Origin: Caryophanales bacterium
GTDB taxonomy: Bacteria; Bacillota; Bacilli; Paenibacillales; CANHCR01
Length of the DNA stretch: 64,000 bases
Reading direction: 5' to 3'
Assembly: GCA_947459205.1 (NCBI GenBank)
Contig: CANHCR010000001.1
Coordinates: 1 to 64,000, forward strand
Made by a program: the position numbers and the translations under genes. The notes under the pieces were generated by a model. The model saw only the letters and a list, made by a program, of their open reading frames with translations, made no database searches and was not told where the DNA came from. Position 1 is the stretch's first letter, and every line of letters begins with the position of its first letter. Below, piece by piece: positions 1-64,000 of this stretch.

Positions 1-543
1 AAGGTGCCGCTCATCAATGCCGGTGATGGTAACAATGAGCATCCGACGCAAGCGTTGCTTGATTTGTATACGATGCGCAAGCAGTTCGGAGCAATCAAGG
101 GCTTGAATGTTGCGATTGTCGGTGATATTGAGCATAGTCGCGTGGCTCGTTCTAACCTTTGGGCGTTGCGTACGTTGGGGGCAAACGTTTCGTTCTGCGC
201 GCCTGAGCCAATGCGAGCGCCTGAGCTGGAGGCTTATGCTCCGTATGTGTCGATTGATGAAGCGATACAGGCGGATGTGGTGATGTTGCTCCGTGTACAG
301 TTGGAGCGTCACGATGGATCTGGAATTTTCAAATCGCGTGCAGATTATCGAGAACAGTATGGGTTGACGGTGGATCGCGCGGCGAAGATGAAGTCGCACG
401 CAATCATTATGCATCCGGCCCCTGTCAATCGGAATGTGGAGATTGATGATGAATTGGTCGAGTGTGCAACGTCCAAAATTTTTGAGCAGATGAGTAACGG
501 CGTACCGATTCGGATGGCAGTCGTCGAGCGGGCGCTTATATAG
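1..543 (+). CDS. pyrB: Aspartate carbamoyltransferase, C-terminal part (truncated by window start)
   Basis: In-frame from base 1; motifs NAGDGNNEHPTQALLDLYT and MHPAPVNRNVEI; first gene of a pyr operon. Confidence 0.95.
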   Translation, partial: KVPLINAGDGNNEHPTQALLDLYTMRKQFGAIKGLNVAIVGDIEHSRVARSNLWALRTLGANVSFCAPEPMRAPELEAYAPYVSIDEAIQADVVMLLRVQLERHDGSGIFKSRADYREQYGLTVDRAAKMKSHAIIMHPAPVNRNVEIDDELVECATSKIFEQMSNGVPIRMAVVERALI

Positions 544-557
544 CCAAGGAGGAAACG

Positions 558-1880
558 ATGGGAATCTGGTTGATTAACGGTAAGGTAGCAGGCAAAAACA
601 ATCGCCTGAGTGGACGACATTTTTTGATTGAGGACGGCTACATCGCAAAAACGTTAGATGCTAAGGGCAAAGTGGCGAACCCGGAGGACGCGAAATTTTC
701 CGGACATACCGTCATTGATTTGTCGGGCAAGTTGGTGTCGCCAGGCTTTATTGATGTTCATGTTCATTTCCGCGAACCTGGCTTCGAACATAAAGAGACG
801 ATACAGACTGGCTCGTTATCGGCCGCACGTGGTGGATTTACAACCGTTGCCTGCATGCCGAATACTCGTCCAGTCATTGATACGGTCGAAACCGTGGAGT
901 ATGTGCTGAATAAAGCACGCGAAGCAGGACTGATCAGAGTGCTTCCTTATGCTTGTATTACGAAGGGGGAACTCGGAAAAGAGTTGACCGATTTCGCAGC
1001 ACTTAAGGAAGCGGGTGCGTTTGCGTTTACCGATGACGGCGTCGGCGTGCAAAGCGCACAAATGATGAAAGATGCGATGAAAGTAGCTGTATCGCTCGAT
1101 ATGCCGATTGTCGCTCATTGCGAGGACGATACGATGATTGCTGGAGCGCCGGTTCATGAGGGAGAGTTCGCCAAACGCCACGGTTTGAAGGGAATTCCGA
1201 ATGAAGCCGAGGCGATTCATGTGGGCCGTGATATTCTGCTATCTGAAGCAACCGGAGCTCACTACCACGTTTGTCACGTTAGTACCGAACAGTCGGTGCG
1301 CTTAATCAGACAAGCGAAGAAACTCGGCTTGCGAGTGACGGCTGAGGTTTGTCCGCACCATTTAATCCTTAGCGACGAAGACATTCCTGGACTTGACGCC
1401 AATTGGAAAATGAATCCGCCACTTCGTTCGCCACGTGACGTGCAGGCAGTCATTGAGGCGTTGGAGGACGGTACGATTGATATGATTGTCACCGATCACG
1501 CACCGCATAGCGAGGAAGAAAAAGCGCGTGGCATGCAACTGGCACCTTTCGGCATCGTCGGTCTTGAAACGGCGTTTCCATTGTTATATACGAAGTTTGT
1601 GCAGACGGGACGCTGGTCGTTGCAATTTTTGTTGGATAAGATGACGCATTACCCTGCGCAGGTGTTCAAACTGCCTTGGGGTTCAATTGAGGAAGGCAAG
1701 GAAGCTGACCTAACAGTCATTGATTTGGATAAAGAAAAAGAAATTCAGCCGGCGGATTTTCTGTCGAAAAGCCGCAACACACCGTTTACTGGTTGGTCAT
1801 GTAAAGGCTGGCCGGTGATGACGATGGTGGCTGGTAAAGTCGTTTGGCGAGAGACATCTTTTAATATGGAGAAGGAGTGA
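558..1880 (+). CDS. pyrC: Dihydroorotase
   Basis: DVHVHFREPGFEHKET metal-binding motif and TDHAPHSEEEK; operon context. Confidence 0.96.
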   Translation: MGIWLINGKVAGKNNRLSGRHFLIEDGYIAKTLDAKGKVANPEDAKFSGHTVIDLSGKLVSPGFIDVHVHFREPGFEHKETIQTGSLSAARGGFTTVACMPNTRPVIDTVETVEYVLNKAREAGLIRVLPYACITKGELGKELTDFAALKEAGAFAFTDDGVGVQSAQMMKDAMKVAVSLDMPIVAHCEDDTMIAGAPVHEGEFAKRHGLKGIPNEAEAIHVGRDILLSEATGAHYHVCHVSTEQSVRLIRQAKKLGLRVTAEVCPHHLILSDEDIPGLDANWKMNPPLRSPRDVQAVIEALEDGTIDMIVTDHAPHSEEEKARGMQLAPFGIVGLETAFPLLYTKFVQTGRWSLQFLLDKMTHYPAQVFKLPWGSIEEGKEADLTVIDLDKEKEIQPADFLSKSRNTPFTGWSCKGWPVMTMVAGKVVWRETSFNMEKE

Positions 1881-1885
1881 GCGGC

Positions 1886-3013
1886 ATGCAGGCAAGATTG
1901 ATTCTGGAAGACGGTACTGTATTTAAGGGGAAATCGTTCGGCAGTACGCGCGAATCGTTTGGTGAAGTCGTATTTAATACAGGAATTACAGGTTACCAAG
2001 AGGTACTATCTGATCCGTCCTATTGCGGACAAATTGTCACGATGACGTACCCACTGATCGGAAATTATGGCATTAATCGCGATGATTTCGAAGCGATTCG
2101 CCCTTACATCCACGGGTTTGTCGTTCGTCAAGCGGAAGAAGTGCCGAGCAACTGGCGCGCATCGTTTACTCTTGATGATTTATTGAAACAATATGATATT
2201 CCAGGCATTAGCGAGATTGACACGCGCATGCTGACACGTAAAATTCGACATTTCGGAACGATGAAAAGCGTCATTACGACATCGTCTTTACCGGACGAGC
2301 ATTATGTCGAACAATTGAAATCGTTCGAGTTGATGAATGACCAGATTCAACGTGTTTCGACAGGGCAACTTTATTTCTCGCCAGGCACAGCTGAGCGCAT
2401 CGTACTCGTTGATTTTGGTTCAAAATCAGGGATTGTCCGTGAACTTGCGAAACGCAATTGTGATGTAGTCGTCGTTCCTTATGATGCGACGGCAGAACAA
2501 ATTCGTCGTCTGCGTCCTGATGGCGTGTTGCTTTCTAATGGTCCTGGGGATCCGAAAATGGTGCCACAGTCGATTGACACCATTCGTGAATTGGTTGGTG
2601 AAATACCGCTCTTCGGCATTTGTCTTGGACATCAATTGTTTGCGTTGGCATCTGGTGCAGATACGGCGAAAATGAAATTTGGTCATCGCGGAGGCAACCA
2701 TCCGGTCAAAGATTTGCTCCACAACCGTTGTTATATTACGTCCCAGAACCACGGTTACACAGTGCTCGAAGACTCGATTCAAGGCACGGATTTGGAAGTA
2801 ACCCACATCAATAACAATGATAAGACGATTGAAGGGCTTCGACATAAATCGGCACCAGCGTTCTCGGTTCAATATCATCCAGAAGCAGCACCTGGACCGT
2901 TCGATTCCAGTTACTTGTTTGATGAGTTTTTAGAGATGGTACGCAATTTTAAAACAGATGCAAAAGCAGCTCCGAGCCAAGCGCAGTTCGTAGCAGCGAC
3001 GAAGGGGGTTTAA
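1886..3013 (+). CDS. carA: Carbamoyl-phosphate synthase small subunit
   Basis: Glutamine amidotransferase motif [13 protein letters not shown] and [12 protein letters not shown]; the ORF track starts at an upstream GTG (1877). Confidence 0.96.
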
Positions 3014-3017
3014 GACG

Positions 3018-6000
3018 ATGCCGAAAAATACGAAGTTCAAGAAAATTCTCGTTATCGGCTCTGGTCCGATTGTTATTGGACAAGCCGCCGAGTTCGATTA
3101 TGCCGGCACACAGGCGTGTCAGGCGCTTAAAGAAGAAGGCTACGAAGTGGTCCTTATTAATAGCAACCCGGCAACCATTATGACGGATACGAATATGGCT
3201 GACAAAGTGTACATTGAGCCGATCACGCTAGATTTTGTCACGCAAATCATTCGTCAAGAACGTCCAGATGGCTTGTTGCCAACACTGGGTGGACAAACCG
3301 GATTGAACATGGCGATGCAACTTGCGAAAGCTGGAGTGCTTGAACGTGAAAATGTGCAATTGCTCGGTACGCAACTTAGTGCGATTGAGCAGGCGGAAGA
3401 CCGTGATTTGTTCCGTGAGTTGATGCGCACGTTGAAAATGCCAGTTCCGGAGAGCGTGATTGTCACGACAATTGAAGAGGCAGTGGATTTTGCTAATGAG
3501 ATCGGCTATCCAATTATTATTCGCCCTGCGTACACATTAGGTGGCACAGGTGGCGGTATTGTAACCAACGAAGAAGAACTGCGCGAAACGACTGCATCTG
3601 GTCTGAAATATAGCCCGATTGGTCAGTGTCTCGTCGAAAAAAGCATCGCTGGTTACAAGGAAATCGAGTATGAAGTGATGCGTGATTCCGCAGACAATTG
3701 TATTGTCGTATGTAATATGGAAAATATCGATCCGGTAGGCGTCCACACCGGAGATAGCATCGTTGTTGCGCCAAGTCAGACGCTTTCCGATCGTGAGTAT
3801 CAAATGCTAAGAACGGCGTCGCTCGATATTATCCAAGCACTCAAAATTGAGGGTGGTTGTAACGTTCAGTTGGCGCTAGATCCTCATAGTTATCAGTTTT
3901 ATGTGATTGAAGTGAATCCGCGTGTCAGTCGCTCATCGGCGCTCGCATCCAAAGCAACGGGCTATCCGATTGCGAAAATGGCGGCCAAAATTGCCGTTGG
4001 CTACACGCTTGATGAACTGATTAACCCAGTGACAGGACAAACGTACGCATGTTTCGAGCCGACACTTGATTACATCGTTTCGAAAATTCCGCGTTGGCCA
4101 TTCGATAAGTTTACGCAAGCGAATCGCAAACTCGGAACGCAGATGAAAGCGACTGGCGAAGTAATGGCGATTGGCCGGACTTTTGAAGAATCTTTGCACA
4201 AAGCGATTCGCTCATTGGAAATCGGCACGCATCGTTTGTTCATCAAAGATTTGCATGAAGTCAATAACGAACAATTGGAGCAACGTCTGGTCAAAGCAGA
4301 TGATGAGCGCTTGTTCTTGGTGGCGGAAGCGTATCGTCGTGGCTACACGTTGGAGCAAATCAACGATTTGACCAAGATCGATTGGTGGTTTTTGACGAAA
4401 CTAGAAAAGATGGTGAAGTTCGAATCGTTAATCGCCAATTCGCAGTTAGATGCTGCGTTTTTGACCGAAGCAAAGCGGATGGGCTTCAGCGATCGTTCGA
4501 TTGCCGAGATTCGTGCGTTGAACAACCAACAATCGGGAACGACGGAATTGGAAGTACGCGAATTACGCAAACAATTCGCGATTCAACCGGTATATAAAAT
4601 GGTTGATACGTGTGCAGCCGAATTTGAAGCATCGACACCATACTACTACTCCACTTATGAGACCGAAGATGAGGCGGTTCAATCCGAGAAACCGAAAGTC
4701 ATCGTACTTGGATCGGGTCCAATCCGCATCGGACAAGGCATTGAGTTCGACTATTCTACAGTACATGCCGTTTGGGCGATTCAAGATGCAGGCTACGAAG
4801 CGGTCATCATCAATAACAACCCAGAAACGGTATCCACGGATTTCAGTACGTCTGACCAATTATTCTTTGAACCGCTTTTCTTTGAAGATGTCATGAACAT
4901 CATCGAACATGTCAAACCGCTTGGTGTAATCGTTCAATTCGGCGGACAAACGGCGATCAACTTGGCGGCGCCATTATCAAAGGCCGGCGTCAAGATACTT
5001 GGTTCGAGTCTTGAAAGCATCGACAACGCAGAAGATCGAAAAAAATTCGAAGCACTTTTGAAACGACTCGAAATTGCTCAACCGCCGGGGAACACGGTTA
5101 CGGATGTCGATCAAGCGGTTGAAACGGCGCAAAAACTTGGTTATCCAGTACTTGTCAGACCGTCTTATGTTCTCGGCGGTCGAGCGATGGAAATCGTATA
5201 TTCCGATGCAGAATTATTGAATTATATGAAAGAAGCGGTCAAAATTAATCCGGAGCATCCAGTCTTGATCGATCGCTACATGCTTGGCAAAGAAGTGGAA
5301 GTGGATGCGATTTGTGATGGCGAGACCGTACTCATACCTGGAATCATGGAACACATTGAACGGGCCGGCGTACACTCTGGTGACTCCATCGCTGTCTATC
5401 CACCACAAACACTCGATGCGGCAACGAAAGATAAGGTTGTCGACATGACGATTCGGATTGCTCGCGCGTTGAACGTGGTTGGAATGATCAACATTCAATT
5501 CGTTATTTTCAACAACGAAGTATACGTCATTGAGGTGAACCCACGTTCTTCTCGTACCGTGCCGTTTTTGAGCAAAATTACAAACGTGCCGATGGCAAAT
5601 GTAGCGACCAAAGCCATTCTCGGTCAAAGCTTGGCAAAACTCGGTTATCAAACAGGCCTCTGGCCAGAAGACGACCATGTATCCGTTAAAGTGCCGGTAT
5701 TCTCGTTTGCGAAGTTGCGCCGTGTAGACACGACGCTCGGACCAGAGATGAAATCGACTGGTGAGGTAATGGGGCGTGACGTCAACTTTGCCAAAGCATT
5801 GTATAAAGGTTTGATTGGCTCCGGCATGAAAATCCCGCCGGCAGGTTCGATTATTGCGACGGTAGCTGACAAGGATAAAGCGGAGGCGACAGCCATTTTG
5901 CGCGGTTACTACGAGTTGGGTTACACCATTGTTGCAACAGGTGGTACTGCCGATTATTTGGAAAAAGCGGGGATCCCGGTGAAGCGGGTGCTGAAGCTAA

Positions 6001-6227
6001 GCGAAGGCTCGCCAAATATTTTAGATTTGATTCGCAATGGAGAGGCTTCGTATATCGTTAACACGTTGACGAAAGGCAAGACACCTGAACGCGATGGATT
6101 CCGCATTCGACGTGAAGCGGTAGAAAACGGAATCGTTTGTATGACATCGTTGGATACGGTTAATGCATTGTTGCACGTGTTGCAAACCATTCATTTTACA
6201 TCCAGACCGATGCCGGTTATGAACTAA
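3018..6227 (+). CDS. carB: Carbamoyl-phosphate synthase large subunit
   Basis: 1069 aa, duplicated ATP-grasp halves ([20 protein letters not shown] / [20 protein letters not shown]). Confidence 0.97.
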
Positions 6228-6230
6228 TTA

Positions 6231-6280
6231 AATGAGAGCGGACTTAAACGGGTATGATACCGAAGTTGAGTCCGCTTCAT
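6231..6280. promoter_or_regulatory. Long intergenic hairpin between carB and pyrF
   Basis: AATGAGAGCGGACTTAA...TTGAGTCCGCTTCATT arms enclosing an inner GGTAT/ATACC hairpin. Confidence 0.6.
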
Positions 6281-6305
6281 TTCCATATGGTGAGGAGGAC
6301 GTGTA

Positions 6306-7022
6306 ATGTCAGAAAGTTGGAAGCATGCGGAACGTGTGATGGTAGCGCTCGATTATCCGCACGCTGCCGCTGCTGAGCGACTGCTCGAACAACTGAGCGG
6401 AACCGGCTGCTATTTGAAAGTGGGAATGCAACTGTATTACGCGGAGGGCCCACAGTTTGTCAAACAATTGAAGCAACGCGGTTATAAAGTATTTCTCGAT
6501 TTGAAACTGCACGATATCCCGAACACGGTGCGTGGGGCGGCGGCGAGTATAACTTCTTTAGGAGTTGATATGTTCAACGTGCATGCCGCAGGTGGAATCA
6601 AAATGATGGAACATGCATTGCTTGGCGTGCAGGACGTGGCGCCGCAGCACCGGCCTACGATCATTGCTGTGACGCAACTAACGAGCACAACGAAGCCTGT
6701 TATGAATGAAGAAATCGGTGTGAGCGGTGAAGTGGTTGATTGTGTATTGCGATATAGTCACTCGGCTCGTATGGCAGGTTTGGATGGTGTGGTCGCATCA
6801 CCACAAGAGGTAAAAAGGATAAAACAGCAGTGCGGCGAATCTTTTATAACAGTTACGCCAGGCATACGGCCGACCGGTGCTGCTCAGGATGATCAATCTA
6901 GAGTGATGACGCCTGCAGAAGCGTTCGCAGAGGGCACGGATTTTATCGTGGTAGGCCGACCGATTACGAGTGCGCCAGAACCGCGTGAGGCATTGGCAGC
7001 GATGATTCAATCTATTTTATAA
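6306..7022 (+). CDS. pyrF: Orotidine-5'-phosphate decarboxylase
   Basis: VFLDLKLHDIPNTV motif; TPGIRP and VVGRPIT motifs. Confidence 0.96.
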   Translation: MSESWKHAERVMVALDYPHAAAAERLLEQLSGTGCYLKVGMQLYYAEGPQFVKQLKQRGYKVFLDLKLHDIPNTVRGAAASITSLGVDMFNVHAAGGIKMMEHALLGVQDVAPQHRPTIIAVTQLTSTTKPVMNEEIGVSGEVVDCVLRYSHSARMAGLDGVVASPQEVKRIKQQCGESFITVTPGIRPTGAAQDDQSRVMTPAEAFAEGTDFIVVGRPITSAPEPREALAAMIQSIL

Positions 7023-7040
7023 AGTGGAGGTTATTGTTAG

Positions 7041-7691
7041 ATGAGTGCATGGACGCAAACACAAATTGCACAAACGATTGCACAAAAACTATTGGCGATT
7101 CAAGCGGTCAGTTTACGTCCGCAACAACCATTTGTATGGACATCCGGTTTGAAATCACCAATCTATTGTGATAATCGTTTGACGATGTCTTATCCAGAAG
7201 TACGTGATTTGATCGCGGATGGGTTTGCCGCTGTCATTAAGGAGCAATTCGCTGAGTGTGAGGTGGTCGCTGGCACTGCGACAGCAGGCATCCCGCATGC
7301 AGCATGGGTCGCGCAGAAACTCGATCTGCCGATGATTTATGTGCGTGATAAGGCCAAAGGTCACGGTAAAGAAAATCTGATCGAGGGACATTTACTAAGT
7401 GGCAAAAAGGTCGTTGTCATCGAAGATTTGATATCGACAGGTGGCAGTTCGATTAAGGCGGCACAAGCCGTGCGTGCGGCTGGCGCCGAAGTGATTGGTG
7501 TCGTGGCGATTTTTTCCTACCAATTTTCACAGGCGGAAAACATGTTTGCTGATGCGCAACTTCCGCTCGTAACATTAAGCAATTACTCGGTCTTATTAGA
7601 TGAGGCACTGGCAGCGGGGGTCATTCAAAGCAGTGATTTGGAATCTTTGAGAGCGTGGCGGGCCAATCCTGCGGAATATAAAGCCACATAA
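7041..7691 (+). CDS. pyrE: Orotate phosphoribosyltransferase
   Basis: PRPP-binding motif VVVIEDLISTGGSS; adjacent to pyrF. Confidence 0.96.
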   Translation: MSAWTQTQIAQTIAQKLLAIQAVSLRPQQPFVWTSGLKSPIYCDNRLTMSYPEVRDLIADGFAAVIKEQFAECEVVAGTATAGIPHAAWVAQKLDLPMIYVRDKAKGHGKENLIEGHLLSGKKVVVIEDLISTGGSSIKAAQAVRAAGAEVIGVVAIFSYQFSQAENMFADAQLPLVTLSNYSVLLDEALAAGVIQSSDLESLRAWRANPAEYKAT

Positions 7692-7704
7692 TGAGGTGAT
7701 GGCA

Positions 7705-8676
7705 ATGACAAGACGTGGTTGGGCGTTTGTAATCATCAGCGTGCTGTTTTTGGGTATGGTGGTCATTCGTTCTGTAGTCGGTACTTCTGAATCGGAATCG
7801 TTGACATTCACAGGGATTGAAGATGGATGGCAAGAGTCAGTGGTTGAACAGACTGGAGATGGAACAGACAAAATTTTATTGCTATCGGTGGAAGGTGTCA
7901 TTGCTGAATCGGAAGGTCTCAACGGTTCATTCAGTGCATCGAAATTCATCTCGCAGCTGAATCAGGCGATGGATGATGAAGACGTGCAGGCAGTTGTCAT
8001 TCAAGTCGACAGTCCAGGTGGAACAGTCGTTCATTCCGAGCAAATTCATGACAAAATCGTCGAGGTTCAAAAAAGTGGAATCCCAGTCGTTGTCAGCATG
8101 GGAGCTACCGCTGCGTCGGGTGGATATTATATTTCGGCGCCTGCTGATGTAATTGTGGCCAGTCCGTCCACGTTGACCGGCAGTTTAGGTGTAATTTTCA
8201 CGATTCCGAATTTAGAGAAAGCCGCGGATTGGATCGGTTATTCAGAAACTCGAATCACGAGCGGGAAGATGAAAGATATCGGCAGTCCACTTAAAAAAAT
8301 AAGCGATGAAGAAAGACAAGTGTTTCAGACATTGGTCGATGAAAGTTATCAGCAATTTGTCGATGTAATCGCGAAAGGCAGAAATTTGTCGAAAACAGAA
8401 GTGTTGAAATTGGCAGACGGCCGCATATATTCTGGTAAGCAGGCAAAAAAGGTGAAACTTGTCGATAAACTCGGCTACCTGGAAGACGCTATTGAAGAGG
8501 CTGCCAATCAAATTCAGTCTGATGATTATACGGTCGTTCAATATGAAGATCCATTCTCGCTGCAATCATTACTTGGAGGTTCATTTTTTAGAAGTTCATC
8601 TGATTTGAACGACATCGTTCGTCAAGTTATTCCTGTCAATCAATATGAGCCTCAATTGTTGTATTTACATGATTAG
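7705..8676 (+). CDS. sppA: Signal peptide peptidase SppA, S49 family
   Basis: N-terminal TM segment, VDSPGGTV, ATAASGGYYISAPAD and TGSLGVIF motifs. Confidence 0.92.
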   Translation: MTRRGWAFVIISVLFLGMVVIRSVVGTSESESLTFTGIEDGWQESVVEQTGDGTDKILLLSVEGVIAESEGLNGSFSASKFISQLNQAMDDEDVQAVVIQVDSPGGTVVHSEQIHDKIVEVQKSGIPVVVSMGATAASGGYYISAPADVIVASPSTLTGSLGVIFTIPNLEKAADWIGYSETRITSGKMKDIGSPLKKISDEERQVFQTLVDESYQQFVDVIAKGRNLSKTEVLKLADGRIYSGKQAKKVKLVDKLGYLEDAIEEAANQIQSDDYTVVQYEDPFSLQSLLGGSFFRSSSDLNDIVRQVIPVNQYEPQLLYLHD

Positions 8677-8678
8677 CG

Positions 8679-9227
8679 ATGACTTTGACGGAGAGGAGTG
8701 ATGAGCGAGTGGATGATCAACAACGTTTACAGGAAACGCAGGCGACCGAAGAAGAGGTTGCCGAGCGGGAAGTAGATGCTGTGGCAGTGGAAGAGATTAT
8801 TTATGCAGGATTTTGGTTACGTTTATTGGCGTTCCTTTTGGACTCGGTCGCTTTGTATAGCCTCAACATCATTTTGCGTTTGATTGCAGGTCAAACAATT
8901 GATAGTCCGTCCTTTGGATTCCTGTTTCTCGAATTCATCTATGCGCTTGTCTACTATGTGGGAATGACCACAGCATTCGGACAAACGTTAGGAAAAATGG
9001 TGTTTGGCATTAAAGTGATACGCAATGTGTCGCATGATAATAGTGTTTTGGGGACAATGTTGTATCGAGAATTGTTTGGTAAATTCTTGTCGATGATTAC
9101 ATTCGGCATTGGATTTTTAATGATTGGCTGGAGTCGGAATCACCGCGGTCTGCATGATTTAATTGCCGATACCAGTGTCATTATATCTGTGGAGCGGGGG
9201 ATGAATGATGAGCGAAAGAGTGCATAG
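8679..9227 (+). CDS. RDD family membrane protein
   Basis: FWLRLLAFLLDSVALY (R-D motif), GQTLGKMVFGIKVI, hydrophobic helices. Confidence 0.85.
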   Translation: MTLTERSDERVDDQQRLQETQATEEEVAEREVDAVAVEEIIYAGFWLRLLAFLLDSVALYSLNIILRLIAGQTIDSPSFGFLFLEFIYALVYYVGMTTAFGQTLGKMVFGIKVIRNVSHDNSVLGTMLYRELFGKFLSMITFGIGFLMIGWSRNHRGLHDLIADTSVIISVERGMNDERKSA

Positions 9228-9723
9228 TAAAGATGTGAAGGCTGCAGTCATGCGTAAACTAGAGGAGCGCGGGGTATCGCTTGTCGACATAGCTGAAATC
9301 GTGTTAGCGATGCAGTCTCCTTATTACCCGAATCTACAAATCGAGCAATGCATCGAAAGTGTACAAAAAGTGTTGGAGAAGCGAGAAATGCAACATGCGA
9401 TTCTGGTCGGTATCGAACTAGATGTGATGGCGGAAAAAGGGATGCTATCGGAACCGCTTCAATCGCTCGTAACTCAGGATGAAGGTCTTTTTGGTTGTGA
9501 TGAAACCTTGGCGCTTGGCTCTGTGCTTGGTTATGGAAGCATTGCTGTGACTACGTTCGGACATCTCGATAAGCATAAGGTGGGCATCATAAAACGATTG
9601 GATACAAAAGTCGGCAATGGCGTGCATACATTTTTGGACGACTTGATTGCAAGTGTAGCCGCATCTGCTTCGAGCCGGATTGCACATCGACTGCGTGACG
9701 AGGAAGAGCGAGGAAATCCATAA
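9208..9723 (+). CDS. Phosphatidylglycerophosphatase A-like protein (YutG type)
   Basis: GILV-type core DEGLFGCDETLALGSVLGYGSIAVTTFGHLDKHKVGIIKRLD and C-terminal FLDDLIASVAA. Confidence 0.75.
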   Translation: MSERVHSKDVKAAVMRKLEERGVSLVDIAEIVLAMQSPYYPNLQIEQCIESVQKVLEKREMQHAILVGIELDVMAEKGMLSEPLQSLVTQDEGLFGCDETLALGSVLGYGSIAVTTFGHLDKHKVGIIKRLDTKVGNGVHTFLDDLIASVAASASSRIAHRLRDEEERGNP

Positions 9724-9816
9724 ATCTGCTTGATTTATGTCGGTCCATCATGTATATTAAACGTTGTGTCTGTGGAATATAATTTCGTCGTTTTGCGAAA
9801 TCAGCTTCCATCGGGC

Positions 9817-9890
9817 GGGCCCTTAGCTCAGTTGGTTAGAGCGGTCGGCTCATAACCGATTGGTCGGGGGTTCGAGTCCCTCAGGGCCCA
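9817..9890 (+). tRNA. tRNA-Met (CAT anticodon; could be an Ile2-type CAT tRNA)
   Basis: Cloverleaf GGGCCCTTAGCTCAGTTGG...CTCATAA...GGTTCGAGTCCC...AGGGCCCA. Confidence 0.93.
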
Positions 9891-9956
9891 TACAAACGTT
9901 TCCGGTTGAATGATTCGATCGGAGGCGTTTTTTGTTTGCTGATTTTGATGAAATGC

Positions 9957-9993
9957 AAAAACCGTTCAAGTTGCAATGAACTTGAACGGTTTT
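9957..9993. terminator. Bidirectional hairpin terminator downstream of tRNA-Met
   Basis: AAAACCGTTCAAGTTGCAATGAACTTGAACGGTTTT. Confidence 0.75.
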
Positions 9994-9995
9994 GC

Positions 9996-10040
9996 GTATG
10001 ACCTGTGACGGGATCGAACCGCCGACCCCTACCCTGTCAA
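9996..10040 (-). repeat. att-like direct repeat: displaced 3' fragment of tRNA-Val
   Basis: 45-bp GTATGACCTGTGACGGGATCGAACCGCCGACCCCTACCCTGTCAA identical to 11526-11570. Confidence 0.9.
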
Positions 10041-10173
10041 AGTACCTATGGTTGGTTTGTTAGGTGTCGTTTAGCGCACAAACCCCCATAATTCGGGGGT
10101 CTGTTGCACCGTGCGTGTCGTCTGAAATCGGGCGTAATCGCCCCGAGATTTTAAGTGTGCCGTCAACATGTCG

Positions 10174-10572
10174 TCAATGATGATATAATTTTAATTCGCA
10201 AAAATTAGTCATGGCATCAAAGTCTCTATCTTGATGTAACAAAGGACAATCGTTTTCAATGGCGATTGCAGCGATGATACAATCGTTTGTTTTTCTAATT
10301 GTAATTCCTTTTTCGCGCCCCGTTCTGTAAATCTCTGCAGCGTGAATATATGTTTTGATCGGTATAGCATGTAGAATGTCCAATTGAAGTAAAGCGTTTC
10401 TGGTTTTTTCGAATTGTTGCGGGTGTCTGATTCCTTGAAGGATTTCGGTTAAGATGAGATCTGTAATAGCAATTCTTACGCGATTAGTAATCAGTTCCTT
10501 CAACAAATTCGTTTGATTCAATGGAGTTCCATTAAAAAAGGGAATCCAGACACTTGTATCGAAGATAATCAT
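10174..10572 (-). CDS. vapC: PIN-domain ribonuclease toxin (VapC type)
   Basis: MIIFDTSVWIPFF with acidic residues TEIL and NDCIIAAIAI, HQDRDFD; start overlaps the upstream antitoxin stop. Confidence 0.88.
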   Translation of the reverse strand: MIIFDTSVWIPFFNGTPLNQTNLLKELITNRVRIAITDLILTEILQGIRHPQQFEKTRNALLQLDILHAIPIKTYIHAAEIYRTGREKGITIRKTNDCIIAAIAIENDCPLLHQDRDFDAMTNFCELKLYHH

Positions 10573-10772
10573 GGTTGTTCGCCGCGAAATGAATGTAAAT
10601 CGCCATCCCAAGTGACATTCCCTTCAAGCGAAAGAAGTTCCTGATAAGCATGAAATTTAAGGATTTGTGTCACAGCGGATTGTATGGCTTCTTGTTCAGT
10701 CGAAGTGTGGAACCATTCCTTTAATTTGGCCAATTCGTGTTCATCCATTTTAATTTTGATTTCTTTTAACAT
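10569..10772 (-). CDS. vapB: VapB-type antitoxin
   Basis: Small 67 aa protein directly upstream of and overlapping the PIN toxin; C-terminal WDGDLHSFRGEQP. Confidence 0.75.
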   Translation of the reverse strand: MLKEIKIKMDEHELAKLKEWFHTSTEQEAIQSAVTQILKFHAYQELLSLEGNVTWDGDLHSFRGEQP

Positions 10773-10813
10773 AGGCGCATCATCCTTTTCGTTTACTGTG
10801 ACGATATATAATA

Positions 10814-10835
10814 ATTATACTGAAAAAAGTATAAG
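10814..10835. promoter_or_regulatory. Inverted repeat between vapB and dinB, candidate operator
   Basis: TTATACT-GAAAAA-AGTATAA. Confidence 0.45.
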
Positions 10836-10874
10836 TTGTGAAAAAATATTTATTCGGAAGAGGAGAATTTTTTA

Positions 10875-11384
10875 ATGTTAACTTCAATTGAAGTCTTTTT
10901 GTTAGAGTGGCAAAGCGAATTTGAAATCACTAAAAAATTGTTTGAAGAGATTACAAATGCATCTTTAACACAAAAAATTGCACCGCATCACTTTACGCTC
11001 AGTCAACTAGCGTGGCACATCACTGTTTCTGTGCATGAAATTCTTACTGCGAAGCAATTAGAATTCGAGAGTCCTGGAGAAGAAAGTGAATGTCCGCAGC
11101 AGGCGACTATTATTTTAGATGCTTACAAAAAAGTGAATTCGGATATGATTCATGCCATGCGAAGTCAGTGGAAGGATAAAAATCTAGACGATGTCATGAA
11201 TGTGTACGGGTTGGATTGGTCGAACCATCAAACTTTACGAATGCTCATTAATCACCAAATCCATCATCGAGGTCAATTAACTGTTCTAATGCGGCAAGCA
11301 GGCTTATTTGTGCCTGGGACATACGGTCCCAGTCGAGAACAATGGGCGCAGATGGGGATGAATTCTCCCGCCTTTATAGATTAA
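10875..11384 (+). CDS. DinB/YfiT-like putative metal-dependent hydrolase-fold protein
   Basis: SQLAWHITVSVHEIL and NHQIHHRGQLTVLMRQAG motifs. Confidence 0.85.
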   Translation: MLTSIEVFLLEWQSEFEITKKLFEEITNASLTQKIAPHHFTLSQLAWHITVSVHEILTAKQLEFESPGEESECPQQATIILDAYKKVNSDMIHAMRSQWKDKNLDDVMNVYGLDWSNHQTLRMLINHQIHHRGQLTVLMRQAGLFVPGTYGPSREQWAQMGMNSPAFID

Positions 11385-11406
11385 TTATGTAGTGTAAATA
11401 AAGCGG

Positions 11407-11437
11407 AAAATACCGCTCTTTTCGGGCGGTATTTTTA
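11407..11437. terminator. Hairpin terminator after the DinB-like gene
   Basis: AATACCGCTCTTTTCGGGCGGTATTTTT. Confidence 0.7.
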
Positions 11438-11495
11438 TGCCGTCAAAATGCCGTCAAACGCCATTTTCGTGCCTGTGTAAAAATGTCCAAACAAG

Positions 11496-11524
11496 CAAAA
11501 AGCCCCGTGTTTACGGGGCTTTTC
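11496..11524. terminator. Hairpin terminator for tRNA-Val
   Basis: AAAGCCCCGTGTTTACGGGGCTTTT. Confidence 0.75.
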
Positions 11525-11528
11525 TGTA

Positions 11529-11601
11529 TGACCTGTGACGGGATCGAACCGCCGACCCCTACCCTGTCAAGGTAGTGCTCTCCCAGCTGAGCTAACAGGT
11601 C
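11529..11601 (-). tRNA. tRNA-Val (GAC anticodon)
   Basis: Reverse complement gives TGACCTGTTAGCTCAGCTGG...TTGACAG...GGTTCGATCCCGTCACAGGTCA-type cloverleaf. Confidence 0.93.
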
Positions 11602-11775
11602 ATGATATCAATTTAGCGACATTAGATATCATATCAATTGAAAATATGGTTGTCAACTTAAGCAATAATTTTTTTTCGAAGGTTATCATTTTCGTTTCAC
11701 CGCAACATAATACGCTGCCCTGTATTCTTATAATGAAACTGTAACTGAGGCTTAGTTGTATGTTAAAAGGGGGCG

Positions 11776-12441
11776 ATGATGATGGAAAACCGAGATCGTG
11801 AGGAATGGACGAAAATTTCCGAGGATTCATGGTTTGACATGCAAAGTGTTGAGCACAGGTATCACTTTGCATTGGTTTTAGGGACGTACTCCGACTCAAA
11901 ACCACTTGCAATTGCAATGATGCAAACAATCGTTGAGGAATTTGTTCTCGAGAAGCAGGCTGAGAATATTCGATATCTTTTACTTTCATATATCGCAATC
12001 GGTAAGTTGCAATGGCAATATAACAGATCGTATCGTACTGCGCAACATTCATTTGACCAAGCGCTTGCGGTCATCGATGATCATCCTGAATTGATTGATT
12101 TGGCGGGAAAAGTTTTTTATGAGCGATGCCTCATTCTTTCGGATATGGAAAAAGGCGATATTGCTCTGCAAGGGGCATTTGAATTGGTCGATTCTTATGA
12201 TTTGTATGGCAAACGAGCGAAGTCGAAAAAAATGTTTTATGTTTTTATGGCAATCGCCACCATTGCAAAGGAAGAGTGGATCTACGATATCGGTCTTGAT
12301 TATTTGTGGCGCGCATTTCAACAGTTAAGAGGGCTTCCGGCAGTTGTTGTAAAGCATTGCAGAACGCAGTACAAAAAAAGACATCTAGATACTGAACAAG
12401 CTTTTTATGCTATCCATGATCAATTGGAGCAGTTTTTATGA
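11776..12441 (+). CDS. Hypothetical protein, all-helical TPR-like
   Basis: 221 aa ORF with RBS-like GGGGG upstream; repeated helix pairs with aromatic/Ala pattern. Confidence 0.6.
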   Translation: MMMENRDREEWTKISEDSWFDMQSVEHRYHFALVLGTYSDSKPLAIAMMQTIVEEFVLEKQAENIRYLLLSYIAIGKLQWQYNRSYRTAQHSFDQALAVIDDHPELIDLAGKVFYERCLILSDMEKGDIALQGAFELVDSYDLYGKRAKSKKMFYVFMAIATIAKEEWIYDIGLDYLWRAFQQLRGLPAVVVKHCRTQYKKRHLDTEQAFYAIHDQLEQFL

Positions 12442-12553
12442 GACGATTCTTTTGTTTTTGCCAATTGTAGGTCGCCAAAGGAACAAGTGGCCCCGTTTTC
12501 ATAAAAATGTATGTAAATGTAAGTTTATTTTTGGCATTTAATTGAAAAAATAC

Positions 12554-12582
12554 TTGTCAAGTACTCCTGAGTGGTATATAAT
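12554..12582 (+). promoter_or_regulatory. SigA-type promoter with overlapping palindrome
   Basis: TTGTCA-17 bp-TATAAT; -35 lies inside TACTTGTCAAGTA. Confidence 0.65.
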
Positions 12583-12640
12583 AAAAATTAGATATAGATA
12601 AATATAAAAATAGGATAGTTGAGACAAGGGGATGATCCGT

Positions 12641-12931
12641 ATGAACGTAGCGAAAGCGTCAAGTCATATGAACAACTCGTTATTGTCGAATGTGAAACCA
12701 GTTCATGAAGTCGTCGCAGCAAAATCTCCGAAACAGAAAGAAAAAGCAGACACAATGGAGTTTAAGTTGACTCCGTCTCTTGACAAAATTTCGAAATCTG
12801 AGGAATCGCTGACAGGGACGTACAACAGCAATGGGAAGCTGGCGCTCATTTCGAACAAGGTGATTGTTTATGTGCAACCATCTGCTTACATTCGCGACAA
12901 ACTTGTGCCAAGTTATAAGGCAGTAATTTAA
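12641..12931 (+). CDS. Hypothetical small protein
   Basis: 97-99 aa ORF, RBS AAGGGG, strong promoter upstream, terminator downstream (12948-12970). Confidence 0.6.
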   Translation: MNVAKASSHMNNSLLSNVKPVHEVVAAKSPKQKEKADTMEFKLTPSLDKISKSEESLTGTYNSNGKLALISNKVIVYVQPSAYIRDKLVPSYKAVI

Positions 12932-13116
12932 TATCAAGCACATATAATAAGACGTAAGTCTTATTTTTTTTGCAACAAAAAGAAGGAAATATTTGACCGG
13001 CGTCGAATAACATTCAATGCATCTATGAAAGCGATTACATACCATACTTTGTACTTTTTTTCACAAACTATACTTACTTTTAAGAAATTTTGAATGAAAC
13101 AGGGAGGCAGCAAGAG

Positions 13117-13962
13117 ATGAGCGAGAAGTTACACATTGTTGTGTGCATCAAGCAGGTGCCGGATAGTCGTGAGATTCGGATTGATCCGAAGAACAATACG
13201 TTGATTCGGCAAGGTGTACCGAGTATTGTCAATTTTTATGATTTGCACGGGTTGGAAGAGGCACTGCGGATCAAGGATGAGCAAGGGGCGCGGATTACGG
13301 TGGTGACGATGGGACCGCCACCGGCCGAGAAGTCATTGAAGGAGTGTGTTTCGCTCGGTGCGGACGATGCGGTGCTTGTCACGGATCGCGGGTTTGCAGG
13401 AGCAGATACGCTAGCCACTTCTTATGTGCTTGGCAAGACGATTGAAAAAGTGGCCGAAACGTTCGGTAAGGTCGATATTGTGTTTTGCGGAAAACAGACG
13501 CTTGATGGCGATACCGGTCAGGTAGGTCCTGGTATTGCTTGTCGTCTTGATTTGGAGCAACTGACTTATGTGAGCAAGGTGCGTGCTGTCGATAAAGACT
13601 CCGGCAAAATTACGGTAGAGCGTCATTTGGAAGACGGTATTGAAGTGGTGCAAACGAGTATGCCGGTGTTGGTGACGGCGCTAAAGGAGTTAAACAAAGT
13701 GAGACGTGCACCGCTCCCAGGGATGTTGCGGGCTGCGCGCTTCAAGCCGGTTGTCTGGACGACCGCTGATTTTCCTGAATTGGACCGCAAGCAAATTGGT
13801 CTGAAAGGGTCGCCGACGATTGTCGCGAGAACGTGGGTTCCGGAAATTCGTAAGATCAATACGACTCGCGTCGAAGGTGAGTCGGAGCAAGAGATTGCGC
13901 AAAAAATCGTGGAGACGTTATGGCAAACGGATTTGCCTGAGCGTTTCGGCTGGAAATCTTAG
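13117..13962 (+). CDS. fixA: Electron transfer flavoprotein beta subunit, FixA type
   Basis: VVCIKQVPDSREIRIDP, CGKQTLDGDTGQVGPGIA. Confidence 0.9.
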   Translation: MSEKLHIVVCIKQVPDSREIRIDPKNNTLIRQGVPSIVNFYDLHGLEEALRIKDEQGARITVVTMGPPPAEKSLKECVSLGADDAVLVTDRGFAGADTLATSYVLGKTIEKVAETFGKVDIVFCGKQTLDGDTGQVGPGIACRLDLEQLTYVSKVRAVDKDSGKITVERHLEDGIEVVQTSMPVLVTALKELNKVRRAPLPGMLRAARFKPVVWTTADFPELDRKQIGLKGSPTIVARTWVPEIRKINTTRVEGESEQEIAQKIVETLWQTDLPERFGWKS

Positions 13963-13974
13963 GAGGTGACGACA

Positions 13975-15057
13975 ATGAGCGAAGAAACGAAAGAGCCTAA
14001 GGTGGCAGTGGAAGATGAAATGCCGGATTGGTCGGCGTATCGCGGTGTGTTGATTGTCGTTGAACAGCGTGACGGGGCAGCGAAGAAAGTGTCTTGGCAA
14101 TTGCTTGGTCAAGGTAAAAAACTGGCGGATAAACTTGAGGTGCCGTTGATGGCGCTAGTCATCGGTCACAACGTTGCACATTTGGCGCAGGAGGCTGGGT
14201 ATTACGGTGCGGATCAAGTGTATCTCTGCGATGCGGAGGAATTAAAGGATTATCGGACCCGTCCATATAGCCGTGTATGTTTGAAGTTTATTCATGAATA
14301 TAAACCGGAGATCGTGTTGTTCGGTGCGACGGCGACAGGGCGTGACTTGGCAGGAGCGATTGCGACGCATTTGCCGACGGGTCTGACCGCTGATACGACG
14401 GAACTGGATGTTGAGTTGCCACCGTCTCGCTTGTTGTTGGCGAGCCGTCCTGCTTTTTCGGAAAAAATGTTGGCGACGATTTTGTGTAAACAGTACCGTC
14501 CGCAAATGGCGACGGCACGTGCGGGTGTGTTTCAAGAATTGCCGCGCGACGAGTCTCGTAAAGTGGAGGCTGTGCGGATTGAGTTCAGCATGAGCGAGGA
14601 TGAAATTGCGACGAAAGTGTTGGAGTTCATCACCGAAACGAGTTCGATTAATTTGGAAGAGGCAGAAATTATTGTCGCCGGCGGACGTGGTTTGGGTGGT
14701 TCGGAAGCGTTCAAAATGTTGAAAGATTTGGCTGATGCTTTGGGCGGAGTGGTCGGTGCGTCGCGTGCGGCGGTTGATGCGGGCTGGATCAAACATGAGC
14801 ATCAAGTAGGTCAGACAGGATATACAGTTCGTCCGAAACTGTATTTTGCGATTGGCATCTCGGGTGCAGTGCAGCATACGGTGGGGATGGCGAATTCGGA
14901 GTTGATTGTGGCAATTAACCGTGATGCAGAGGCGCCGATTTTCAATTTTGCCCAATACGGGATTGTCGGTGATTTGTTCAAAATCGTTCCAGCCATTACT
15001 GAGCAGGTGAAGCAGAAGCGTTCGTTTGCTGGTATTGCGGTCGGATCAAATTCTTAA
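13975..15057 (+). CDS. fixB: Electron transfer flavoprotein alpha subunit, FixB type
   Basis: C-terminal FAD domain VVGASRAAVDAGWIKHEHQVGQTGYTVRPKLYFAIGISGAVQH. Confidence 0.92.
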   Translation: MSEETKEPKVAVEDEMPDWSAYRGVLIVVEQRDGAAKKVSWQLLGQGKKLADKLEVPLMALVIGHNVAHLAQEAGYYGADQVYLCDAEELKDYRTRPYSRVCLKFIHEYKPEIVLFGATATGRDLAGAIATHLPTGLTADTTELDVELPPSRLLLASRPAFSEKMLATILCKQYRPQMATARAGVFQELPRDESRKVEAVRIEFSMSEDEIATKVLEFITETSSINLEEAEIIVAGGRGLGGSEAFKMLKDLADALGGVVGASRAAVDAGWIKHEHQVGQTGYTVRPKLYFAIGISGAVQHTVGMANSELIVAINRDAEAPIFNFAQYGIVGDLFKIVPAITEQVKQKRSFAGIAVGSNS

Positions 15058-15065
15058 AGGGAGAG

Positions 15066-16382
15066 ATGGTTGTGGCAGAAAAGTTTGATGCGATCGTAGT
15101 TGGCGGCGGACCAGCCGGTGCGGCGGCGGCGTTAACGATGGCGCGCGCAGGTTTGTCGGTAGTGTTGATTGAGCGTGGAGAGTTTCCAGGTGCGAAAAAT
15201 ATATTCGGAGGCGTGTTGTATCGTCAGCAAATTTCTGACTTGGTTCCTGATTTCTGGTTGGAGAAAAATGCACCGGTCGAGCGCCATATTGTTGAACAGC
15301 GAGTTTGGATGATGGGTAAGGAATCGATGGTGACGTTCGGTCATCGCAATGAGGCGTATAAGGAGCCGTTTAACTGTTTCACCGGTTTACGTGTGAAGTT
15401 TGACCAATGGTTTGCCGACAAAGCGGTGCAAGCGGGAGCGATTCCGGTGTACTCGACAGTCGTTACCGAGGTGATTCGTGAAGGCAATAAAGTCGTCGGC
15501 GTTCGCACGGATCGCGATGATGGTGATTTGTATGCTGACGTGGTGGTCATTGCCGATGGCGTGAACTCGTTGCTCGGAAAAGCGATGGGCGTACACAAAG
15601 AGTGGGCGCCGGATGAGGTGTCGCTCGCGGTGAAAGAAGTCATTTCATTGCCTCGTGAGAAAATTGAAGATCGATTCAATCTCGAAGGTGACGAGGGCGT
15701 GACGATTGAGTTCATGGGTGAGACATCGCTCGGGATGGCGGGCATGGGTTTCCTTTACACCAATAAAGAGTCGATTTCACTCGGGATTGGCGTGATGGTC
15801 AATCATTTGCGTGATAAGCGTGTGAAGCCTTATGCTTTGCTCGAGGCGGTGAAACAGCATCCGATGATTCGCAAGTTGATTCAAGGCGGAGAGATGCAGG
15901 AGTATGCGGGCCATTTGATTCCAGAAGGTGGCTTCCATTCGATTCCGAAACTGTCGGGTGATGGATGGGTCGTGTGTGGCGATGCGGCACAGTTGGTCAA
16001 TTTCGTGCATCGAGAGGGTACGAATTTGGCGATGACGTCAGGCAAGTTGGCAGGCGAGGCTATTGTGGCGGCGCACGAGAAAGGCGACTACAGCGCAGCG
16101 AGTTTAAGGTTGTATGATGAGAAGATTAAGCAATCCTTTATTCATAAGGATTTGAAGAAGTACAAGGGGATGCATCAGTTTCTTAAGGAGCAAGATCCGG
16201 CGTTGTTGTTCGACAAGTTGCCGCGGGCGCTCAACGAAGCTGCGTACAATATGTTCTTGATTGATGGTAAGCCGAAGGCTGACAAGCAGAAGAAGGCGAT
16301 GCAAGTGGTCAAGGATGCGGCTGGTGGAACGGTGAATCTGATTAAATTAGGTTATAAAGGATGGAGGGCGATGAACGGATGA
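15066..16382 (+). CDS. fixC: FAD-dependent ETF-quinone oxidoreductase-like protein, FixC type
   Basis: N-terminal Rossmann VVGGGPAGAAAALTMARAGLSVVLIERG; GDAAQLVNFVHREGTNLAMTSGKLA. Confidence 0.92.
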   Translation: MVVAEKFDAIVVGGGPAGAAAALTMARAGLSVVLIERGEFPGAKNIFGGVLYRQQISDLVPDFWLEKNAPVERHIVEQRVWMMGKESMVTFGHRNEAYKEPFNCFTGLRVKFDQWFADKAVQAGAIPVYSTVVTEVIREGNKVVGVRTDRDDGDLYADVVVIADGVNSLLGKAMGVHKEWAPDEVSLAVKEVISLPREKIEDRFNLEGDEGVTIEFMGETSLGMAGMGFLYTNKESISLGIGVMVNHLRDKRVKPYALLEAVKQHPMIRKLIQGGEMQEYAGHLIPEGGFHSIPKLSGDGWVVCGDAAQLVNFVHREGTNLAMTSGKLAGEAIVAAHEKGDYSAASLRLYDEKIKQSFIHKDLKKYKGMHQFLKEQDPALLFDKLPRALNEAAYNMFLIDGKPKADKQKKAMQVVKDAAGGTVNLIKLGYKGWRAMNG

Positions 16383-16666
16383 GTGAGTGCAGTGTAACGG
16401 ACAAATTGTTTACGATTCGCTACAAGTGTGATGATCAGTCGCATCTGATTATTAAAGAGGCGGACACATGCGTCAAATGTACGACGAAAGATTGCAACTA
16501 TTTCTGCCCGTCAGACGTGTATGAGTGGGAGATGAAGCAGAAAATTACGACGGTTGCGTATGAAAACTGCATCGAGTGCGGTACGTGCCGGATCGCATGC
16601 CCGTCGGACAACATCCACTGGGTGTATCCGAAAGGTGGACATGGGATCACGTATAAGTTTGGTTGA
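16379..16666 (+). CDS. fixX: Ferredoxin-like protein, FixX type
   Basis: ENCIECGTCRIACP cysteine cluster; overlaps the fixC stop (ATGA). Confidence 0.92.
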   Translation: MSECSVTDKLFTIRYKCDDQSHLIIKEADTCVKCTTKDCNYFCPSDVYEWEMKQKITTVAYENCIECGTCRIACPSDNIHWVYPKGGHGITYKFG

Positions 16667-16705
16667 TGTAGCCGGCGGTTCAGGCTAGACTCTCGTCAAA
16701 AATAT

Positions 16706-16736
16706 CGAGTCGACATAAATTGTCGGCTCTTTTTTT
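16706..16736 (+). terminator. Rho-independent terminator of fixABCX
   Basis: GAGTCGACATAAATTGTCGGCTCTTTTTTT. Confidence 0.8.
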
Positions 16737-16909
16737 GTGTAATTATGTTATATTCATGTTATATAATTTAACAAAATTAATGGTATCGAATTGATTTTTG
16801 ATTTATTTTATAAAGATAACACAAAATAAATATTAAAATTTTATTAAAAAATTATAAAGACATTGTGAAATTCATGATATATAATATGACGTATAAGAAA
16901 TATATAAAT

Positions 16910-16932
16910 TTATGTCATGTAAAATGACATAA
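16910..16932. promoter_or_regulatory. Inverted repeat upstream of nucleoside-type ABC operon, candidate operator
   Basis: TTATGTCA-TGTAAAA-TGACATAA immediately upstream of the RBS, within an AT-rich 200 bp leader. Confidence 0.5.
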
Positions 16933-16947
16933 AAGTAGGTGGGAGTT

Positions 16948-18489
16948 ATGGGGGAGACAGCATTGCAAAGGGAGACTTTACTTCGCGCCTCAAAATTAAT
17001 AAAACGGTTCGGCGATTTTACTGCGATTGATGAAGTCAATCTCGTTCTGCAGCGTGGCGAGATTCATGCGATTCTCGGTGAAAATGGTGCTGGCAAAAGT
17101 ACGCTGATGAAAATGCTCTACGGTGTGTATGTACCAGACGGAGGCGCATTGGAGATGCAAGGGAAGCCGGTCACGTTGCACCCGCCTAGTCGCGCGCGTT
17201 CCCAGGGAGTAGGGATGGTTTTTCAAGACTTCCGCCTCGTTCCTGCCTTGACTGTACTGGAGAACATTGCATTATCGATCGACCGTGCAGGGTTTTTGCT
17301 CAACAAAACAAAGTTGGCACAGCAAATTGCTGACATTTCTGAGCGCTACGGGATCGCAGTGAATCCGCATGCTTATGTGTGGGAGTTGGATCTCGGACAG
17401 CAACAACGAGTAGAAATTTTGAAGGCGCTCGTACAAGGTGAGACGAAGTTGATCATTTTTGATGAGCCGACGAGTGTATTGACACCGCATGAAGTGGACG
17501 CATTCCTGGCGATGTTGCAACGATTGCGAGCCGATGGATACGGGGTCCTACTAATAACACACAAGATCCGCGAAGTGCTCGCCTGTGCTGATACGGTGAC
17601 GGTATTACGGAATGGCAAGTTGGTGTACAGAACGTCGCGTGATCAAGAGATGACGGAAGAGATGTTGGTCTCACAAATGATTGGAAGCGCGGAGTTGCCG
17701 CGTGCACCGGAACGAAACCAAGTGGTGTTGGTTGATGAAGTGGCCGCGCTTGAAGTCGAGCAATTATCGATAAACAACGACCATGATGTAACGCTTTTGA
17801 CTGGATTGAATTTGACGATTCGCCCAGGTGAGTTAGTTGGCGTAGCGGGAATATCCGGTAATGGTCAAAAAGAACTGCTGGAAACGTTGTATGGCCTGCG
17901 CAAAGTGAAGTCGGGTTCGATTCGAGTGGCAGGTGCAGATGTGACGGCAGGTTCTGTGGCGACGCGTATGGAACGAGGCGTCGTTTATGTGACGGAAGAC
18001 CCGATCCATGAGTCGGTCGTGCCAGGACTGTCGATTTTGGAACATATGGTGCTGTCGGGCATGGAAATGTCGAAGAAAGGTCTTGATGTTGACTGGTCTG
18101 ATGTACGTCAACGGTTCGATTCGCTGGATGTCGTGCGCACGTTGCGAGTCGCCCAGGCTGATCGATTGGTGGAGACGTTATCTGGTGGCAATGTGCAACG
18201 CATGGTGTTAGCGCGTGCAATCACGCGTGTGCCGAAGTTGCTGCTGATCGCCTATCCGAGTCGCGGGCTTGATATTGCCACGACACGTGCGACGCAGAAG
18301 TTGTTGCTCGGATTGCGCGAGATGGGCACGGCAATTTTGCTCATCTCGGAGGATTTGACGGAACTTTTTGAAATCAGTGATCGCATTGTTGTGTTGAGCA
18401 ACCATTCGCTTTACGGTCCGTATGATCCGGCGGACACTGACCCTTACCAGATGGGACACATCATGCTGGAAGGGGATGAGCAAGCATGA
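16948..18489 (+). CDS. ABC transporter ATP-binding protein, nucleoside/BMP type (two ATPase domains)
   Basis: Walker A GENGAGKST, LDLGQQQRVEILKAL, second domain GVAGISGNGQKELLETLYGL and LSGGNVQRMVLARA. Confidence 0.9.
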   Translation: MGETALQRETLLRASKLIKRFGDFTAIDEVNLVLQRGEIHAILGENGAGKSTLMKMLYGVYVPDGGALEMQGKPVTLHPPSRARSQGVGMVFQDFRLVPALTVLENIALSIDRAGFLLNKTKLAQQIADISERYGIAVNPHAYVWELDLGQQQRVEILKALVQGETKLIIFDEPTSVLTPHEVDAFLAMLQRLRADGYGVLLITHKIREVLACADTVTVLRNGKLVYRTSRDQEMTEEMLVSQMIGSAELPRAPERNQVVLVDEVAALEVEQLSINNDHDVTLLTGLNLTIRPGELVGVAGISGNGQKELLETLYGLRKVKSGSIRVAGADVTAGSVATRMERGVVYVTEDPIHESVVPGLSILEHMVLSGMEMSKKGLDVDWSDVRQRFDSLDVVRTLRVAQADRLVETLSGGNVQRMVLARAITRVPKLLLIAYPSRGLDIATTRATQKLLLGLREMGTAILLISEDLTELFEISDRIVVLSNHSLYGPYDPADTDPYQMGHIMLEGDEQA

Positions 18490-19490
18490 GGCGCTTTTGG
18501 ATCGGCCTTGCTTTTGTGTTATCACCGTTCGTACTGTTTGCCTTGTTCTTGCTCTCGCAGGGTGCCAATCCGCTCGAGTCGTACCAAGCGATGCTGCGTT
18601 CGGCGTTCGGCGACTGGTACGGCATTGGTGAAGTGGCGATTAAGTCGACGCCGTTTTTGCTCACGGCGCTTGCAGTGGCGATTCCCGCGCGGGCGGGGTT
18701 GATCAACGTCGGCGGTGAAGGGCAACTGATGATTGGTGCGCTACTGACGACGTGGGTCGGAGTTTTCTATTTGCAAGGAGTACCTGCGTGGGTCGGTGTG
18801 CCGGTGCTAATCCTGATGGGTGCGTTAGGCGGAGCGATTTGGGGCATTGTCCCGGCTTTGCTTCGTCAGTACGCGCGGATGAATGAGACGATCACCACTT
18901 TGTTGCTCAATTACGTTGCATTTTTTACGGTTGGCTATTTCGTCCACGGACCGTTGAAAGATCCGGAATCGTTCAACTGGCCGTTCTCACCGAAGTTGGA
19001 TGAGGCGCTTCGTTTGCCGACGTTCGGTAGCACACGCGTTCATATTGGCTTTGTGCTTGCAATTGTCGCTGCGTTGGTTGTATGGTTCGTCATTTTCCGC
19101 ACGCGTGTCGGATTTCGTCTACGCGTCATCGGTGGCAATGCGATTGCCGCGCTTCAGGCGGGCATTAAGGTAAATCGCATGCAGCTATTGGCGATGGTGT
19201 TTGGCGGTGCGGTTGCAGGCATCGCGGGGATGATTGAAATTGCCGGTATCGAAGGTCATCTTCGTCCGATGACCGGATTCGGTTATGGGTACATCGGCTT
19301 TCTCGCCGCTTGGATGGCGTGGAATCATCCACTGTGGACGATTGGCACAGCGTTTCTGCTTGGCGCGATTAGTGTAGCCGGTAATGCGCTTGAGATGACA
19401 AGCGGCTTGCCTTCGTCTTCGGTCAGCATTTTGATGGCGTTCATTTTGCTGACGGTGTTGGCTGTGGGAAGGGGGAGTAAGGCATCATGA
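18486..19490 (+). CDS. ABC transporter permease, nucleoside/BMP type
   Basis: Polytopic membrane protein; IPARAGLINVGGEGQLMIGAL motif; overlaps ATPase gene. Confidence 0.88.
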   Translation: MRRFWIGLAFVLSPFVLFALFLLSQGANPLESYQAMLRSAFGDWYGIGEVAIKSTPFLLTALAVAIPARAGLINVGGEGQLMIGALLTTWVGVFYLQGVPAWVGVPVLILMGALGGAIWGIVPALLRQYARMNETITTLLLNYVAFFTVGYFVHGPLKDPESFNWPFSPKLDEALRLPTFGSTRVHIGFVLAIVAALVVWFVIFRTRVGFRLRVIGGNAIAALQAGIKVNRMQLLAMVFGGAVAGIAGMIEIAGIEGHLRPMTGFGYGYIGFLAAWMAWNHPLWTIGTAFLLGAISVAGNALEMTSGLPSSSVSILMAFILLTVLAVGRGSKAS

Positions 19491-20401
19491 TCGTTGAAAT
19501 TTTAACGGGTGCGATTCGTGCGGGAACGTCGGTGTTGTTCGCTTCGTTGGGAGAAGTGGTTGCGCAACGAGCAGGAGTTATCAATCTCGGCACGGAAGGG
19601 TCGATGTTGGGCGGTGCGTTCGTTGCTTTCGCCGTCACGTATCAGACGGGCAGTCCGTGGATCGGCTTGCTCGCCGGCGGTTTGGCCGGTTTGCTATTCG
19701 CCTTGATTCATGCGTTTCTTGTCATTCAACGTCGCGCCAATCAGTTGGCGGTCGGTCTGACGATTATCTTTTTGGCGCAAGGCTTGACGGCCTTCATGGG
19801 GCAGGACTACGTGGATAAGCAAATTAACGGTTTGAACCCGATTGCGATTCCAGTGCTATCCGACATTCCGTTCATTGGTCCGGTTTTTTTCAATCACGAC
19901 ATTTTGACTTATCTCGTGTTTTTGTTGGTGCCGCTTATCTGGTGGTTCCTTTTCTACTCGAAGCCTGGCGTGTTGCTACGCGCTACTGGTGAACGTGAAG
20001 AAGTTGTATTTTCCTTAGGAAAGTCGCCGACTTTGATCCGCTATTTGGCGGTCAGTTTCGGTGGATTGATGGCAGGCCTTGGCGGTGCGCAACTCTCCAT
20101 CGCTTTTACACATACTTGGGTGGAAAATATGACGCAGGGTAGAGGAATCATCGCCGTTGCGCTCGTCATTTTTGCCGCTTGGTTGCCAACTCGTGCAATG
20201 CTTGGCGCATACCTCTTCGGCGGTGCGCAGGCGCTGCAACTTGCTTTGCAGGGACGAGGTCTGGAAGTTTCACCGTTTTTGCTATTCATGCTTCCTTATT
20301 TACTCACTTTAGTGGTGCTGTTCATCGTTGAACGCCGCAAGGTTAGTTCAATGCCGGAGTCGCTCCGCAAAGTGTTCGAAGGGGAAAGGGGAGGTGGGTG
20401 A
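19487..20401 (+). CDS. ABC transporter permease, nucleoside/BMP type
   Basis: Polytopic; AQRAGVINLGTEGSMLGGAF motif; overlaps preceding gene. Confidence 0.88.
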   Translation: MIVEILTGAIRAGTSVLFASLGEVVAQRAGVINLGTEGSMLGGAFVAFAVTYQTGSPWIGLLAGGLAGLLFALIHAFLVIQRRANQLAVGLTIIFLAQGLTAFMGQDYVDKQINGLNPIAIPVLSDIPFIGPVFFNHDILTYLVFLLVPLIWWFLFYSKPGVLLRATGEREEVVFSLGKSPTLIRYLAVSFGGLMAGLGGAQLSIAFTHTWVENMTQGRGIIAVALVIFAAWLPTRAMLGAYLFGGAQALQLALQGRGLEVSPFLLFMLPYLLTLVVLFIVERRKVSSMPESLRKVFEGERGGG

Positions 20402-20473
20402 TTCACATAGACAATGAGTACGAAGTTGGATCGTCCGGCAGTAACCATTCACAATTCTAGGAGGAGAGAAACG

Positions 20474-21643
20474 ATGGGTACAGTAATGAAGTGGAGAAAA
20501 AGTTTGATTGTAGGGCTTGTCATGATGATGATGTTGAGCGTTTTGGCAGCATGTTCCGGCGGTGACGACACAGCGAAAGAGACAGAAACGCCAGATGAGA
20601 AGAAAGAAGCGGTGACTGGCCCTGGAACGGGTGGTAGTGCGATCGGCTTCTTGTTCGTCGGTGCAAAAGACGACTACGGTTACAACAAAGCGGCATACCT
20701 TGGTAGTGAAGGTGTCGAGGAGAATTTCCCTGATTTGAAAGTATTGCGCAAAGAGAACGTGCCAGAGACAGCTGAGGCAGAGCGCGTCATGGAAGAAATG
20801 ATTCGCAATGGTGCGAAAGTGATTTTCCCAACGTCGTATGGTCATCTTGATCCGGCGCTCAATGTAGCGAAACGTTATCCTGATGTTGCATTTTTCCACC
20901 AAGGCGGTTTGAAAACTTCTGAAAACTTGGGGACGTACTTCGGTAACATTTGGGAGACAGTGTATTTGTCTGGTGTGACAGCTGGTAAAATGACGAAATC
21001 AAACAAACTCGGCTACATCGTTTCGTTCCCGATTCCGCAAGTTTTGTTGAACATCAACGCGTTCACGATGGGCGCGAAGTCGGTCAATCCTGATATCAAG
21101 GTCAATGCGGTATTTACTGGAAGTTGGTGCGATCCTGGTTTGCAGGCGAGTGCGGCCAACAGTTTGCTTGATCAAGGTGTAGACGTATTGACGCAACATC
21201 AAGATTGTACGAAAACGATTATTGAGACGGCTGAGCGTCGCGGCGCGATGTCCGTCGGTTACCATGCGGATGCTTCGGAGTTGGCACCGAAAGGATGGTT
21301 GACGGGTGCGATTTGGAACTGGAAAGAATTGTACTCTGAAATGGCGCGTACAGCAGTAGAAGGTAAGTTTGTCGGCAGCAAATTCAATGCAAGTTACAGA
21401 ATTGGTATCGAAGAGGGTGCGGTTGAGTTGGCGCCGTTCGGTAGCAGCGTACCAGATGATGTGAAGGCGCTTGTCGAAGAAAAACGCCTTGCGATTCTTG
21501 ATGGAAGTCTTCATCCGTTTGCTGGTCCGGTCAAAGATCAATCGGGCGCTGTGAAAATTGAGGACGGCGTGAAACCGAATGTTGAGCAACTTGAGACGAC
21601 AGATTACCTCGTTGAAGGTGTCATCGGTAACATTCCGAAGTAA
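20474..21643 (+). CDS. BMP family substrate-binding lipoprotein
   Basis: Lipobox LSVLAACSGG; IGFLFVGAKDDYGYNKAAYLG and VAKRYPDVAFFHQGG as in the BMP/PnrA fold. Confidence 0.88.
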   Translation: MGTVMKWRKSLIVGLVMMMMLSVLAACSGGDDTAKETETPDEKKEAVTGPGTGGSAIGFLFVGAKDDYGYNKAAYLGSEGVEENFPDLKVLRKENVPETAEAERVMEEMIRNGAKVIFPTSYGHLDPALNVAKRYPDVAFFHQGGLKTSENLGTYFGNIWETVYLSGVTAGKMTKSNKLGYIVSFPIPQVLLNINAFTMGAKSVNPDIKVNAVFTGSWCDPGLQASAANSLLDQGVDVLTQHQDCTKTIIETAERRGAMSVGYHADASELAPKGWLTGAIWNWKELYSEMARTAVEGKFVGSKFNASYRIGIEEGAVELAPFGSSVPDDVKALVEEKRLAILDGSLHPFAGPVKDQSGAVKIEDGVKPNVEQLETTDYLVEGVIGNIPK

Positions 21644-21668
21644 TTTTTGAACTCATTTTTGAAACGAT

Positions 21669-21706
21669 TGAGGTGGTTTGATTGATTCGCATTGAACCAC
21701 CTCTTT
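21669..21706 (+). terminator. Hairpin between BMP lipoprotein and first amidohydrolase (terminator or attenuator)
   Basis: GAGGTGGTTTGATTGATTCGCATTGAACCACCTCTTT. Confidence 0.6.
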
Positions 21707-21729
21707 CTCATTAGAAAGGGGAATCACAT

Positions 21730-22416
21730 GTGCTAGTTCAGGCGACCCCATACAATTGGCCGTATGATGGGAAATTAGATCCGCAGAAAACTGCGCTGGT
21801 CATCATCGATATGCAGGTCGATTTTTGTGGAAGAGGCGGTTATGTTGACCGCATGGGATATGATATATCGTTAACGGCGCGCGCAATTGAACCGATTCGG
21901 ACGTTGTTGCATAAAGTTCGCACGATACCAGGATTTACGGTTATACACACGCGTGAAGGGCATCGTCCAGATTTGACGGATTTGCCAGCCAATAAGCGTT
22001 GGCGTAGTCTTCAAATCGGTGCAGAAATTGGCTCTTCGGGGCCTTGCGGACGTATTCTTGTGCGTGGCGAGGCAGGTTGGGACATTATTGAGGAGTTGGC
22101 GCCGCTACCTGATGAAATCATTATCGATAAGCCGGGTAAAGGCAGTTTTTATGCCACTGATTTAGACATGATTTTACGTCAAAAAGGAATTACACATTTG
22201 ATTTTGACGGGCATCACGACGGATGTATGTGTACATACAACGATGCGTGAAGCGAATGACCGCGGTTACGAATGTCTCATCTTAGAAGACTGTACCGGTG
22301 CAACTGATTATGGAAATCATCTTGCCGCTTTGAAAATGGTAACGATGCAAGGCGGCGTGTTTGGCAGCGTATCGAATTCACAATCAGTAATCGAGGCGCT
22401 CGATACATTAACATAA
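21730..22416 (+). CDS. Isochorismatase-superfamily cysteine hydrolase, biuret-hydrolase-like
   Basis: Triad context IIDMQVDFCGRGGYVDRMGYD / DKPGKGSF / TGITTDVCVHTTMREANDRGYECL. Confidence 0.85.
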   Translation: MLVQATPYNWPYDGKLDPQKTALVIIDMQVDFCGRGGYVDRMGYDISLTARAIEPIRTLLHKVRTIPGFTVIHTREGHRPDLTDLPANKRWRSLQIGAEIGSSGPCGRILVRGEAGWDIIEELAPLPDEIIIDKPGKGSFYATDLDMILRQKGITHLILTGITTDVCVHTTMREANDRGYECLILEDCTGATDYGNHLAALKMVTMQGGVFGSVSNSQSVIEALDTLT

Positions 22417-22431
22417 GCGGAGGAACTGAAG

Positions 22432-22854
22432 ATGAAATTAGCTGAAATTACGACTGTAAAAGAGGGACAATCGATAACATGGACGCAAATTCCCGAACAT
22501 ATTCAACTGTTTCATCGTGAAATTGTTGATGCGGCTGAGGCCGATGCACTCGGCGTGCGCGTTAGTTCCGTGCTTTGGGAAAAAATCGAAGTGGGCGGTC
22601 AAGTGTTGCCGCATTACCACAATGTTGCGGAAGTCATTCACATCACCGTTGGCAAAGTGAAACTGCTCTGCAATGGTGAATGGAAATCGTATCAAGCGGG
22701 CGATACGTTTCATGTGCCAGCGGGCGTAGTTCATTCTGTGAAAAATGACGATTCAGCACCGACCGAACAAATCAGCATCTTTTTACCGGCAAATGCAGAA
22801 ATTCCGAGCAATCAATTTTTTCAAACGATTCTTGTAGAAAACAAATATGAGTAG
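22432..22854 (+). CDS. Cupin domain protein
   Basis: LPHYHNVAEVIHITVGKVKLLCNGEWKSYQAGDTFHVPAGVVHSV cupin motifs. Confidence 0.88.
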   Translation: MKLAEITTVKEGQSITWTQIPEHIQLFHREIVDAAEADALGVRVSSVLWEKIEVGGQVLPHYHNVAEVIHITVGKVKLLCNGEWKSYQAGDTFHVPAGVVHSVKNDDSAPTEQISIFLPANAEIPSNQFFQTILVENKYE

Positions 22855-23518
22855 TTTCGTCTCTGCACAACCTTTTGATTTTTCTTTTGACCTAAGTAGT
22901 ACGGCGCTGCTGGTCATCGACATGCAGAATGATTTTTGCACCGCAGGTGGTTTTGGAGAAAAACTTGGCAATGATATATCGCCTGCACGCGCAATCATCC
23001 CAACGATTCAAAATGTATTGCAGCATTGTCGACGATTAGGAATAACAGTCATTCATACGCGCGAAGGACATCTGCCTGATTTGTCTGATTGTCCGGCAAG
23101 CAAACTGCAACGAAGCCAGCGGCAAGGAGCAGGAATCGGAGATTTGGGTCCGATGGGACGGATCTTGACTCGCGGTGAACTTGGTCACGCGATTGTAGAT
23201 GAATTGCAACCGATATCGGGAGAATATGTGATTGACAAACCTGGCAAAGGAGCCTTCTATGATACTGAGTTGCAAACTCTGCTTACGCAATTAGGCATTC
23301 GCTCGCTAATTGTGACTGGTGTCACTACCCACGTATGTGTGCATACGACGGTGCGTGAAGCAAATGATCGAGGCTACGAGTGTTTGGTGCTCGAGGACGC
23401 AACCGCCGCATTTGACATTCGAGACCACGAAGCGGCTATTCGCATGATTCATCAGCAAGGAGCAATCTTTGGTTGGGTGTCGACGGTCGAACAATTGCTT
23501 TCGGCAAAATTTGAATAA
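22847..23518 (+). CDS. Second isochorismatase-superfamily cysteine hydrolase (paralog)
   Basis: VIDMQNDFCTAGGF / DKPGKGAFYDTEL / VTGVTTHVCVHTTVREANDRGYECLVLEDATAA. Confidence 0.87.
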   Translation: MSSFVSAQPFDFSFDLSSTALLVIDMQNDFCTAGGFGEKLGNDISPARAIIPTIQNVLQHCRRLGITVIHTREGHLPDLSDCPASKLQRSQRQGAGIGDLGPMGRILTRGELGHAIVDELQPISGEYVIDKPGKGAFYDTELQTLLTQLGIRSLIVTGVTTHVCVHTTVREANDRGYECLVLEDATAAFDIRDHEAAIRMIHQQGAIFGWVSTVEQLLSAKFE

Positions 23519-23577
23519 AATGATATACTACTCTATATGGTGTGCTATTTTCAGCATCGGTGAGAGGAGGGGCAAAC

Positions 23578-25293
23578 ATGGCTGACATGAGACAATCTGT
23601 TGTTACTTGTCAGGAGTTGTTTGCTCTTCCGCTGCTTGCCGATGCTGTTTTACTTGCAGGCAAAGAAGGCTTATATCGTCAAGTGAGTCGCGTCAATGTG
23701 ATGGAAGTGCCTGATGTCACGGATTGGGTGCAAAGCGGCGAGTTTTTAATGACAACTGGTTATCCGCTACGTGACAATCCGCACACATTTGTTGAGTTGA
23801 TTCGGCAATTGTCTGCGAAAGGGGTCGTTGCTCTCGGAATCAAAACCAAACGATTCGTCGACATCATTCCGCCTGAAGTGATCGCTGTTGCAGACGCATT
23901 GAAATTCCCGCTCATCGAACTTCCGCCACAAACAGTCTTCTCAGAAATCATCCATGAAGTGATGGAACTCGTGTTAGCTCACGAGATGTTTCAGTTGACG
24001 ATTTTACAGGAGCGGATGCAGGCCATCACCAGCGTCTTGATGGATGGTGGTGGCATCATAGAAATGTTGCAAGAATTGGAACGCTTGTTCAACCACCACG
24101 TATTGTTTTTAGACACTCACGCCGACGTCTTGATAACGGATAAGACAGCATCAGATTTGCTAAAGACGATTGAGGCAAATCGTATATGGAGTCAAAACCT
24201 CATTTCTGAGATGGACCGAGTTGCTGCTGCGGATTCGTTCGGTGAATTACAAATTCAACAAAACGACCGGGCATACGCAGGCTATTTTTGCAAAATTCAA
24301 ATGTCATACGGAAGACGTTGTTATCTGCTTTTAATTAGTCGTGGTCCGCAACTATTAGATATCGATAAATTAACAATAGATCGTATTAAACCGATTGTTG
24401 TTTTGGAATTGATGAACTTAGAGGCGCGGCGTTCTGTGGAACATAAATATTTGGACCAGTTTTTGCAGGATTGGTTATTCGCTAGACTGGATGGTGACGC
24501 CGAATGGAAAATGCGTGCCAAACTATGCGGTTTTGAATATGAAGAATCGAATTTGTATGCTGTTGCTGTGCTTCGTAACCGGCAAAACGAGTCAAATCAG
24601 ATGCCGATTCCGTCAACAGTGATTGAACGATTTCAGGCATTACGTGAGCATAGTGATGGATTGATGTTTCAAACGTTGTTTTTAGATGAACAGATTGTGT
24701 GGTTTATCGGTATTCCTCAAGAGATTGCAGAGAAGGGCAACCAAAATCTACGTAAACGGATAGAGAAGCAGATTCATTCAGAAATTTTTCAGCATTACTT
24801 CGTTCAATTGGGAAAAATCGTGCGCACGAACGAGGTTTTTGCAAGTTATAGTGAAGCATTGAAAATTCAACAAATCAGTTTGCAATCCGGACTGAATCAC
24901 AACTTGTTGACTTACGATGATTTGGGTGTGTATCCACTTCTAACAACATTACCCGATTGTGATGAGTTACAACATTTTCGCAAAAAATTTATCGAACCTC
25001 TATTGATGTTCGAGAAGACACATCACCTCAATATCATAGAAACATTGGATACGTATTTTCAGTGCAATCAAAATATGAAATCGACTGCCGAGAAGTTGTT
25101 TACGCATTACAATACGATTGTCTACCGAATGGATCGAATCAAGAACTTGCTTGGATTCGATCTAGATCAGGCAGATGTTCGTCTGCAACTTCATTTAGCG
25201 TTAAAACTTTATCATTTAGATCTCAGTAGAAAACGGGCAAGCATGCCCGTTTGGCGGCCAACTACTGGTAGAAGTGAAAGTAGCAACGCCTAA
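23578..25293 (+). CDS. PucR family transcriptional regulator (C-terminal ~20 aa encoded by a repeat)
   Basis: N-terminal PucR domain VMEVPDVTDWVQSGEFLMTTGYPLRD; C-terminal HTH TLDTYFQCNQNMKSTAEKLFTHYNTIVYRMDRIKNLLG. Confidence 0.9.
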   Translation: MADMRQSVVTCQELFALPLLADAVLLAGKEGLYRQVSRVNVMEVPDVTDWVQSGEFLMTTGYPLRDNPHTFVELIRQLSAKGVVALGIKTKRFVDIIPPEVIAVADALKFPLIELPPQTVFSEIIHEVMELVLAHEMFQLTILQERMQAITSVLMDGGGIIEMLQELERLFNHHVLFLDTHADVLITDKTASDLLKTIEANRIWSQNLISEMDRVAAADSFGELQIQQNDRAYAGYFCKIQMSYGRRCYLLLISRGPQLLDIDKLTIDRIKPIVVLELMNLEARRSVEHKYLDQFLQDWLFARLDGDAEWKMRAKLCGFEYEESNLYAVAVLRNRQNESNQMPIPSTVIERFQALREHSDGLMFQTLFLDEQIVWFIGIPQEIAEKGNQNLRKRIEKQIHSEIFQHYFVQLGKIVRTNEVFASYSEALKIQQISLQSGLNHNLLTYDDLGVYPLLTTLPDCDELQHFRKKFIEPLLMFEKTHHLNIIETLDTYFQCNQNMKSTAEKLFTHYNTIVYRMDRIKNLLGFDLDQADVRLQLHLALKLYHLDLSRKRASMPVWRPTTGRSESSNA

Positions 25294-25335
25294 AAGACTT
25301 TCAATTCTGCCGACTAAGGGCCAAAATTTCATCAG
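25231..25335 (+). repeat. Dispersed double-hairpin repeat, copy 1
   Basis: AAACGGGCAAGCATGCCCGTTTGGCGGCCAACTACTGGTAGAAGTGAAAG-loop-CTTTCAATTCTGCCGACTAAGGGCCAAAATTTCAT. Confidence 0.9.
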
Positions 25336-25438
25336 AAACGGGCAAGCATGCCCGTTTGGGGGCCAACTACTGGTAGAAGTGAAAGTAGCAACACCTAAAA
25401 AGACTTTCAATTCTGCCGACTAAGGGCTAAATTTTCAA
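25336..25438 (+). repeat. Dispersed double-hairpin repeat, copy 2 (tandem)
   Basis: Near-identical tandem unit with ~105-bp period. Confidence 0.9.
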
Positions 25439-25523
25439 AAAAACTGCGGAATGAGTCGCAAATATTTCCCGGGTAATCGCAAATTTTGACAATTATTTTT
25501 GTTTTCGACAAGGAGCGCATCGT

Positions 25524-26234
25524 GTGACACAACCTTTTCGCCAAGTTGCTACGAACACCATATTGAAGATGTCGAATATCGAGTTAACGTATCGTATACA
25601 TGATTTGTTGCTGACAACAGCAACTTCATACGATTGTTTAAGTAATGCCATTTGGAATGGCGGTATAACGAGAGCGAAACACTTTCTTAATTGGAAAGTA
25701 CCGCTCGATTTTGCCGACGAGAATCCGGAAAATGCTTGTAAAACGCATGCAGTTTCGTCTGGGTTAGATACGCGTCAAACAGTTGTTTTGATGACTGCAG
25801 CCAAACTGACGCACGCATCCGTTCATCAGACAAAACAATCTAGTTTTTCTATCTTATGTTTGGCGACGGCTGGCACGAGCAATGCAGTCCGAGCCGGAAA
25901 AGCAAGAAAAACTTATCCTTCCTACGTAGCAGGTACAGTGAATGTCACTGTCCTCATCAATGCTAAAATGACATCCGCAGCCATCGCCAATGCTCTGATT
26001 ACAAGTACAGAAGCGAAAGCAGCAGCATTGATAGATGCCGGAATTCCCGATCAATCGAATGGTTTGCTTGCAACAGGTACGACAACGGATGCAGTGGTGA
26101 TTGGGTGCAGTCAATCAAATGATTGGCCACATATACATCGCTATGCTGGAACGGCCTCTGAATTGGGGCACGCAATCGAAATGCTTGTATACCAATCGGT
26201 GCTGGAGTCGGTCACAACTCAGCACGATGATTGA
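25524..26234 (+). CDS. cbiZ: Adenosylcobinamide amidohydrolase
   Basis: CbiZ-like LLATGTTTDAVVIG, GTVNVTVLINAKMTSAAIANALITSTEAKAAAL; adjacent to cobalamin salvage genes. Confidence 0.85.
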   Translation: MTQPFRQVATNTILKMSNIELTYRIHDLLLTTATSYDCLSNAIWNGGITRAKHFLNWKVPLDFADENPENACKTHAVSSGLDTRQTVVLMTAAKLTHASVHQTKQSSFSILCLATAGTSNAVRAGKARKTYPSYVAGTVNVTVLINAKMTSAAIANALITSTEAKAAALIDAGIPDQSNGLLATGTTTDAVVIGCSQSNDWPHIHRYAGTASELGHAIEMLVYQSVLESVTTQHDD

Positions 26235-26293
26235 TCGATACTCAACATTTTGTGGTCTTTGTCTTACGAAAACACAATATTTTGAAATTTTAC

Positions 26294-26322
26294 TTGTCAG
26301 AAGATCGGTTTTTGATTATAAT
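26294..26322 (+). promoter_or_regulatory. SigA-type promoter upstream of cobalamin riboswitch
   Basis: TTGTCA-17 bp-TATAAT. Confidence 0.75.
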
Positions 26323-26361
26323 TCTCGCAAGAGCAACGAATCGAAAATTAAATATCCTTAC

Positions 26362-26531
26362 ATTGTCAGGTGCCTGTGTTTTTTTGAACCAGGTTAAAAG
26401 GGAAGCCGGTGTGAATCCGGCACGGTCCCGCCACTGTAAATTGGGGACGACCTCGAAGTGCCACTGTTCATACGAACGGGAAGGCGAGGAAGTTATCAAA
26501 CCCATAAGTCAGGAGACCTGCCTGTACAATC
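26362..26531 (+). ncRNA. Cobalamin (B12) riboswitch
   Basis: AAAAGGGAAGCCGGTGTGAATCCGGCACGGTCCCGCCACTGTAA and B12 box CCCATAAGTCAGGAGACCTGCC. Confidence 0.96.
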
Positions 26532-26604
26532 GAGCTCAAGGAATCCTTCGCGGAAAAGGATCGAGATTTGTTAGGTGAAGTCTATTTGTCTACCTGATTA
26601 CTCG

Positions 26605-26637
26605 CCCCCATCCAATATAGGATGGGGGTTTCGTTTT
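26605..26637 (+). terminator. Terminator hairpin of riboswitch expression platform
   Basis: CCCCCATCCAATATAGGATGGGGGTTTCGTTTTT. Confidence 0.85.
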
Positions 26638-26701
26638 TGCTTGCACGAAGGGGATGTTTAAATACGGTACGTTCTCAACCAAGAAAAGAGGAGAACATAA
26701 T

Positions 26702-27667
26702 ATGAAGAAGTTTCTAGTTAGTTCTTTGATGGTGGTCATGGTATTTACTCTCATAGGCTGTGGCTCTGGTAGTGAGACTGTCACTGAAATTGAAACTGAA
26801 ACTGAAAAGCAAGTTGTCGAACAAGAAAATCAGTCGAATGTGACAAAATTCCCGCTTACAGTTAAAGATGCATCCGGTGTCGATGTCGTTTTGGAAAAAG
26901 AACCGCAGCGTATTGTGTCGATTGCGCCCGCCGAGACAGAAGTGTTGTTCGCTTTAGGTTTAGGTGATCGAGTGGTCGGCGTAACGGACTGGTGTGATTA
27001 TCCTGCTGAAGCGAAAACGAAATCCAAAATCGGTGATATGAATTCGAATTTGGAAGCGATTCTGGCACTGAACCCAGATTTAATTATCGGTGGTTATACA
27101 CTTAACACCGAAGCGATAAAAAAGTTGAGAGAGTTAAAGCAAACAGTCTTTACTGTAGAACCGAAAACAATCGAACAAGTTAAGGAACGTATTGTCCAGG
27201 TCGGCTTGATTACGAATCGCCAAACGGAAGCCGAACAATTAGTAGAAAGCATGAATACTAAAATCGACACTGTAGCGAACGCAGTATCTAAACTTAGTGA
27301 AAACGAAAAGAAAAAGATTTACCTAGAATTCGATGCCATGTGGACGGTTGGACAAGGTGAATTTGGTCATGATTTAATCGGAATGGCTGGTGCTATCAAC
27401 GTTGCCAAGGACAAACAGGGTTGGCTCGAAGTGAATGATGAATTTGTCATCAAGCAAAATCCTGATGTCATTGTGTACGCTAGCTACACGAAAGATAATG
27501 CCGTTGCCGAAGTCATTAAAAAACGAAACGGATGGGCCGCAATCACTGCGGTGAAAGATAATCAAGTGCTTGGCATTGATGCGAATCTGTTAAGTCGTCC
27601 AGGTCCACGGATTGCGGACGGTCTTCATGAATTAGCAAAAGGAGTTTACCCAGAGTTGGTGAAATAA
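26702..27667 (+). CDS. btuF: Corrinoid ABC transporter substrate-binding lipoprotein
   Basis: Lipobox TLIGCGSG; RIVSIAPAETEVLFALGLGDRVVGVTDWCDYP; downstream of B12 riboswitch. Confidence 0.9.
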   Translation: MKKFLVSSLMVVMVFTLIGCGSGSETVTEIETETEKQVVEQENQSNVTKFPLTVKDASGVDVVLEKEPQRIVSIAPAETEVLFALGLGDRVVGVTDWCDYPAEAKTKSKIGDMNSNLEAILALNPDLIIGGYTLNTEAIKKLRELKQTVFTVEPKTIEQVKERIVQVGLITNRQTEAEQLVESMNTKIDTVANAVSKLSENEKKKIYLEFDAMWTVGQGEFGHDLIGMAGAINVAKDKQGWLEVNDEFVIKQNPDVIVYASYTKDNAVAEVIKKRNGWAAITAVKDNQVLGIDANLLSRPGPRIADGLHELAKGVYPELVK

Positions 27668-28704
27668 TGGTAAAACGTCTGTTCTTTTGGACGACTTTCG
27701 GTTTAGTCCTGCTTGTCGTATCAGTGATTGTCAGTTTGTCCGTCGGTTCTGCTCACATCCCGCTTCATGAAACGTGGCGAGTAATCTTGCAGCAAGTTCC
27801 GTGGATTGGTCAGATGATTGAAACAGATTGGACGGAATCGACGGAGCAAATTCTTCTACAAGTCAGAGCGCCGCGCGTACTTCTTGCATTGCTGGTTGGA
27901 GCGGCGTTGGCGTTAGCAGGCACAGGCTTCCAAGGGGTACTCCGCAATCCTCTGGCAGAGCCGTACACGCTTGGTGTTGCCTCCGGTTCGGCAGTCGGAG
28001 CATTAGTCGTGATTTTGCTCGGTCTACAATATGCGTGGTCTGGTAGTTGGACGATTCCGCTTGCTGCATTTTTGACGGGGCTACTCACGTTGTGGCTAGT
28101 GATTATACTTTCTCGTCAACAATCGAAATTGAAAATCGAAACGTTGATTCTTGCAGGTGTAGTGATTCAAGCTTTCTTTGGTTCCGTTGTTTCATTTCTC
28201 GTTTCCATCTCGCGAAATTCAATGAATGAAATGATTTTTTGGTTGATGGGCAGTCTTTCGCTTAAAGGGTGGAGTTATTCCTTCATCATTCTGCCGTACC
28301 TGGTCTTCGGATTTATCATTTTGCTATTGATGGGCAGAGAACTAAATCTCTTCTCGTTGGGTGAACGCCAAGCGATGCATCTTGGTGTAAATATTGAACG
28401 AACCAAACTAGTTGTGTTAATCATATGCACATTGCTGACCGCAGCTGCCGTCTCGGTTGCAGGTATCATTAGCTTTGTCGGCTTGGTGATTCCACACATT
28501 TTACGGTTGATGGTCGGTTCTGATTATCGAATACTGATTCCTTTGTCCGTAATTTTTGGAGCTATTTATGTGCTGTGGGCAGATACCTTGTCCCGAATGC
28601 TGCTCGATCCACAAGTAATTCCGCTTGGTGTGATTACATCGATACTGGGCGCGCCGTTTTTTGCCTGGTTGTTGATTCAAAATAAACGTGGCGCTGCATC
28701 CTGA
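27667..28704 (+). CDS. btuC: Corrinoid ABC transporter permease (FecCD family)
   Basis: VRAPRVLLALLVGAALALAGTGFQGVLRNPLAEPYTLGVASG. Confidence 0.92.
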   Translation: MVKRLFFWTTFGLVLLVVSVIVSLSVGSAHIPLHETWRVILQQVPWIGQMIETDWTESTEQILLQVRAPRVLLALLVGAALALAGTGFQGVLRNPLAEPYTLGVASGSAVGALVVILLGLQYAWSGSWTIPLAAFLTGLLTLWLVIILSRQQSKLKIETLILAGVVIQAFFGSVVSFLVSISRNSMNEMIFWLMGSLSLKGWSYSFIILPYLVFGFIILLLMGRELNLFSLGERQAMHLGVNIERTKLVVLIICTLLTAAAVSVAGIISFVGLVIPHILRLMVGSDYRILIPLSVIFGAIYVLWADTLSRMLLDPQVIPLGVITSILGAPFFAWLLIQNKRGAAS

Positions 28705-28723
28705 TTGAATGAGGCGATGATTG

Positions 28724-29515
28724 ATGAACGTTAATGTACAAGATTTGCGAAAATTGTATGGTAATCAGGCAGTCTTGGACGGCGTACAGTTTGCTGTTCG
28801 TCCCGGCGAGTGTTTCGGTATTATCGGTCCAAACGGAAGCGGTAAGTCGACATTGTTGAAAATGCTTTCTGGTGTGGAGCGAGCCGATTCAGGGCATGTT
28901 CACTTAAACGGTGTTGATATTGCCAAGATGAAAACAAAGCAAATTGCTCGGAAAATTGCTGTGTTGCTACAAGAAGCATTATCGCCCGTAGATTATAGCG
29001 TACGTGACGTTATTGAGATGGGACGATACCCTCATCAGAACTGGTGGGGGATTGATGACACAGAATGCACTTCCTTGATTGCAGACATCTCATATAAGCT
29101 ATGCTTGGAACATCTTTTGCATCGTGCGGTCTCGACACTGAGTGGCGGAGAGCGACAACGAGTAGCGATTGCGAAAGCGATGGCACAACAACCAGATCTG
29201 TTATTGCTTGATGAACCGACCACTTTTTTGGACATCGGGTACCAAATGCAGATGATGGATATGGTGCGTAATTGGCAAGTTGAACAAGGAATTACGGTGA
29301 TTACAGTACTCCACGATTTAAATCTTGCTGCGCAATACTGTGACCGTATACTAATCCTGAATCAAGGAAAACAAATCGCATTAGGAACGCCTGCAGAAGT
29401 CATTAGTGATCACCTGATTGAGTCGGTATACGGAACGAGACCGATTATCTTAGAACACCCAGTCAGTGCACTCCCGCAAATTTTACTTCAACCGGGGGCG
29501 CTCCCATTACAATAA
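28724..29515 (+). CDS. btuD: Corrinoid ABC transporter ATPase
   Basis: Walker A GPNGSGKST, signature LSGGERQRVAIAKAMAQ, LLLDEPTTFLD. Confidence 0.92.
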   Translation: MNVNVQDLRKLYGNQAVLDGVQFAVRPGECFGIIGPNGSGKSTLLKMLSGVERADSGHVHLNGVDIAKMKTKQIARKIAVLLQEALSPVDYSVRDVIEMGRYPHQNWWGIDDTECTSLIADISYKLCLEHLLHRAVSTLSGGERQRVAIAKAMAQQPDLLLLDEPTTFLDIGYQMQMMDMVRNWQVEQGITVITVLHDLNLAAQYCDRILILNQGKQIALGTPAEVISDHLIESVYGTRPIILEHPVSALPQILLQPGALPLQ

Positions 29516-29533
29516 AGCAAATGGAGTTTGAGT

Positions 29534-30616
29534 ATGATTGATGTTCGTTCGATAGCAAGTGAAATTCAGCCGCTTGAAGCAGAATGGTTGCAAAGGGCAC
29601 AGAACCATTTGGATCAATTAACGAAACCGCCTGGGAGCTTAGGCAAATTAGAACATTTAGCTAAGCAGTTAGTTGCTATTCGAAAAGAAATGACACCGCG
29701 ATTGGAAAAAAAAGCAGTCATTGTCATGGCTGCTGACCATGGTGTTTGCGATGAAGGAATTAGTCAATATCCGCAGGCGGTAACAGGGCAAATGATCTTG
29801 AATTTTCTGCAAGGTGGTGCCGCTGTCAATGTGCTGGCTCGCCAAGCGGGTGCTGATGTTTTTTGCTATGATATCGGTTCGAAAGCAGACATTCCTAACG
29901 AACAATTGCATTCAAACAAAATAAGAAATGGTACGGGCAATATTGCGATAGAACCAGCGATGTCAGAACAAGAGGCGGAACTTGCCATCATGCGGGGCGT
30001 TTCTCTTGTTCATCGATTGGTTGCAGACGGTTATACATGTTTTGCTACAGGCGAAATGGGCATTGGCAATACGACAGTTAGTTCAGCTTTGCTTTGTGTG
30101 TTGCTTGAAAAAACGCCGAGTGAAATCGTTGGATTTGGTACAGGTATTGATGCTACAAAAAAACTTCATAAAGAATTGGTTGTACAACGAGCTATACATC
30201 GATTTGAATCAGCCAAAATAAAACGGCATGAAGAGAGAATTCCTTATGCTCTGGAGTTGCTTGCTCAACTTGGTGGTTTAGAAATTGCTGGTCTCGTAGG
30301 CGTAATTCTTGGTTGTGCTTATCATCGATGCCCGATTGTGATTGATGGTTTTATTTCAACAACAGCTGCCGTCGTTGCCGCGCACATAGCTCCGAATGCT
30401 GTGCAATACATGGTGCCTTCACATTTGTCACACGAAGCTGGACATCGCCACGCACTCGCTCATTTAGAGTTACAACCAATGCTTCATATGGACATGCGAC
30501 TGGGTGAGGGAACGGGCGCAGTGCTTTGTTTTCCTTTGATTGATGTGGCCATAGCCATTATCTGTGAGATGGCAACATTTGAAAGTGCAGGCGTTTCTGG
30601 TGAGTTGGATTCTTAA
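29534..30616 (+). CDS. cobT: Nicotinate-nucleotide--dimethylbenzimidazole phosphoribosyltransferase
   Basis: LTKPPGSLGKLEHLA, AADHGVCDEGISQYPQAVTGQM, GEMGIGNTT. Confidence 0.95.
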   Translation: MIDVRSIASEIQPLEAEWLQRAQNHLDQLTKPPGSLGKLEHLAKQLVAIRKEMTPRLEKKAVIVMAADHGVCDEGISQYPQAVTGQMILNFLQGGAAVNVLARQAGADVFCYDIGSKADIPNEQLHSNKIRNGTGNIAIEPAMSEQEAELAIMRGVSLVHRLVADGYTCFATGEMGIGNTTVSSALLCVLLEKTPSEIVGFGTGIDATKKLHKELVVQRAIHRFESAKIKRHEERIPYALELLAQLGGLEIAGLVGVILGCAYHRCPIVIDGFISTTAAVVAAHIAPNAVQYMVPSHLSHEAGHRHALAHLELQPMLHMDMRLGEGTGAVLCFPLIDVAIAIICEMATFESAGVSGELDS

Positions 30617-30631
30617 TGCAAGAAAGGATGA

Positions 30632-31216
30632 ATGGATTTGATTGTTCTGGTCACAGGCGGTGTACGCAGTGGAAAAAGTTCGTTTGCAGAACAATATGTC
30701 CGTCATCATTTCTTATCAGCTGTTTACGTTGCAACTGCTGTCGCTTTTGATGAAGAAATGCGACAACGTATTCAAATTCATATCGATCAACGAAGAGACT
30801 CGGGATTTACTTGGAAAACTATCGAAGAATCGTACGAATTGAGCAATCTACTAGAAAAAGATTTGCGTGATGAAGCAGTGATTTTGGTTGATTGTCTTAC
30901 CGTATGGTTATCTAATTGGTTAATTAAATTAGATGTTGAGCAATCTATGGACTCATTGCCTTTGATAATCGATGAATTGATCAAAGTTGCACAAAATATG
31001 AACGGAACGATTGTTTTTGTGACCAATGAAGTCGGTTCGGGTATCGTTCCCGAGTATAAACTAGGTCGGCTATTCCGAGATTACGCAGGTATTTTAAATA
31101 GGAGGCTAGCTGAACTTGCAGATGAAGTAATCATGGTCGTTGCCGGTATTCCTGTTCCATTGAAGCAACTACAATATGATTGGAAACAGAGCAGAAAAGA
31201 TGGCGGTAGCGCATGA
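30632..31216 (+). CDS. cobU: Adenosylcobinamide kinase/adenosylcobinamide-phosphate guanylyltransferase
   Basis: VTGGVRSGKSSFAEQ P-loop, VDCLTVWLSN, TNEVGSGIVPEYKLGRLFRDYAG. Confidence 0.94.
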   Translation: MDLIVLVTGGVRSGKSSFAEQYVRHHFLSAVYVATAVAFDEEMRQRIQIHIDQRRDSGFTWKTIEESYELSNLLEKDLRDEAVILVDCLTVWLSNWLIKLDVEQSMDSLPLIIDELIKVAQNMNGTIVFVTNEVGSGIVPEYKLGRLFRDYAGILNRRLAELADEVIMVVAGIPVPLKQLQYDWKQSRKDGGSA

Positions 31217-32202
31217 TTTTTTTCAGTTTATATGAAATCCTTTTTATCGTGCTTTCAGCAATCATCGTCGATTGGTTAATCGGTGATCCGCGGTGGTTGA
31301 TTCATCCGGTCACCATCCTCGGCAAGTTGATTCGCCGAATAGAATACGTTTTGTCGAATCAAACGGAGCAAACGGCATGGACTCAGCGCCTGAAAGGCGT
31401 TTTGTTGCTTTTCTTAGTAGCAGGTTGTGCGTTTGTAATCATTTGGTGGATGCAACTACTGACGAACAATATAGCACTGTGGCTCTGCTATATCATAAAC
31501 ATTTGGTTTATTTCGACGACAATCGCTTGTAAGGGTTTGAAGGACGCCGCTTTGGCAGTATTTAACGCTTTGCAGAAAAATGATGTTCAACAGGCTCGGC
31601 TTGCTGTCTCGATGATTGTTGGAAGAGACACGGCGCACTTGGATGAGCCTGAAATTGTGCGGGCAACCGTTGAGACAGTTGCTGAAAATACTGTGGATGC
31701 TTATGTTGCTCCAATTTTTTACGCTCTTCTTGGTGCCGCACCGCTTGCGATGCTATATCGAGCTGTTAACACGCTAGACTCTATGGTTGGCTATAAGAAT
31801 CAGAAATACTTGTATTTTGGCTGGGCATCGGCCCGCACGGATGACATTCTTAACTTTATCCCGGCTAGACTAACGGGCATATTTTTGGGTTTGAGTGCCC
31901 TCGCTTTATATGGACCGAAGGCAATGATTCGAAGTTGGAAGTCAATCATTCAATTTGCCCGCCTTCATCCAAGTCCAAACAGTGGCATACCCGAATCGGC
32001 AGTTGCAGGAGCACTTCATGTCCGCTTAGGTGGTAAAAATCAATACGGTGAAATCATCAGTCACAGGGCTTATATGGGTTGGCCGAATCAGACGTTGCGA
32101 GTCCATCATATTCGTCAATCGATTCGCATGCTATATGTGACAAGTTATTATATTGCGGGAGGGATTGTATGTTTGCTTTGCTGGCAGCTATACAGTTTTT
32201 GA
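31213..32202 (+). CDS. cbiB: Adenosylcobinamide-phosphate synthase
   Basis: DWLIGDPRWLIHPVTILGKLI, IVGRDTAHLDEPEIVRATVETVAENTVDAYVAP. Confidence 0.94.
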   Translation: MIFFSLYEILFIVLSAIIVDWLIGDPRWLIHPVTILGKLIRRIEYVLSNQTEQTAWTQRLKGVLLLFLVAGCAFVIIWWMQLLTNNIALWLCYIINIWFISTTIACKGLKDAALAVFNALQKNDVQQARLAVSMIVGRDTAHLDEPEIVRATVETVAENTVDAYVAPIFYALLGAAPLAMLYRAVNTLDSMVGYKNQKYLYFGWASARTDDILNFIPARLTGIFLGLSALALYGPKAMIRSWKSIIQFARLHPSPNSGIPESAVAGALHVRLGGKNQYGEIISHRAYMGWPNQTLRVHHIRQSIRMLYVTSYYIAGGIVCLLCWQLYSF

Positions 32203-32951
32203 CGCGAATCCCTATTCCGCTTCGGATTGATTATGAATCGAAATTGCTCGCACGAAGCACTTCGTTCTTTCCTTTCGTCGGATTGTTGATTGGTATGATA
32301 GTTGCTTCGGCAGCCTATTTGTTTTCATTTTTCCTACCCACATACATCGTACCCGTGATTGCGGTTGCGGTGTGGGTGGCGCTCACTGGTGCGCTCCATT
32401 TGGACGGATTGCTCGATACTGCCGATGGCTTGCTGAGCCATCGAAACAGAGAACAGATGCTAGAGATTATGAAAGATAGTCGCATCGGTGCGATGGGCAC
32501 GATTGTTGCTTTGTTTTATCTGTTGTTAAAAATATTGCTTGTGTTTGCAATGCTCGAGCAACAAAGCGGATGGTTGCCTTATTTGTTCTTAGCAGTGATT
32601 CCGATTTATAGTCGTTGGACGATGACGGTCGCAATCGTTTTTTGGCCGTATGCTCGAACTGAAAATGGATTAGGCAGTCTGTATCAAGCAACGAATGTTA
32701 GGCACTTTGTAATTTCAAGTTTGATGATGTTGATTTGTAGTTTGCTTCCATGGTCTGCTGTCGCTCAAAGTGTTGATTTCGTTATCAATTCATGGTTGTT
32801 GATTGTTTCTGTAGCGGTCTTTGTTACCGTCATTTTCGCTTCTTTATGTGTTCGCCGACTTGGTGGCATGACAGGAGACACGTATGGCGCACTGAACGAA
32901 TTGACAGAGTTGGCGATTTTATTCGCAATCGTAATCGCGGGGAGGGTTTGA
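32169..32951 (+). CDS. cobS: Adenosylcobinamide-GDP ribazoletransferase (cobalamin synthase)
   Basis: FLTRIPIPLR, GALHLDGLLDTADGLLSHRNREQMLEIMKDSRIGAMG, GGMTGDTYGALNEL. Confidence 0.94.
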   Translation: MFALLAAIQFLTRIPIPLRIDYESKLLARSTSFFPFVGLLIGMIVASAAYLFSFFLPTYIVPVIAVAVWVALTGALHLDGLLDTADGLLSHRNREQMLEIMKDSRIGAMGTIVALFYLLLKILLVFAMLEQQSGWLPYLFLAVIPIYSRWTMTVAIVFWPYARTENGLGSLYQATNVRHFVISSLMMLICSLLPWSAVAQSVDFVINSWLLIVSVAVFVTVIFASLCVRRLGGMTGDTYGALNELTELAILFAIVIAGRV

Positions 32952-32953
32952 CG

Positions 32954-34030
32954 ATGTTGGAGCGTTACGGTCATGGTGGCGATTTGTTAACTGCTGCTGA
33001 ATTGTTCGGTCATTCGCCCGATTTATTTTTGGACTACAGTTCAAATATGAATCCGATGGGTCCTCCAACTTGTGTACAACGTATTTTTTCAGAGCGTTGG
33101 ATGGAAGTTGTTCGTTATCCGGATCCTGCTACTCGTGTATTGCGCAAGAAAATTGCGGCATATTATCGTATACCTGAAGAATCCATCTTAGTAGGGAACG
33201 GAGCAGCCGAACTGATTGATTTGGTCGTTCGCATCACACAACCTGCTACCGTTGCAGTGACAGCTCCTTCTTTTGTCGAGTATAGTGATAATGCTCTTAG
33301 GGTAGGAGCGTCGCTTCATTACATTCCGCTGAAGGCAGAGCACTCTTTTGATGTGCAAGCAGAGGATCTATCTCACGCCTTATATAAAGCGGACTTAACT
33401 ATGCTCGGTCACCCCAATAATCCTACTGGCCGTCTTATTCCCGATGTCTTGATGGACATGTTACAAACCGCAAAAGGTACGGTTATGCTGGATGAAGCAT
33501 TTATTGATTTTTTGGAGAATGAAGAGCAAGTCAGCATGATTCAGCGTGCTCCCTCGATGAAAAAATTGATAGTGATTCGTTCGATGACTAAATTTTTCGC
33601 GATTCCTGGTATTCGTCTTGGATTTGTGGTTGCTCATCCCGATATTATCTTGCAAATGCGCAATCTTCAGGTTCATTGGAGTGTTAATCATTTTTCGCAA
33701 TTGATCGGTGCGGCGGCGCTAGATGATGCACAGTATATTTCTGATACGAAAAAACGGGTGAGTACGGAGCGGCAATGGTTTTATGAGCAGTTATCGAGCA
33801 TAGGACTCGATGTGATTCAAAGCGCAGTCAATTACTTGCTCGTTCGGTTGCCGAAACAAGTTCCGTTTCATGTACCAGAAATGCAGGAAAAATTGGGTCA
33901 AATGAAAATTTTAATCCGCGATGCATCGCGATTTCCCGGTTTGGATGAACGATATTTTCGCTTGGCGGTGCGTTTGCGGGAAGATAATGAAACGGTCGCA
34001 CGTGCATTGAAACATATAATACAACCTTAA
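32954..34030 (+). CDS. Threonine-phosphate decarboxylase-like aminotransferase
   Basis: YGHGGDLLTAAELFG, DYSSNMNPMGPP, HPNNPTGRLI, SMTKFFAIPGIRLGF PLP-lysine motif; in cob cluster. Confidence 0.9.
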   Translation: MLERYGHGGDLLTAAELFGHSPDLFLDYSSNMNPMGPPTCVQRIFSERWMEVVRYPDPATRVLRKKIAAYYRIPEESILVGNGAAELIDLVVRITQPATVAVTAPSFVEYSDNALRVGASLHYIPLKAEHSFDVQAEDLSHALYKADLTMLGHPNNPTGRLIPDVLMDMLQTAKGTVMLDEAFIDFLENEEQVSMIQRAPSMKKLIVIRSMTKFFAIPGIRLGFVVAHPDIILQMRNLQVHWSVNHFSQLIGAAALDDAQYISDTKKRVSTERQWFYEQLSSIGLDVIQSAVNYLLVRLPKQVPFHVPEMQEKLGQMKILIRDASRFPGLDERYFRLAVRLREDNETVARALKHIIQP

Positions 34031-34076
34031 ATAACGAGCATGCTTACCTGTTTGATGGTCAAACTTTCATAAGAAA
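34031..34076 (+). repeat. Possible remnant of the double-hairpin repeat lacking hairpin 2
   Basis: AACGAGCATGCTTACCTGTTTGATGGTCAAACTTTCATAAGAAAC resembles the fused ends of copy 3. Confidence 0.4.
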
Positions 34077-34095
34077 CACAAGGAGGAAGAGAATC

Positions 34096-34671
34096 ATGAA
34101 AATTTACACGCGTACGGGTGACGAAGGCAAAACAAGTATTATTGGTGGTATGGCTTATAAAGATGACATTCGTGTGGAATCGTATGGCACAGTGGATGAA
34201 CTGAACAGTTTTCTCGGACAAGCAATTAGCATGATGGATCCGGCGAAATATTCAGACCTTCGCGTCGATTTGCTTGAGGTACAGCACGAACTGTTTGATT
34301 GTGGTAACGACTTGGCGTTCAGCAGACCGAAAGTCGATCGTTACAAAGTGTCGGAAGCGATGGTCGAGCGTCTCGAAACGTGGATTGATAAGTACGACGC
34401 TGAAACACCTGATATTACTAAGTTTATTTTGCCAGGAGGCAGTTTGCTCTCTTCGACTTTGCATGTTTGCCGAACGGTTTGTCGACGAGCAGAACGAAGA
34501 GTAGTAACGTTGGCACAGTCACACGAAATCAATGAGGCGGTTCGCAAGTATTTGAATCGACTTTCTGACTTGTTGTTTACGGTTGCCCGTTTGGCAAATG
34601 TTCGCGAAGGTGTAGCCGATATTGAATATGCTCGGAGTGCAGACGTGTTCCACACGCCGAAGAAAGATTGA
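34096..34671 (+). CDS. ATP:cob(I)alamin adenosyltransferase, PduO type
   Basis: MKIYTRTGDEGKTSIIGG, VDELNSFLGQA, RTVCRRAERRVV. Confidence 0.94.
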   Translation: MKIYTRTGDEGKTSIIGGMAYKDDIRVESYGTVDELNSFLGQAISMMDPAKYSDLRVDLLEVQHELFDCGNDLAFSRPKVDRYKVSEAMVERLETWIDKYDAETPDITKFILPGGSLLSSTLHVCRTVCRRAERRVVTLAQSHEINEAVRKYLNRLSDLLFTVARLANVREGVADIEYARSADVFHTPKKD

Positions 34672-34673
34672 TT

Positions 34674-35012
34674 TTATGAACTGTTTTTGACGCTTACTAT
34701 GCTGTCGAACGGAATCCAGGTCATGTCTTCTTCTTTTTGCAACTTGATGCGCTGACTATGCTCATCGATTTTGCTGACGTTGCCAGTCGTGTATTCGTAC
34801 TGTTGTTCATGCACCCATTGCACGTCAATCGTTTTTTGCGTATAATACGATTCTTTGATGCAACGCACAATCAATTCAAACTCGTCATCGTGCAAACAGG
34901 GCTTGTCGCGCTTGTTTTGTGCCTGGCGAGAGACGACAAATGCTTCGCGATGTTGCGGCAACATCATCCGGCTCGACTCCCATAGCCCGTTTTTCTCTAG
35001 TTTTTTACTCAT
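34674..35012 (-). CDS. YolD-like family protein
   Basis: GLWESSRMMLPQHREAF; couples to downstream-start Y-family polymerase. Confidence 0.8.
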   Translation of the reverse strand: MSKKLEKNGLWESSRMMLPQHREAFVVSRQAQNKRDKPCLHDDEFELIVRCIKESYYTQKTIDVQWVHEQQYEYTTGNVSKIDEHSQRIKLQKEEDMTWIPFDSIVSVKNSS

Positions 35013-36277
35013 GAATAGTGACCTCCAATCTTTTTTGATCGGTCCTTGGCTTGACCCGCTGCAGTCAATGAGGCGGCCCTGACAATGGCTGCCGTTCCAT
35101 ACTTTTCTTTGATCGCGTCCATCACATCGCTGAGGGCGCGTTCTTTTTTGTCATCGCGGAATAAATCTAGCTGGTATTCATCTTGTGAACTGAGTTGCGA
35201 TAGACCGACTGAAAGTGCCCGTACAGGCAACCCGTCCCAGTGCTTTTCGAACAATTTGCATGCTGCATCGTACAGTTCTGATGCAAAATTTGTCGGATGT
35301 GACAATGTCATTTGTCGATAAAATCCGCTTGGTATGTCGAAATTTGCGCCGCGTAATCCGACAGAAATCGTCTGGCCGATGACTTGTTTGTGACGCGCTC
35401 TTCGACAAACTTCTTCACTTAATTCAAGCAATATGACATGAATGTCCTCGAGCGTGTGGTAGTCTCTCGGCAACGTCATCTGATGGCCAATCGCTTTTTG
35501 TCCCTCGAATGTTTGCGGCGAGACAGGGGAATCATCGATTCCGTTGGCAATTTGCCATAGCACCTGACCGTTGACACCCCATTTATCTGTTAATTTTTTG
35601 AGTGGTGTTTGCGCCAATTGACCGATTGTGAAAATACCCATTCGTTGCATATGGCGTTTCATTCGCCCGCCGATACCAAACATATTCTCGACAGGCAGTA
35701 GCCAAAGTGTGTTGGGCAAAGAATGCTTGAATAAATGAAAGATGCCGGAGTCATTTTTTTTAGCGAAATTGTCGCAGGCCAGTTTCGCTAAAACTTTATT
35801 CTCACTAATGCCAATGCGCGCATAGATGCCTGTATTCAGCATGATTTTCGTTTGAATTTGCTGGGCGATGGTGTCGGCGTTACCGAACAGATGCATGGAG
35901 TGTGTGATGTCCAAAAATTGTTCGTCAATGGAATAGGGTTCGACTAAGTCAGTGAAGGATTGCAAAATATCGCTGATGGTTAGTGAAATATCAATGTACG
36001 TCTGCATCCGCGGTTTGATGACGACGGCTTCCGGACACTTTTTGAGGGCTTCACCGAGTCGCTCAGCTGTTTTGACGCCGTGTGCTTTAGCGAGCGGACA
36101 AGCCGCCAAAATCACACCTGATCGGCGCGCTGGATCACCAGCAACCAGCACGGGTCGCTGTGCATATTCGGGATGAGCCGCCTTCTCTACAGCGGCATAA
36201 AACGACTGCATATCCGCGAGCATAATGACACGGTGTCCTCTAGTTGTCATGCCTTTGATCGACCTCCGTTCATTCAT
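35009..36277 (-). CDS. Y-family DNA polymerase (UvrX/YqjW-like)
   Basis: MLADMQSFYAAVEKAAHPEY, VEPYSIDEQFLDIT, GISENKVLAKLACDNFAKK. Confidence 0.92.
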   Translation of the reverse strand: MNERRSIKGMTTRGHRVIMLADMQSFYAAVEKAAHPEYAQRPVLVAGDPARRSGVILAACPLAKAHGVKTAERLGEALKKCPEAVVIKPRMQTYIDISLTISDILQSFTDLVEPYSIDEQFLDITHSMHLFGNADTIAQQIQTKIMLNTGIYARIGISENKVLAKLACDNFAKKNDSGIFHLFKHSLPNTLWLLPVENMFGIGGRMKRHMQRMGIFTIGQLAQTPLKKLTDKWGVNGQVLWQIANGIDDSPVSPQTFEGQKAIGHQMTLPRDYHTLEDIHVILLELSEEVCRRARHKQVIGQTISVGLRGANFDIPSGFYRQMTLSHPTNFASELYDAACKLFEKHWDGLPVRALSVGLSQLSSQDEYQLDLFRDDKKERALSDVMDAIKEKYGTAAIVRAASLTAAGQAKDRSKKIGGHYS

Positions 36278-36294
36278 TTTCCGCCGGTGAAATC

Positions 36295-36324
36295 ATTATA
36301 ATACGAACAAATGTTCGTTTTCAA
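36295..36324 (-). promoter_or_regulatory. LexA-controlled promoter (SOS box in the -35/-10 spacer)
   Basis: CGAACAAATGTTCG (36304-36317) between TTGAAA and TATAAT on the minus strand. Confidence 0.9.
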
Positions 36325-36340
36325 GTATAATTTTCGACAA

Positions 36341-36386
36341 AAAAAGGCCATCCCAAAGTAGATCTTTCTACTTAGGGCAGCCTTTA
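36341..36386. terminator. Intergenic hairpin terminator
   Basis: AAAAGGCCATCCCAAAGTAGATCTTTCTACTTAGGGCAGCCTTT. Confidence 0.65.
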
Positions 36387-36392
36387 AGAATA

Positions 36393-37484
36393 CTACCATT
36401 TACCAGGATCAAGACTTCGATGATCGAGCCCTTCCCATATATTTTTGATTTTCACTTCATCCGGACGCTCGAAGACGAGGAAGGCACTCGATAAATGACG
36501 CTCTCCGTATTCGCCCGCTGGACTGTTGAGAATTTGATTGTTGTGGACGAGAATGGTTGATGAACCTCCATCTAAGTTGGCCGCAATGACCGCCCCGCGT
36601 TCGAGAAACATTTCTTGGACATCATAAAGCGTGGCGCCGATGCTGTGTGTTTGCCTGCCGTCGATGACGGCGAACATGATGGTTCCGTCTGCTTTTTGTG
36701 CCATACAAGTACGAGGTGCAACGCCCCATCCGGCGGCGCGGCTTTTAATCATGCCTTGACCGTTAACGATGAACTTCGGCGAAAAGGTGACAGCCTCCTG
36801 AACGCCCATTTTCAATAATTCGGAAGGACGATATTTGCCCGCTACCATCTTGCCAGTTTTGTCGATGCCTACAATATGTGTCGGCAAATCGCCACCAGTG
36901 CCGTTAAAAAACAGTTCGCCGCCAGCCATGACGATGCCAATCGGCACAAATCCGTTGCCGCGATACTGCGGATCAGCAAACCCACCACCATTGACACCGG
37001 CCACTGCGCCTGTTCGTGTCACCATGTCCGATACTTTTTCACCGATTCCTACTTTTCCAGGCACAACGATGCGCACTTTTTTAGGGTCGGATACATGTAA
37101 GATATGGCCTTCGAATCCTGTGCCGGATACTTTCTCGATTTCGACAAGCGGTCCGTCAAGTTTCGCGTCAGTGTCGATGTTTGTCGTTTCTTGAATACGC
37201 GCAAATTCGTCAGACATGCGCCAAATTTCGTCAACTCGATTTTTGAGCTCTTGTTCACCAATCAAATAAACGGCCCAATGTCGATGTTGCGTGACGATTA
37301 GCGTATCGGCCAAAAAGTAGCGAAACTGAGTTCCAAAATCGGTATACAGGAACCAAAGTAGAAATAATAGACAAGCGGTTAGCGTGAGACCGATTACATA
37401 TTGAACGATGCGAAACCAGCGCTTCGCCCACATTGATTGGAAAAACTCAGCACTTAGAAAGAAAGATTGTTTGCTGCGTCTCAT
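36393..37484 (-). CDS. Membrane-anchored phosphodiester glycosidase (NAGPA) family protein
   Basis: N-terminal TM; GAVAGVNGGGFADPQYRGNG, APRTCMAQKADGTIMFAVIDGRQ, AANLDGGSSTILVHN. Confidence 0.85.
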   Translation of the reverse strand: MRRSKQSFFLSAEFFQSMWAKRWFRIVQYVIGLTLTACLLFLLWFLYTDFGTQFRYFLADTLIVTQHRHWAVYLIGEQELKNRVDEIWRMSDEFARIQETTNIDTDAKLDGPLVEIEKVSGTGFEGHILHVSDPKKVRIVVPGKVGIGEKVSDMVTRTGAVAGVNGGGFADPQYRGNGFVPIGIVMAGGELFFNGTGGDLPTHIVGIDKTGKMVAGKYRPSELLKMGVQEAVTFSPKFIVNGQGMIKSRAAGWGVAPRTCMAQKADGTIMFAVIDGRQTHSIGATLYDVQEMFLERGAVIAANLDGGSSTILVHNNQILNSPAGEYGERHLSSAFLVFERPDEVKIKNIWEGLDHRSLDPGKW

Positions 37485-37648
37485 CGAAAATTGCCCCTCC
37501 GAATATGTTCGAGCTGAAATGTTACCAAATTTTAAATCTTGTCTGTATTATATATGATTTGTTGAATATTCGTCATCCTTGCTCATTGCGAAAGCGAGGA
37601 AAACTATTGTATGATTTGATTAATGTCAAATCAAATTCGGAGGTTGCT

Positions 37649-38368
37649 ATGTCTGATAAGAAAAATCGTCGAGTCGAACGTGCGCGTCAACGGGAACGCA
37701 AACAATTGTTGCAAAAACTTGTGATTGCTACATTGCTAGTCGTCGCGGTTGCGGCGGGCGTGGTGATGATGATTAACTCTAAATCTACAACCAAAGATTC
37801 TGCTGAGTTGTATAAAAATCAACCGATGATTGGTCAGGCAGATGCACCAGTGAAAATTGTCGAATTTGGTGATTTTAAATGTCCGGCTTGTAAGAGATTC
37901 ACAATCAGAGATTATCCGCAGATTAAAAAAGAATTGATTGATACCGGTATTGCAAGTTTTTATTTTGTTAATTTCCCGTTTCTAGGGTCCGATTCAACGA
38001 CCGCAGGGCTTGCGGTAGAATCTGTGTTTGCGCAAAAACCGGCGGCTTTTTGGGATTATTACAAAGCGATTTATGATGCTCAAGGTGATGAGCGGACGAA
38101 CTGGGCAACGACAGACAAATTGATTGAGATTGCAGAGCAGACGAATATTGCTGTTGATGTCAATCGCCTGCGCCAAGATATTGAGAAGGAAACTCAAATG
38201 CAACAAGTTGAGGATGATCTTGCTCTTGCGAAAAAGTATCGCATTACGAGTACGCCGACATTGTTGGTTAATGGCGAAAAAATCAAATTTGAAGATTTTG
38301 ACGACATTAAGCAGGCGGTATTAAAAGCGCGTGACGAGCAAAAGGCAAAGGATGAAGCGAAAAAATGA
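37649..38368 (+). CDS. DsbA-family thiol-disulfide oxidoreductase
   Basis: N-terminal TM; FGDFKCPACKRF (CPAC active site), ITSTPTLLVNGEKI. Confidence 0.92.
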   Translation: MSDKKNRRVERARQRERKQLLQKLVIATLLVVAVAAGVVMMINSKSTTKDSAELYKNQPMIGQADAPVKIVEFGDFKCPACKRFTIRDYPQIKKELIDTGIASFYFVNFPFLGSDSTTAGLAVESVFAQKPAAFWDYYKAIYDAQGDERTNWATTDKLIEIAEQTNIAVDVNRLRQDIEKETQMQQVEDDLALAKKYRITSTPTLLVNGEKIKFEDFDDIKQAVLKARDEQKAKDEAKK

Positions 38369-38802
38369 GTGCAGTCCGCAATGTGTTGGCGAGCTACGGT
38401 TTATACATGGCTTGGGTAGTTGCGTTGGTGGCAACGTTGGGCAGTCTCTATTTGAGCGAAATCATGTTGTTTGAACCGTGTCGCTTGTGCTGGATTCAGC
38501 GCATTTTCATGTATCCGCTTGCGATTCTGCTAGGGATTGCCTGTTTCCGCGGAGATTACAAGATTATTCGCTATGCACTGGCGCTTAGTATCCCAGGGGG
38601 GTTGGTTGCGCTCTATCAATACTTGATGCAACAGATTCCAGCCGTGCAAAAATTGACGCCTTGTAAAGTAGGCGTTCCATGTCATTTGGATTATCTTGAC
38701 TGGTACGGATGGATTACGATTCCGTTGCTCGCTTTGGTGGCGTTTGCGTTGATTACGATCATTTTATTGTTTACGAAAGAGCCACTCGAGTCTGCCGACT
38801 AA
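38365..38802 (+). CDS. bdbC: Disulfide bond formation protein, DsbB/BdbC family
   Basis: EPCRLCWIQRIFMYPLAILLGIA, TPCKVGVPCHLDYLDWYGWITIPLLALVAF. Confidence 0.92.
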   Translation: MSAVRNVLASYGLYMAWVVALVATLGSLYLSEIMLFEPCRLCWIQRIFMYPLAILLGIACFRGDYKIIRYALALSIPGGLVALYQYLMQQIPAVQKLTPCKVGVPCHLDYLDWYGWITIPLLALVAFALITIILLFTKEPLESAD

Positions 38803-38820
38803 GAGCCTAACTTTTATACA
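38787..38820 (+). repeat. Possible decayed 3' arm of the double-hairpin repeat, overlapping the bdbC stop codon
   Basis: TCTGCCGACTAAGAGCCTAACTTTTA vs repeat TCTGCCGACTAAGGGCTAAATTTTC. Confidence 0.45.
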
Positions 38821-38853
38821 AACTTCGGTTCCTTAAAGGAGTCGAAGTTTTTT
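38819..38853 (+). terminator. Rho-independent terminator after bdbC
   Basis: AAACTTCGGTTCCTTAAAGGAGTCGAAGTTTTTTT. Confidence 0.8.
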
Positions 38854-38968
38854 TGTGTTACAAATGACTAGAAATGTGGCGAAATTGCGAACAAAAGCCT
38901 GTTGTAGATACGAGTTCACGATTTGTTCACAGTATTTTGTCGACACAAAAAGTACACTTGAGAAGGAA

Positions 38969-38982
38969 TGAAAACGCTTACT
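38969..38982 (+). promoter_or_regulatory. Candidate CcpA catabolite-responsive element (cre)
   Basis: TGAAAACGCTTACT, one mismatch to TGWNANCGNTNWCA, 20 bp upstream of the amylase ATG. Confidence 0.75.
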
Positions 38983-39002
38983 GACAAGGAGAGTCGAACA
39001 CC

Positions 39003-41741
39003 ATGAACGTTCCGAAGCCATTGACCTTTTCTTTGCTATTGTTTAGCTTGCTGCTTTTGGTTAGCCTCGTCTGGGAAGCGACTGACGGACATGCCGCGAA
39101 CCATTCGACCAAATTGCCGTTCAGTTGGGACAATGCGACGGTATACTTTGTATTAACCGATCGATTTTACGATGGTGACCCGAGCAATAATCATTCATAC
39201 GGACGCGAACTGGATCGGAACGGCAAACCATACCCTGGATATCAGAAGAAAACGGGCACCTTTCACGGCGGCGACTTGCGTGGGTTGACGAAAAAATTGA
39301 ACGAAGGCTATTTTACTAAACTCGGCGTTAATGCGATATGGATTACCTCGCCGATTGAGCAAATTCACGGTTGGGTAGGCGGTCTTAATTTTCGCCACTA
39401 TGCGTATCACGGTTACTATGCGCTAGATTTTACAGAAGTCGACAAAAACATGGGATCGCGTGAAGATTTGCGCACATTTATCGACACGGCTCACAAAAAA
39501 GGAATTCGTGTATTGTTCGATGTCGTCATGAATCATGCCGGATACCCGGATATGAAGACGATGGAGAAATATCAGTTTGGTGCGCTGCGCAACGGATGGG
39601 ATGATTTTTATTATGATCAATCCGAAAGTGCTGCGCACTATGAGCCGTACAATGAGCTAGTTGATGCGACTAATGCTGATCGTTGGTCGCGTTGGTGGGG
39701 ACCCGATTGGATTAGACTGCCAAGTAAGTATGCTGGTTATGAGGCTTGTGTCGGCAATGAATTGACTTCATGCCTTGCTGATTTGCCAGACTTCAAAACG
39801 GATTCGACACAATCTGTCGGTTTGCCGAATTTCCTGCAAAGGAAATGGGGCGCTGCAAAAATGGCGCAGGAAAAGAAAGAACTAGATGCTTTTTTTGCTC
39901 GCACCGGTAAATCGCGCACGCCAACCAACTATATGATCAAATGGATTACCGATTGGGTGCGTGAATTTGGTGTCGATGGATTCCGCATCGATACGGCCAA
40001 GCACGTGCAAATGAGTGCTTGGAAAGATTTGAAGACGGAGTCGGTCAAGGCACTGCGTGAGTGGAAGGCGAAACATCCGACAAAAAAACTTGATAACCTC
40101 GACTTTTGGATGGTGGGTGAAGTTTGGGGTGCAGGTCTTGGTAAAAATCAGTATTTTACCGAGGGTGATTTTGACGCGCTAATTAACTTTAATTTTAAAG
40201 GTGTGCCGAACAATATGCAGGGGCTCGACAGCGTGTTCAGCGATTATGCGAATGCGCTCAACAACGATCCTGATTTCAATGTGCTCAGTTACATTTCCTC
40301 GCATGATACGGCGCTTTATAATCGTGCCAATTTGCTTAATGCGGGAACGGCGCTCTTGCTTGCTCCTGGTGCAGTGCAAATTTATTACGGTGATGAGACC
40401 GCCCGCAAGCCGGATAGTTCACCATGGGACCAACCGACGCGCACGCACATGAACTGGGATAGCATCGATAAAAATGTACTGACACATTGGCAAAAAATCG
40501 GTCAGTTCCGCAATCGTCATTTGGCTGTTGGTGCTGGCGAACATAAGAAGTTGCAAGATTCGCCGTATGCGTTCAGTAGAACGTATAGCGGACGCGGAGT
40601 TGCGGATGAGGTCGTAGTGGCGATTGGCGCCAAGGGAAAAGTGACGATTGATGTCGGCAACGTGTTCGACGAGGGCGACAAGATTCGCGAATTTTATACA
40701 TGGAACACCGTGCCAGTCATCGATGGCAAAGTGACGCTGACAGCACATGCGAACGGCGTTGTGTTACTGGAGCGAGAGAGTGCTGGTAAACCGATGACCC
40801 GTGTGATGGCCTCGCCTTCTGAAGGTTCGTTTACTGATGACAAAATAGTGGTGACGCTTGGTTTGATGAATGCGAAGTCAGGAAAATATACGCTGAACGG
40901 TATGAATCCGAAAACTGCAGGACAAAAGTTTGTCAACGGACAGACGATCGCGATTGGTGCAGGCATCGCAATCGGACAGAAAGTGACACTTAAAGTTTAT
41001 GCTAGCGGTTCGCTGGGTGAAGCGACGAAATCGTACACGTTCACGAAACAAAAGAAGCCAGAAGGGCTAGCGATTTATTTTAAAAAACCGGCGCAGTGGA
41101 GCGATCCGCAATTGTACTTTTATGGCATGAAACCGACCGTAGTAGCACCTGTTACATGGAACAGTGCGCCGGACATGAAATCGTTGGGCAACGGTTGGTA
41201 CACGTATACGGTAATTGGCGCTGAGCAGGCGCAAGTGATGTTCAAAGATAAGAAGGGAAATCAGATTCCCGCTCGAAATCAGCCGGGGTTTGTGCGCACT
41301 CGTGGAGGCGCGTTTGATGGATCGAGTTGGAGCGAGCAGGTACCGGGCGTGAAGGTGCCGAAACCAGCGCCGAAACCAACACCGAAACCAGTCAACAATC
41401 CGAGTGGCAATGTGAAAAAACCGGCGGTTCCAGTGCAGGAGTCGAAGGCTCCAGTGCAGAAGTCTACGTCATCGCAATCATCATCAGCAATATCGGTTAC
41501 ACAACGTACGACGACTGAGGTAATCGTCAAATGGGCAACCCCCAAAGATAAGCGCACAATTATTGGTTATCACGTGTATCGCAATGGTCAGTTGTACGCA
41601 TATGTGCGCGACACGACAACGTTCACGGATGCAAATGTAAGTTATGGACAGAGATATACGTACGTATTAAAATCAATCGACAATAAAGGCAACGTCGTAC
41701 CGCACGGCAAACCGATTCCGGTCGTCGTAGGCAAGCGCTAA
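39003..41741 (+). CDS. Secreted GH13 alpha-amylase family protein with C-terminal starch-binding-like and fibronectin III-like domains
   Basis: Signal peptide; VLFDVVMNHAG, DGFRIDTAKHV, MVGEVWG, SYISSHDT; Pro/Lys linker then FnIII-like tail. Confidence 0.93.
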   Translation: MNVPKPLTFSLLLFSLLLLVSLVWEATDGHAANHSTKLPFSWDNATVYFVLTDRFYDGDPSNNHSYGRELDRNGKPYPGYQKKTGTFHGGDLRGLTKKLNEGYFTKLGVNAIWITSPIEQIHGWVGGLNFRHYAYHGYYALDFTEVDKNMGSREDLRTFIDTAHKKGIRVLFDVVMNHAGYPDMKTMEKYQFGALRNGWDDFYYDQSESAAHYEPYNELVDATNADRWSRWWGPDWIRLPSKYAGYEACVGNELTSCLADLPDFKTDSTQSVGLPNFLQRKWGAAKMAQEKKELDAFFARTGKSRTPTNYMIKWITDWVREFGVDGFRIDTAKHVQMSAWKDLKTESVKALREWKAKHPTKKLDNLDFWMVGEVWGAGLGKNQYFTEGDFDALINFNFKGVPNNMQGLDSVFSDYANALNNDPDFNVLSYISSHDTALYNRANLLNAGTALLLAPGAVQIYYGDETARKPDSSPWDQPTRTHMNWDSIDKNVLTHWQKIGQFRNRHLAVGAGEHKKLQDSPYAFSRTYSGRGVADEVVVAIGAKGKVTIDVGNVFDEGDKIREFYTWNTVPVIDGKVTLTAHANGVVLLERESAGKPMTRVMASPSEGSFTDDKIVVTLGLMNAKSGKYTLNGMNPKTAGQKFVNGQTIAIGAGIAIGQKVTLKVYASGSLGEATKSYTFTKQKKPEGLAIYFKKPAQWSDPQLYFYGMKPTVVAPVTWNSAPDMKSLGNGWYTYTVIGAEQAQVMFKDKKGNQIPARNQPGFVRTRGGAFDGSSWSEQVPGVKVPKPAPKPTPKPVNNPSGNVKKPAVPVQESKAPVQKSTSSQSSSAISVTQRTTTEVIVKWATPKDKRTIIGYHVYRNGQLYAYVRDTTTFTDANVSYGQRYTYVLKSIDNKGNVVPHGKPIPVVVGKR

Positions 41742-41824
41742 CTTGGTATTCGCACCGTTTTCGTGTATGATACATATGCTACAATGAGCGAGAAGGCATA
41801 TTTTTAAAAAGGGTGCGATGTTGT

Positions 41825-42631
41825 TTGCAACAAGCGATTGCAATTCTTGATTCCGGCGTTGGCGGATTGACCGTCGCCAAAGAAGTGATGCGTCAATTGC
41901 CGCAGGAAAAAATATTATATTTCGGCGATACAGCACGCACTCCGTACGGACCTCGTCCGGCTGAGGAAGTGTTGGCGTTTACGCACCAAATCGTTGATTA
42001 CTTGCTACAGTATGATCCGAAAATGATTGTCATTGCCTGCAACACGGCAACGGCTGTCGGTCTGCAGGAGATCCGTGCGCGTGTCGACATTCCGGTACTG
42101 GGCGTCATCCATCCAGGCGTGCGGGCAGCGATAAAAATCACAAAGTCGAATCGTGTCGGTGTCATCGGCACTGAGGGAACGATTCGGAGCGGCGCTTATG
42201 AGCAGGCATTGCGACAAATTTCGCCGTTCGTGACGGTCGAGCAACTGGCATGCCCGCAATTTGTCACGCTTGTCGAAAATGGTCAGACGCATGGTGTTGA
42301 GACGGAACGAATTGTCGCGGAAACGTTGCATCCGATGAAGTCGAAAGAAATCGACTGCTTAATTTTGGGATGTACTCATTATCCATTTTTGACGGATGTA
42401 ATTGGCAAAGTGATGGGCGAGGATGTCCATTTAATTAGTTCGGCCGATGAAACGGCGCGTGAGATTAGCACGATTTTGTATCATCGCGGACAGTTGATGC
42501 AATCTGGCGAGGTGCCGGTTCATCAGTTTTTTTCAAGCGGTGATGCGCAACTTTTCAAAGACATCGCGAGCAATTGGTTACAACAAGAAATTCAAGTGAC
42601 GCCTGTTTCGTGGCATACGGTTCGCCCCTAA
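41825..42631 (+). CDS. murI: Glutamate racemase
   Basis: AILDSGVGGLTVAKEVMRQLP, VIACNTATA, LGCTHYPFL; start codon uncertain (TTG 41825 or GTG 41813). Confidence 0.93.
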   Translation: MQQAIAILDSGVGGLTVAKEVMRQLPQEKILYFGDTARTPYGPRPAEEVLAFTHQIVDYLLQYDPKMIVIACNTATAVGLQEIRARVDIPVLGVIHPGVRAAIKITKSNRVGVIGTEGTIRSGAYEQALRQISPFVTVEQLACPQFVTLVENGQTHGVETERIVAETLHPMKSKEIDCLILGCTHYPFLTDVIGKVMGEDVHLISSADETAREISTILYHRGQLMQSGEVPVHQFFSSGDAQLFKDIASNWLQQEIQVTPVSWHTVRP

Positions 42632-42661
42632 AGCATACATATTGGAAAACGGCGGGCGGAG

Positions 42662-43567
42662 GTGTGTGGCATCGACGGGCAGACACCGACTTTTGAGTTT
42701 ACTTTTGAAGGTTTGCAGCGTGCATTGGCCAATTGGCAAATCGATTACCCTGAGGTTGTACAACCGCCAATCGGCTACAGTGTGCTTGGGCAGCCGTTAC
42801 AACTTTTTAAAGTAGGCACGGGTCACATTCATCTGCACATGAACGCAGCGATGCATGCCAATGAGTGGTTGACTGCGTTTGCTTTGATTGCATGGGGCAG
42901 GCGTTGGACGGAGCAGTGGCAGACGTTTTTTCCTGAGTACACGCTTTGGCTTGTACCACTTGTTAATCCCGACGGGGTGCAACTCGTGATGAGCGGGTCG
43001 CTTGCTGATCCTGCTTGCATGGCGAAGGTTCGTGCGATGAATGGCGAATCGATGGATTTTTCTAATTGGAAGGCGAATGCTAGAGGCGTCGACTTGAACG
43101 ACCAGTTTCCTGCTGGATGGCGTGACGAGTATGTGCGGCGTTCGGAGGAGCGTGAAGCTTGCGGTCAAACGTATGCCCCTGGTGCACGCGACTACTGCGG
43201 TGTAGAGCCGCTGAGCGAGCCAGAGGCAGTGGCGTTGGTGGAGTTCGTGCGACGCCAGTCATTTTCGACAGTAATCGCACTGCACTCGCAAGGTGAGGAA
43301 ATTTATTGGAATTATAGAGGGTTCGAACCGGACGGAGCGGAGCTGATGGCACAGACGATGGCTGCTGCAAGTGGCTACCGCGCCGTTCGCTTGGCGGAGA
43401 GCGATGCCGGCTTCAAAGATTGGTTTATTGAACAGTTTCGTAAGCCGGGGTTCACCATTGAGTTAGGCTACGGACAGAACCCGTTGCCTGTCGAACAACT
43501 GGCTACAATCTGCGACAAACTTGAGCACATCTTATTCGCTTTTTTGTCGAATGAAAAACACGATTAA
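42662..43567 (+). CDS. M14-family zinc carboxypeptidase
   Basis: MHANEWLT, NARGVDLNDQFPAGW, HSQGEEIYW, GFTIELGYG. Confidence 0.88.
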   Translation: MCGIDGQTPTFEFTFEGLQRALANWQIDYPEVVQPPIGYSVLGQPLQLFKVGTGHIHLHMNAAMHANEWLTAFALIAWGRRWTEQWQTFFPEYTLWLVPLVNPDGVQLVMSGSLADPACMAKVRAMNGESMDFSNWKANARGVDLNDQFPAGWRDEYVRRSEEREACGQTYAPGARDYCGVEPLSEPEAVALVEFVRRQSFSTVIALHSQGEEIYWNYRGFEPDGAELMAQTMAAASGYRAVRLAESDAGFKDWFIEQFRKPGFTIELGYGQNPLPVEQLATICDKLEHILFAFLSNEKHD

Positions 43568-43912
43568 TCTGCTGCCGATCAGCAACAGTCCGCCGAAAAT
43601 AAATGTGGTGATGGCGAATGAGGTGAGTATCGGTTTGGCGTATACAAGTTCTCGCACTACTAAGCCGAACGGCACGGCAACGAACCATTGCGCCAACGTG
43701 ATGCCGACCAGTGCCCAAACGGTTTCAGACTTGTATGGGCGATGACCGCTCAGCAACCAACCGCAAAGTAATAGTCCGAGTAGAAACGGCCATGCAGTGA
43801 GCCAAATGTCTGAAATGTTAAGCCCGGTGTCGTGCGAGTATTTTCCAATCATGACGAAGGCAAGGACAGCAATGATGTCAGCGATGACAAAGCGCGTGAT
43901 GTGGCGATTCAT
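43532..43912 (-). CDS. DUF3054-type membrane protein
   Basis: Four predicted TM helices; DIIAVLAFVMIGKYSHDTG; convergent overlap with the M14 gene. Confidence 0.75.
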   Translation of the reverse strand: MNRHITRFVIADIIAVLAFVMIGKYSHDTGLNISDIWLTAWPFLLGLLLCGWLLSGHRPYKSETVWALVGITLAQWFVAVPFGLVVRELVYAKPILTSFAITTFIFGGLLLIGSRLIVFFIRQKSE

Positions 43913-44005
43913 AATGGTCTCCTTTGTGTTGAAATGTTTCATCTTTTATTCTAAATTGATACAATGAAGAGAGCAAGTTGAGCACCAAGGGGGCGGAGGT
44001 TGGCC

Positions 44006-44392
44006 ATGCAGAATGTTTGGAAAATTGGTGATGTCGTGCTGGCACAGTATAAGACCGGCGAATACATCGGCAAAGTGTTCGATTTGACGAGCACGCGCGT
44101 CGTTGTACAAGTGTTGGCGGTGGCGAGGCACCCTGAACAGGGAGATCTGCATAACCCGCAACAGGCTGACGTGCCATTTTTTCACCAGCGAAAAGCACTC
44201 GCTTACAATGAGCGGGCACTCGTCTATGAGCATCAGTTGCGTCCGTGGCAGGCAGACATTCCCGCATATGAGGAGTCTTTGCAAGCGGCGCTAGTGGCCG
44301 AGATGGCGCGGATGAAGGCGATGGGGGACAATCCGTGGGCGTTACGCGGATTGGACGAGTTGCAGCGACTTGCGTCGGAGTATCGTCAGTAG
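44006..44392 (+). CDS. kapB: Kinase-associated lipoprotein B (KapB)-like protein
   Basis: GDVVLAQYKTGEYIGKV; VARHPEQGDLHNPQQADVPFFHQRKALAYNE. Confidence 0.82.
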   Translation: MQNVWKIGDVVLAQYKTGEYIGKVFDLTSTRVVVQVLAVARHPEQGDLHNPQQADVPFFHQRKALAYNERALVYEHQLRPWQADIPAYEESLQAALVAEMARMKAMGDNPWALRGLDELQRLASEYRQ

Positions 44393-44471
44393 CATAGTGC
44401 TACTCCTCGACATTAGGGTTGTTTTCGCATACAATAGTCAGAAATATTAATAAAAAGGATGAGTGCGGATT

Positions 44472-44774
44472 ATGAAATGCAAAATTACGCGCAATGCTGC
44501 GAAAATTTTACAGCAAGAATTGGACAAGCAGGAAGATCAGTCGTTGAAACTACGCGTCATTATCACGCATCAGCACGGCAATCACGTGCATTATGGATTG
44601 GATTTTGATGTCGCAGGCGAGAATGATGTCGTCGTTCAAACCGATAAAGGCATCGACTTGATTCTTGAAAAAGGCAACGAGTGGATGGATGGTGTGGTCA
44701 TCGATTACTTCTACATGCCTCAGGAAGGGTTTGCAATCTACAATCCGAGCAAAGGCAATCACGGCGACCATTAA
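44472..44774 (+). CDS. HesB/IscA-like protein
   Basis: Short IscA-fold-like ORF; KITRNAAKILQQELDKQ...LRVIITHQHGNHVHYGLDF. Confidence 0.65.
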   Translation: MKCKITRNAAKILQQELDKQEDQSLKLRVIITHQHGNHVHYGLDFDVAGENDVVVQTDKGIDLILEKGNEWMDGVVIDYFYMPQEGFAIYNPSKGNHGDH

Positions 44775-44794
44775 TTTGCGGGAGTTTTGGCGAG

Positions 44795-45031
44795 ATGAAA
44801 AATGAAATACAAATTTGCGACAAATGCCGGCACATTCGGATGAAAACGTTGTTGCCGAAACTGCAAAAACTGGATCCTGACTGCCCTGTCAAAGTCGGTT
44901 GCAAATCGTACTGCGGTCCTTGTGCGCGCAGTCCGTTCGTATTTATCAATGGCCGTTATTTGACTGGAACCACTGAAGACGACATTGTCGAAAAAGCACG
45001 AAAGTATATTCGTGTGAAGCGTCGTGTTTGA
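44795..45031 (+). CDS. DUF1450 (YuzB-like) protein
   Basis: ICDKCRHIRMKTLLPKLQKLDPDCPVKVGCKSYCGPCARSPFVFINGRYLTG. Confidence 0.8.
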   Translation: MKNEIQICDKCRHIRMKTLLPKLQKLDPDCPVKVGCKSYCGPCARSPFVFINGRYLTGTTEDDIVEKARKYIRVKRRV

Positions 45032-45075
45032 GATTTCAGTTTTGCAAGTTGGAAGACAATTAACAATCGAGCATT

Positions 45076-45119
45076 CAAAAAAAGTTTCTGTCGCGCTGAC
45101 AGAAACTTTTTTATTATAT
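45076..45119. terminator. Bidirectional terminator
   Basis: AAAAAAAGTTTCTGTCGCGCTGACAGAAACTTTTTTA. Confidence 0.85.
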
Positions 45120-46256
45120 TTTGCGCGGCGGGAATGGTCCGAAAAATTGATACAGTTGACATTCGATGCGACCGTTAAACAATTTTCGACGTTTGCTCGC
45201 CTGCTGAGCAAAGTGATGCTCAAATGTCTTGCTTGGCGTTAACACGAACGCGGACCAATTCGGATGTGCGGCATAGATCGGCGCCAGTTCGCGAATCGCT
45301 GTCTCCGCATCTTTTTGTTCACCTAATCGTTCTCCATATGGTGGGTTGGTGATGATGCAGCCGTAATCACCTTGCAGTTTCAATCGTTTCACCGGTGCGA
45401 CCTGGAAGCGGATTTGTTTCGCTAGTCCCGCCGCTTTGGCCGCCGCTTCAGCAACTGCAATCGCCTGCTCATCGTTATCGCTGCCGAACAATTCTAAAGG
45501 CTCGGCATCGTCAAGTGCATCGTATGCTTCGTCACGTGCATCATCCCAACGCGATGAACCAACGATTGGCCACTGTTCAGCATGAAAGGAACGCCGCAAT
45601 CCAGGCGCCATATTCCACGCTTTCATCGCCGCTTCAATCAGGAATGTACCCGAACCGCAAAACGGATCGACAAGCGGTCGCTCGCCACTCCAACGACTCA
45701 GTTGAATAATCGCGGCTGCCATCGTCTCTTTGAGAGGCGCTTCCGTCACTAACTTACGGTAACCGCGTTTATGCAAGCCAGCACCCGTCGTATCGAGCGT
45801 GATTAGCGCACGATCCTTCAGTAAATTCACCTCAATCGTATATTTCGCACCGCTCTCCTCGAACCACTCGCTACCGTACGCTTGTTTTAACTTTTCCACG
45901 ATCGCTTTTTTGACAATCCCTTGGCAAGCGGGCACGCTGCTTAATTGTGATTGATGGGAGCGGCCTTCTACAGGGAAACAGGCGTCGCGCGGCAACCAGT
46001 CAGCCCAAGTGATTGCTTTCACGCCTTCGAACAGTTCGTCGAACGTGCGGGCTGGAAACTCGCCCATTTTCACAAGAATCCGGTCCGTTGTCCGCATCCA
46101 TAGGTTGGTGCGACAAATATCGGCCAAGTCACCGCGGAAGGTGACCCGTCCATTTTCGACTTGCTGGTCCATGTAGCCTAGTTCTTTTAACTCTTGCGCC
46201 ACGACTGATTCCAGACCCATCGGTGCGGTGGCAATTAAGTGCAACTGCTTGTTCAT
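45114..46256 (-). CDS. THUMP-domain class I SAM-dependent RNA methyltransferase (RlmL/YpsC-like)
   Basis: PMGLESVVAQELKELGY, DPFCGSGTFLIEAA, IITNPPYGERLGE. Confidence 0.93.
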   Translation of the reverse strand: MNKQLHLIATAPMGLESVVAQELKELGYMDQQVENGRVTFRGDLADICRTNLWMRTTDRILVKMGEFPARTFDELFEGVKAITWADWLPRDACFPVEGRSHQSQLSSVPACQGIVKKAIVEKLKQAYGSEWFEESGAKYTIEVNLLKDRALITLDTTGAGLHKRGYRKLVTEAPLKETMAAAIIQLSRWSGERPLVDPFCGSGTFLIEAAMKAWNMAPGLRRSFHAEQWPIVGSSRWDDARDEAYDALDDAEPLELFGSDNDEQAIAVAEAAAKAAGLAKQIRFQVAPVKRLKLQGDYGCIITNPPYGERLGEQKDAETAIRELAPIYAAHPNWSAFVLTPSKTFEHHFAQQASKRRKLFNGRIECQLYQFFGPFPPRKI

Positions 46257-46262
46257 CGATAC

Positions 46263-47498
46263 TCACCTTTCTATTGTTTGTACGTTTGGTTGTACGTTAG
46301 CGAATAGTCCTTTCTGGATGGCGCGCGCAAGCCAAAGCAAATGAATCAGCAGGATGGCTGCAGAGAGCAGGAACACGCCTTCGATGCCGATCACACCGGC
46401 GCAGAAACCGCCGACAATCGGACCAAGAAAGTTACCGAGACTAAGAAAACTGCTGTTAAATCCGTAGGCGCGACTTTCCATGCCTTTCGGTGTTACGGTG
46501 CGAATCAGCGCATTCAGCGACGGGATCAATCCGCCCATGCAAATGCCAAACAAGAATCGCAACAACAGAAATAACCAAAAGTGATGAACGAACGCCTGCG
46601 GTATGAGCATGATGACGGCTCCAAGGAGTGAGGCGAGCAAAATTCGTTTGTGACCGATTTTGTCACCCAATCTTCCGAGAATCGGCGAGGCGATTAGGTT
46701 TGCGACTCCGGTGACGGCACCGACTAACCCGGCATACAAAGCGACGTTCGCAGGATCGCCGGTAATGTCCTGCACAAACAGTGCGAGCAGCGGCAACGAA
46801 CTGAATAAGGCAAACTGCAATACGAAAGTGGCGGTGAACAGACTGCCCATCCCGCGATTTCCTAGCAAGCCGCGAAGATTTTCGAAGATGCTTTGTTGCG
46901 GTTCCTTTTCGGCCGTTTGACGATCGAACGACTCACGGATGAACAACACCATCAATAAAGAAGCGAGCGCCAACAATCCTCCTGTAATGAAGAAGATGGG
47001 TCGAAAACTGTCGAATACGCCTGCCATATATCCGCCAAACAGCGGTCCGAAAATGAGCCCCGCTACACCAGCAGCCTGCAGACTGCCCATCGCAAAGCCG
47101 ATGTGCTCACGCGGCGTTGCAGCTGATGTGAGAGAAATTGCCGCTGGATTGAAGCCGGCGACCATCCCGTTTAGTAATCGCAAAATCAATAGATGCCAAA
47201 CACTTGTGGCAAGTCCCATCAGACAGATGATGATTGCCATACCGAAAGCGGAGCGAAGCAACATGATTTTCCGACCGATGCGGTCGGCGAGTCTGCCCCA
47301 GATTGGTTGAAAGAGGAAGGAAGTCAAAAAATTGATGCCAAAAATGATGCCAGTCCAGATGCCTGCTTCACGGATATCGGTAATCCCTAACTCTTGCACA
47401 TACAGTGCGAGGAACGGTAACACCATCGTCATCCCACCCATGACGAGAAACTGACCGAAGCAGAGGATGGTGAGATTTACTTTCCACCTTTTGTCCAT
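46263..47498 (-). CDS. MFS multidrug efflux-type transporter
   Basis: 12 hydrophobic segments; GRLADRIGRKIMLLRSAFG and ILGRLGDKIGHKRILLAS motifs. Confidence 0.88.
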   Translation of the reverse strand: MDKRWKVNLTILCFGQFLVMGGMTMVLPFLALYVQELGITDIREAGIWTGIIFGINFLTSFLFQPIWGRLADRIGRKIMLLRSAFGMAIIICLMGLATSVWHLLILRLLNGMVAGFNPAAISLTSAATPREHIGFAMGSLQAAGVAGLIFGPLFGGYMAGVFDSFRPIFFITGGLLALASLLMVLFIRESFDRQTAEKEPQQSIFENLRGLLGNRGMGSLFTATFVLQFALFSSLPLLALFVQDITGDPANVALYAGLVGAVTGVANLIASPILGRLGDKIGHKRILLASLLGAVIMLIPQAFVHHFWLFLLLRFLFGICMGGLIPSLNALIRTVTPKGMESRAYGFNSSFLSLGNFLGPIVGGFCAGVIGIEGVFLLSAAILLIHLLWLARAIQKGLFANVQPNVQTIER

Positions 47499-47567
47499 GA
47501 AGATCCCTGCATTTCATAAGAGATGAATGTTGCATATAAATGAATTATAATGGAAATGAGATAAAAT

Positions 47568-47673
47568 AAAAACGGGCAAGCGTGCCCGTTTGACGGCCAA
47601 CCACTGGTAGAAGTGAAAGTGAGTATCGTTTCAGAGGCTTTCAATTCTGCCGACCAAGGGCCAAACTCTCATA
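47568..47673 (+). repeat. Dispersed double-hairpin repeat, copy 3
   Basis: AACGGGCAAGCGTGCCCGTTTGACGGCCAACCACTGGTAGAAGTGAAAG-different loop-CTTTCAATTCTGCCGACCAAGGGCCAAACTCTCATAAAA. Confidence 0.9.
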
Positions 47674-47687
47674 AAAACGGGCAAGCG
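47674..47687 (+). repeat. Truncated fourth unit of the same repeat
   Basis: AAAACGGGCAAGCG, then diverges. Confidence 0.6.
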
Positions 47688-47706
47688 CTACAGAAGGAGT
47701 TTGCGA

Positions 47707-48735
47707 ATGAACAGAATGAAAAAATGGAAGATGTTCATGCTTTTCATACTTTCGTTGACGTTGCTGGCAAGTTCGGCACAGGCGGCAAGTGAACAGGTGA
47801 CATTGAAATTTGTCGGCGACGTGATGTTTGCTGGTTCGGTCGATCGCTTGTTGCAAAAAAATGGCTATCGTTATCCATATAAATATGTCGGTGATTCGTT
47901 GCGTAACGCCGATTTGACCGCAGCTACTTTGGAAACATCTGTTAGTACGCGTGGCAAGCCAGAAGACAAACAGTACGCTTTTCGCTCGCATCCTGCAAAC
48001 CTGAAAGAATTGGCAACCGCCGGCATCGATGTGGTGACGCTGGCCAACAATCATTCGATGGATTATGGTGTCGCTGCGTTGCTTGATACGATGAGGCATT
48101 TGACGACGAACAAAATCGACTATGTCGGTGCGGGCGCCGATCGCAAGCGCGCGTTCAGTCCGGTGTATCGTTCTGTAAAAGGAATACGGGTAGCCTACCT
48201 CGGATTTAGCCGAGTAGTTCCAACTACCGCCTGGATCGCTGGTAAAAATAAACCGGGCACAGCAGATACGTACAACCCAGCAGAGGCGGTCAGCAGCATC
48301 AAACTCGCACAAAAGCATGCGGACGTGGTAGTTGTGCTTGCGCATTGGGGGGTCGAACGCAGTGATTTACCCGCTGATTATCAAAAATCATTGGCGCGTC
48401 GCTATATTGATGCTGGCGCTGATCTGGTCGTGGGTAGTCATCCGCACGTGCTTCAAGGATTTGAGCAGTATAAGGGCAAGTGGATTGCTTACAGTCTCGG
48501 CAATTTCATTTTTACGACCAATAGTGTGGCGAAAACGTGGGACTCAGGCATTTTGACCGCGACTTGTACCAAGAAAGCGGCCTGTCAATTGCAGTTTTTA
48601 CCTGTACTGACCAAATACGCGCAACCGAAACCGATGCAAGGTGCGCAGGCCAGAGCATTATTGCAACGACTTAGTAAAGCTTCATTTTCAGTAGACATTG
48701 ACGGCTCCGGAAAAATTCAGTTGCGCAAAAAGTAA
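47707..48735 (+). CDS. CapA family (poly-gamma-glutamate/capsule synthesis-like) protein
   Basis: Signal peptide; LKFVGDVMFAGSVDRLL, TLANNHSMDYG, GSHPHVLQGFEQYKGKWIAYSLGNF. Confidence 0.9.
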   Translation: MNRMKKWKMFMLFILSLTLLASSAQAASEQVTLKFVGDVMFAGSVDRLLQKNGYRYPYKYVGDSLRNADLTAATLETSVSTRGKPEDKQYAFRSHPANLKELATAGIDVVTLANNHSMDYGVAALLDTMRHLTTNKIDYVGAGADRKRAFSPVYRSVKGIRVAYLGFSRVVPTTAWIAGKNKPGTADTYNPAEAVSSIKLAQKHADVVVVLAHWGVERSDLPADYQKSLARRYIDAGADLVVGSHPHVLQGFEQYKGKWIAYSLGNFIFTTNSVAKTWDSGILTATCTKKAACQLQFLPVLTKYAQPKPMQGAQARALLQRLSKASFSVDIDGSGKIQLRKK

Positions 48736-48788
48736 TGGTCATGTTATCTTTAGAGAGATAGAATCTATGCTTGAATGGAGGTGATTGC

Positions 48789-49610
48789 ATGAACAACATC
48801 GATCCGCGAATGTTAACCGACTATATCCGTATGCAAATGATGGGCACAACTTCATTGTTTAACGAGAATTCGTATGCTGACGGCAGTTCGGCGGAAGCAA
48901 GTAGCGGTACGGGTACTGACTTTATGCAAATGTTGCAAATGATGATGCAACAAGATGTATCATCTTCTACTGACTCTGTATTCAATGGCTATTTTGGTGG
49001 CGCTTCGCTGACACCAGAGACAATGCTGCCACAAACGAACGTGAAGTCGGCGGCTAGTTTATTGCAATCGCTACAACCGCTTCAAGCTGCTTTCGGTTCT
49101 GTTGCACCCGTTCCATCATTCACCACTAGTTCTGCTCAGAATGCTGCTCAGACAGTAACTAAACCAGTTTCTGTAAAGACAGCACTAACCGGCAGAGCAT
49201 CTCAATATGATGATTTGATTCAAAAAGCAAGTGCAAAACATGGAGTAGACGCGAGTTTGGTCAAAGCTGTCATTCATGCCGAATCGACATTCCGTAACGA
49301 GGCTGTCTCTCATGCAGGCGCAAAAGGCTTAATGCAATTGATGGACCGGACTGCGGCGGCATTGGGAGTCACGAATTCTTTTGACCCAGAGCAAAACATT
49401 AATGGTGGTACCAAATATTTAAGTCAATTGCTCAAGCGATTTAAAGGTGAAGAAGCGGTAGCGTTGGCAGCCTACAATGCCGGTCCTGGCAGAGTATCGC
49501 GGATTGGCATCAGCAATCTTGCGGAGTTGCGTGAGAAGTTCCATTTGTTGCCGAAAGAGACGCAACGCTATGTCGATAAAGTGCTTGGCTATAAAGAAAA
49601 ATACGAGTAA
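48789..49610 (+). CDS. Lytic transglycosylase (SLT domain)
   Basis: VKAVIHAESTFRNEAVSHAGAKGLMQLM, ALAAYNAGPGRV. Confidence 0.93.
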   Translation: MNNIDPRMLTDYIRMQMMGTTSLFNENSYADGSSAEASSGTGTDFMQMLQMMMQQDVSSSTDSVFNGYFGGASLTPETMLPQTNVKSAASLLQSLQPLQAAFGSVAPVPSFTTSSAQNAAQTVTKPVSVKTALTGRASQYDDLIQKASAKHGVDASLVKAVIHAESTFRNEAVSHAGAKGLMQLMDRTAAALGVTNSFDPEQNINGGTKYLSQLLKRFKGEEAVALAAYNAGPGRVSRIGISNLAELREKFHLLPKETQRYVDKVLGYKEKYE

Positions 49611-49656
49611 AATGTGCTCGACAACAATGGGTTGCACCCAACGTTCAATAAAAATA

Positions 49657-49680
49657 TGCGCTAATTAGCGCTTTTTTTTA
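49657..49680 (+). terminator. Rho-independent terminator
   Basis: GCGCTAATTAGCGCTTTTTTTT. Confidence 0.85.
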
Positions 49681-49702
49681 TGAGAGTTTGGCTCTTCATC
49701 GC
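49675..49702 (-). repeat. Possible end fragment of the double-hairpin repeat, inverted
   Basis: Reverse complement AGCCAAACTCTCATAAAAA matches copy 3 GGCCAAACTCTCATAAAAA at 18/19. Confidence 0.4.
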
Positions 49703-49734
49703 CTGCTCATTACACCCAAGGAGATTGTTCGCTC

Positions 49735-50877
49735 ATGCTGTATTTAGATTGTGCCGCCTCGACATTTATTGACCCTCAAGTCGCAGAAACAATATCGCGC
49801 GTCATGCTCGAATATCCCGCCAACCCCGCTTCTGTTCACGGATTAGGTGAACAAGCAGCTCAGTTGGTACAAGCGGCGCGTCTACAAATGGCGACATCGC
49901 TAGGTCTTTTGTCAGAGGAACTGATTTTCACGTCCGGCGGCACGGAGAGCAATAACTTGGCGATAAAAGGAGTTGCTTCTGCTGGTCGTGACAAAGGCAA
50001 ACATTTGCTTGTCACTGCCGCCGATCATCCGTCGGTGTTGGCCTGCGCGCAGCAACTTGCAACGAGCGAGGGGTTTTCGGTAACGGTTGTGCCTGTCAAT
50101 CAACAAGGGGTAGTAGACCCAGATCAACTTGAACGGTCGCTTACATCAGAAACGGTTCTGGTTAGCATGGTTCATGCCAATAGTGAAACAGGGGCGATTC
50201 AACCGGTTGCAGAGGTTGGGCGCAGGCTTAAGAAATATCGGCAACTTTCGTTTCATGTCGATGCCTCGCAAACGCTTGGTAAATTGGACGTACCATCGTT
50301 GCTTCCAGACATCGATTTATTGACAGCATCTGCACACAAATGGCATGGCCCGAAAGGGGTAGGGTTACTGATTCGCAGAAACGGGGTGCAATTGCAACCG
50401 TTGTTTAGTGGCGGTAATCAGCAGCAAGGTCATCGGTCTGGCACAGAGAATGTGCCGCTCATCGCAGGCATGGCGCGTGCTCTGCGTTTGCATGGCACAT
50501 ATGATCAAACAAAGACGGAGCGATTATATCGATTGCGTCAATCACTGGTCGACAAACTTGGTGAAATTCCGTGTGTTCAGTTGACGGGTGTACACGAGCA
50601 ATCGGAAATGGCACCGCATATCGTCCATGTATGTCTCCAAGGTTTTCGCGCCGAAGTCGTGGTCCGCGCATTATCCGCAAAACAAATATACGTGTCTTCG
50701 CAGTCTGCCTGCTCAGAGCGGCGTAGTGCCCCCAGCCCATTTTTGCTGGCGATGGGCAAATCAGAGAGCGAGGCACGCGCTGGTCTTCGCATCAGTTACG
50801 ACCATTCGCTGACGGAAGCAGGTATTGTCGATTTTTGTCGTCAACTCCAGCAAACGTTGATCCGTATCGCACACTAA
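49735..50877 (+). CDS. Cysteine desulfurase (NifS/IscS family)
   Basis: YLDCAAST, FTSGGTESNNLAIKG, SAHKWHGPKGVGLL PLP motif; upstream of thiI. Confidence 0.93.
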   Translation: MLYLDCAASTFIDPQVAETISRVMLEYPANPASVHGLGEQAAQLVQAARLQMATSLGLLSEELIFTSGGTESNNLAIKGVASAGRDKGKHLLVTAADHPSVLACAQQLATSEGFSVTVVPVNQQGVVDPDQLERSLTSETVLVSMVHANSETGAIQPVAEVGRRLKKYRQLSFHVDASQTLGKLDVPSLLPDIDLLTASAHKWHGPKGVGLLIRRNGVQLQPLFSGGNQQQGHRSGTENVPLIAGMARALRLHGTYDQTKTERLYRLRQSLVDKLGEIPCVQLTGVHEQSEMAPHIVHVCLQGFRAEVVVRALSAKQIYVSSQSACSERRSAPSPFLLAMGKSESEARAGLRISYDHSLTEAGIVDFCRQLQQTLIRIAH

Positions 50878-50889
50878 GGAGGGAACTCG

Positions 50890-52113
50890 ATGCGCCACGT
50901 GCTAATTGTCAGATTAGGTGAACTTGTACTAAAAGGCGACAATCGCGGTCGTTTTGAAAAAACGTTGCTGGAACGAGTGAAGTCGATTGTCGAGCATGTG
51001 CCTGACGTACGAATCGAAACCGCGTTCGGACGCATCTACCTGTTCGCTGCTGAAGAGGCTACAATCACACAAATCGGCGAATCGGTGCAAAACTTGTTTG
51101 GTATCCATTCGCTCAGCCCTGCCGTTGTTGTCGAAAATGAACTGTCTGCGATTGCTTCAACCGCATGTTTGCTGGCAGACAAAGCTATCGAATCTGAACG
51201 CGGCGGTACGTTTAAAGTGGAGAGCAAGCGTTCGAACAAATCGTTTCCGTTGACAGCCGTACAAATGTCGGCGCACATCGGTGGGCGGTTGCTTGAATCA
51301 TTTTCACACTTGAAGGTTGATTTGCATAACCCGCAGTGGACGCTCTGTATCGACATGCAATCCACGCAATCATTTGTGTACCTCAAAGAATGCACCATTG
51401 CCGGCGTCGGCGGCTTTCCACTTGGTGCGAGCGGTCGCGCACTAGCGCTTCTGTCCGGCGGTATTGATAGTCCGGTCGCTGCTTGGCTAGCGATGCGCCG
51501 CGGACTGCATCTCGAACTGCTTCACTTTCATAGTTATCCGTATACGAGTGAACAGGCGCGTGACAAAGTGATTCGCTTGGCGAAGCGTTTGGCGGCTTAC
51601 GGCGGTACACTCAAACTTCACATGGTGCCGTTCACTGAGGTGCAGGAGTATATTCGCCGCAAAGTTCAGGATCGATTGTGGGTGACGGTCATGCGCCGCG
51701 CGATGTTGCGTATTGCCGAGCGAGTGGCAGAACGTGCGTCCTTACAAGCACTCGTCACTGGCGATAGTCTCGGACAGGTCGCAAGCCAAACATTAGGCAG
51801 CCTGCGAGCGATGGAGGAGGCAACTTCGATGCCTGTCATCCGCCCACTAATTACCATGGATAAACAAGAAATCATCCGCTTGGCTTCACAAATCGAGACG
51901 CTCAGCATCAGTGAATTGCCGTTCGATGATTGTTGCTCATTGTTCGTGCCTGAGCATCCGACGACCAACCCCAATCTCAATGTGGTGATCGAATCCGAGC
52001 GACGCAGTCGGCAACTCGAGGCGTTGTTGGCACAGGCCATCGAACGTTTAGAGACGCTCGAGATCGCTGCACTCACGCATTCATCCAATCCGCCACTCCA
52101 TCCGCTTTTGTGA
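50890..52113 (+). CDS. thiI: tRNA 4-thiouridine synthase ThiI
   Basis: GELVLKGDNRGRFEKTL, LLSGGIDSPVAAWLAMRRG PP-loop, TGDSLGQVASQTL. Confidence 0.95.
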   Translation: MRHVLIVRLGELVLKGDNRGRFEKTLLERVKSIVEHVPDVRIETAFGRIYLFAAEEATITQIGESVQNLFGIHSLSPAVVVENELSAIASTACLLADKAIESERGGTFKVESKRSNKSFPLTAVQMSAHIGGRLLESFSHLKVDLHNPQWTLCIDMQSTQSFVYLKECTIAGVGGFPLGASGRALALLSGGIDSPVAAWLAMRRGLHLELLHFHSYPYTSEQARDKVIRLAKRLAAYGGTLKLHMVPFTEVQEYIRRKVQDRLWVTVMRRAMLRIAERVAERASLQALVTGDSLGQVASQTLGSLRAMEEATSMPVIRPLITMDKQEIIRLASQIETLSISELPFDDCCSLFVPEHPTTNPNLNVVIESERRSRQLEALLAQAIERLETLEIAALTHSSNPPLHPLL

Positions 52114-52204
52114 AAACGGACAATTTTCATCGATAAATCAAAATATCCCTCCATCCTTGTTCATATAGTGAACTGTAGTGTACATACAGGGTGGAGGTTT
52201 TTTT

Positions 52205-52750
52205 ATGGAATCCGTCATCGTCATGACGCAAATCATGTTGCTAAATATCGTCCTCAGTGCCGATAATGCGATGTTGATTGCGATGGCTAGTCGCAAATTG
52301 CCTGCACCGCAGCGAAAACTTGCCGTTTGGATTGGCACGGCGGGCGCCTTGTTGCTCAGAGTGGGCTTCGTCTTTCTGGCAGTCCATTTGCTGAAGTGGC
52401 CACTGCTACAAGTGCTCGGCGCGCTGATGCTCATTTGGATTGCCGTGCAATTGCTTCGTGAGCGCCACGAGGACCCAAGCGTTTCTGCGGCCAAAGACTT
52501 GCGCGGCGCGATTTGGCTCATTTTCACGGCCGACCTCATTATGAGTCTGGATAACGTGTTAGCCGTCGCGGCGGTGGCTGAGCAAAACCTGCTATATATC
52601 ATACTTGGCATTATACTCAGCGTTCCAATCATGGTCTGGGGGAGTGGTTTATTCATTCGACTGTTGGAAAAATACCCGTTCATCAATAAAATTGGAGCCG
52701 TCGTGTTGTTCTATACAGCGTTTGAGATGTTGCTTGCCGGATTCAAGTGA
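52205..52750 (+). CDS. TerC-family integral membrane protein (YjbE-like)
   Basis: NIVLSADNAMLIAMASRKL and DLIMSLDNVLAVAAVA motifs. Confidence 0.9.
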   Translation: MESVIVMTQIMLLNIVLSADNAMLIAMASRKLPAPQRKLAVWIGTAGALLLRVGFVFLAVHLLKWPLLQVLGALMLIWIAVQLLRERHEDPSVSAAKDLRGAIWLIFTADLIMSLDNVLAVAAVAEQNLLYIILGIILSVPIMVWGSGLFIRLLEKYPFINKIGAVVLFYTAFEMLLAGFK

Positions 52751-53625
52751 AACAACCCACCGTTCAGCAATGAAATTCGAACGAGCGGGGCGAACTGACG
52801 ACGGATTTCCGCTGCCCGATTTTGTCGCTGTTCCTCTATATGTTGCCGCTCTTGCATGCGCTGCTCGTCGAGTACTTGCGTGTCATGCTTTCCTTCATCC
52901 ATCAGCAACTGTGAAAAATAGTGCTCACTCGCTTCTAGTTCTGCCGTCATTCGCTCATTTGCGCGCACGGCCCAGCGGTCGTCATGTGCGGCGACAAACT
53001 CATGCGCCACCCGCACTGCTTTTTGCCAAGCGTGATCGAGCGAAACCACATCCGGCGGCAAAAAAATTCGTGGCGGCAATTGTGGTCGCAAATCGCGTAC
53101 CAACATCCGCTTGTGAAAATCATCGAGCATCTTGCCCGTCTGCAAGTTGACGCCGAGCGAGAGCAACAGCTCTTTTTTGAGATCACATATGAACTCAATC
53201 TTCAACTGAAAACACGCCCAAGTCTGCAACGACCGACTGCGCCCGCCTGCAAGCGGCAAGTCGCCATGCTCAAACAGACGCACGAACCTTCCGCGCTCCT
53301 TGCAAACGCGAAAAATTCGCTCCAACCCCTCACCGCCATAATCGCAAGCCATCTGCGGCAAACGAAAGCCAAAACCAGTCCCCGCACTTGTCGCACCGCT
53401 TTGTGCACCCTCAAGCTGCTCACCGTACTGCCAGCGCATCGTCATCGTTTGTGCCGCTTCGCCCGTGCGATCGACAAACATCCAGTAATAAGGCCGCCCA
53501 GTCAGTTGGCGGTCCGCTTCCTCAGACAATTTCACCGTCATATGCGAGTCTGTTTTTTCGTGAATCTCACAGCCGGTGGCCTCGCAAAACCGGCTCAGAA
53601 ACTGTTTCAGTTCATTGTTGTTCAT
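52711..53625 (-). CDS. yqhG: YqhG-like protein
   Basis: LKQFLSRFCEATGCEI, RPYYWMFVDRTGEAAQTMTMRW; overlaps yqhH. Confidence 0.82.
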   Translation of the reverse strand: MNNNELKQFLSRFCEATGCEIHEKTDSHMTVKLSEEADRQLTGRPYYWMFVDRTGEAAQTMTMRWQYGEQLEGAQSGATSAGTGFGFRLPQMACDYGGEGLERIFRVCKERGRFVRLFEHGDLPLAGGRSRSLQTWACFQLKIEFICDLKKELLLSLGVNLQTGKMLDDFHKRMLVRDLRPQLPPRIFLPPDVVSLDHAWQKAVRVAHEFVAAHDDRWAVRANERMTAELEASEHYFSQLLMDEGKHDTQVLDEQRMQERQHIEEQRQNRAAEIRRQFAPLVRISLLNGGLFHLNPASNISNAV

Positions 53626-55243
53626 AGCACGTCCATTGTTCCTCCGCATCGGTCATCAGCGAATCCAGCAGCGACAATTCAAACCGTCTTTCCGCCGCAC
53701 CATCCGTCAAAATCGGATCGAGTTCGCCAATCACCGACTCGAACATTTTTATTTTATCGTGTAGCAGCGACACAATGTGCTGCTCAATCGTATCGCGCGT
53801 CGCAAAGTTATAAATTCGCACGTCATGCGACTGCCCCAAGCGATGAATCCGCCCAATCCGTTGTTCCACACGCATCGGATTCCAGGGCAGATCATAATTG
53901 ATCATGTGATGACAAAACTGCAGGTTGATGCCTTCACCACCTGCCTCCGTCGCAATCAGCACCTGCGCACGATCGCGAAACAGGTCGGTCATCCAATCCT
54001 TTTTGCCGCGGTTCATGCCACCGCGATAAGCAACCGCCGGTACTTTGTGCACTTTACAATAATGAAGCAAATATTCTTGCGTCGCTCGATACTCGGTAAA
54101 AATGATGACTTTCTCGCCGACCTCGCGCACGATTTGCAGCGCCCGTTCCGCTTTTGTGTTCGCCTCAATCTGCCGAATCAGTTCGACCAGTTCCCAGATG
54201 CGCGCGCGCAGCGGCGACTGTTCCGGCGTTTTTTTGAACATGTTCGTGAGCGTCAAAAAGACGGCGTCGCGGCTCGAGCAAACTTCTCGTTGCAACGTCA
54301 TCAGCGAGAACAGACCGCCGGCGTCACCGGCTTGCACATGGTAGCGCTCACGCACGAATTCGCTTACTCCGCGATAGAGCGCCATTTCTTGGGGCGACAA
54401 CTGCAGATCTATTTTTTCGACAATCCGTTTCGTCAAATGCAAATCGCCGTCTGCACGCCGGTTGCGGATCATCACGCGGCACAATTGCTCGCGCAGCACA
54501 TCCTCATTTTTTGCCGTTCGCGAACCGCTTACATGGCTTGCTCGAAATTGCTGCTGCGCGCCGAGTTGACCAGGTTTGAGAATGTTGACCAAATGATAAA
54601 GTTCATCGAGCCGATTTTGTACAGGCGTCGCCGTCAGCAATAGGCAGTACGTTTTCGATAACTCGCTGATGAAGCGATAGTTGCCGGTGTTTTTGTTTTT
54701 CAGTTTGTGCGCCTCGTCAACAATCAGCATGTCATAGTGATGCTTGAGCACGGTCTCGCGATGCGGCGCACGTTTCGCAGTCTCAATCGAAGCGACCACA
54801 CAATCGCAATGATCCCACACGTATTGTTTCTTGTGAGCGACGGCACGTATGCCGAACTTTTGCGACAGTTCACGCGACCATTGCAAAACGAGCGAGGCCG
54901 GCACGAGGATGAGCGCCTTTTTGACCATTCCACGCATCATATACTCTTTCAAAATGAGCCCAGCTTCGATTGTTTTCCCGAGACCGACCTCATCGGCCAA
55001 AATCGCACGGCCATGCAGTTCGTGCAATACTTTGCGTGCGGTTTCTGTTTGGTGTGGTAGTGGCGTGAAATTGCGCAAATAGGGAATCGCCTGCAGATGT
55101 TCGAAATCGCGGACAAGCATCGCTTCCTCTGCTTCAACAGCCAGTTTGTACAATCGCCAGTCGTGCCACGGTCCATTGTCTGCATACACTTTCGACCATG
55201 CAGTAAATGTGGACTCGTCCGTTTCCATTGAAAAGACGGTCAT
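53612..55243 (-). CDS. yqhH: SNF2/RapA-type DEAD-like helicase (YqhH-like)
   Basis: ILADEVGLGKTIEAGLILKEYM, VDEAHKLKN, LLLTATPVQNRLDELYHL, RIGRIHRLGQ. Confidence 0.93.
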   Translation of the reverse strand: MTVFSMETDESTFTAWSKVYADNGPWHDWRLYKLAVEAEEAMLVRDFEHLQAIPYLRNFTPLPHQTETARKVLHELHGRAILADEVGLGKTIEAGLILKEYMMRGMVKKALILVPASLVLQWSRELSQKFGIRAVAHKKQYVWDHCDCVVASIETAKRAPHRETVLKHHYDMLIVDEAHKLKNKNTGNYRFISELSKTYCLLLTATPVQNRLDELYHLVNILKPGQLGAQQQFRASHVSGSRTAKNEDVLREQLCRVMIRNRRADGDLHLTKRIVEKIDLQLSPQEMALYRGVSEFVRERYHVQAGDAGGLFSLMTLQREVCSSRDAVFLTLTNMFKKTPEQSPLRARIWELVELIRQIEANTKAERALQIVREVGEKVIIFTEYRATQEYLLHYCKVHKVPAVAYRGGMNRGKKDWMTDLFRDRAQVLIATEAGGEGINLQFCHHMINYDLPWNPMRVEQRIGRIHRLGQSHDVRIYNFATRDTIEQHIVSLLHDKIKMFESVIGELDPILTDGAAERRFELSLLDSLMTDAEEQWTCYEQQ

Positions 55244-55395
55244 CTCGACGCCCCCTGTAAGTCAAAAGTTTATCCATTTTATATCAGTATGTCCTTGCGA
55301 CGCTAGATTTAGACCGCTCATTTTGGAAATGGCGCCAATCGTGATAAAATAAACAAGTGATTCACTTTCGAAATTGGGCTGGGAGGTTTGACTCG

Positions 55396-55923
55396 ATGAG
55401 TGTGGGCAAGGTGACGCCGAAAAAAGTGTTTTTGCTATTGACGGCGCTTGTAGTGGCGGTAGCATTTGTCGTCTATTTGTTTATCATTTTTGATGCATTC
55501 CAGTATCGCCAAGAGATGGCGGAACGCAAAATCGGCGACGAAATCATTAACATTCATAAGGGTGTGCCGCGCGGTTGGGCTTATTCGGTGATTACCGATC
55601 AAGGACAGATTGGCGCAGTCGGTACGCTTGGTCAGGCGGTTGCGCAGGTTGATTTCTCCTTACCTGAACTGAATGAAAAACTAGGCGCAGGTTTGCAAAA
55701 AAAGTCGATTTACTTCTATTCGCGTGAGGCAGAGTCGAAAATTGAGCAGATGCTAACCAATGAGCCGGCGAGCGAACAACCGTGCAAACCGTCGCTGTAT
55801 CATCAAACGCATGATTACATCATTTTAACGACTACTTGTGCCTCGTTCAGCGGTGAGAAATATCGCGAATACGAACAGGAATTAAAGAAAGAACTGCAAG
55901 AATTTTGGTTCCAGTTCCAGTAG
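55396..55923 (+). CDS. Hypothetical membrane-anchored protein
   Basis: N-terminal TM helix LLLTALVVAVAFVVYLFIIF; RBS GGGAGG. Confidence 0.6.
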   Translation: MSVGKVTPKKVFLLLTALVVAVAFVVYLFIIFDAFQYRQEMAERKIGDEIINIHKGVPRGWAYSVITDQGQIGAVGTLGQAVAQVDFSLPELNEKLGAGLQKKSIYFYSREAESKIEQMLTNEPASEQPCKPSLYHQTHDYIILTTTCASFSGEKYREYEQELKKELQEFWFQFQ

Positions 55924-56011
55924 CAAGCGCTTGAATCGGGGACTGCGGTTTGCTATACTTTAGCAATAGGAATTGCGTGTACGTCAAACCGAATAATGCG
56001 GATGAACGCAT

Positions 56012-56209
56012 GGGGAGAGACTGCTTGCGCGTATGGTGCGAGCGGCGCCGAAGGAGTAAACCGCAAGGTGAATCTCTCAGGCAAAAGGACTTGTGCGGGA
56101 CGCAACTCTGGAGAGAGTCTTCTGCGGAAGGCCACCCACGGGGAAAGGCGAGGCGCGACGAGATTGCATGTTGCGCATGCTGTACACTCTCAGGTATAAA
56201 GGACAGAGC
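56012..56209 (+). ncRNA. Tandem glycine riboswitch (gcvT element)
   Basis: Two aptamers: GGGGAGAGACTGC...GCGCCGAAGGAGTAAA...AATCTCTCAGGCAAAAGGAC and CTCTGGAGAG...ACTCTCAGGTATAAAGGACAGAG. Confidence 0.95.
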
Positions 56210-56252
56210 AAAAAGAACGCGTGTTTCGCGGCTTCTTTTTGCTCTTTTTGTT
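56206..56252 (+). terminator. Terminator in the glycine riboswitch expression platform
   Basis: GAGCAAAAAGAACGCGTGTTTCGCGGCTTCTTTTTGCTCTTTTTG. Confidence 0.9.
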
Positions 56253-56279
56253 TGGCAACTAATGGATGGGGGTTGTACG

Positions 56280-57395
56280 ATGACGGAATTGAAACGCACG
56301 ACGCTGTATCCGCTCTATGCGGAGTATGGCGGCAAAGTGATTGACTTCGGCGGTTGGGCATTGCCGGTGCAGTTCAGCGGGATTTTGCTGGAGCACGAGG
56401 CGGTGCGAAGCAAAGTCGGACTGTTCGATGTTTCGCACATGGGCGAGGTGATTGTCGAAGGAGCGGGCGCTTTGTCGTTTTTGCAAAATGTGACGACAAA
56501 TGACGTTTCCAAATTGAGCGTCGGGCAAGCGCAATACGGCATGATGTGCTATCCAGACGGCGGTGTGGTCGATGATTTGCTTGTGTATCGCTTAGCGGAA
56601 GACAAGTACATGTTGGTCATCAATGCCGCCAATATCGACAAAGATGTCGAATGGTTGCAGAAACATGTCGCGCCGAATATGTCGATTCGCGACATTTCCC
56701 GGGAAATGAGCATGCTCGCTTTGCAAGGACCGCTCGCTGTGCAAGTGCTCCAAACATTGACGGATGAGCCGCTGGATAGCGTCAAGTCGTTTCATTTTTT
56801 GCAGGACGTCTCGTTGCGGTCTGAAGGGCAACCAACGATTCGCGCGCTTGTCTCGCGCACTGGTTACACGGGCGAGGACGGGTTCGAATTGTATGTGGCG
56901 AATGACGATGCCATCACGCTCTGGCGGATGTTGACGGCGGCCGGTGAGCCGTTTGGGATGTTGCTCTGCGGACTCGGAGCACGCGACACGTTGCGCTTCG
57001 AAGCGCGTCTGCCGCTCTATGGTCAAGAATTGTCGAGTACTATTTCACCGCTTGAGGCAGGTCTCGGCGTGTTCGTCAAACTTGATAAAGGTGCGTTTAT
57101 CGGAAGTGAAGCTTTGCTGGCACAAAAAAAAATCGGCATCGGTCGCAAGTTAGTGGGGATTGAAATGATTGAGCGTGGCATTCCGCGCACGCATTATCCG
57201 GTGTTCGTTGACGGTATGCGCATCGGTGAGGTGACGACTGGCACACAGTCGCCGACGTTCAAGAAAAATGTCGGATTGGCGCTCATCGATTCGAGTTATG
57301 CAGCACTCGGTACAACCGTTGATGTAGAAATCCGTGGCAAATTTGTAAAAGCAATCGTGGTTTCGACGCCGTTCTACAGACGTGCGCTCAACTGA
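56280..57395 (+). CDS. gcvT: Glycine cleavage system aminomethyltransferase
   Basis: [42 protein letters not shown]. Confidence 0.96.
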
Positions 57396-57435
57396 ACCTT
57401 ATCGAACAGAATCAATTCAATTGGAGGAGATTTTT

Positions 57436-58797
57436 ATGAATCATCGTTATTTGCCGATGACCGAATTAGACAAGCAACAGATGCTAGACACGATCGGCAT
57501 TCAGTCGTTCGAGGAACTCGTAGCAGACGTGCCAGAGAGTGTTCGTTTTAAAGGCGAACTTCAAGTTTCGGCAGCGCTCAGCGAACCAGAATTGCTGAAA
57601 TATATGCGCAAGTTAGCCGGTCGCAATGCTGACTTTGACCGTTATGCTAGCTTTTTGGGCGCGGGCATGTACGATCACCACATTCCTGTCGTCATCAACC
57701 ACGTCATCTCACGTTCTGAGTTTTACACAGCGTACACGCCTTATCAACCAGAGATCAGCCAAGGCGAGTTGCAGGCGATTTTCGAGTTTCAAACGTACAT
57801 TTGTGAACTGACTGGCATGGCTGTCGCTAACGCCTCGATGTACGACGGCTCGACGGCGTTCGCTGAAGCAGGTGCGATGGCATCGGCAGCAACGAATCGC
57901 AAACGCTTGCTCGTCTCTCGTGCTGTCCATCCAGAAGCGCGGGCGATTCTCAAAAACACGGCAAAAGGATTGGGACTCGAACTCGTCGAAGTGCCATTCA
58001 GCAAAGACGGCACCACTGATTTGGAATGGTTGCAGCAACAACTGGATGATTCGGTTGCAGCGGTGATGATTCAATCGCCAAATTTCTTCGGTTGCATCGA
58101 AGACACGCGGCAAGTTGCGGGTAAGGCTCATCATGTCGGCGCATTGCTCGTCACGAGTTGTAACCCGATGTCGCTCGGAATACTCGAAGCGCCAGGCAAA
58201 TTAGGTGCGGACATCGTGGTCGGCGATGCGCAACCGTTTGGTATTGCGGCTTCACTAGGCGGTCCGTCGTGCGGCTATTTTGCAACGACTGAAAAACTGA
58301 TGCGCCGTATGCCGGGACGGATTGTCGGGCAGACGGTCGACCGCAATGGCAAACGCGGGTTCGTGCTTACATTGCAGGCGCGCGAGCAGCACATTCGCCG
58401 CGAGAAAGCGACCTCCAACATTTGCTCGAATCAGGCGTTGCTCGCATTGTGCGCTTCCGTATACTTGTCGACGCTTGGTAAACAGGGCATTCGTGATGTG
58501 GCGAATCTGAATTTGCAAAAAGCGCACTATGCTGCAAAAACGATCGTCGAGCAAACGGCAGACAAGGCGCAACTCGCATTCAGCGCGCCGTTTTTCAACG
58601 AATTCGTAATCAAGTTACCGCAAGGAACCGACATCGGAGAGATCAATCGAGGGTTGCTCGGACACGATATCATCGGCGGTTACGACCTTGGTCGCGACTA
58701 TCCGGAACTGGCGGGACACGTATTGCTCGCTGTCACTGAGCAGCGTTCGCGCGAGGAAATTGAGCAGTTCGCAAACACTTTGGAGGTGCTAGTATGA
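57436..58797 (+). CDS. gcvPA: Glycine dehydrogenase (decarboxylating) subunit 1
   Basis: [56 protein letters not shown]. Confidence 0.96.
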
Positions 58798-60263
58798 GCG
58801 ACGTCAAACACGATAAAGCGTTAATTTTTGAATTGAGTCAGGCGGGCAGAACGGCTTATGCCTTGCCGGCGTGCGACGTGCCGCAAACGAATGCGGACGA
58901 GTTAGTGCCCGACACATTTTTGCGCGAAGTGCCGGCTGCACTGCCTGAAGTATATGAAGTCGATGTGATTCGCCACTACACCGCGCTTTCACGCCGCAAC
59001 TTCGGTGTCGACAACGGCTTTTATCCGCTCGGTTCGTGCACAATGAAATACAACCCGAAAATCAATGAAGATGTCGCCCGTTTCCCAGGGTTTGCGAAAA
59101 TTCACCCCTACCAAGATGAAACGTCCATACAAGGGGCGCTTGAGTTGCTCTACAATTTGCAAAATGATTTGGCGGAAGTGACGGGGATGGACCGCGTGAC
59201 GCTCCAACCGGCAGCCGGCGCGCACGGGGAGTGGACAGGTTTGATGATGATCCGCGCGTATCACGAAAGCCGCGGTGAGCAACGGACGAAAGTCATCGTT
59301 CCTGATTCGGCGCATGGCACGAATCCAGCGAGTGCGACTGTTGCAGGTTTTGAGACGATTACCATCAAATCTTTGCCGAACGGACTGGTCGATTTGGATG
59401 CCTTGCGTGCCGTCGTCGGTCCCGATACAGCAGCACTGATGCTTACTAATCCGAACACGGTCGGTTTGTTCGAAAAAGATATCGTTGAAATTGCCAACAT
59501 CGTCCACGAGGCGGGCGGTTTGCTCTACTATGACGGTGCGAATGCGAATGCGATTCTCGGTATCGCTCGTCCGGGTGACATGGGCTTCGACGTCGTTCAC
59601 TTGAACTTGCACAAAACATTCAGCACGCCGCACGGCGGTGGCGGTCCGGGAGCGGGCCCAGTCGGCGTCAAAGACAAGTTAGTGCCATTTTTGCCGACAC
59701 CAATGGTTGCCCGTCGCTCCGACGGCACGTTCTACTTGGACAGCGACTATCCGCAATCGATTGGCCGCGTCAAAGGATTTTACGGTAACTTCGGCATTCT
59801 CGTGCGTGCCTACACCTACATTCGCACGCTCGGTCCGGACGGTTTGCGCAAAGTGTCAGAATATGCCGTGTTGAACGCGAACTACATGATGCGTCGCCTC
59901 GCACCATACTACGACCTTGCATTCGACACGCATTGCAAACATGAGTTTGTCCTAAGCGGCAAAAAACATAAAAAACACGGCGTCCGCACATTGGATATCG
60001 CCAAACGCTTACTTGATTTCGGCTATCATCCGCCGACTGTCTACTTCCCGCTGATTGTCGAAGAGTGCATCATGATCGAACCGACCGAAACAGAGAGCAA
60101 AGAGACGCTCGATCAGTTTATCGACACGATGATTCAAATCGCCGAGGAAGCGGAGCAATCGCCGGAAACCGTACTCAATGCACCGCACACGACGGTCGTG
60201 ACGCGTCTCGATGAGGCATTGGCTGCGCGCAAACCGGTTTTGAATTGCAGTTGCGGATCATAA
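58794..60263 (+). CDS. gcvPB: Glycine dehydrogenase (decarboxylating) subunit 2
   Basis: [38 protein letters not shown]. Confidence 0.96.
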
Positions 60264-60273
60264 ATAATCCACA

Positions 60274-60313
60274 AAAAAATCCAACGTTCTTGTTGACGTT
60301 GGATTTTTTGTAG
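60274..60313. terminator. Rho-independent terminator
   Basis: AATCCAACGTTCTTGTTGACGTTGGATTTTTTG. Confidence 0.88.
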
Positions 60314-60322
60314 TCTTGTGAG

Positions 60323-60871
60323 CTATAAAATTTTGATGCCGCGATATTGTGAAATGAGTTTTGGGTTTTTGTTAGCGGACTTTTGATCGTTCAGCAACGC
60401 TAGCCACTGCAACAAGATTTCGCGATGTTCGCGATAGGCAATTTTATCCCAGGGCATGCTATGCCAGTTAAACCATTCGTAAGGTCTAGCCAAGTCGGTT
60501 GTGACAGGCGCCTTGGTCTGAATCAGTCTCGCTTCATAAAAAAGATGAAACAATTGCTCATCTCCTGATGCGAGCACGAGCGATTCGATTGATACTTTAC
60601 GTGACAGCACAGACTGAATGGTTCGACTGAGCGTGTTTTCCGGAAGTTCATTGGCAATCACTTCAACATGTGGCAACGACCAAAACTCTTTGTTGAATAA
60701 AGTTTTGCGTTCCATCAATAAATTAGAGTGATCGGAAACAATGGCAGAGGCAATGATGACTTTTTTGGGGATTTGCAACGAATGTCCCAACGGACAACGT
60801 CGATCCGGTTCACCCGCATCATAAGAGAGATTCAAATATTCACCACAAGTCGGGCAAAAATTGAATTTCAC
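60323..60871 (-). CDS. Zinc-ribbon plus Nudix-like protein with degenerate Nudix box
   Basis: N-terminal FCPTCGEYL...RRCPLGH; Nudix-like VIIASAIVSDHSNLLMERKTLFNKEFWSLPHVEV without REUXEE. Confidence 0.6.
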   Translation of the reverse strand: MKFNFCPTCGEYLNLSYDAGEPDRRCPLGHSLQIPKKVIIASAIVSDHSNLLMERKTLFNKEFWSLPHVEVIANELPENTLSRTIQSVLSRKVSIESLVLASGDEQLFHLFYEARLIQTKAPVTTDLARPYEWFNWHSMPWDKIAYREHREILLQWLALLNDQKSANKNPKLISQYRGIKIL

Positions 60872-60933
60872 TATGTCACTCTCCTTTCAAACTAGATTTC
60901 GGAGCATGCGACAAGTTCTCTAAGTTGTACGGT

Positions 60934-60953
60934 TACAAAGAAAGCGCTTTGTA
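60934..60953. promoter_or_regulatory. Inverted repeat in divergent intergenic region, candidate operator
   Basis: TACAAAG-AAAGCG-CTTTGTA. Confidence 0.35.
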
Positions 60954-60978
60954 CCTTCAGTATAATGTCATGTAAGGT

Positions 60979-61007
60979 TTGCGTCAATGAAATATTATGT
61001 TTATAAT
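60979..61007 (+). promoter_or_regulatory. SigA-type promoter for lipM-like gene
   Basis: TTGCGT-17 bp-TATAAT. Confidence 0.5.
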
Positions 61008-61036
61008 TCGTTTATCAGTAGAAGGAGGTGGACGAA

Positions 61037-61885
61037 ATGAGCGACAAAAAATGGCGGTTTCTTCATACTGGTGGTGGTGATGCTGCGTATAATATGGCCG
61101 TCGACGAAGCGTTGCTTCTCTCGGTCAGTAGAGGCGATTCATTGCCGATTGTTCGTTTTTATCGTTGGCAACCAGCGGCGATGTCGATTGGTTGTTTCCA
61201 AAAGTCCATTTCCGAAATTAACATAGCTGCCCTGCGTGAGCATGGCTATGGTTTTGTCCGCCGACCGACCGGTGGTCGTGCGGTGTTTCATGATTGTGAA
61301 CTGACGTATAGCATCATTGTCTCGGAACAAGAGGAGCAAGTTCCGCGCACGGTCAACGAAGCCTATCGAGTCTTGAGTGAAGGATTATTGTTCGGGTTCC
61401 GAAAAATCGGTCTGAATGCTGAAATGATCCGACTGCATGATAAGTCGCAAAATCCATCCGACCAGCAACTGCGAACGGCAGCTTGTTTTGATGCACCGTC
61501 TTGGTATGAACTTGTGGTCGAAGGGAAAAAAATTGCCGGCAGCGCACAAACACGTCAGAAGGGTGTGTTGCTCCAACACGGGTCGATTTTGCTCGAATTG
61601 GATATTCAAAAATATTTGCAGATGCTCGTCGTTGATGAGCGCCTGTCACGTGATCGATTGGCGAAAAAATTGGCGAAAAATGCGGTTGCCATCAATGATT
61701 TGCGACGACTCAAAGGGCTGCCGACCCTTCAGATTTCCGACCTTGAAGAGCCATTCAAACAGGGGTTGCGCGAGGCACTCGGGATTGATTGGGTTTCCGA
61801 TCAATTAACGGTTGCGGAGCATACGCAGGCACTTCAACTGGTGCGTGAGAAGTATGGAACGGACAGTTGGAATTATCAAAAATAA
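61037..61885 (+). CDS. lipM: Lipoate-protein ligase/octanoyltransferase family (LipM-like)
   Basis: AAYNMAVDEALLLSVSRG, VRRPTGGRAVFHDCELTYSII, CFDAPSWYELVVEGKKIAGSAQTRQKGVLLQHGSI. Confidence 0.88.
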   Translation: MSDKKWRFLHTGGGDAAYNMAVDEALLLSVSRGDSLPIVRFYRWQPAAMSIGCFQKSISEINIAALREHGYGFVRRPTGGRAVFHDCELTYSIIVSEQEEQVPRTVNEAYRVLSEGLLFGFRKIGLNAEMIRLHDKSQNPSDQQLRTAACFDAPSWYELVVEGKKIAGSAQTRQKGVLLQHGSILLELDIQKYLQMLVVDERLSRDRLAKKLAKNAVAINDLRRLKGLPTLQISDLEEPFKQGLREALGIDWVSDQLTVAEHTQALQLVREKYGTDSWNYQK

Positions 61886-61922
61886 ACCAAAAAATATTTT
61901 TTGGAATTGCGTTTTTTAAGGG

Positions 61923-61976
61923 TTGGCAACACAATATGTAGTGATGTATAATGTGAATCATCCACTACATGTTGTG
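61923..61976 (+). promoter_or_regulatory. nrdJ promoter with two NrdR-like boxes
   Basis: CACAATATGTAGTG (61930-61943) and CACTACATGTTGTG (61963-61976), 33-bp start-to-start, flanking TATAAT (61947-61952); TTGGCA -35 at 61923. Confidence 0.85.
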
Positions 61977-62008
61977 CTTTTTTTTATTTCTATCGAGGGG
62001 GAGTCACG

Positions 62009-64000
62009 TTGGGAGCAGTGGTTAAAAAGAAGTTGGAAGGACTGAGTGAGAAAATCTTTTTGGATCGTTATGCATTGAAAGATCCAGACACGAGCAATAC
62101 GAAAGTAGGGGACACCGTCCTTGTTTTGACGAAGGATGACCCTAAATTTCCGGCGAAGGAAGTCGGAGAAGTGATTGCCCGTGAAGGTCGCAATGTAACG
62201 ATTTTGTTGCGTTCGGGTGAGACGTTTGAATCGACAGTCGAAAAGTTGACTTTGACGCGCGAGAAGACGCCTGAACAGTTGTGGGACCGTCTCGCAGACG
62301 CGATGTCGTCCGTCGAAACGACACCGGACAAGCAAAAGGAATGGCGCACTAAATTCCGCGGCATTCTTGAAGATTGGAAACTCGTACCTGGCGGCCGGAT
62401 TGCTGCCGGCGCGAATGCCAACGATGAACTAACCCTTTTTAATTGTTACGTGATTCCGTCGCCTCATGACAGCCGTGGTGGCATTATGACAACGCTGACT
62501 GAAATGACAGAAATTATGTCGCGCGGTGGCGGTGTGGGCATCAACTTGTCAACGCTTCGTCCTCGTCGTTCGGTTGTTTCTGGCGTAAGTGGATCATCGA
62601 GCGGTGCAGTATCGTGGGGCGGACTTTTCAGTTACACGACCGGCTTGATTGAGCAGGGCGGCAGTCGCCGCGGCGCGCTCATGTTGATGATCAACGATTG
62701 GCATCCGGATTTGGTGGATTTCATCACGGTCAAACAAACGATGGGCCAAATCACAAATGCTAACTTGTCCGTTTGCCTCAGCAATGCGTTCATGAAAGCA
62801 GTCAAAGAAGACTTGGAGTGGGACTTGGTGTTCCCGAACACGAAAGATCCTGAATATGACCAAGTTTGGAACGGCGATATTGAACAGTGGAAAAAAGCGG
62901 GCAAAGAAGTAAGGTTGTACCGCACCGTACGTGCTCGTGAAGTATGGCATACGATAATTGAGTCGGCATGGAAATCGGCTGAGCCGGGCGTTGTGTTCAT
63001 GGAATACTACAATCAGATGTCGAACAGTTGGTACTTCAATCCAATCATTTGTACGAATCCTTGTGGTGAGCAAGGCTTGCCTGCATGGGGCGTGTGCAAC
63101 TTGTCGGCAATCAACCTATCGAAATTTTACGATCATAAAAAACACGACGTCGCATGGGACGAGCTGGCACAAACTGTGCGCTACTCGGTGCGCTTCTTAG
63201 ATAACGTCATCGACAAAACGCCATATCACTTCGATGCCAATCGTGAAAATCAGCAGAACGAGCGCCGCGTCGGTCTTGGTACGATGGGGCTTGCCGATTT
63301 GATGATCAAATTGCAAATTCGCTACGGCGGCGAAGGTTCGTCGGCGTTCCTCGATAAATTGTATGGATTTATGGCGCGCGAGGCGTACTTGGCATCGACG
63401 GAGATTGCCGCTGAGAAGGGTTCGTTCCCGAAATTTGAAGCGGACAAGTTCCTGCAGAGCGGCTTCATGAAAAATATGGATTCCGTATATCCGGAAGTCA
63501 CCAAAGCTGTTCAAGAAAGCGGCATGCGGAACGTGACCGTCATCACGCAAGCGCCAACTGGCAGTACAGGTACGTTGGTCGGCACTTCGACCGGTATTGA
63601 ACCGCACTTTGCCTTTGAATTTTTCCGTCAAAGCCGACTCGGTTTCGACAAGCAATATGTACCGATTGCGCAAGAGTGGCTCGACAAACACCCAGGTGAA
63701 GAGTTGCCAGATTACTTCGTTTCGGCGATGACACTTTCGGCCGAAGATCACATTCGCGTGCAAGCAGCCATTCAGCGTTGGGTTGACAGTTCGATTTCCA
63801 AAACGGCGAACGCTCCATCTGACTTTACGGTTGAAGAGACAAAACATCTTTATGAGTTGGCGTTTGAACTCGGTTGCAAAGGCGTAACGATTTATCGTGA
63901 CGGTAGCCGTGATATCCAAGTTCTCAGCACTGAGAAGAAGGATGAGAAAAAAGACGAGGCGACTGTTGCGCAAGCAACGGAAGAAGTGTCGGTCTCCACG
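62009..64000 (+). CDS. nrdJ: Adenosylcobalamin-dependent (class II) ribonucleoside-diphosphate reductase, 5' part, continues past window end
   Basis: TTG start with RBS GAGGGGGAG; open to window end in frame; FNCYVIPSPHDSRGGIMTTLTEMTEIMSRGGGVGINLSTLRP, NPCGEQGLPAWGVCNLSAINLS, APTGSTGTLVGTSTGIEPHFAFEFFRQSR; absent from the ORF track. Confidence 0.93.
   Translation, partial: MGAVVKKKLEGLSEKIFLDRYALKDPDTSNTKVGDTVLVLTKDDPKFPAKEVGEVIAREGRNVTILLRSGETFESTVEKLTLTREKTPEQLWDRLADAMSSVETTPDKQKEWRTKFRGILEDWKLVPGGRIAAGANANDELTLFNCYVIPSPHDSRGGIMTTLTEMTEIMSRGGGVGINLSTLRPRRSVVSGVSGSSSGAVSWGGLFSYTTGLIEQGGSRRGALMLMINDWHPDLVDFITVKQTMGQITNANLSVCLSNAFMKAVKEDLEWDLVFPNTKDPEYDQVWNGDIEQWKKAGKEVRLYRTVRAREVWHTIIESAWKSAEPGVVFMEYYNQMSNSWYFNPIICTNPCGEQGLPAWGVCNLSAINLSKFYDHKKHDVAWDELAQTVRYSVRFLDNVIDKTPYHFDANRENQQNERRVGLGTMGLADLMIKLQIRYGGEGSSAFLDKLYGFMAREAYLASTEIAAEKGSFPKFEADKFLQSGFMKNMDSVYPEVTKAVQESGMRNVTVITQAPTGSTGTLVGTSTGIEPHFAFEFFRQSRLGFDKQYVPIAQEWLDKHPGEELPDYFVSAMTLSAEDHIRVQAAIQRWVDSSISKTANAPSDFTVEETKHLYELAFELGCKGVTIYRDGSRDIQVLSTEKKDEKKDEATVAQATEEVSVST

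Follow-up and report, generated by a model that had tools for sequence, protein, structure and literature searches.

A putative polyureide nitrogen-scavenging operon that pairs biuret hydrolase with a sister type of triuret hydrolase in a Bacillus relative

Eight adjacent genes in the analysed window, a stretch of 64,000 nucleotides from a Caryophanales bacterium, are best explained as an operon for polyureide nitrogen scavenging, a variant of the known triuret/biuret pathway in a soil-type Bacillus relative; we put the probability of this reading at roughly two in three. Biuret and triuret both occur as contaminants in urea fertiliser, and triuret also arises when uric acid is oxidised. This reading would place a whole uptake-and-degradation unit for ureides in relatives of spore-formers. 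The preliminary description of this DNA proposed uptake and stepwise hydrolysis of a nitrogen compound, which we judge from the sequence to be right, but regarded the system as one of an uncharacterised kind. That view does not stand, because trtA-trtB-biuH-atzF clusters with bmpA-nupABC transporters have been published for ammonia oxidisers (PMC12625717), and the general kind of system is thus already known. Those clusters have a TrtA-type enzyme, BiuH and a BMP-type ABC transporter in common with the present operon, which differs in having no atzF, in carrying a Cupin_2 gene between the hydrolases as well as a PucR gene, and in that urease is encoded elsewhere in the genome. BiuH also occurs together with a TrtA-type enzyme and a BMP transporter in Rhizobium (locus L085) and at other loci. 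Other bacteria are already known to use this route; what sets the present version apart is a sister type of the enzyme for the first step, the cupin gene, and an apparent finish by urease.

The open reading frame listing of the window places the eight genes at 16939-25293, all on the forward strand and tightly packed as described previously, with neighbouring genes either overlapping by 4-8 bases or separated by at most 86 bases. The Pfam domains found across them are ABC_tran, BPD_transp_2 (twice), Bmp, Isochorismatase (twice), Cupin_2, and PucR with HTH_30. The features are as follows.

16707..16729, + strand: terminator-like hairpin after FixX, dividing an upstream fixABCX-type cluster from the operon
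16948..18489, + strand: NupA/RbsA-like ATPase of the ABC transporter, carrying two ABC domains (ORF and Pfam)
18486..19490, + strand: ABC permease 1 (BPD_transp_2)
19487..20401, + strand: ABC permease 2 (BPD_transp_2)
20414..21643, + strand: BMP-type binding lipoprotein (Bmp domain; nearest solved relative AtzT, 6pi5)
21670..21703, + strand: 13-bp hairpin with a weak T-run, between the BMP gene and hydrolase A (consensus scan only)
21730..22416, + strand: hydrolase A (HydA), biuret hydrolase BiuH (Isochorismatase; Asp/Lys/Cys triad)
22432..22854, + strand: Cupin_2 protein with full His-x-His, Glu and His metal-binding motifs
22847..23518, + strand: hydrolase B (HydB), TrtA-sister cysteine hydrolase of the His160 type (Isochorismatase)
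23542..25293, + strand: PucR-family regulator (PucR and HTH_30)

The ORF tool starts the ATPase at GTG 16939, and an alternative ATG at 16948 is preceded by GGTGGGAG. The upstream limit of the operon is supported by the terminator-like hairpin at 16707-16729 together with an AT-rich gap of 270 bases. The hairpin at 21670..21703 is a possible attenuator or mRNA-stabilising element. Conservation of the neighbourhood, which the preliminary description had proposed as a check, was borne out: the operon is present in 10 of 201 genomes of the same order, Paenibacillales, spanning four families. Since the gene order recurs in other genomes at about 60-80% identity (35-41% for PucR), the eight-gene arrangement is not a matter of chance.

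In the proposed route, the BMP-ABC transporter would import biuret, triuret or both. HydB would hydrolyse a terminal amide of triuret to give carboxybiuret and ammonia, and carboxybiuret would lose CO2 to yield biuret, either spontaneously or with the aid of the cupin. HydA would then convert biuret to allophanate and ammonia. As the genome has no allophanate hydrolase, allophanate would decarboxylate to urea, which the chromosomal urease may split. PucR would control expression in response to a ureide or to nitrogen state.

The firmest assignment is that of HydA, which is a biuret hydrolase, BiuH, as judged by a curated model, consensus residues and tree placement. Against NF050097, the NCBIfam equivalog model of BiuH, it reaches 413.8 bits, above the cut-off of 370, which confirms an earlier remark on its resemblance to biuret hydrolase and removes the verdict that the substrate is not obvious. 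Its best PDB matches are BiuH structures, and in an alignment its residues Y35, Y41, S134, D160 and T187 (TrtA numbering) equal the BiuH consensus published for these specificity positions (PMC7948467). HydA keeps the Asp/Lys/Cys triad, and the Asp, Lys and Cys motifs that had been quoted for both hydrolases are indeed present. The triad and specificity residues are common to HydA and the BiuH of Rhizobium leguminosarum 3841 (PDB 6AZO), and HydA is 72% identical to a plasmid copy from R. leguminosarum. The two differ in host phylum and in partner, which for HydA is of the His160 type and not a Glu160-type relative of TrtA. RutB, nicotinamidase and N-carbamoylsarcosine amidase were rejected as identities for the hydrolases, as they gave much weaker matches.

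HydB is the sister type of the triuret hydrolase TrtA, and is probably itself a triuret hydrolase. Its best match in the PDB is 6XIX, a structure of TrtA of Herbaspirillum sp. BH-1 (PDB 6XIX/6XJE), and it retains D24, F29, F35, N41, E72, K129, K132, A134, V157, T158, C162, Q202 and I205 of that enzyme, meaning that the catalytic triad, Gln202, Phe35, Asn41, Ala134 and Ile205 are all kept and the reported first shell is complete. Like trtA, the HydB gene is paired with biuH, both in the operon and in its recurrences. The differences lie in the second shell, where HydB has His for Glu160 and Phe for Tyr187. The first replacement occurs in 22 of 22 HydB-type sequences and the second in most of them, whereas all 56 TrtA-type sequences have both Glu160 and Tyr187. 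Phylogenetic placement, also proposed earlier as a check, puts HydA with BiuH and HydB outside the TrtA clade (56 sequences, support 100/98), in a separate neighbouring clade (22 sequences, 100/98), with a support of only 92/67 for the fork joining the two. In TrtA, an E160D variant kept 50% of activity and Y187T less than 10% (PMC7948467), and in view of these lowered activities the specificity of HydB may have moved.

This opens the way to a different explanation, which we consider unlikely, in which HydB acts on another ureide, such as oxaluramide, formylurea or a further fragment of purine oxidation, so that the operon serves two related substrates of which only one is biuret. The replacement by His160 and Phe187 of residues invariant in TrtA, within a separate and well-supported clade, speaks for it, as does the fact that most members of the clade from outside the Paenibacillaceae, in anaerobes, stand beside xanthine-type permeases and AllFGH with carbamate kinase, a transcarbamylase system known for oxalurate (PMC11326118). 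However, the residues that touch triuret are all conserved except for the water-binding position 160, and in the Paenibacillaceae HydB occupies the place of TrtA beside BiuH. TrtA-type enzymes with Glu160 also adjoin AllFGHK, on an E. coli plasmid (L089) and at L070 and L045, so this context does not separate the two clades. The AllFGH oxamic transcarbamylase and AllK of E. coli are matched by neighbours of the HydB clade in anaerobes, whereas AllG was not found in the operon's own genome. We tentatively suggest, as a possibility well short of even odds, that the His160-type enzymes make up a family with a function of their own. In anaerobes they would serve an ATP-yielding ureide fermentation composed of the hydrolase, AllFGH, carbamate kinase and dedicated xanthine-type permeases, in which allophanate, with one carbon fewer than oxalurate, would be a natural substrate for AllFGH; in Paenibacillaceae the same enzyme would have been recruited to an operon of BiuH and a BMP transporter, where a new metal-dependent cupin would act as decarboxylase and urease would finish the route instead of AtzF. 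With members of the clade present in anaerobes of gut and sediment, ureide-driven ATP formation via carbamoyl phosphate becomes testable.

For the transporter, polyureide uptake has to be weighed against an improbable alternative, that of an AtzT-kind importer of purines or nucleobases with hydrolases that act on what is formed when the imported heterocycle, be it a purine or a triazine, is broken down. In favour of this alternative, the nearest solved relatives of the BMP lipoprotein bind guanine and adenine (PMC6834077), the closest being AtzT (6pi5), at about 42% identity. There is also a PucR regulator in the operon, and related clusters carry AtzD (L085, L082 and L083) and a formamidase. 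The BMP protein shares its family and the ring-stacking Tyr45 and Trp194 with AtzT of the Pseudomonas sp. ADP atrazine locus, but differs in the pocket, where Glu165 is replaced by Gln, Asn218 by His and Asn220 by Asp. Glu165 contacts guanine in AtzT (PMC6834077); within the order, all 18 BMPs of the AtzT type have it, while most biuH-linked BMPs carry Gln165. In the tree, the protein sits outside a 20-member AtzT clade with 100/100 support. No ring-opening enzyme is encoded in the operon, and the AtzD type was not detected in the genome, a weak point as the control genomes were silent too. Pocket residues and tree thus disfavour purine binding and an importer of purines or nucleobases, and the pocket of the BMP protein supplies a putative signature by which transporters specific to ureides may be recognised.

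Highly improbable is that the hydrolases are redundant biuret hydrolases arising by gene duplication, with no involvement of triuret: they are 56% identical, but HydB, at 297 bits, falls 73 bits short of the BiuH cut-off, carries at all five specificity positions the TrtA residue or a third one, and belongs to a type that lies in a separate part of the tree from BiuH, each type spanning several phyla. On score, specificity residues and tree we therefore rejected this explanation, and of the two biuret-hydrolase-like enzymes described earlier, A stands as BiuH and B does not.

Within the polyureide pathway, two steps now have candidates: the decarboxylation of carboxybiuret, which in the published triuret pathway is the task of the decarboxylase TrtB, and the fate of allophanate where AtzF is missing. 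The cupin has complete metal-binding motifs, and its best PDB matches are quercetin dioxygenase and DddK, with no characterised close homologue. Its structural model is confident (pLDDT 87.9), and Foldseek matches it to generic small cupins only, DddK first. Relatives of the cupin adjoin BiuH together with either HydB or AtzD, which suggests a decarboxylation of carboxybiuret (or allophanate) and makes the protein a candidate decarboxylase for either compound. A literature search returned no paper on a cupin acting on carboxybiuret, nor on formylbiuret/5-azacytosine. Both allophanate and carboxybiuret can decarboxylate spontaneously, to urea and biuret respectively (PMC6219798).

A search of the operon's own genome found no AtzF allophanate hydrolase, while control genomes gave matches, and the one amidase found there is GatA-like, ruling out AtzF elsewhere in the genome. 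AllFGH was likewise rejected as the terminal step there, as a search for AllG found none. The genome does hold a urease cluster (UreA, UreB, UreC, UreF, UreG and UreD) away from the operon, in keeping with an earlier statement that no urease gene is adjacent. With no AtzF, AllG or non-GatA amidase and a complete urease, allophanate probably ends as urea, to be split by urease. Each of the 14 BiuH genomes examined has AtzF, urease or both, a result no better than chance (p = 0.51), so we rejected this complementarity as proof of a urease ending, with which it is only consistent. AtzF adjoins the operon at L009 and L069, and in most relatives it is encoded elsewhere in the genome.

ORF calling recovered the eight genes of the preliminary description at the positions it gave, all on the + strand and close-packed, some overlapping. 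Features of the region are as follows.

13090-16666: fixABCX-like cluster (electron transfer flavoprotein), immediately 5' of the operon
16707-16729: terminator-like hairpin between that cluster and the operon
16939/16948-25293, + strand: operon (ATPase, two permeases, BMP lipoprotein, hydrolase A, cupin, hydrolase B, PucR)
21730-22416, + strand: hydrolase A
22432-22854, + strand: cupin
22847-23518, + strand: hydrolase B
ending at 25293, + strand: PucR gene, last of the operon
25524-30616: cobamide cluster downstream of PucR, with CbiZ adenosylcobinamide amidohydrolase, a transporter resembling BtuFCD, and a CobT-like gene (family models confirm CbiZ and the binding protein; the other genes are named from sequence only)

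After the hairpin comes an AT-rich stretch that holds a promoter-like site; with the clusters on either side, this leaves the eight-gene unit well delimited. Inside it, a 13-bp hairpin (a consensus match only) between the BMP and hydrolase A genes may set the binding protein and the enzymes to different expression.

The likeness of hydrolase A to biuret hydrolase, noted in the preliminary description, was borne out by a score of 413.8 bits against the NCBIfam biuret-hydrolase (BiuH) equivalog, for which the cut-off is 370, and by matches to the R. leguminosarum BiuH structures (E about 1e-109). It carries Tyr35, Tyr41, Ser134, Asp160 and Thr187 (numbering of TrtA, the Herbaspirillum triuret hydrolase), the BiuH consensus residues listed by Tassoulas et al. 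(PMC7948467), and clusters with other Paenibacillaceae BiuH-type sequences. By sequence, hydrolase A is thus a BiuH. Three Paenibacillus loci hold an operon copy of BiuH with Gly for the catalytic Cys, TTDVG for TTDVC (L006:8395-9291, L013:9115-9915, L069:9179-9916), an apparent pseudoenzyme retained in the operon; each has a second, intact-looking BiuH a few kilobases upstream.

Hydrolase B shares 56% identity with hydrolase A, and its 297 bits fall well under the BiuH cut-off. Among structures it matches the Herbaspirillum triuret hydrolase (6xix) best; the triuret-contact residues reported for TrtA are all present, as are Phe35, Asn41, Ala134 and Ile205. It departs from TrtA in Glu160, here His, and Tyr187, here Phe. 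Among the sequences compared, Glu160/Tyr187 occur in 56/56 TrtA-type members, His160 in 22/22 and Phe187 in 18/22 hydrolase B-type members. Phylogenetic placement puts A among the BiuH-type sequences and B in a clade next to that of TrtA (100/98 branch supports for each of the two clades, 92/67 for their joint fork), so that hydrolase B is, on these sequence comparisons, the sister of TrtA. In TrtA, Glu160 holds a triuret-touching water and links to Gln202, and activity is halved in E160D (PMC7948467); the His160 clade may therefore hydrolyse triuret with a rearranged second shell, or act on another substrate. By analogy, the substrate of hydrolase B is more probably triuret, because this enzyme occupies the position beside BiuH and a BMP transporter that in Rhizobium and other Proteobacteria belongs to TrtA.

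The cupin has a complete two-motif metal site (His61, His63, Glu67, His101), invariant in 12 homologues, and is modelled with confidence as a small cupin (pLDDT 87.9). Foldseek and sequence searches returned only generic relatives (DddK, RemF, TM1459, quercetin dioxygenase). Homologues lie between BiuH and hydrolase B or, in L082 and L083, directly 3' of the cyanuric acid hydrolase AtzD, in clusters of BiuH and the allophanate hydrolase AtzF without hydrolase B nearby. As AtzD and TrtA both yield carboxybiuret (PMC7948467), the most economical role from gene context would be carboxybiuret decarboxylase; allophanate decarboxylase is the alternative. Another small cupin (Cupin_7) adjoins TrtA in Rhizobium (L085), and stand-alone AH_C proteins (the allophanate-hydrolase C-terminal domain) occur near TrtA-type genes elsewhere, as if several small proteins could fill one step.

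The structures nearest to the BMP protein are AtzT, which binds guanine with a KD of 110 nM (PMC6834077), and an adenine-bound Brucella homologue. Of the AtzT ligand contacts, the stacking Tyr45 and Trp194 are kept, as is Ser97, but Glu165, Asn218 and Asn220 become Gln, His and Asp. Gln165 with His218 was seen in 12/12 sampled biuH-linked BMP proteins of the order and 0/19 others, and Glu165 in 18/18 AtzT-type proteins, although the members are related and a Fisher test overstates their independence. Outside the order, biuH-linked proteins mostly have Gln165 (three Thr, one Val). Purine-type proteins form a 100/100 clade without any biuH-linked member, and the simplest reading of these sequences is a dedicated non-purine, ureide-type importer.

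The neighbourhood is conserved: ATPase-permease-permease-BMP-(formamidase)-BiuH-cupin-hydrolase B-PucR recurs in Paenibacillus, Cohnella and others of the order, with single-gene losses in some members. A BMP gene at ≥65% identity with BiuH and/or hydrolase B alongside was found in 10 of 201 sampled same-order genomes (this one included), from four families. Scavenging of nitrogen from triuret and biuret by way of a BMP transporter has been described earlier (PMC12625717), and the present operon is a new, well-conserved Bacillota variant of that recognised kind. In L009 and L069 an AtzF gene (37-40% identity) lies just upstream of the ATPase. A formamidase-type nitrilase gene adjoins biuH in several clusters (L004:7754, L006:6957, L013:8139, L107:11275, L085:7943), with 72-76% identity between Paenibacillaceae and Rhizobium; the L085 copy matches the NF009803 equivalog. 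On a Lachnospiraceae contig (L017:4739-10665), a BMP transporter with a differing pocket (Val165) is accompanied by three isochorismatase-type hydrolases, two amidohydrolase-like genes and a cupin.

Neither an allophanate hydrolase nor AllG was found in the genome, which is 99.45% complete; its one amidase-signature protein is GatA-like in length. A urease set is present (UreA and UreB beside UreC, itself split across two contig ends, plus UreF, UreG and UreD). In water, allophanate loses CO2 to give urea (PMC6219798), which makes it plausible that the route ends with urease. Among 14 BiuH-bearing genomes, AtzF and urease occur together in seven (in one, AtzF is counted though split in two), urease alone in four and AtzF alone in three; none lacks both, a complementarity that is not significant.

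Twelve His160-clade members lie outside BiuH loci, in Clostridia, Erysipelotrichaceae, Mollicutes-like lineages, spirochaetes, Paraliobacillus, a Peptoclostridium megaplasmid and others. Xanthine-permease-like genes, named after the L088 record as Pfam gave no family, adjoin all 12, usually one per side; most have a PucR gene, and AllF, AllG, AllH or carbamate kinase appear where the contig is long enough. Neither AtzF nor urease exceeded its cut-off in any of six such genomes examined. Allophanate is the one-carbon-shorter analogue of oxalurate. Because AllFGH splits oxalurate to carbamoyl phosphate (PMC11326118), an ATP-yielding anaerobic ureide route in these anaerobes is, as a hypothesis by analogy, conceivable. 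The set of PucR, permease, His160-type hydrolase, permease, AllH/AllF/AllG and carbamate kinase is kept at L088:8547-19150 and in L005, L010, L011, L014, L019, L020 and L021.

On the E. coli plasmid pCh101 (L089, 8992-17170), a TrtA-type hydrolase is followed by allH, fdrA/allF, allG and carbamate kinase, and by genes for a stand-alone AH_C protein, cytosine permease and LysR-type regulator; L070 is similar. Plasmid records matching the pCh101 hydrolase are numerous in Escherichia (90 records) and Klebsiella; several come from poultry, which produce waste with much uric acid.
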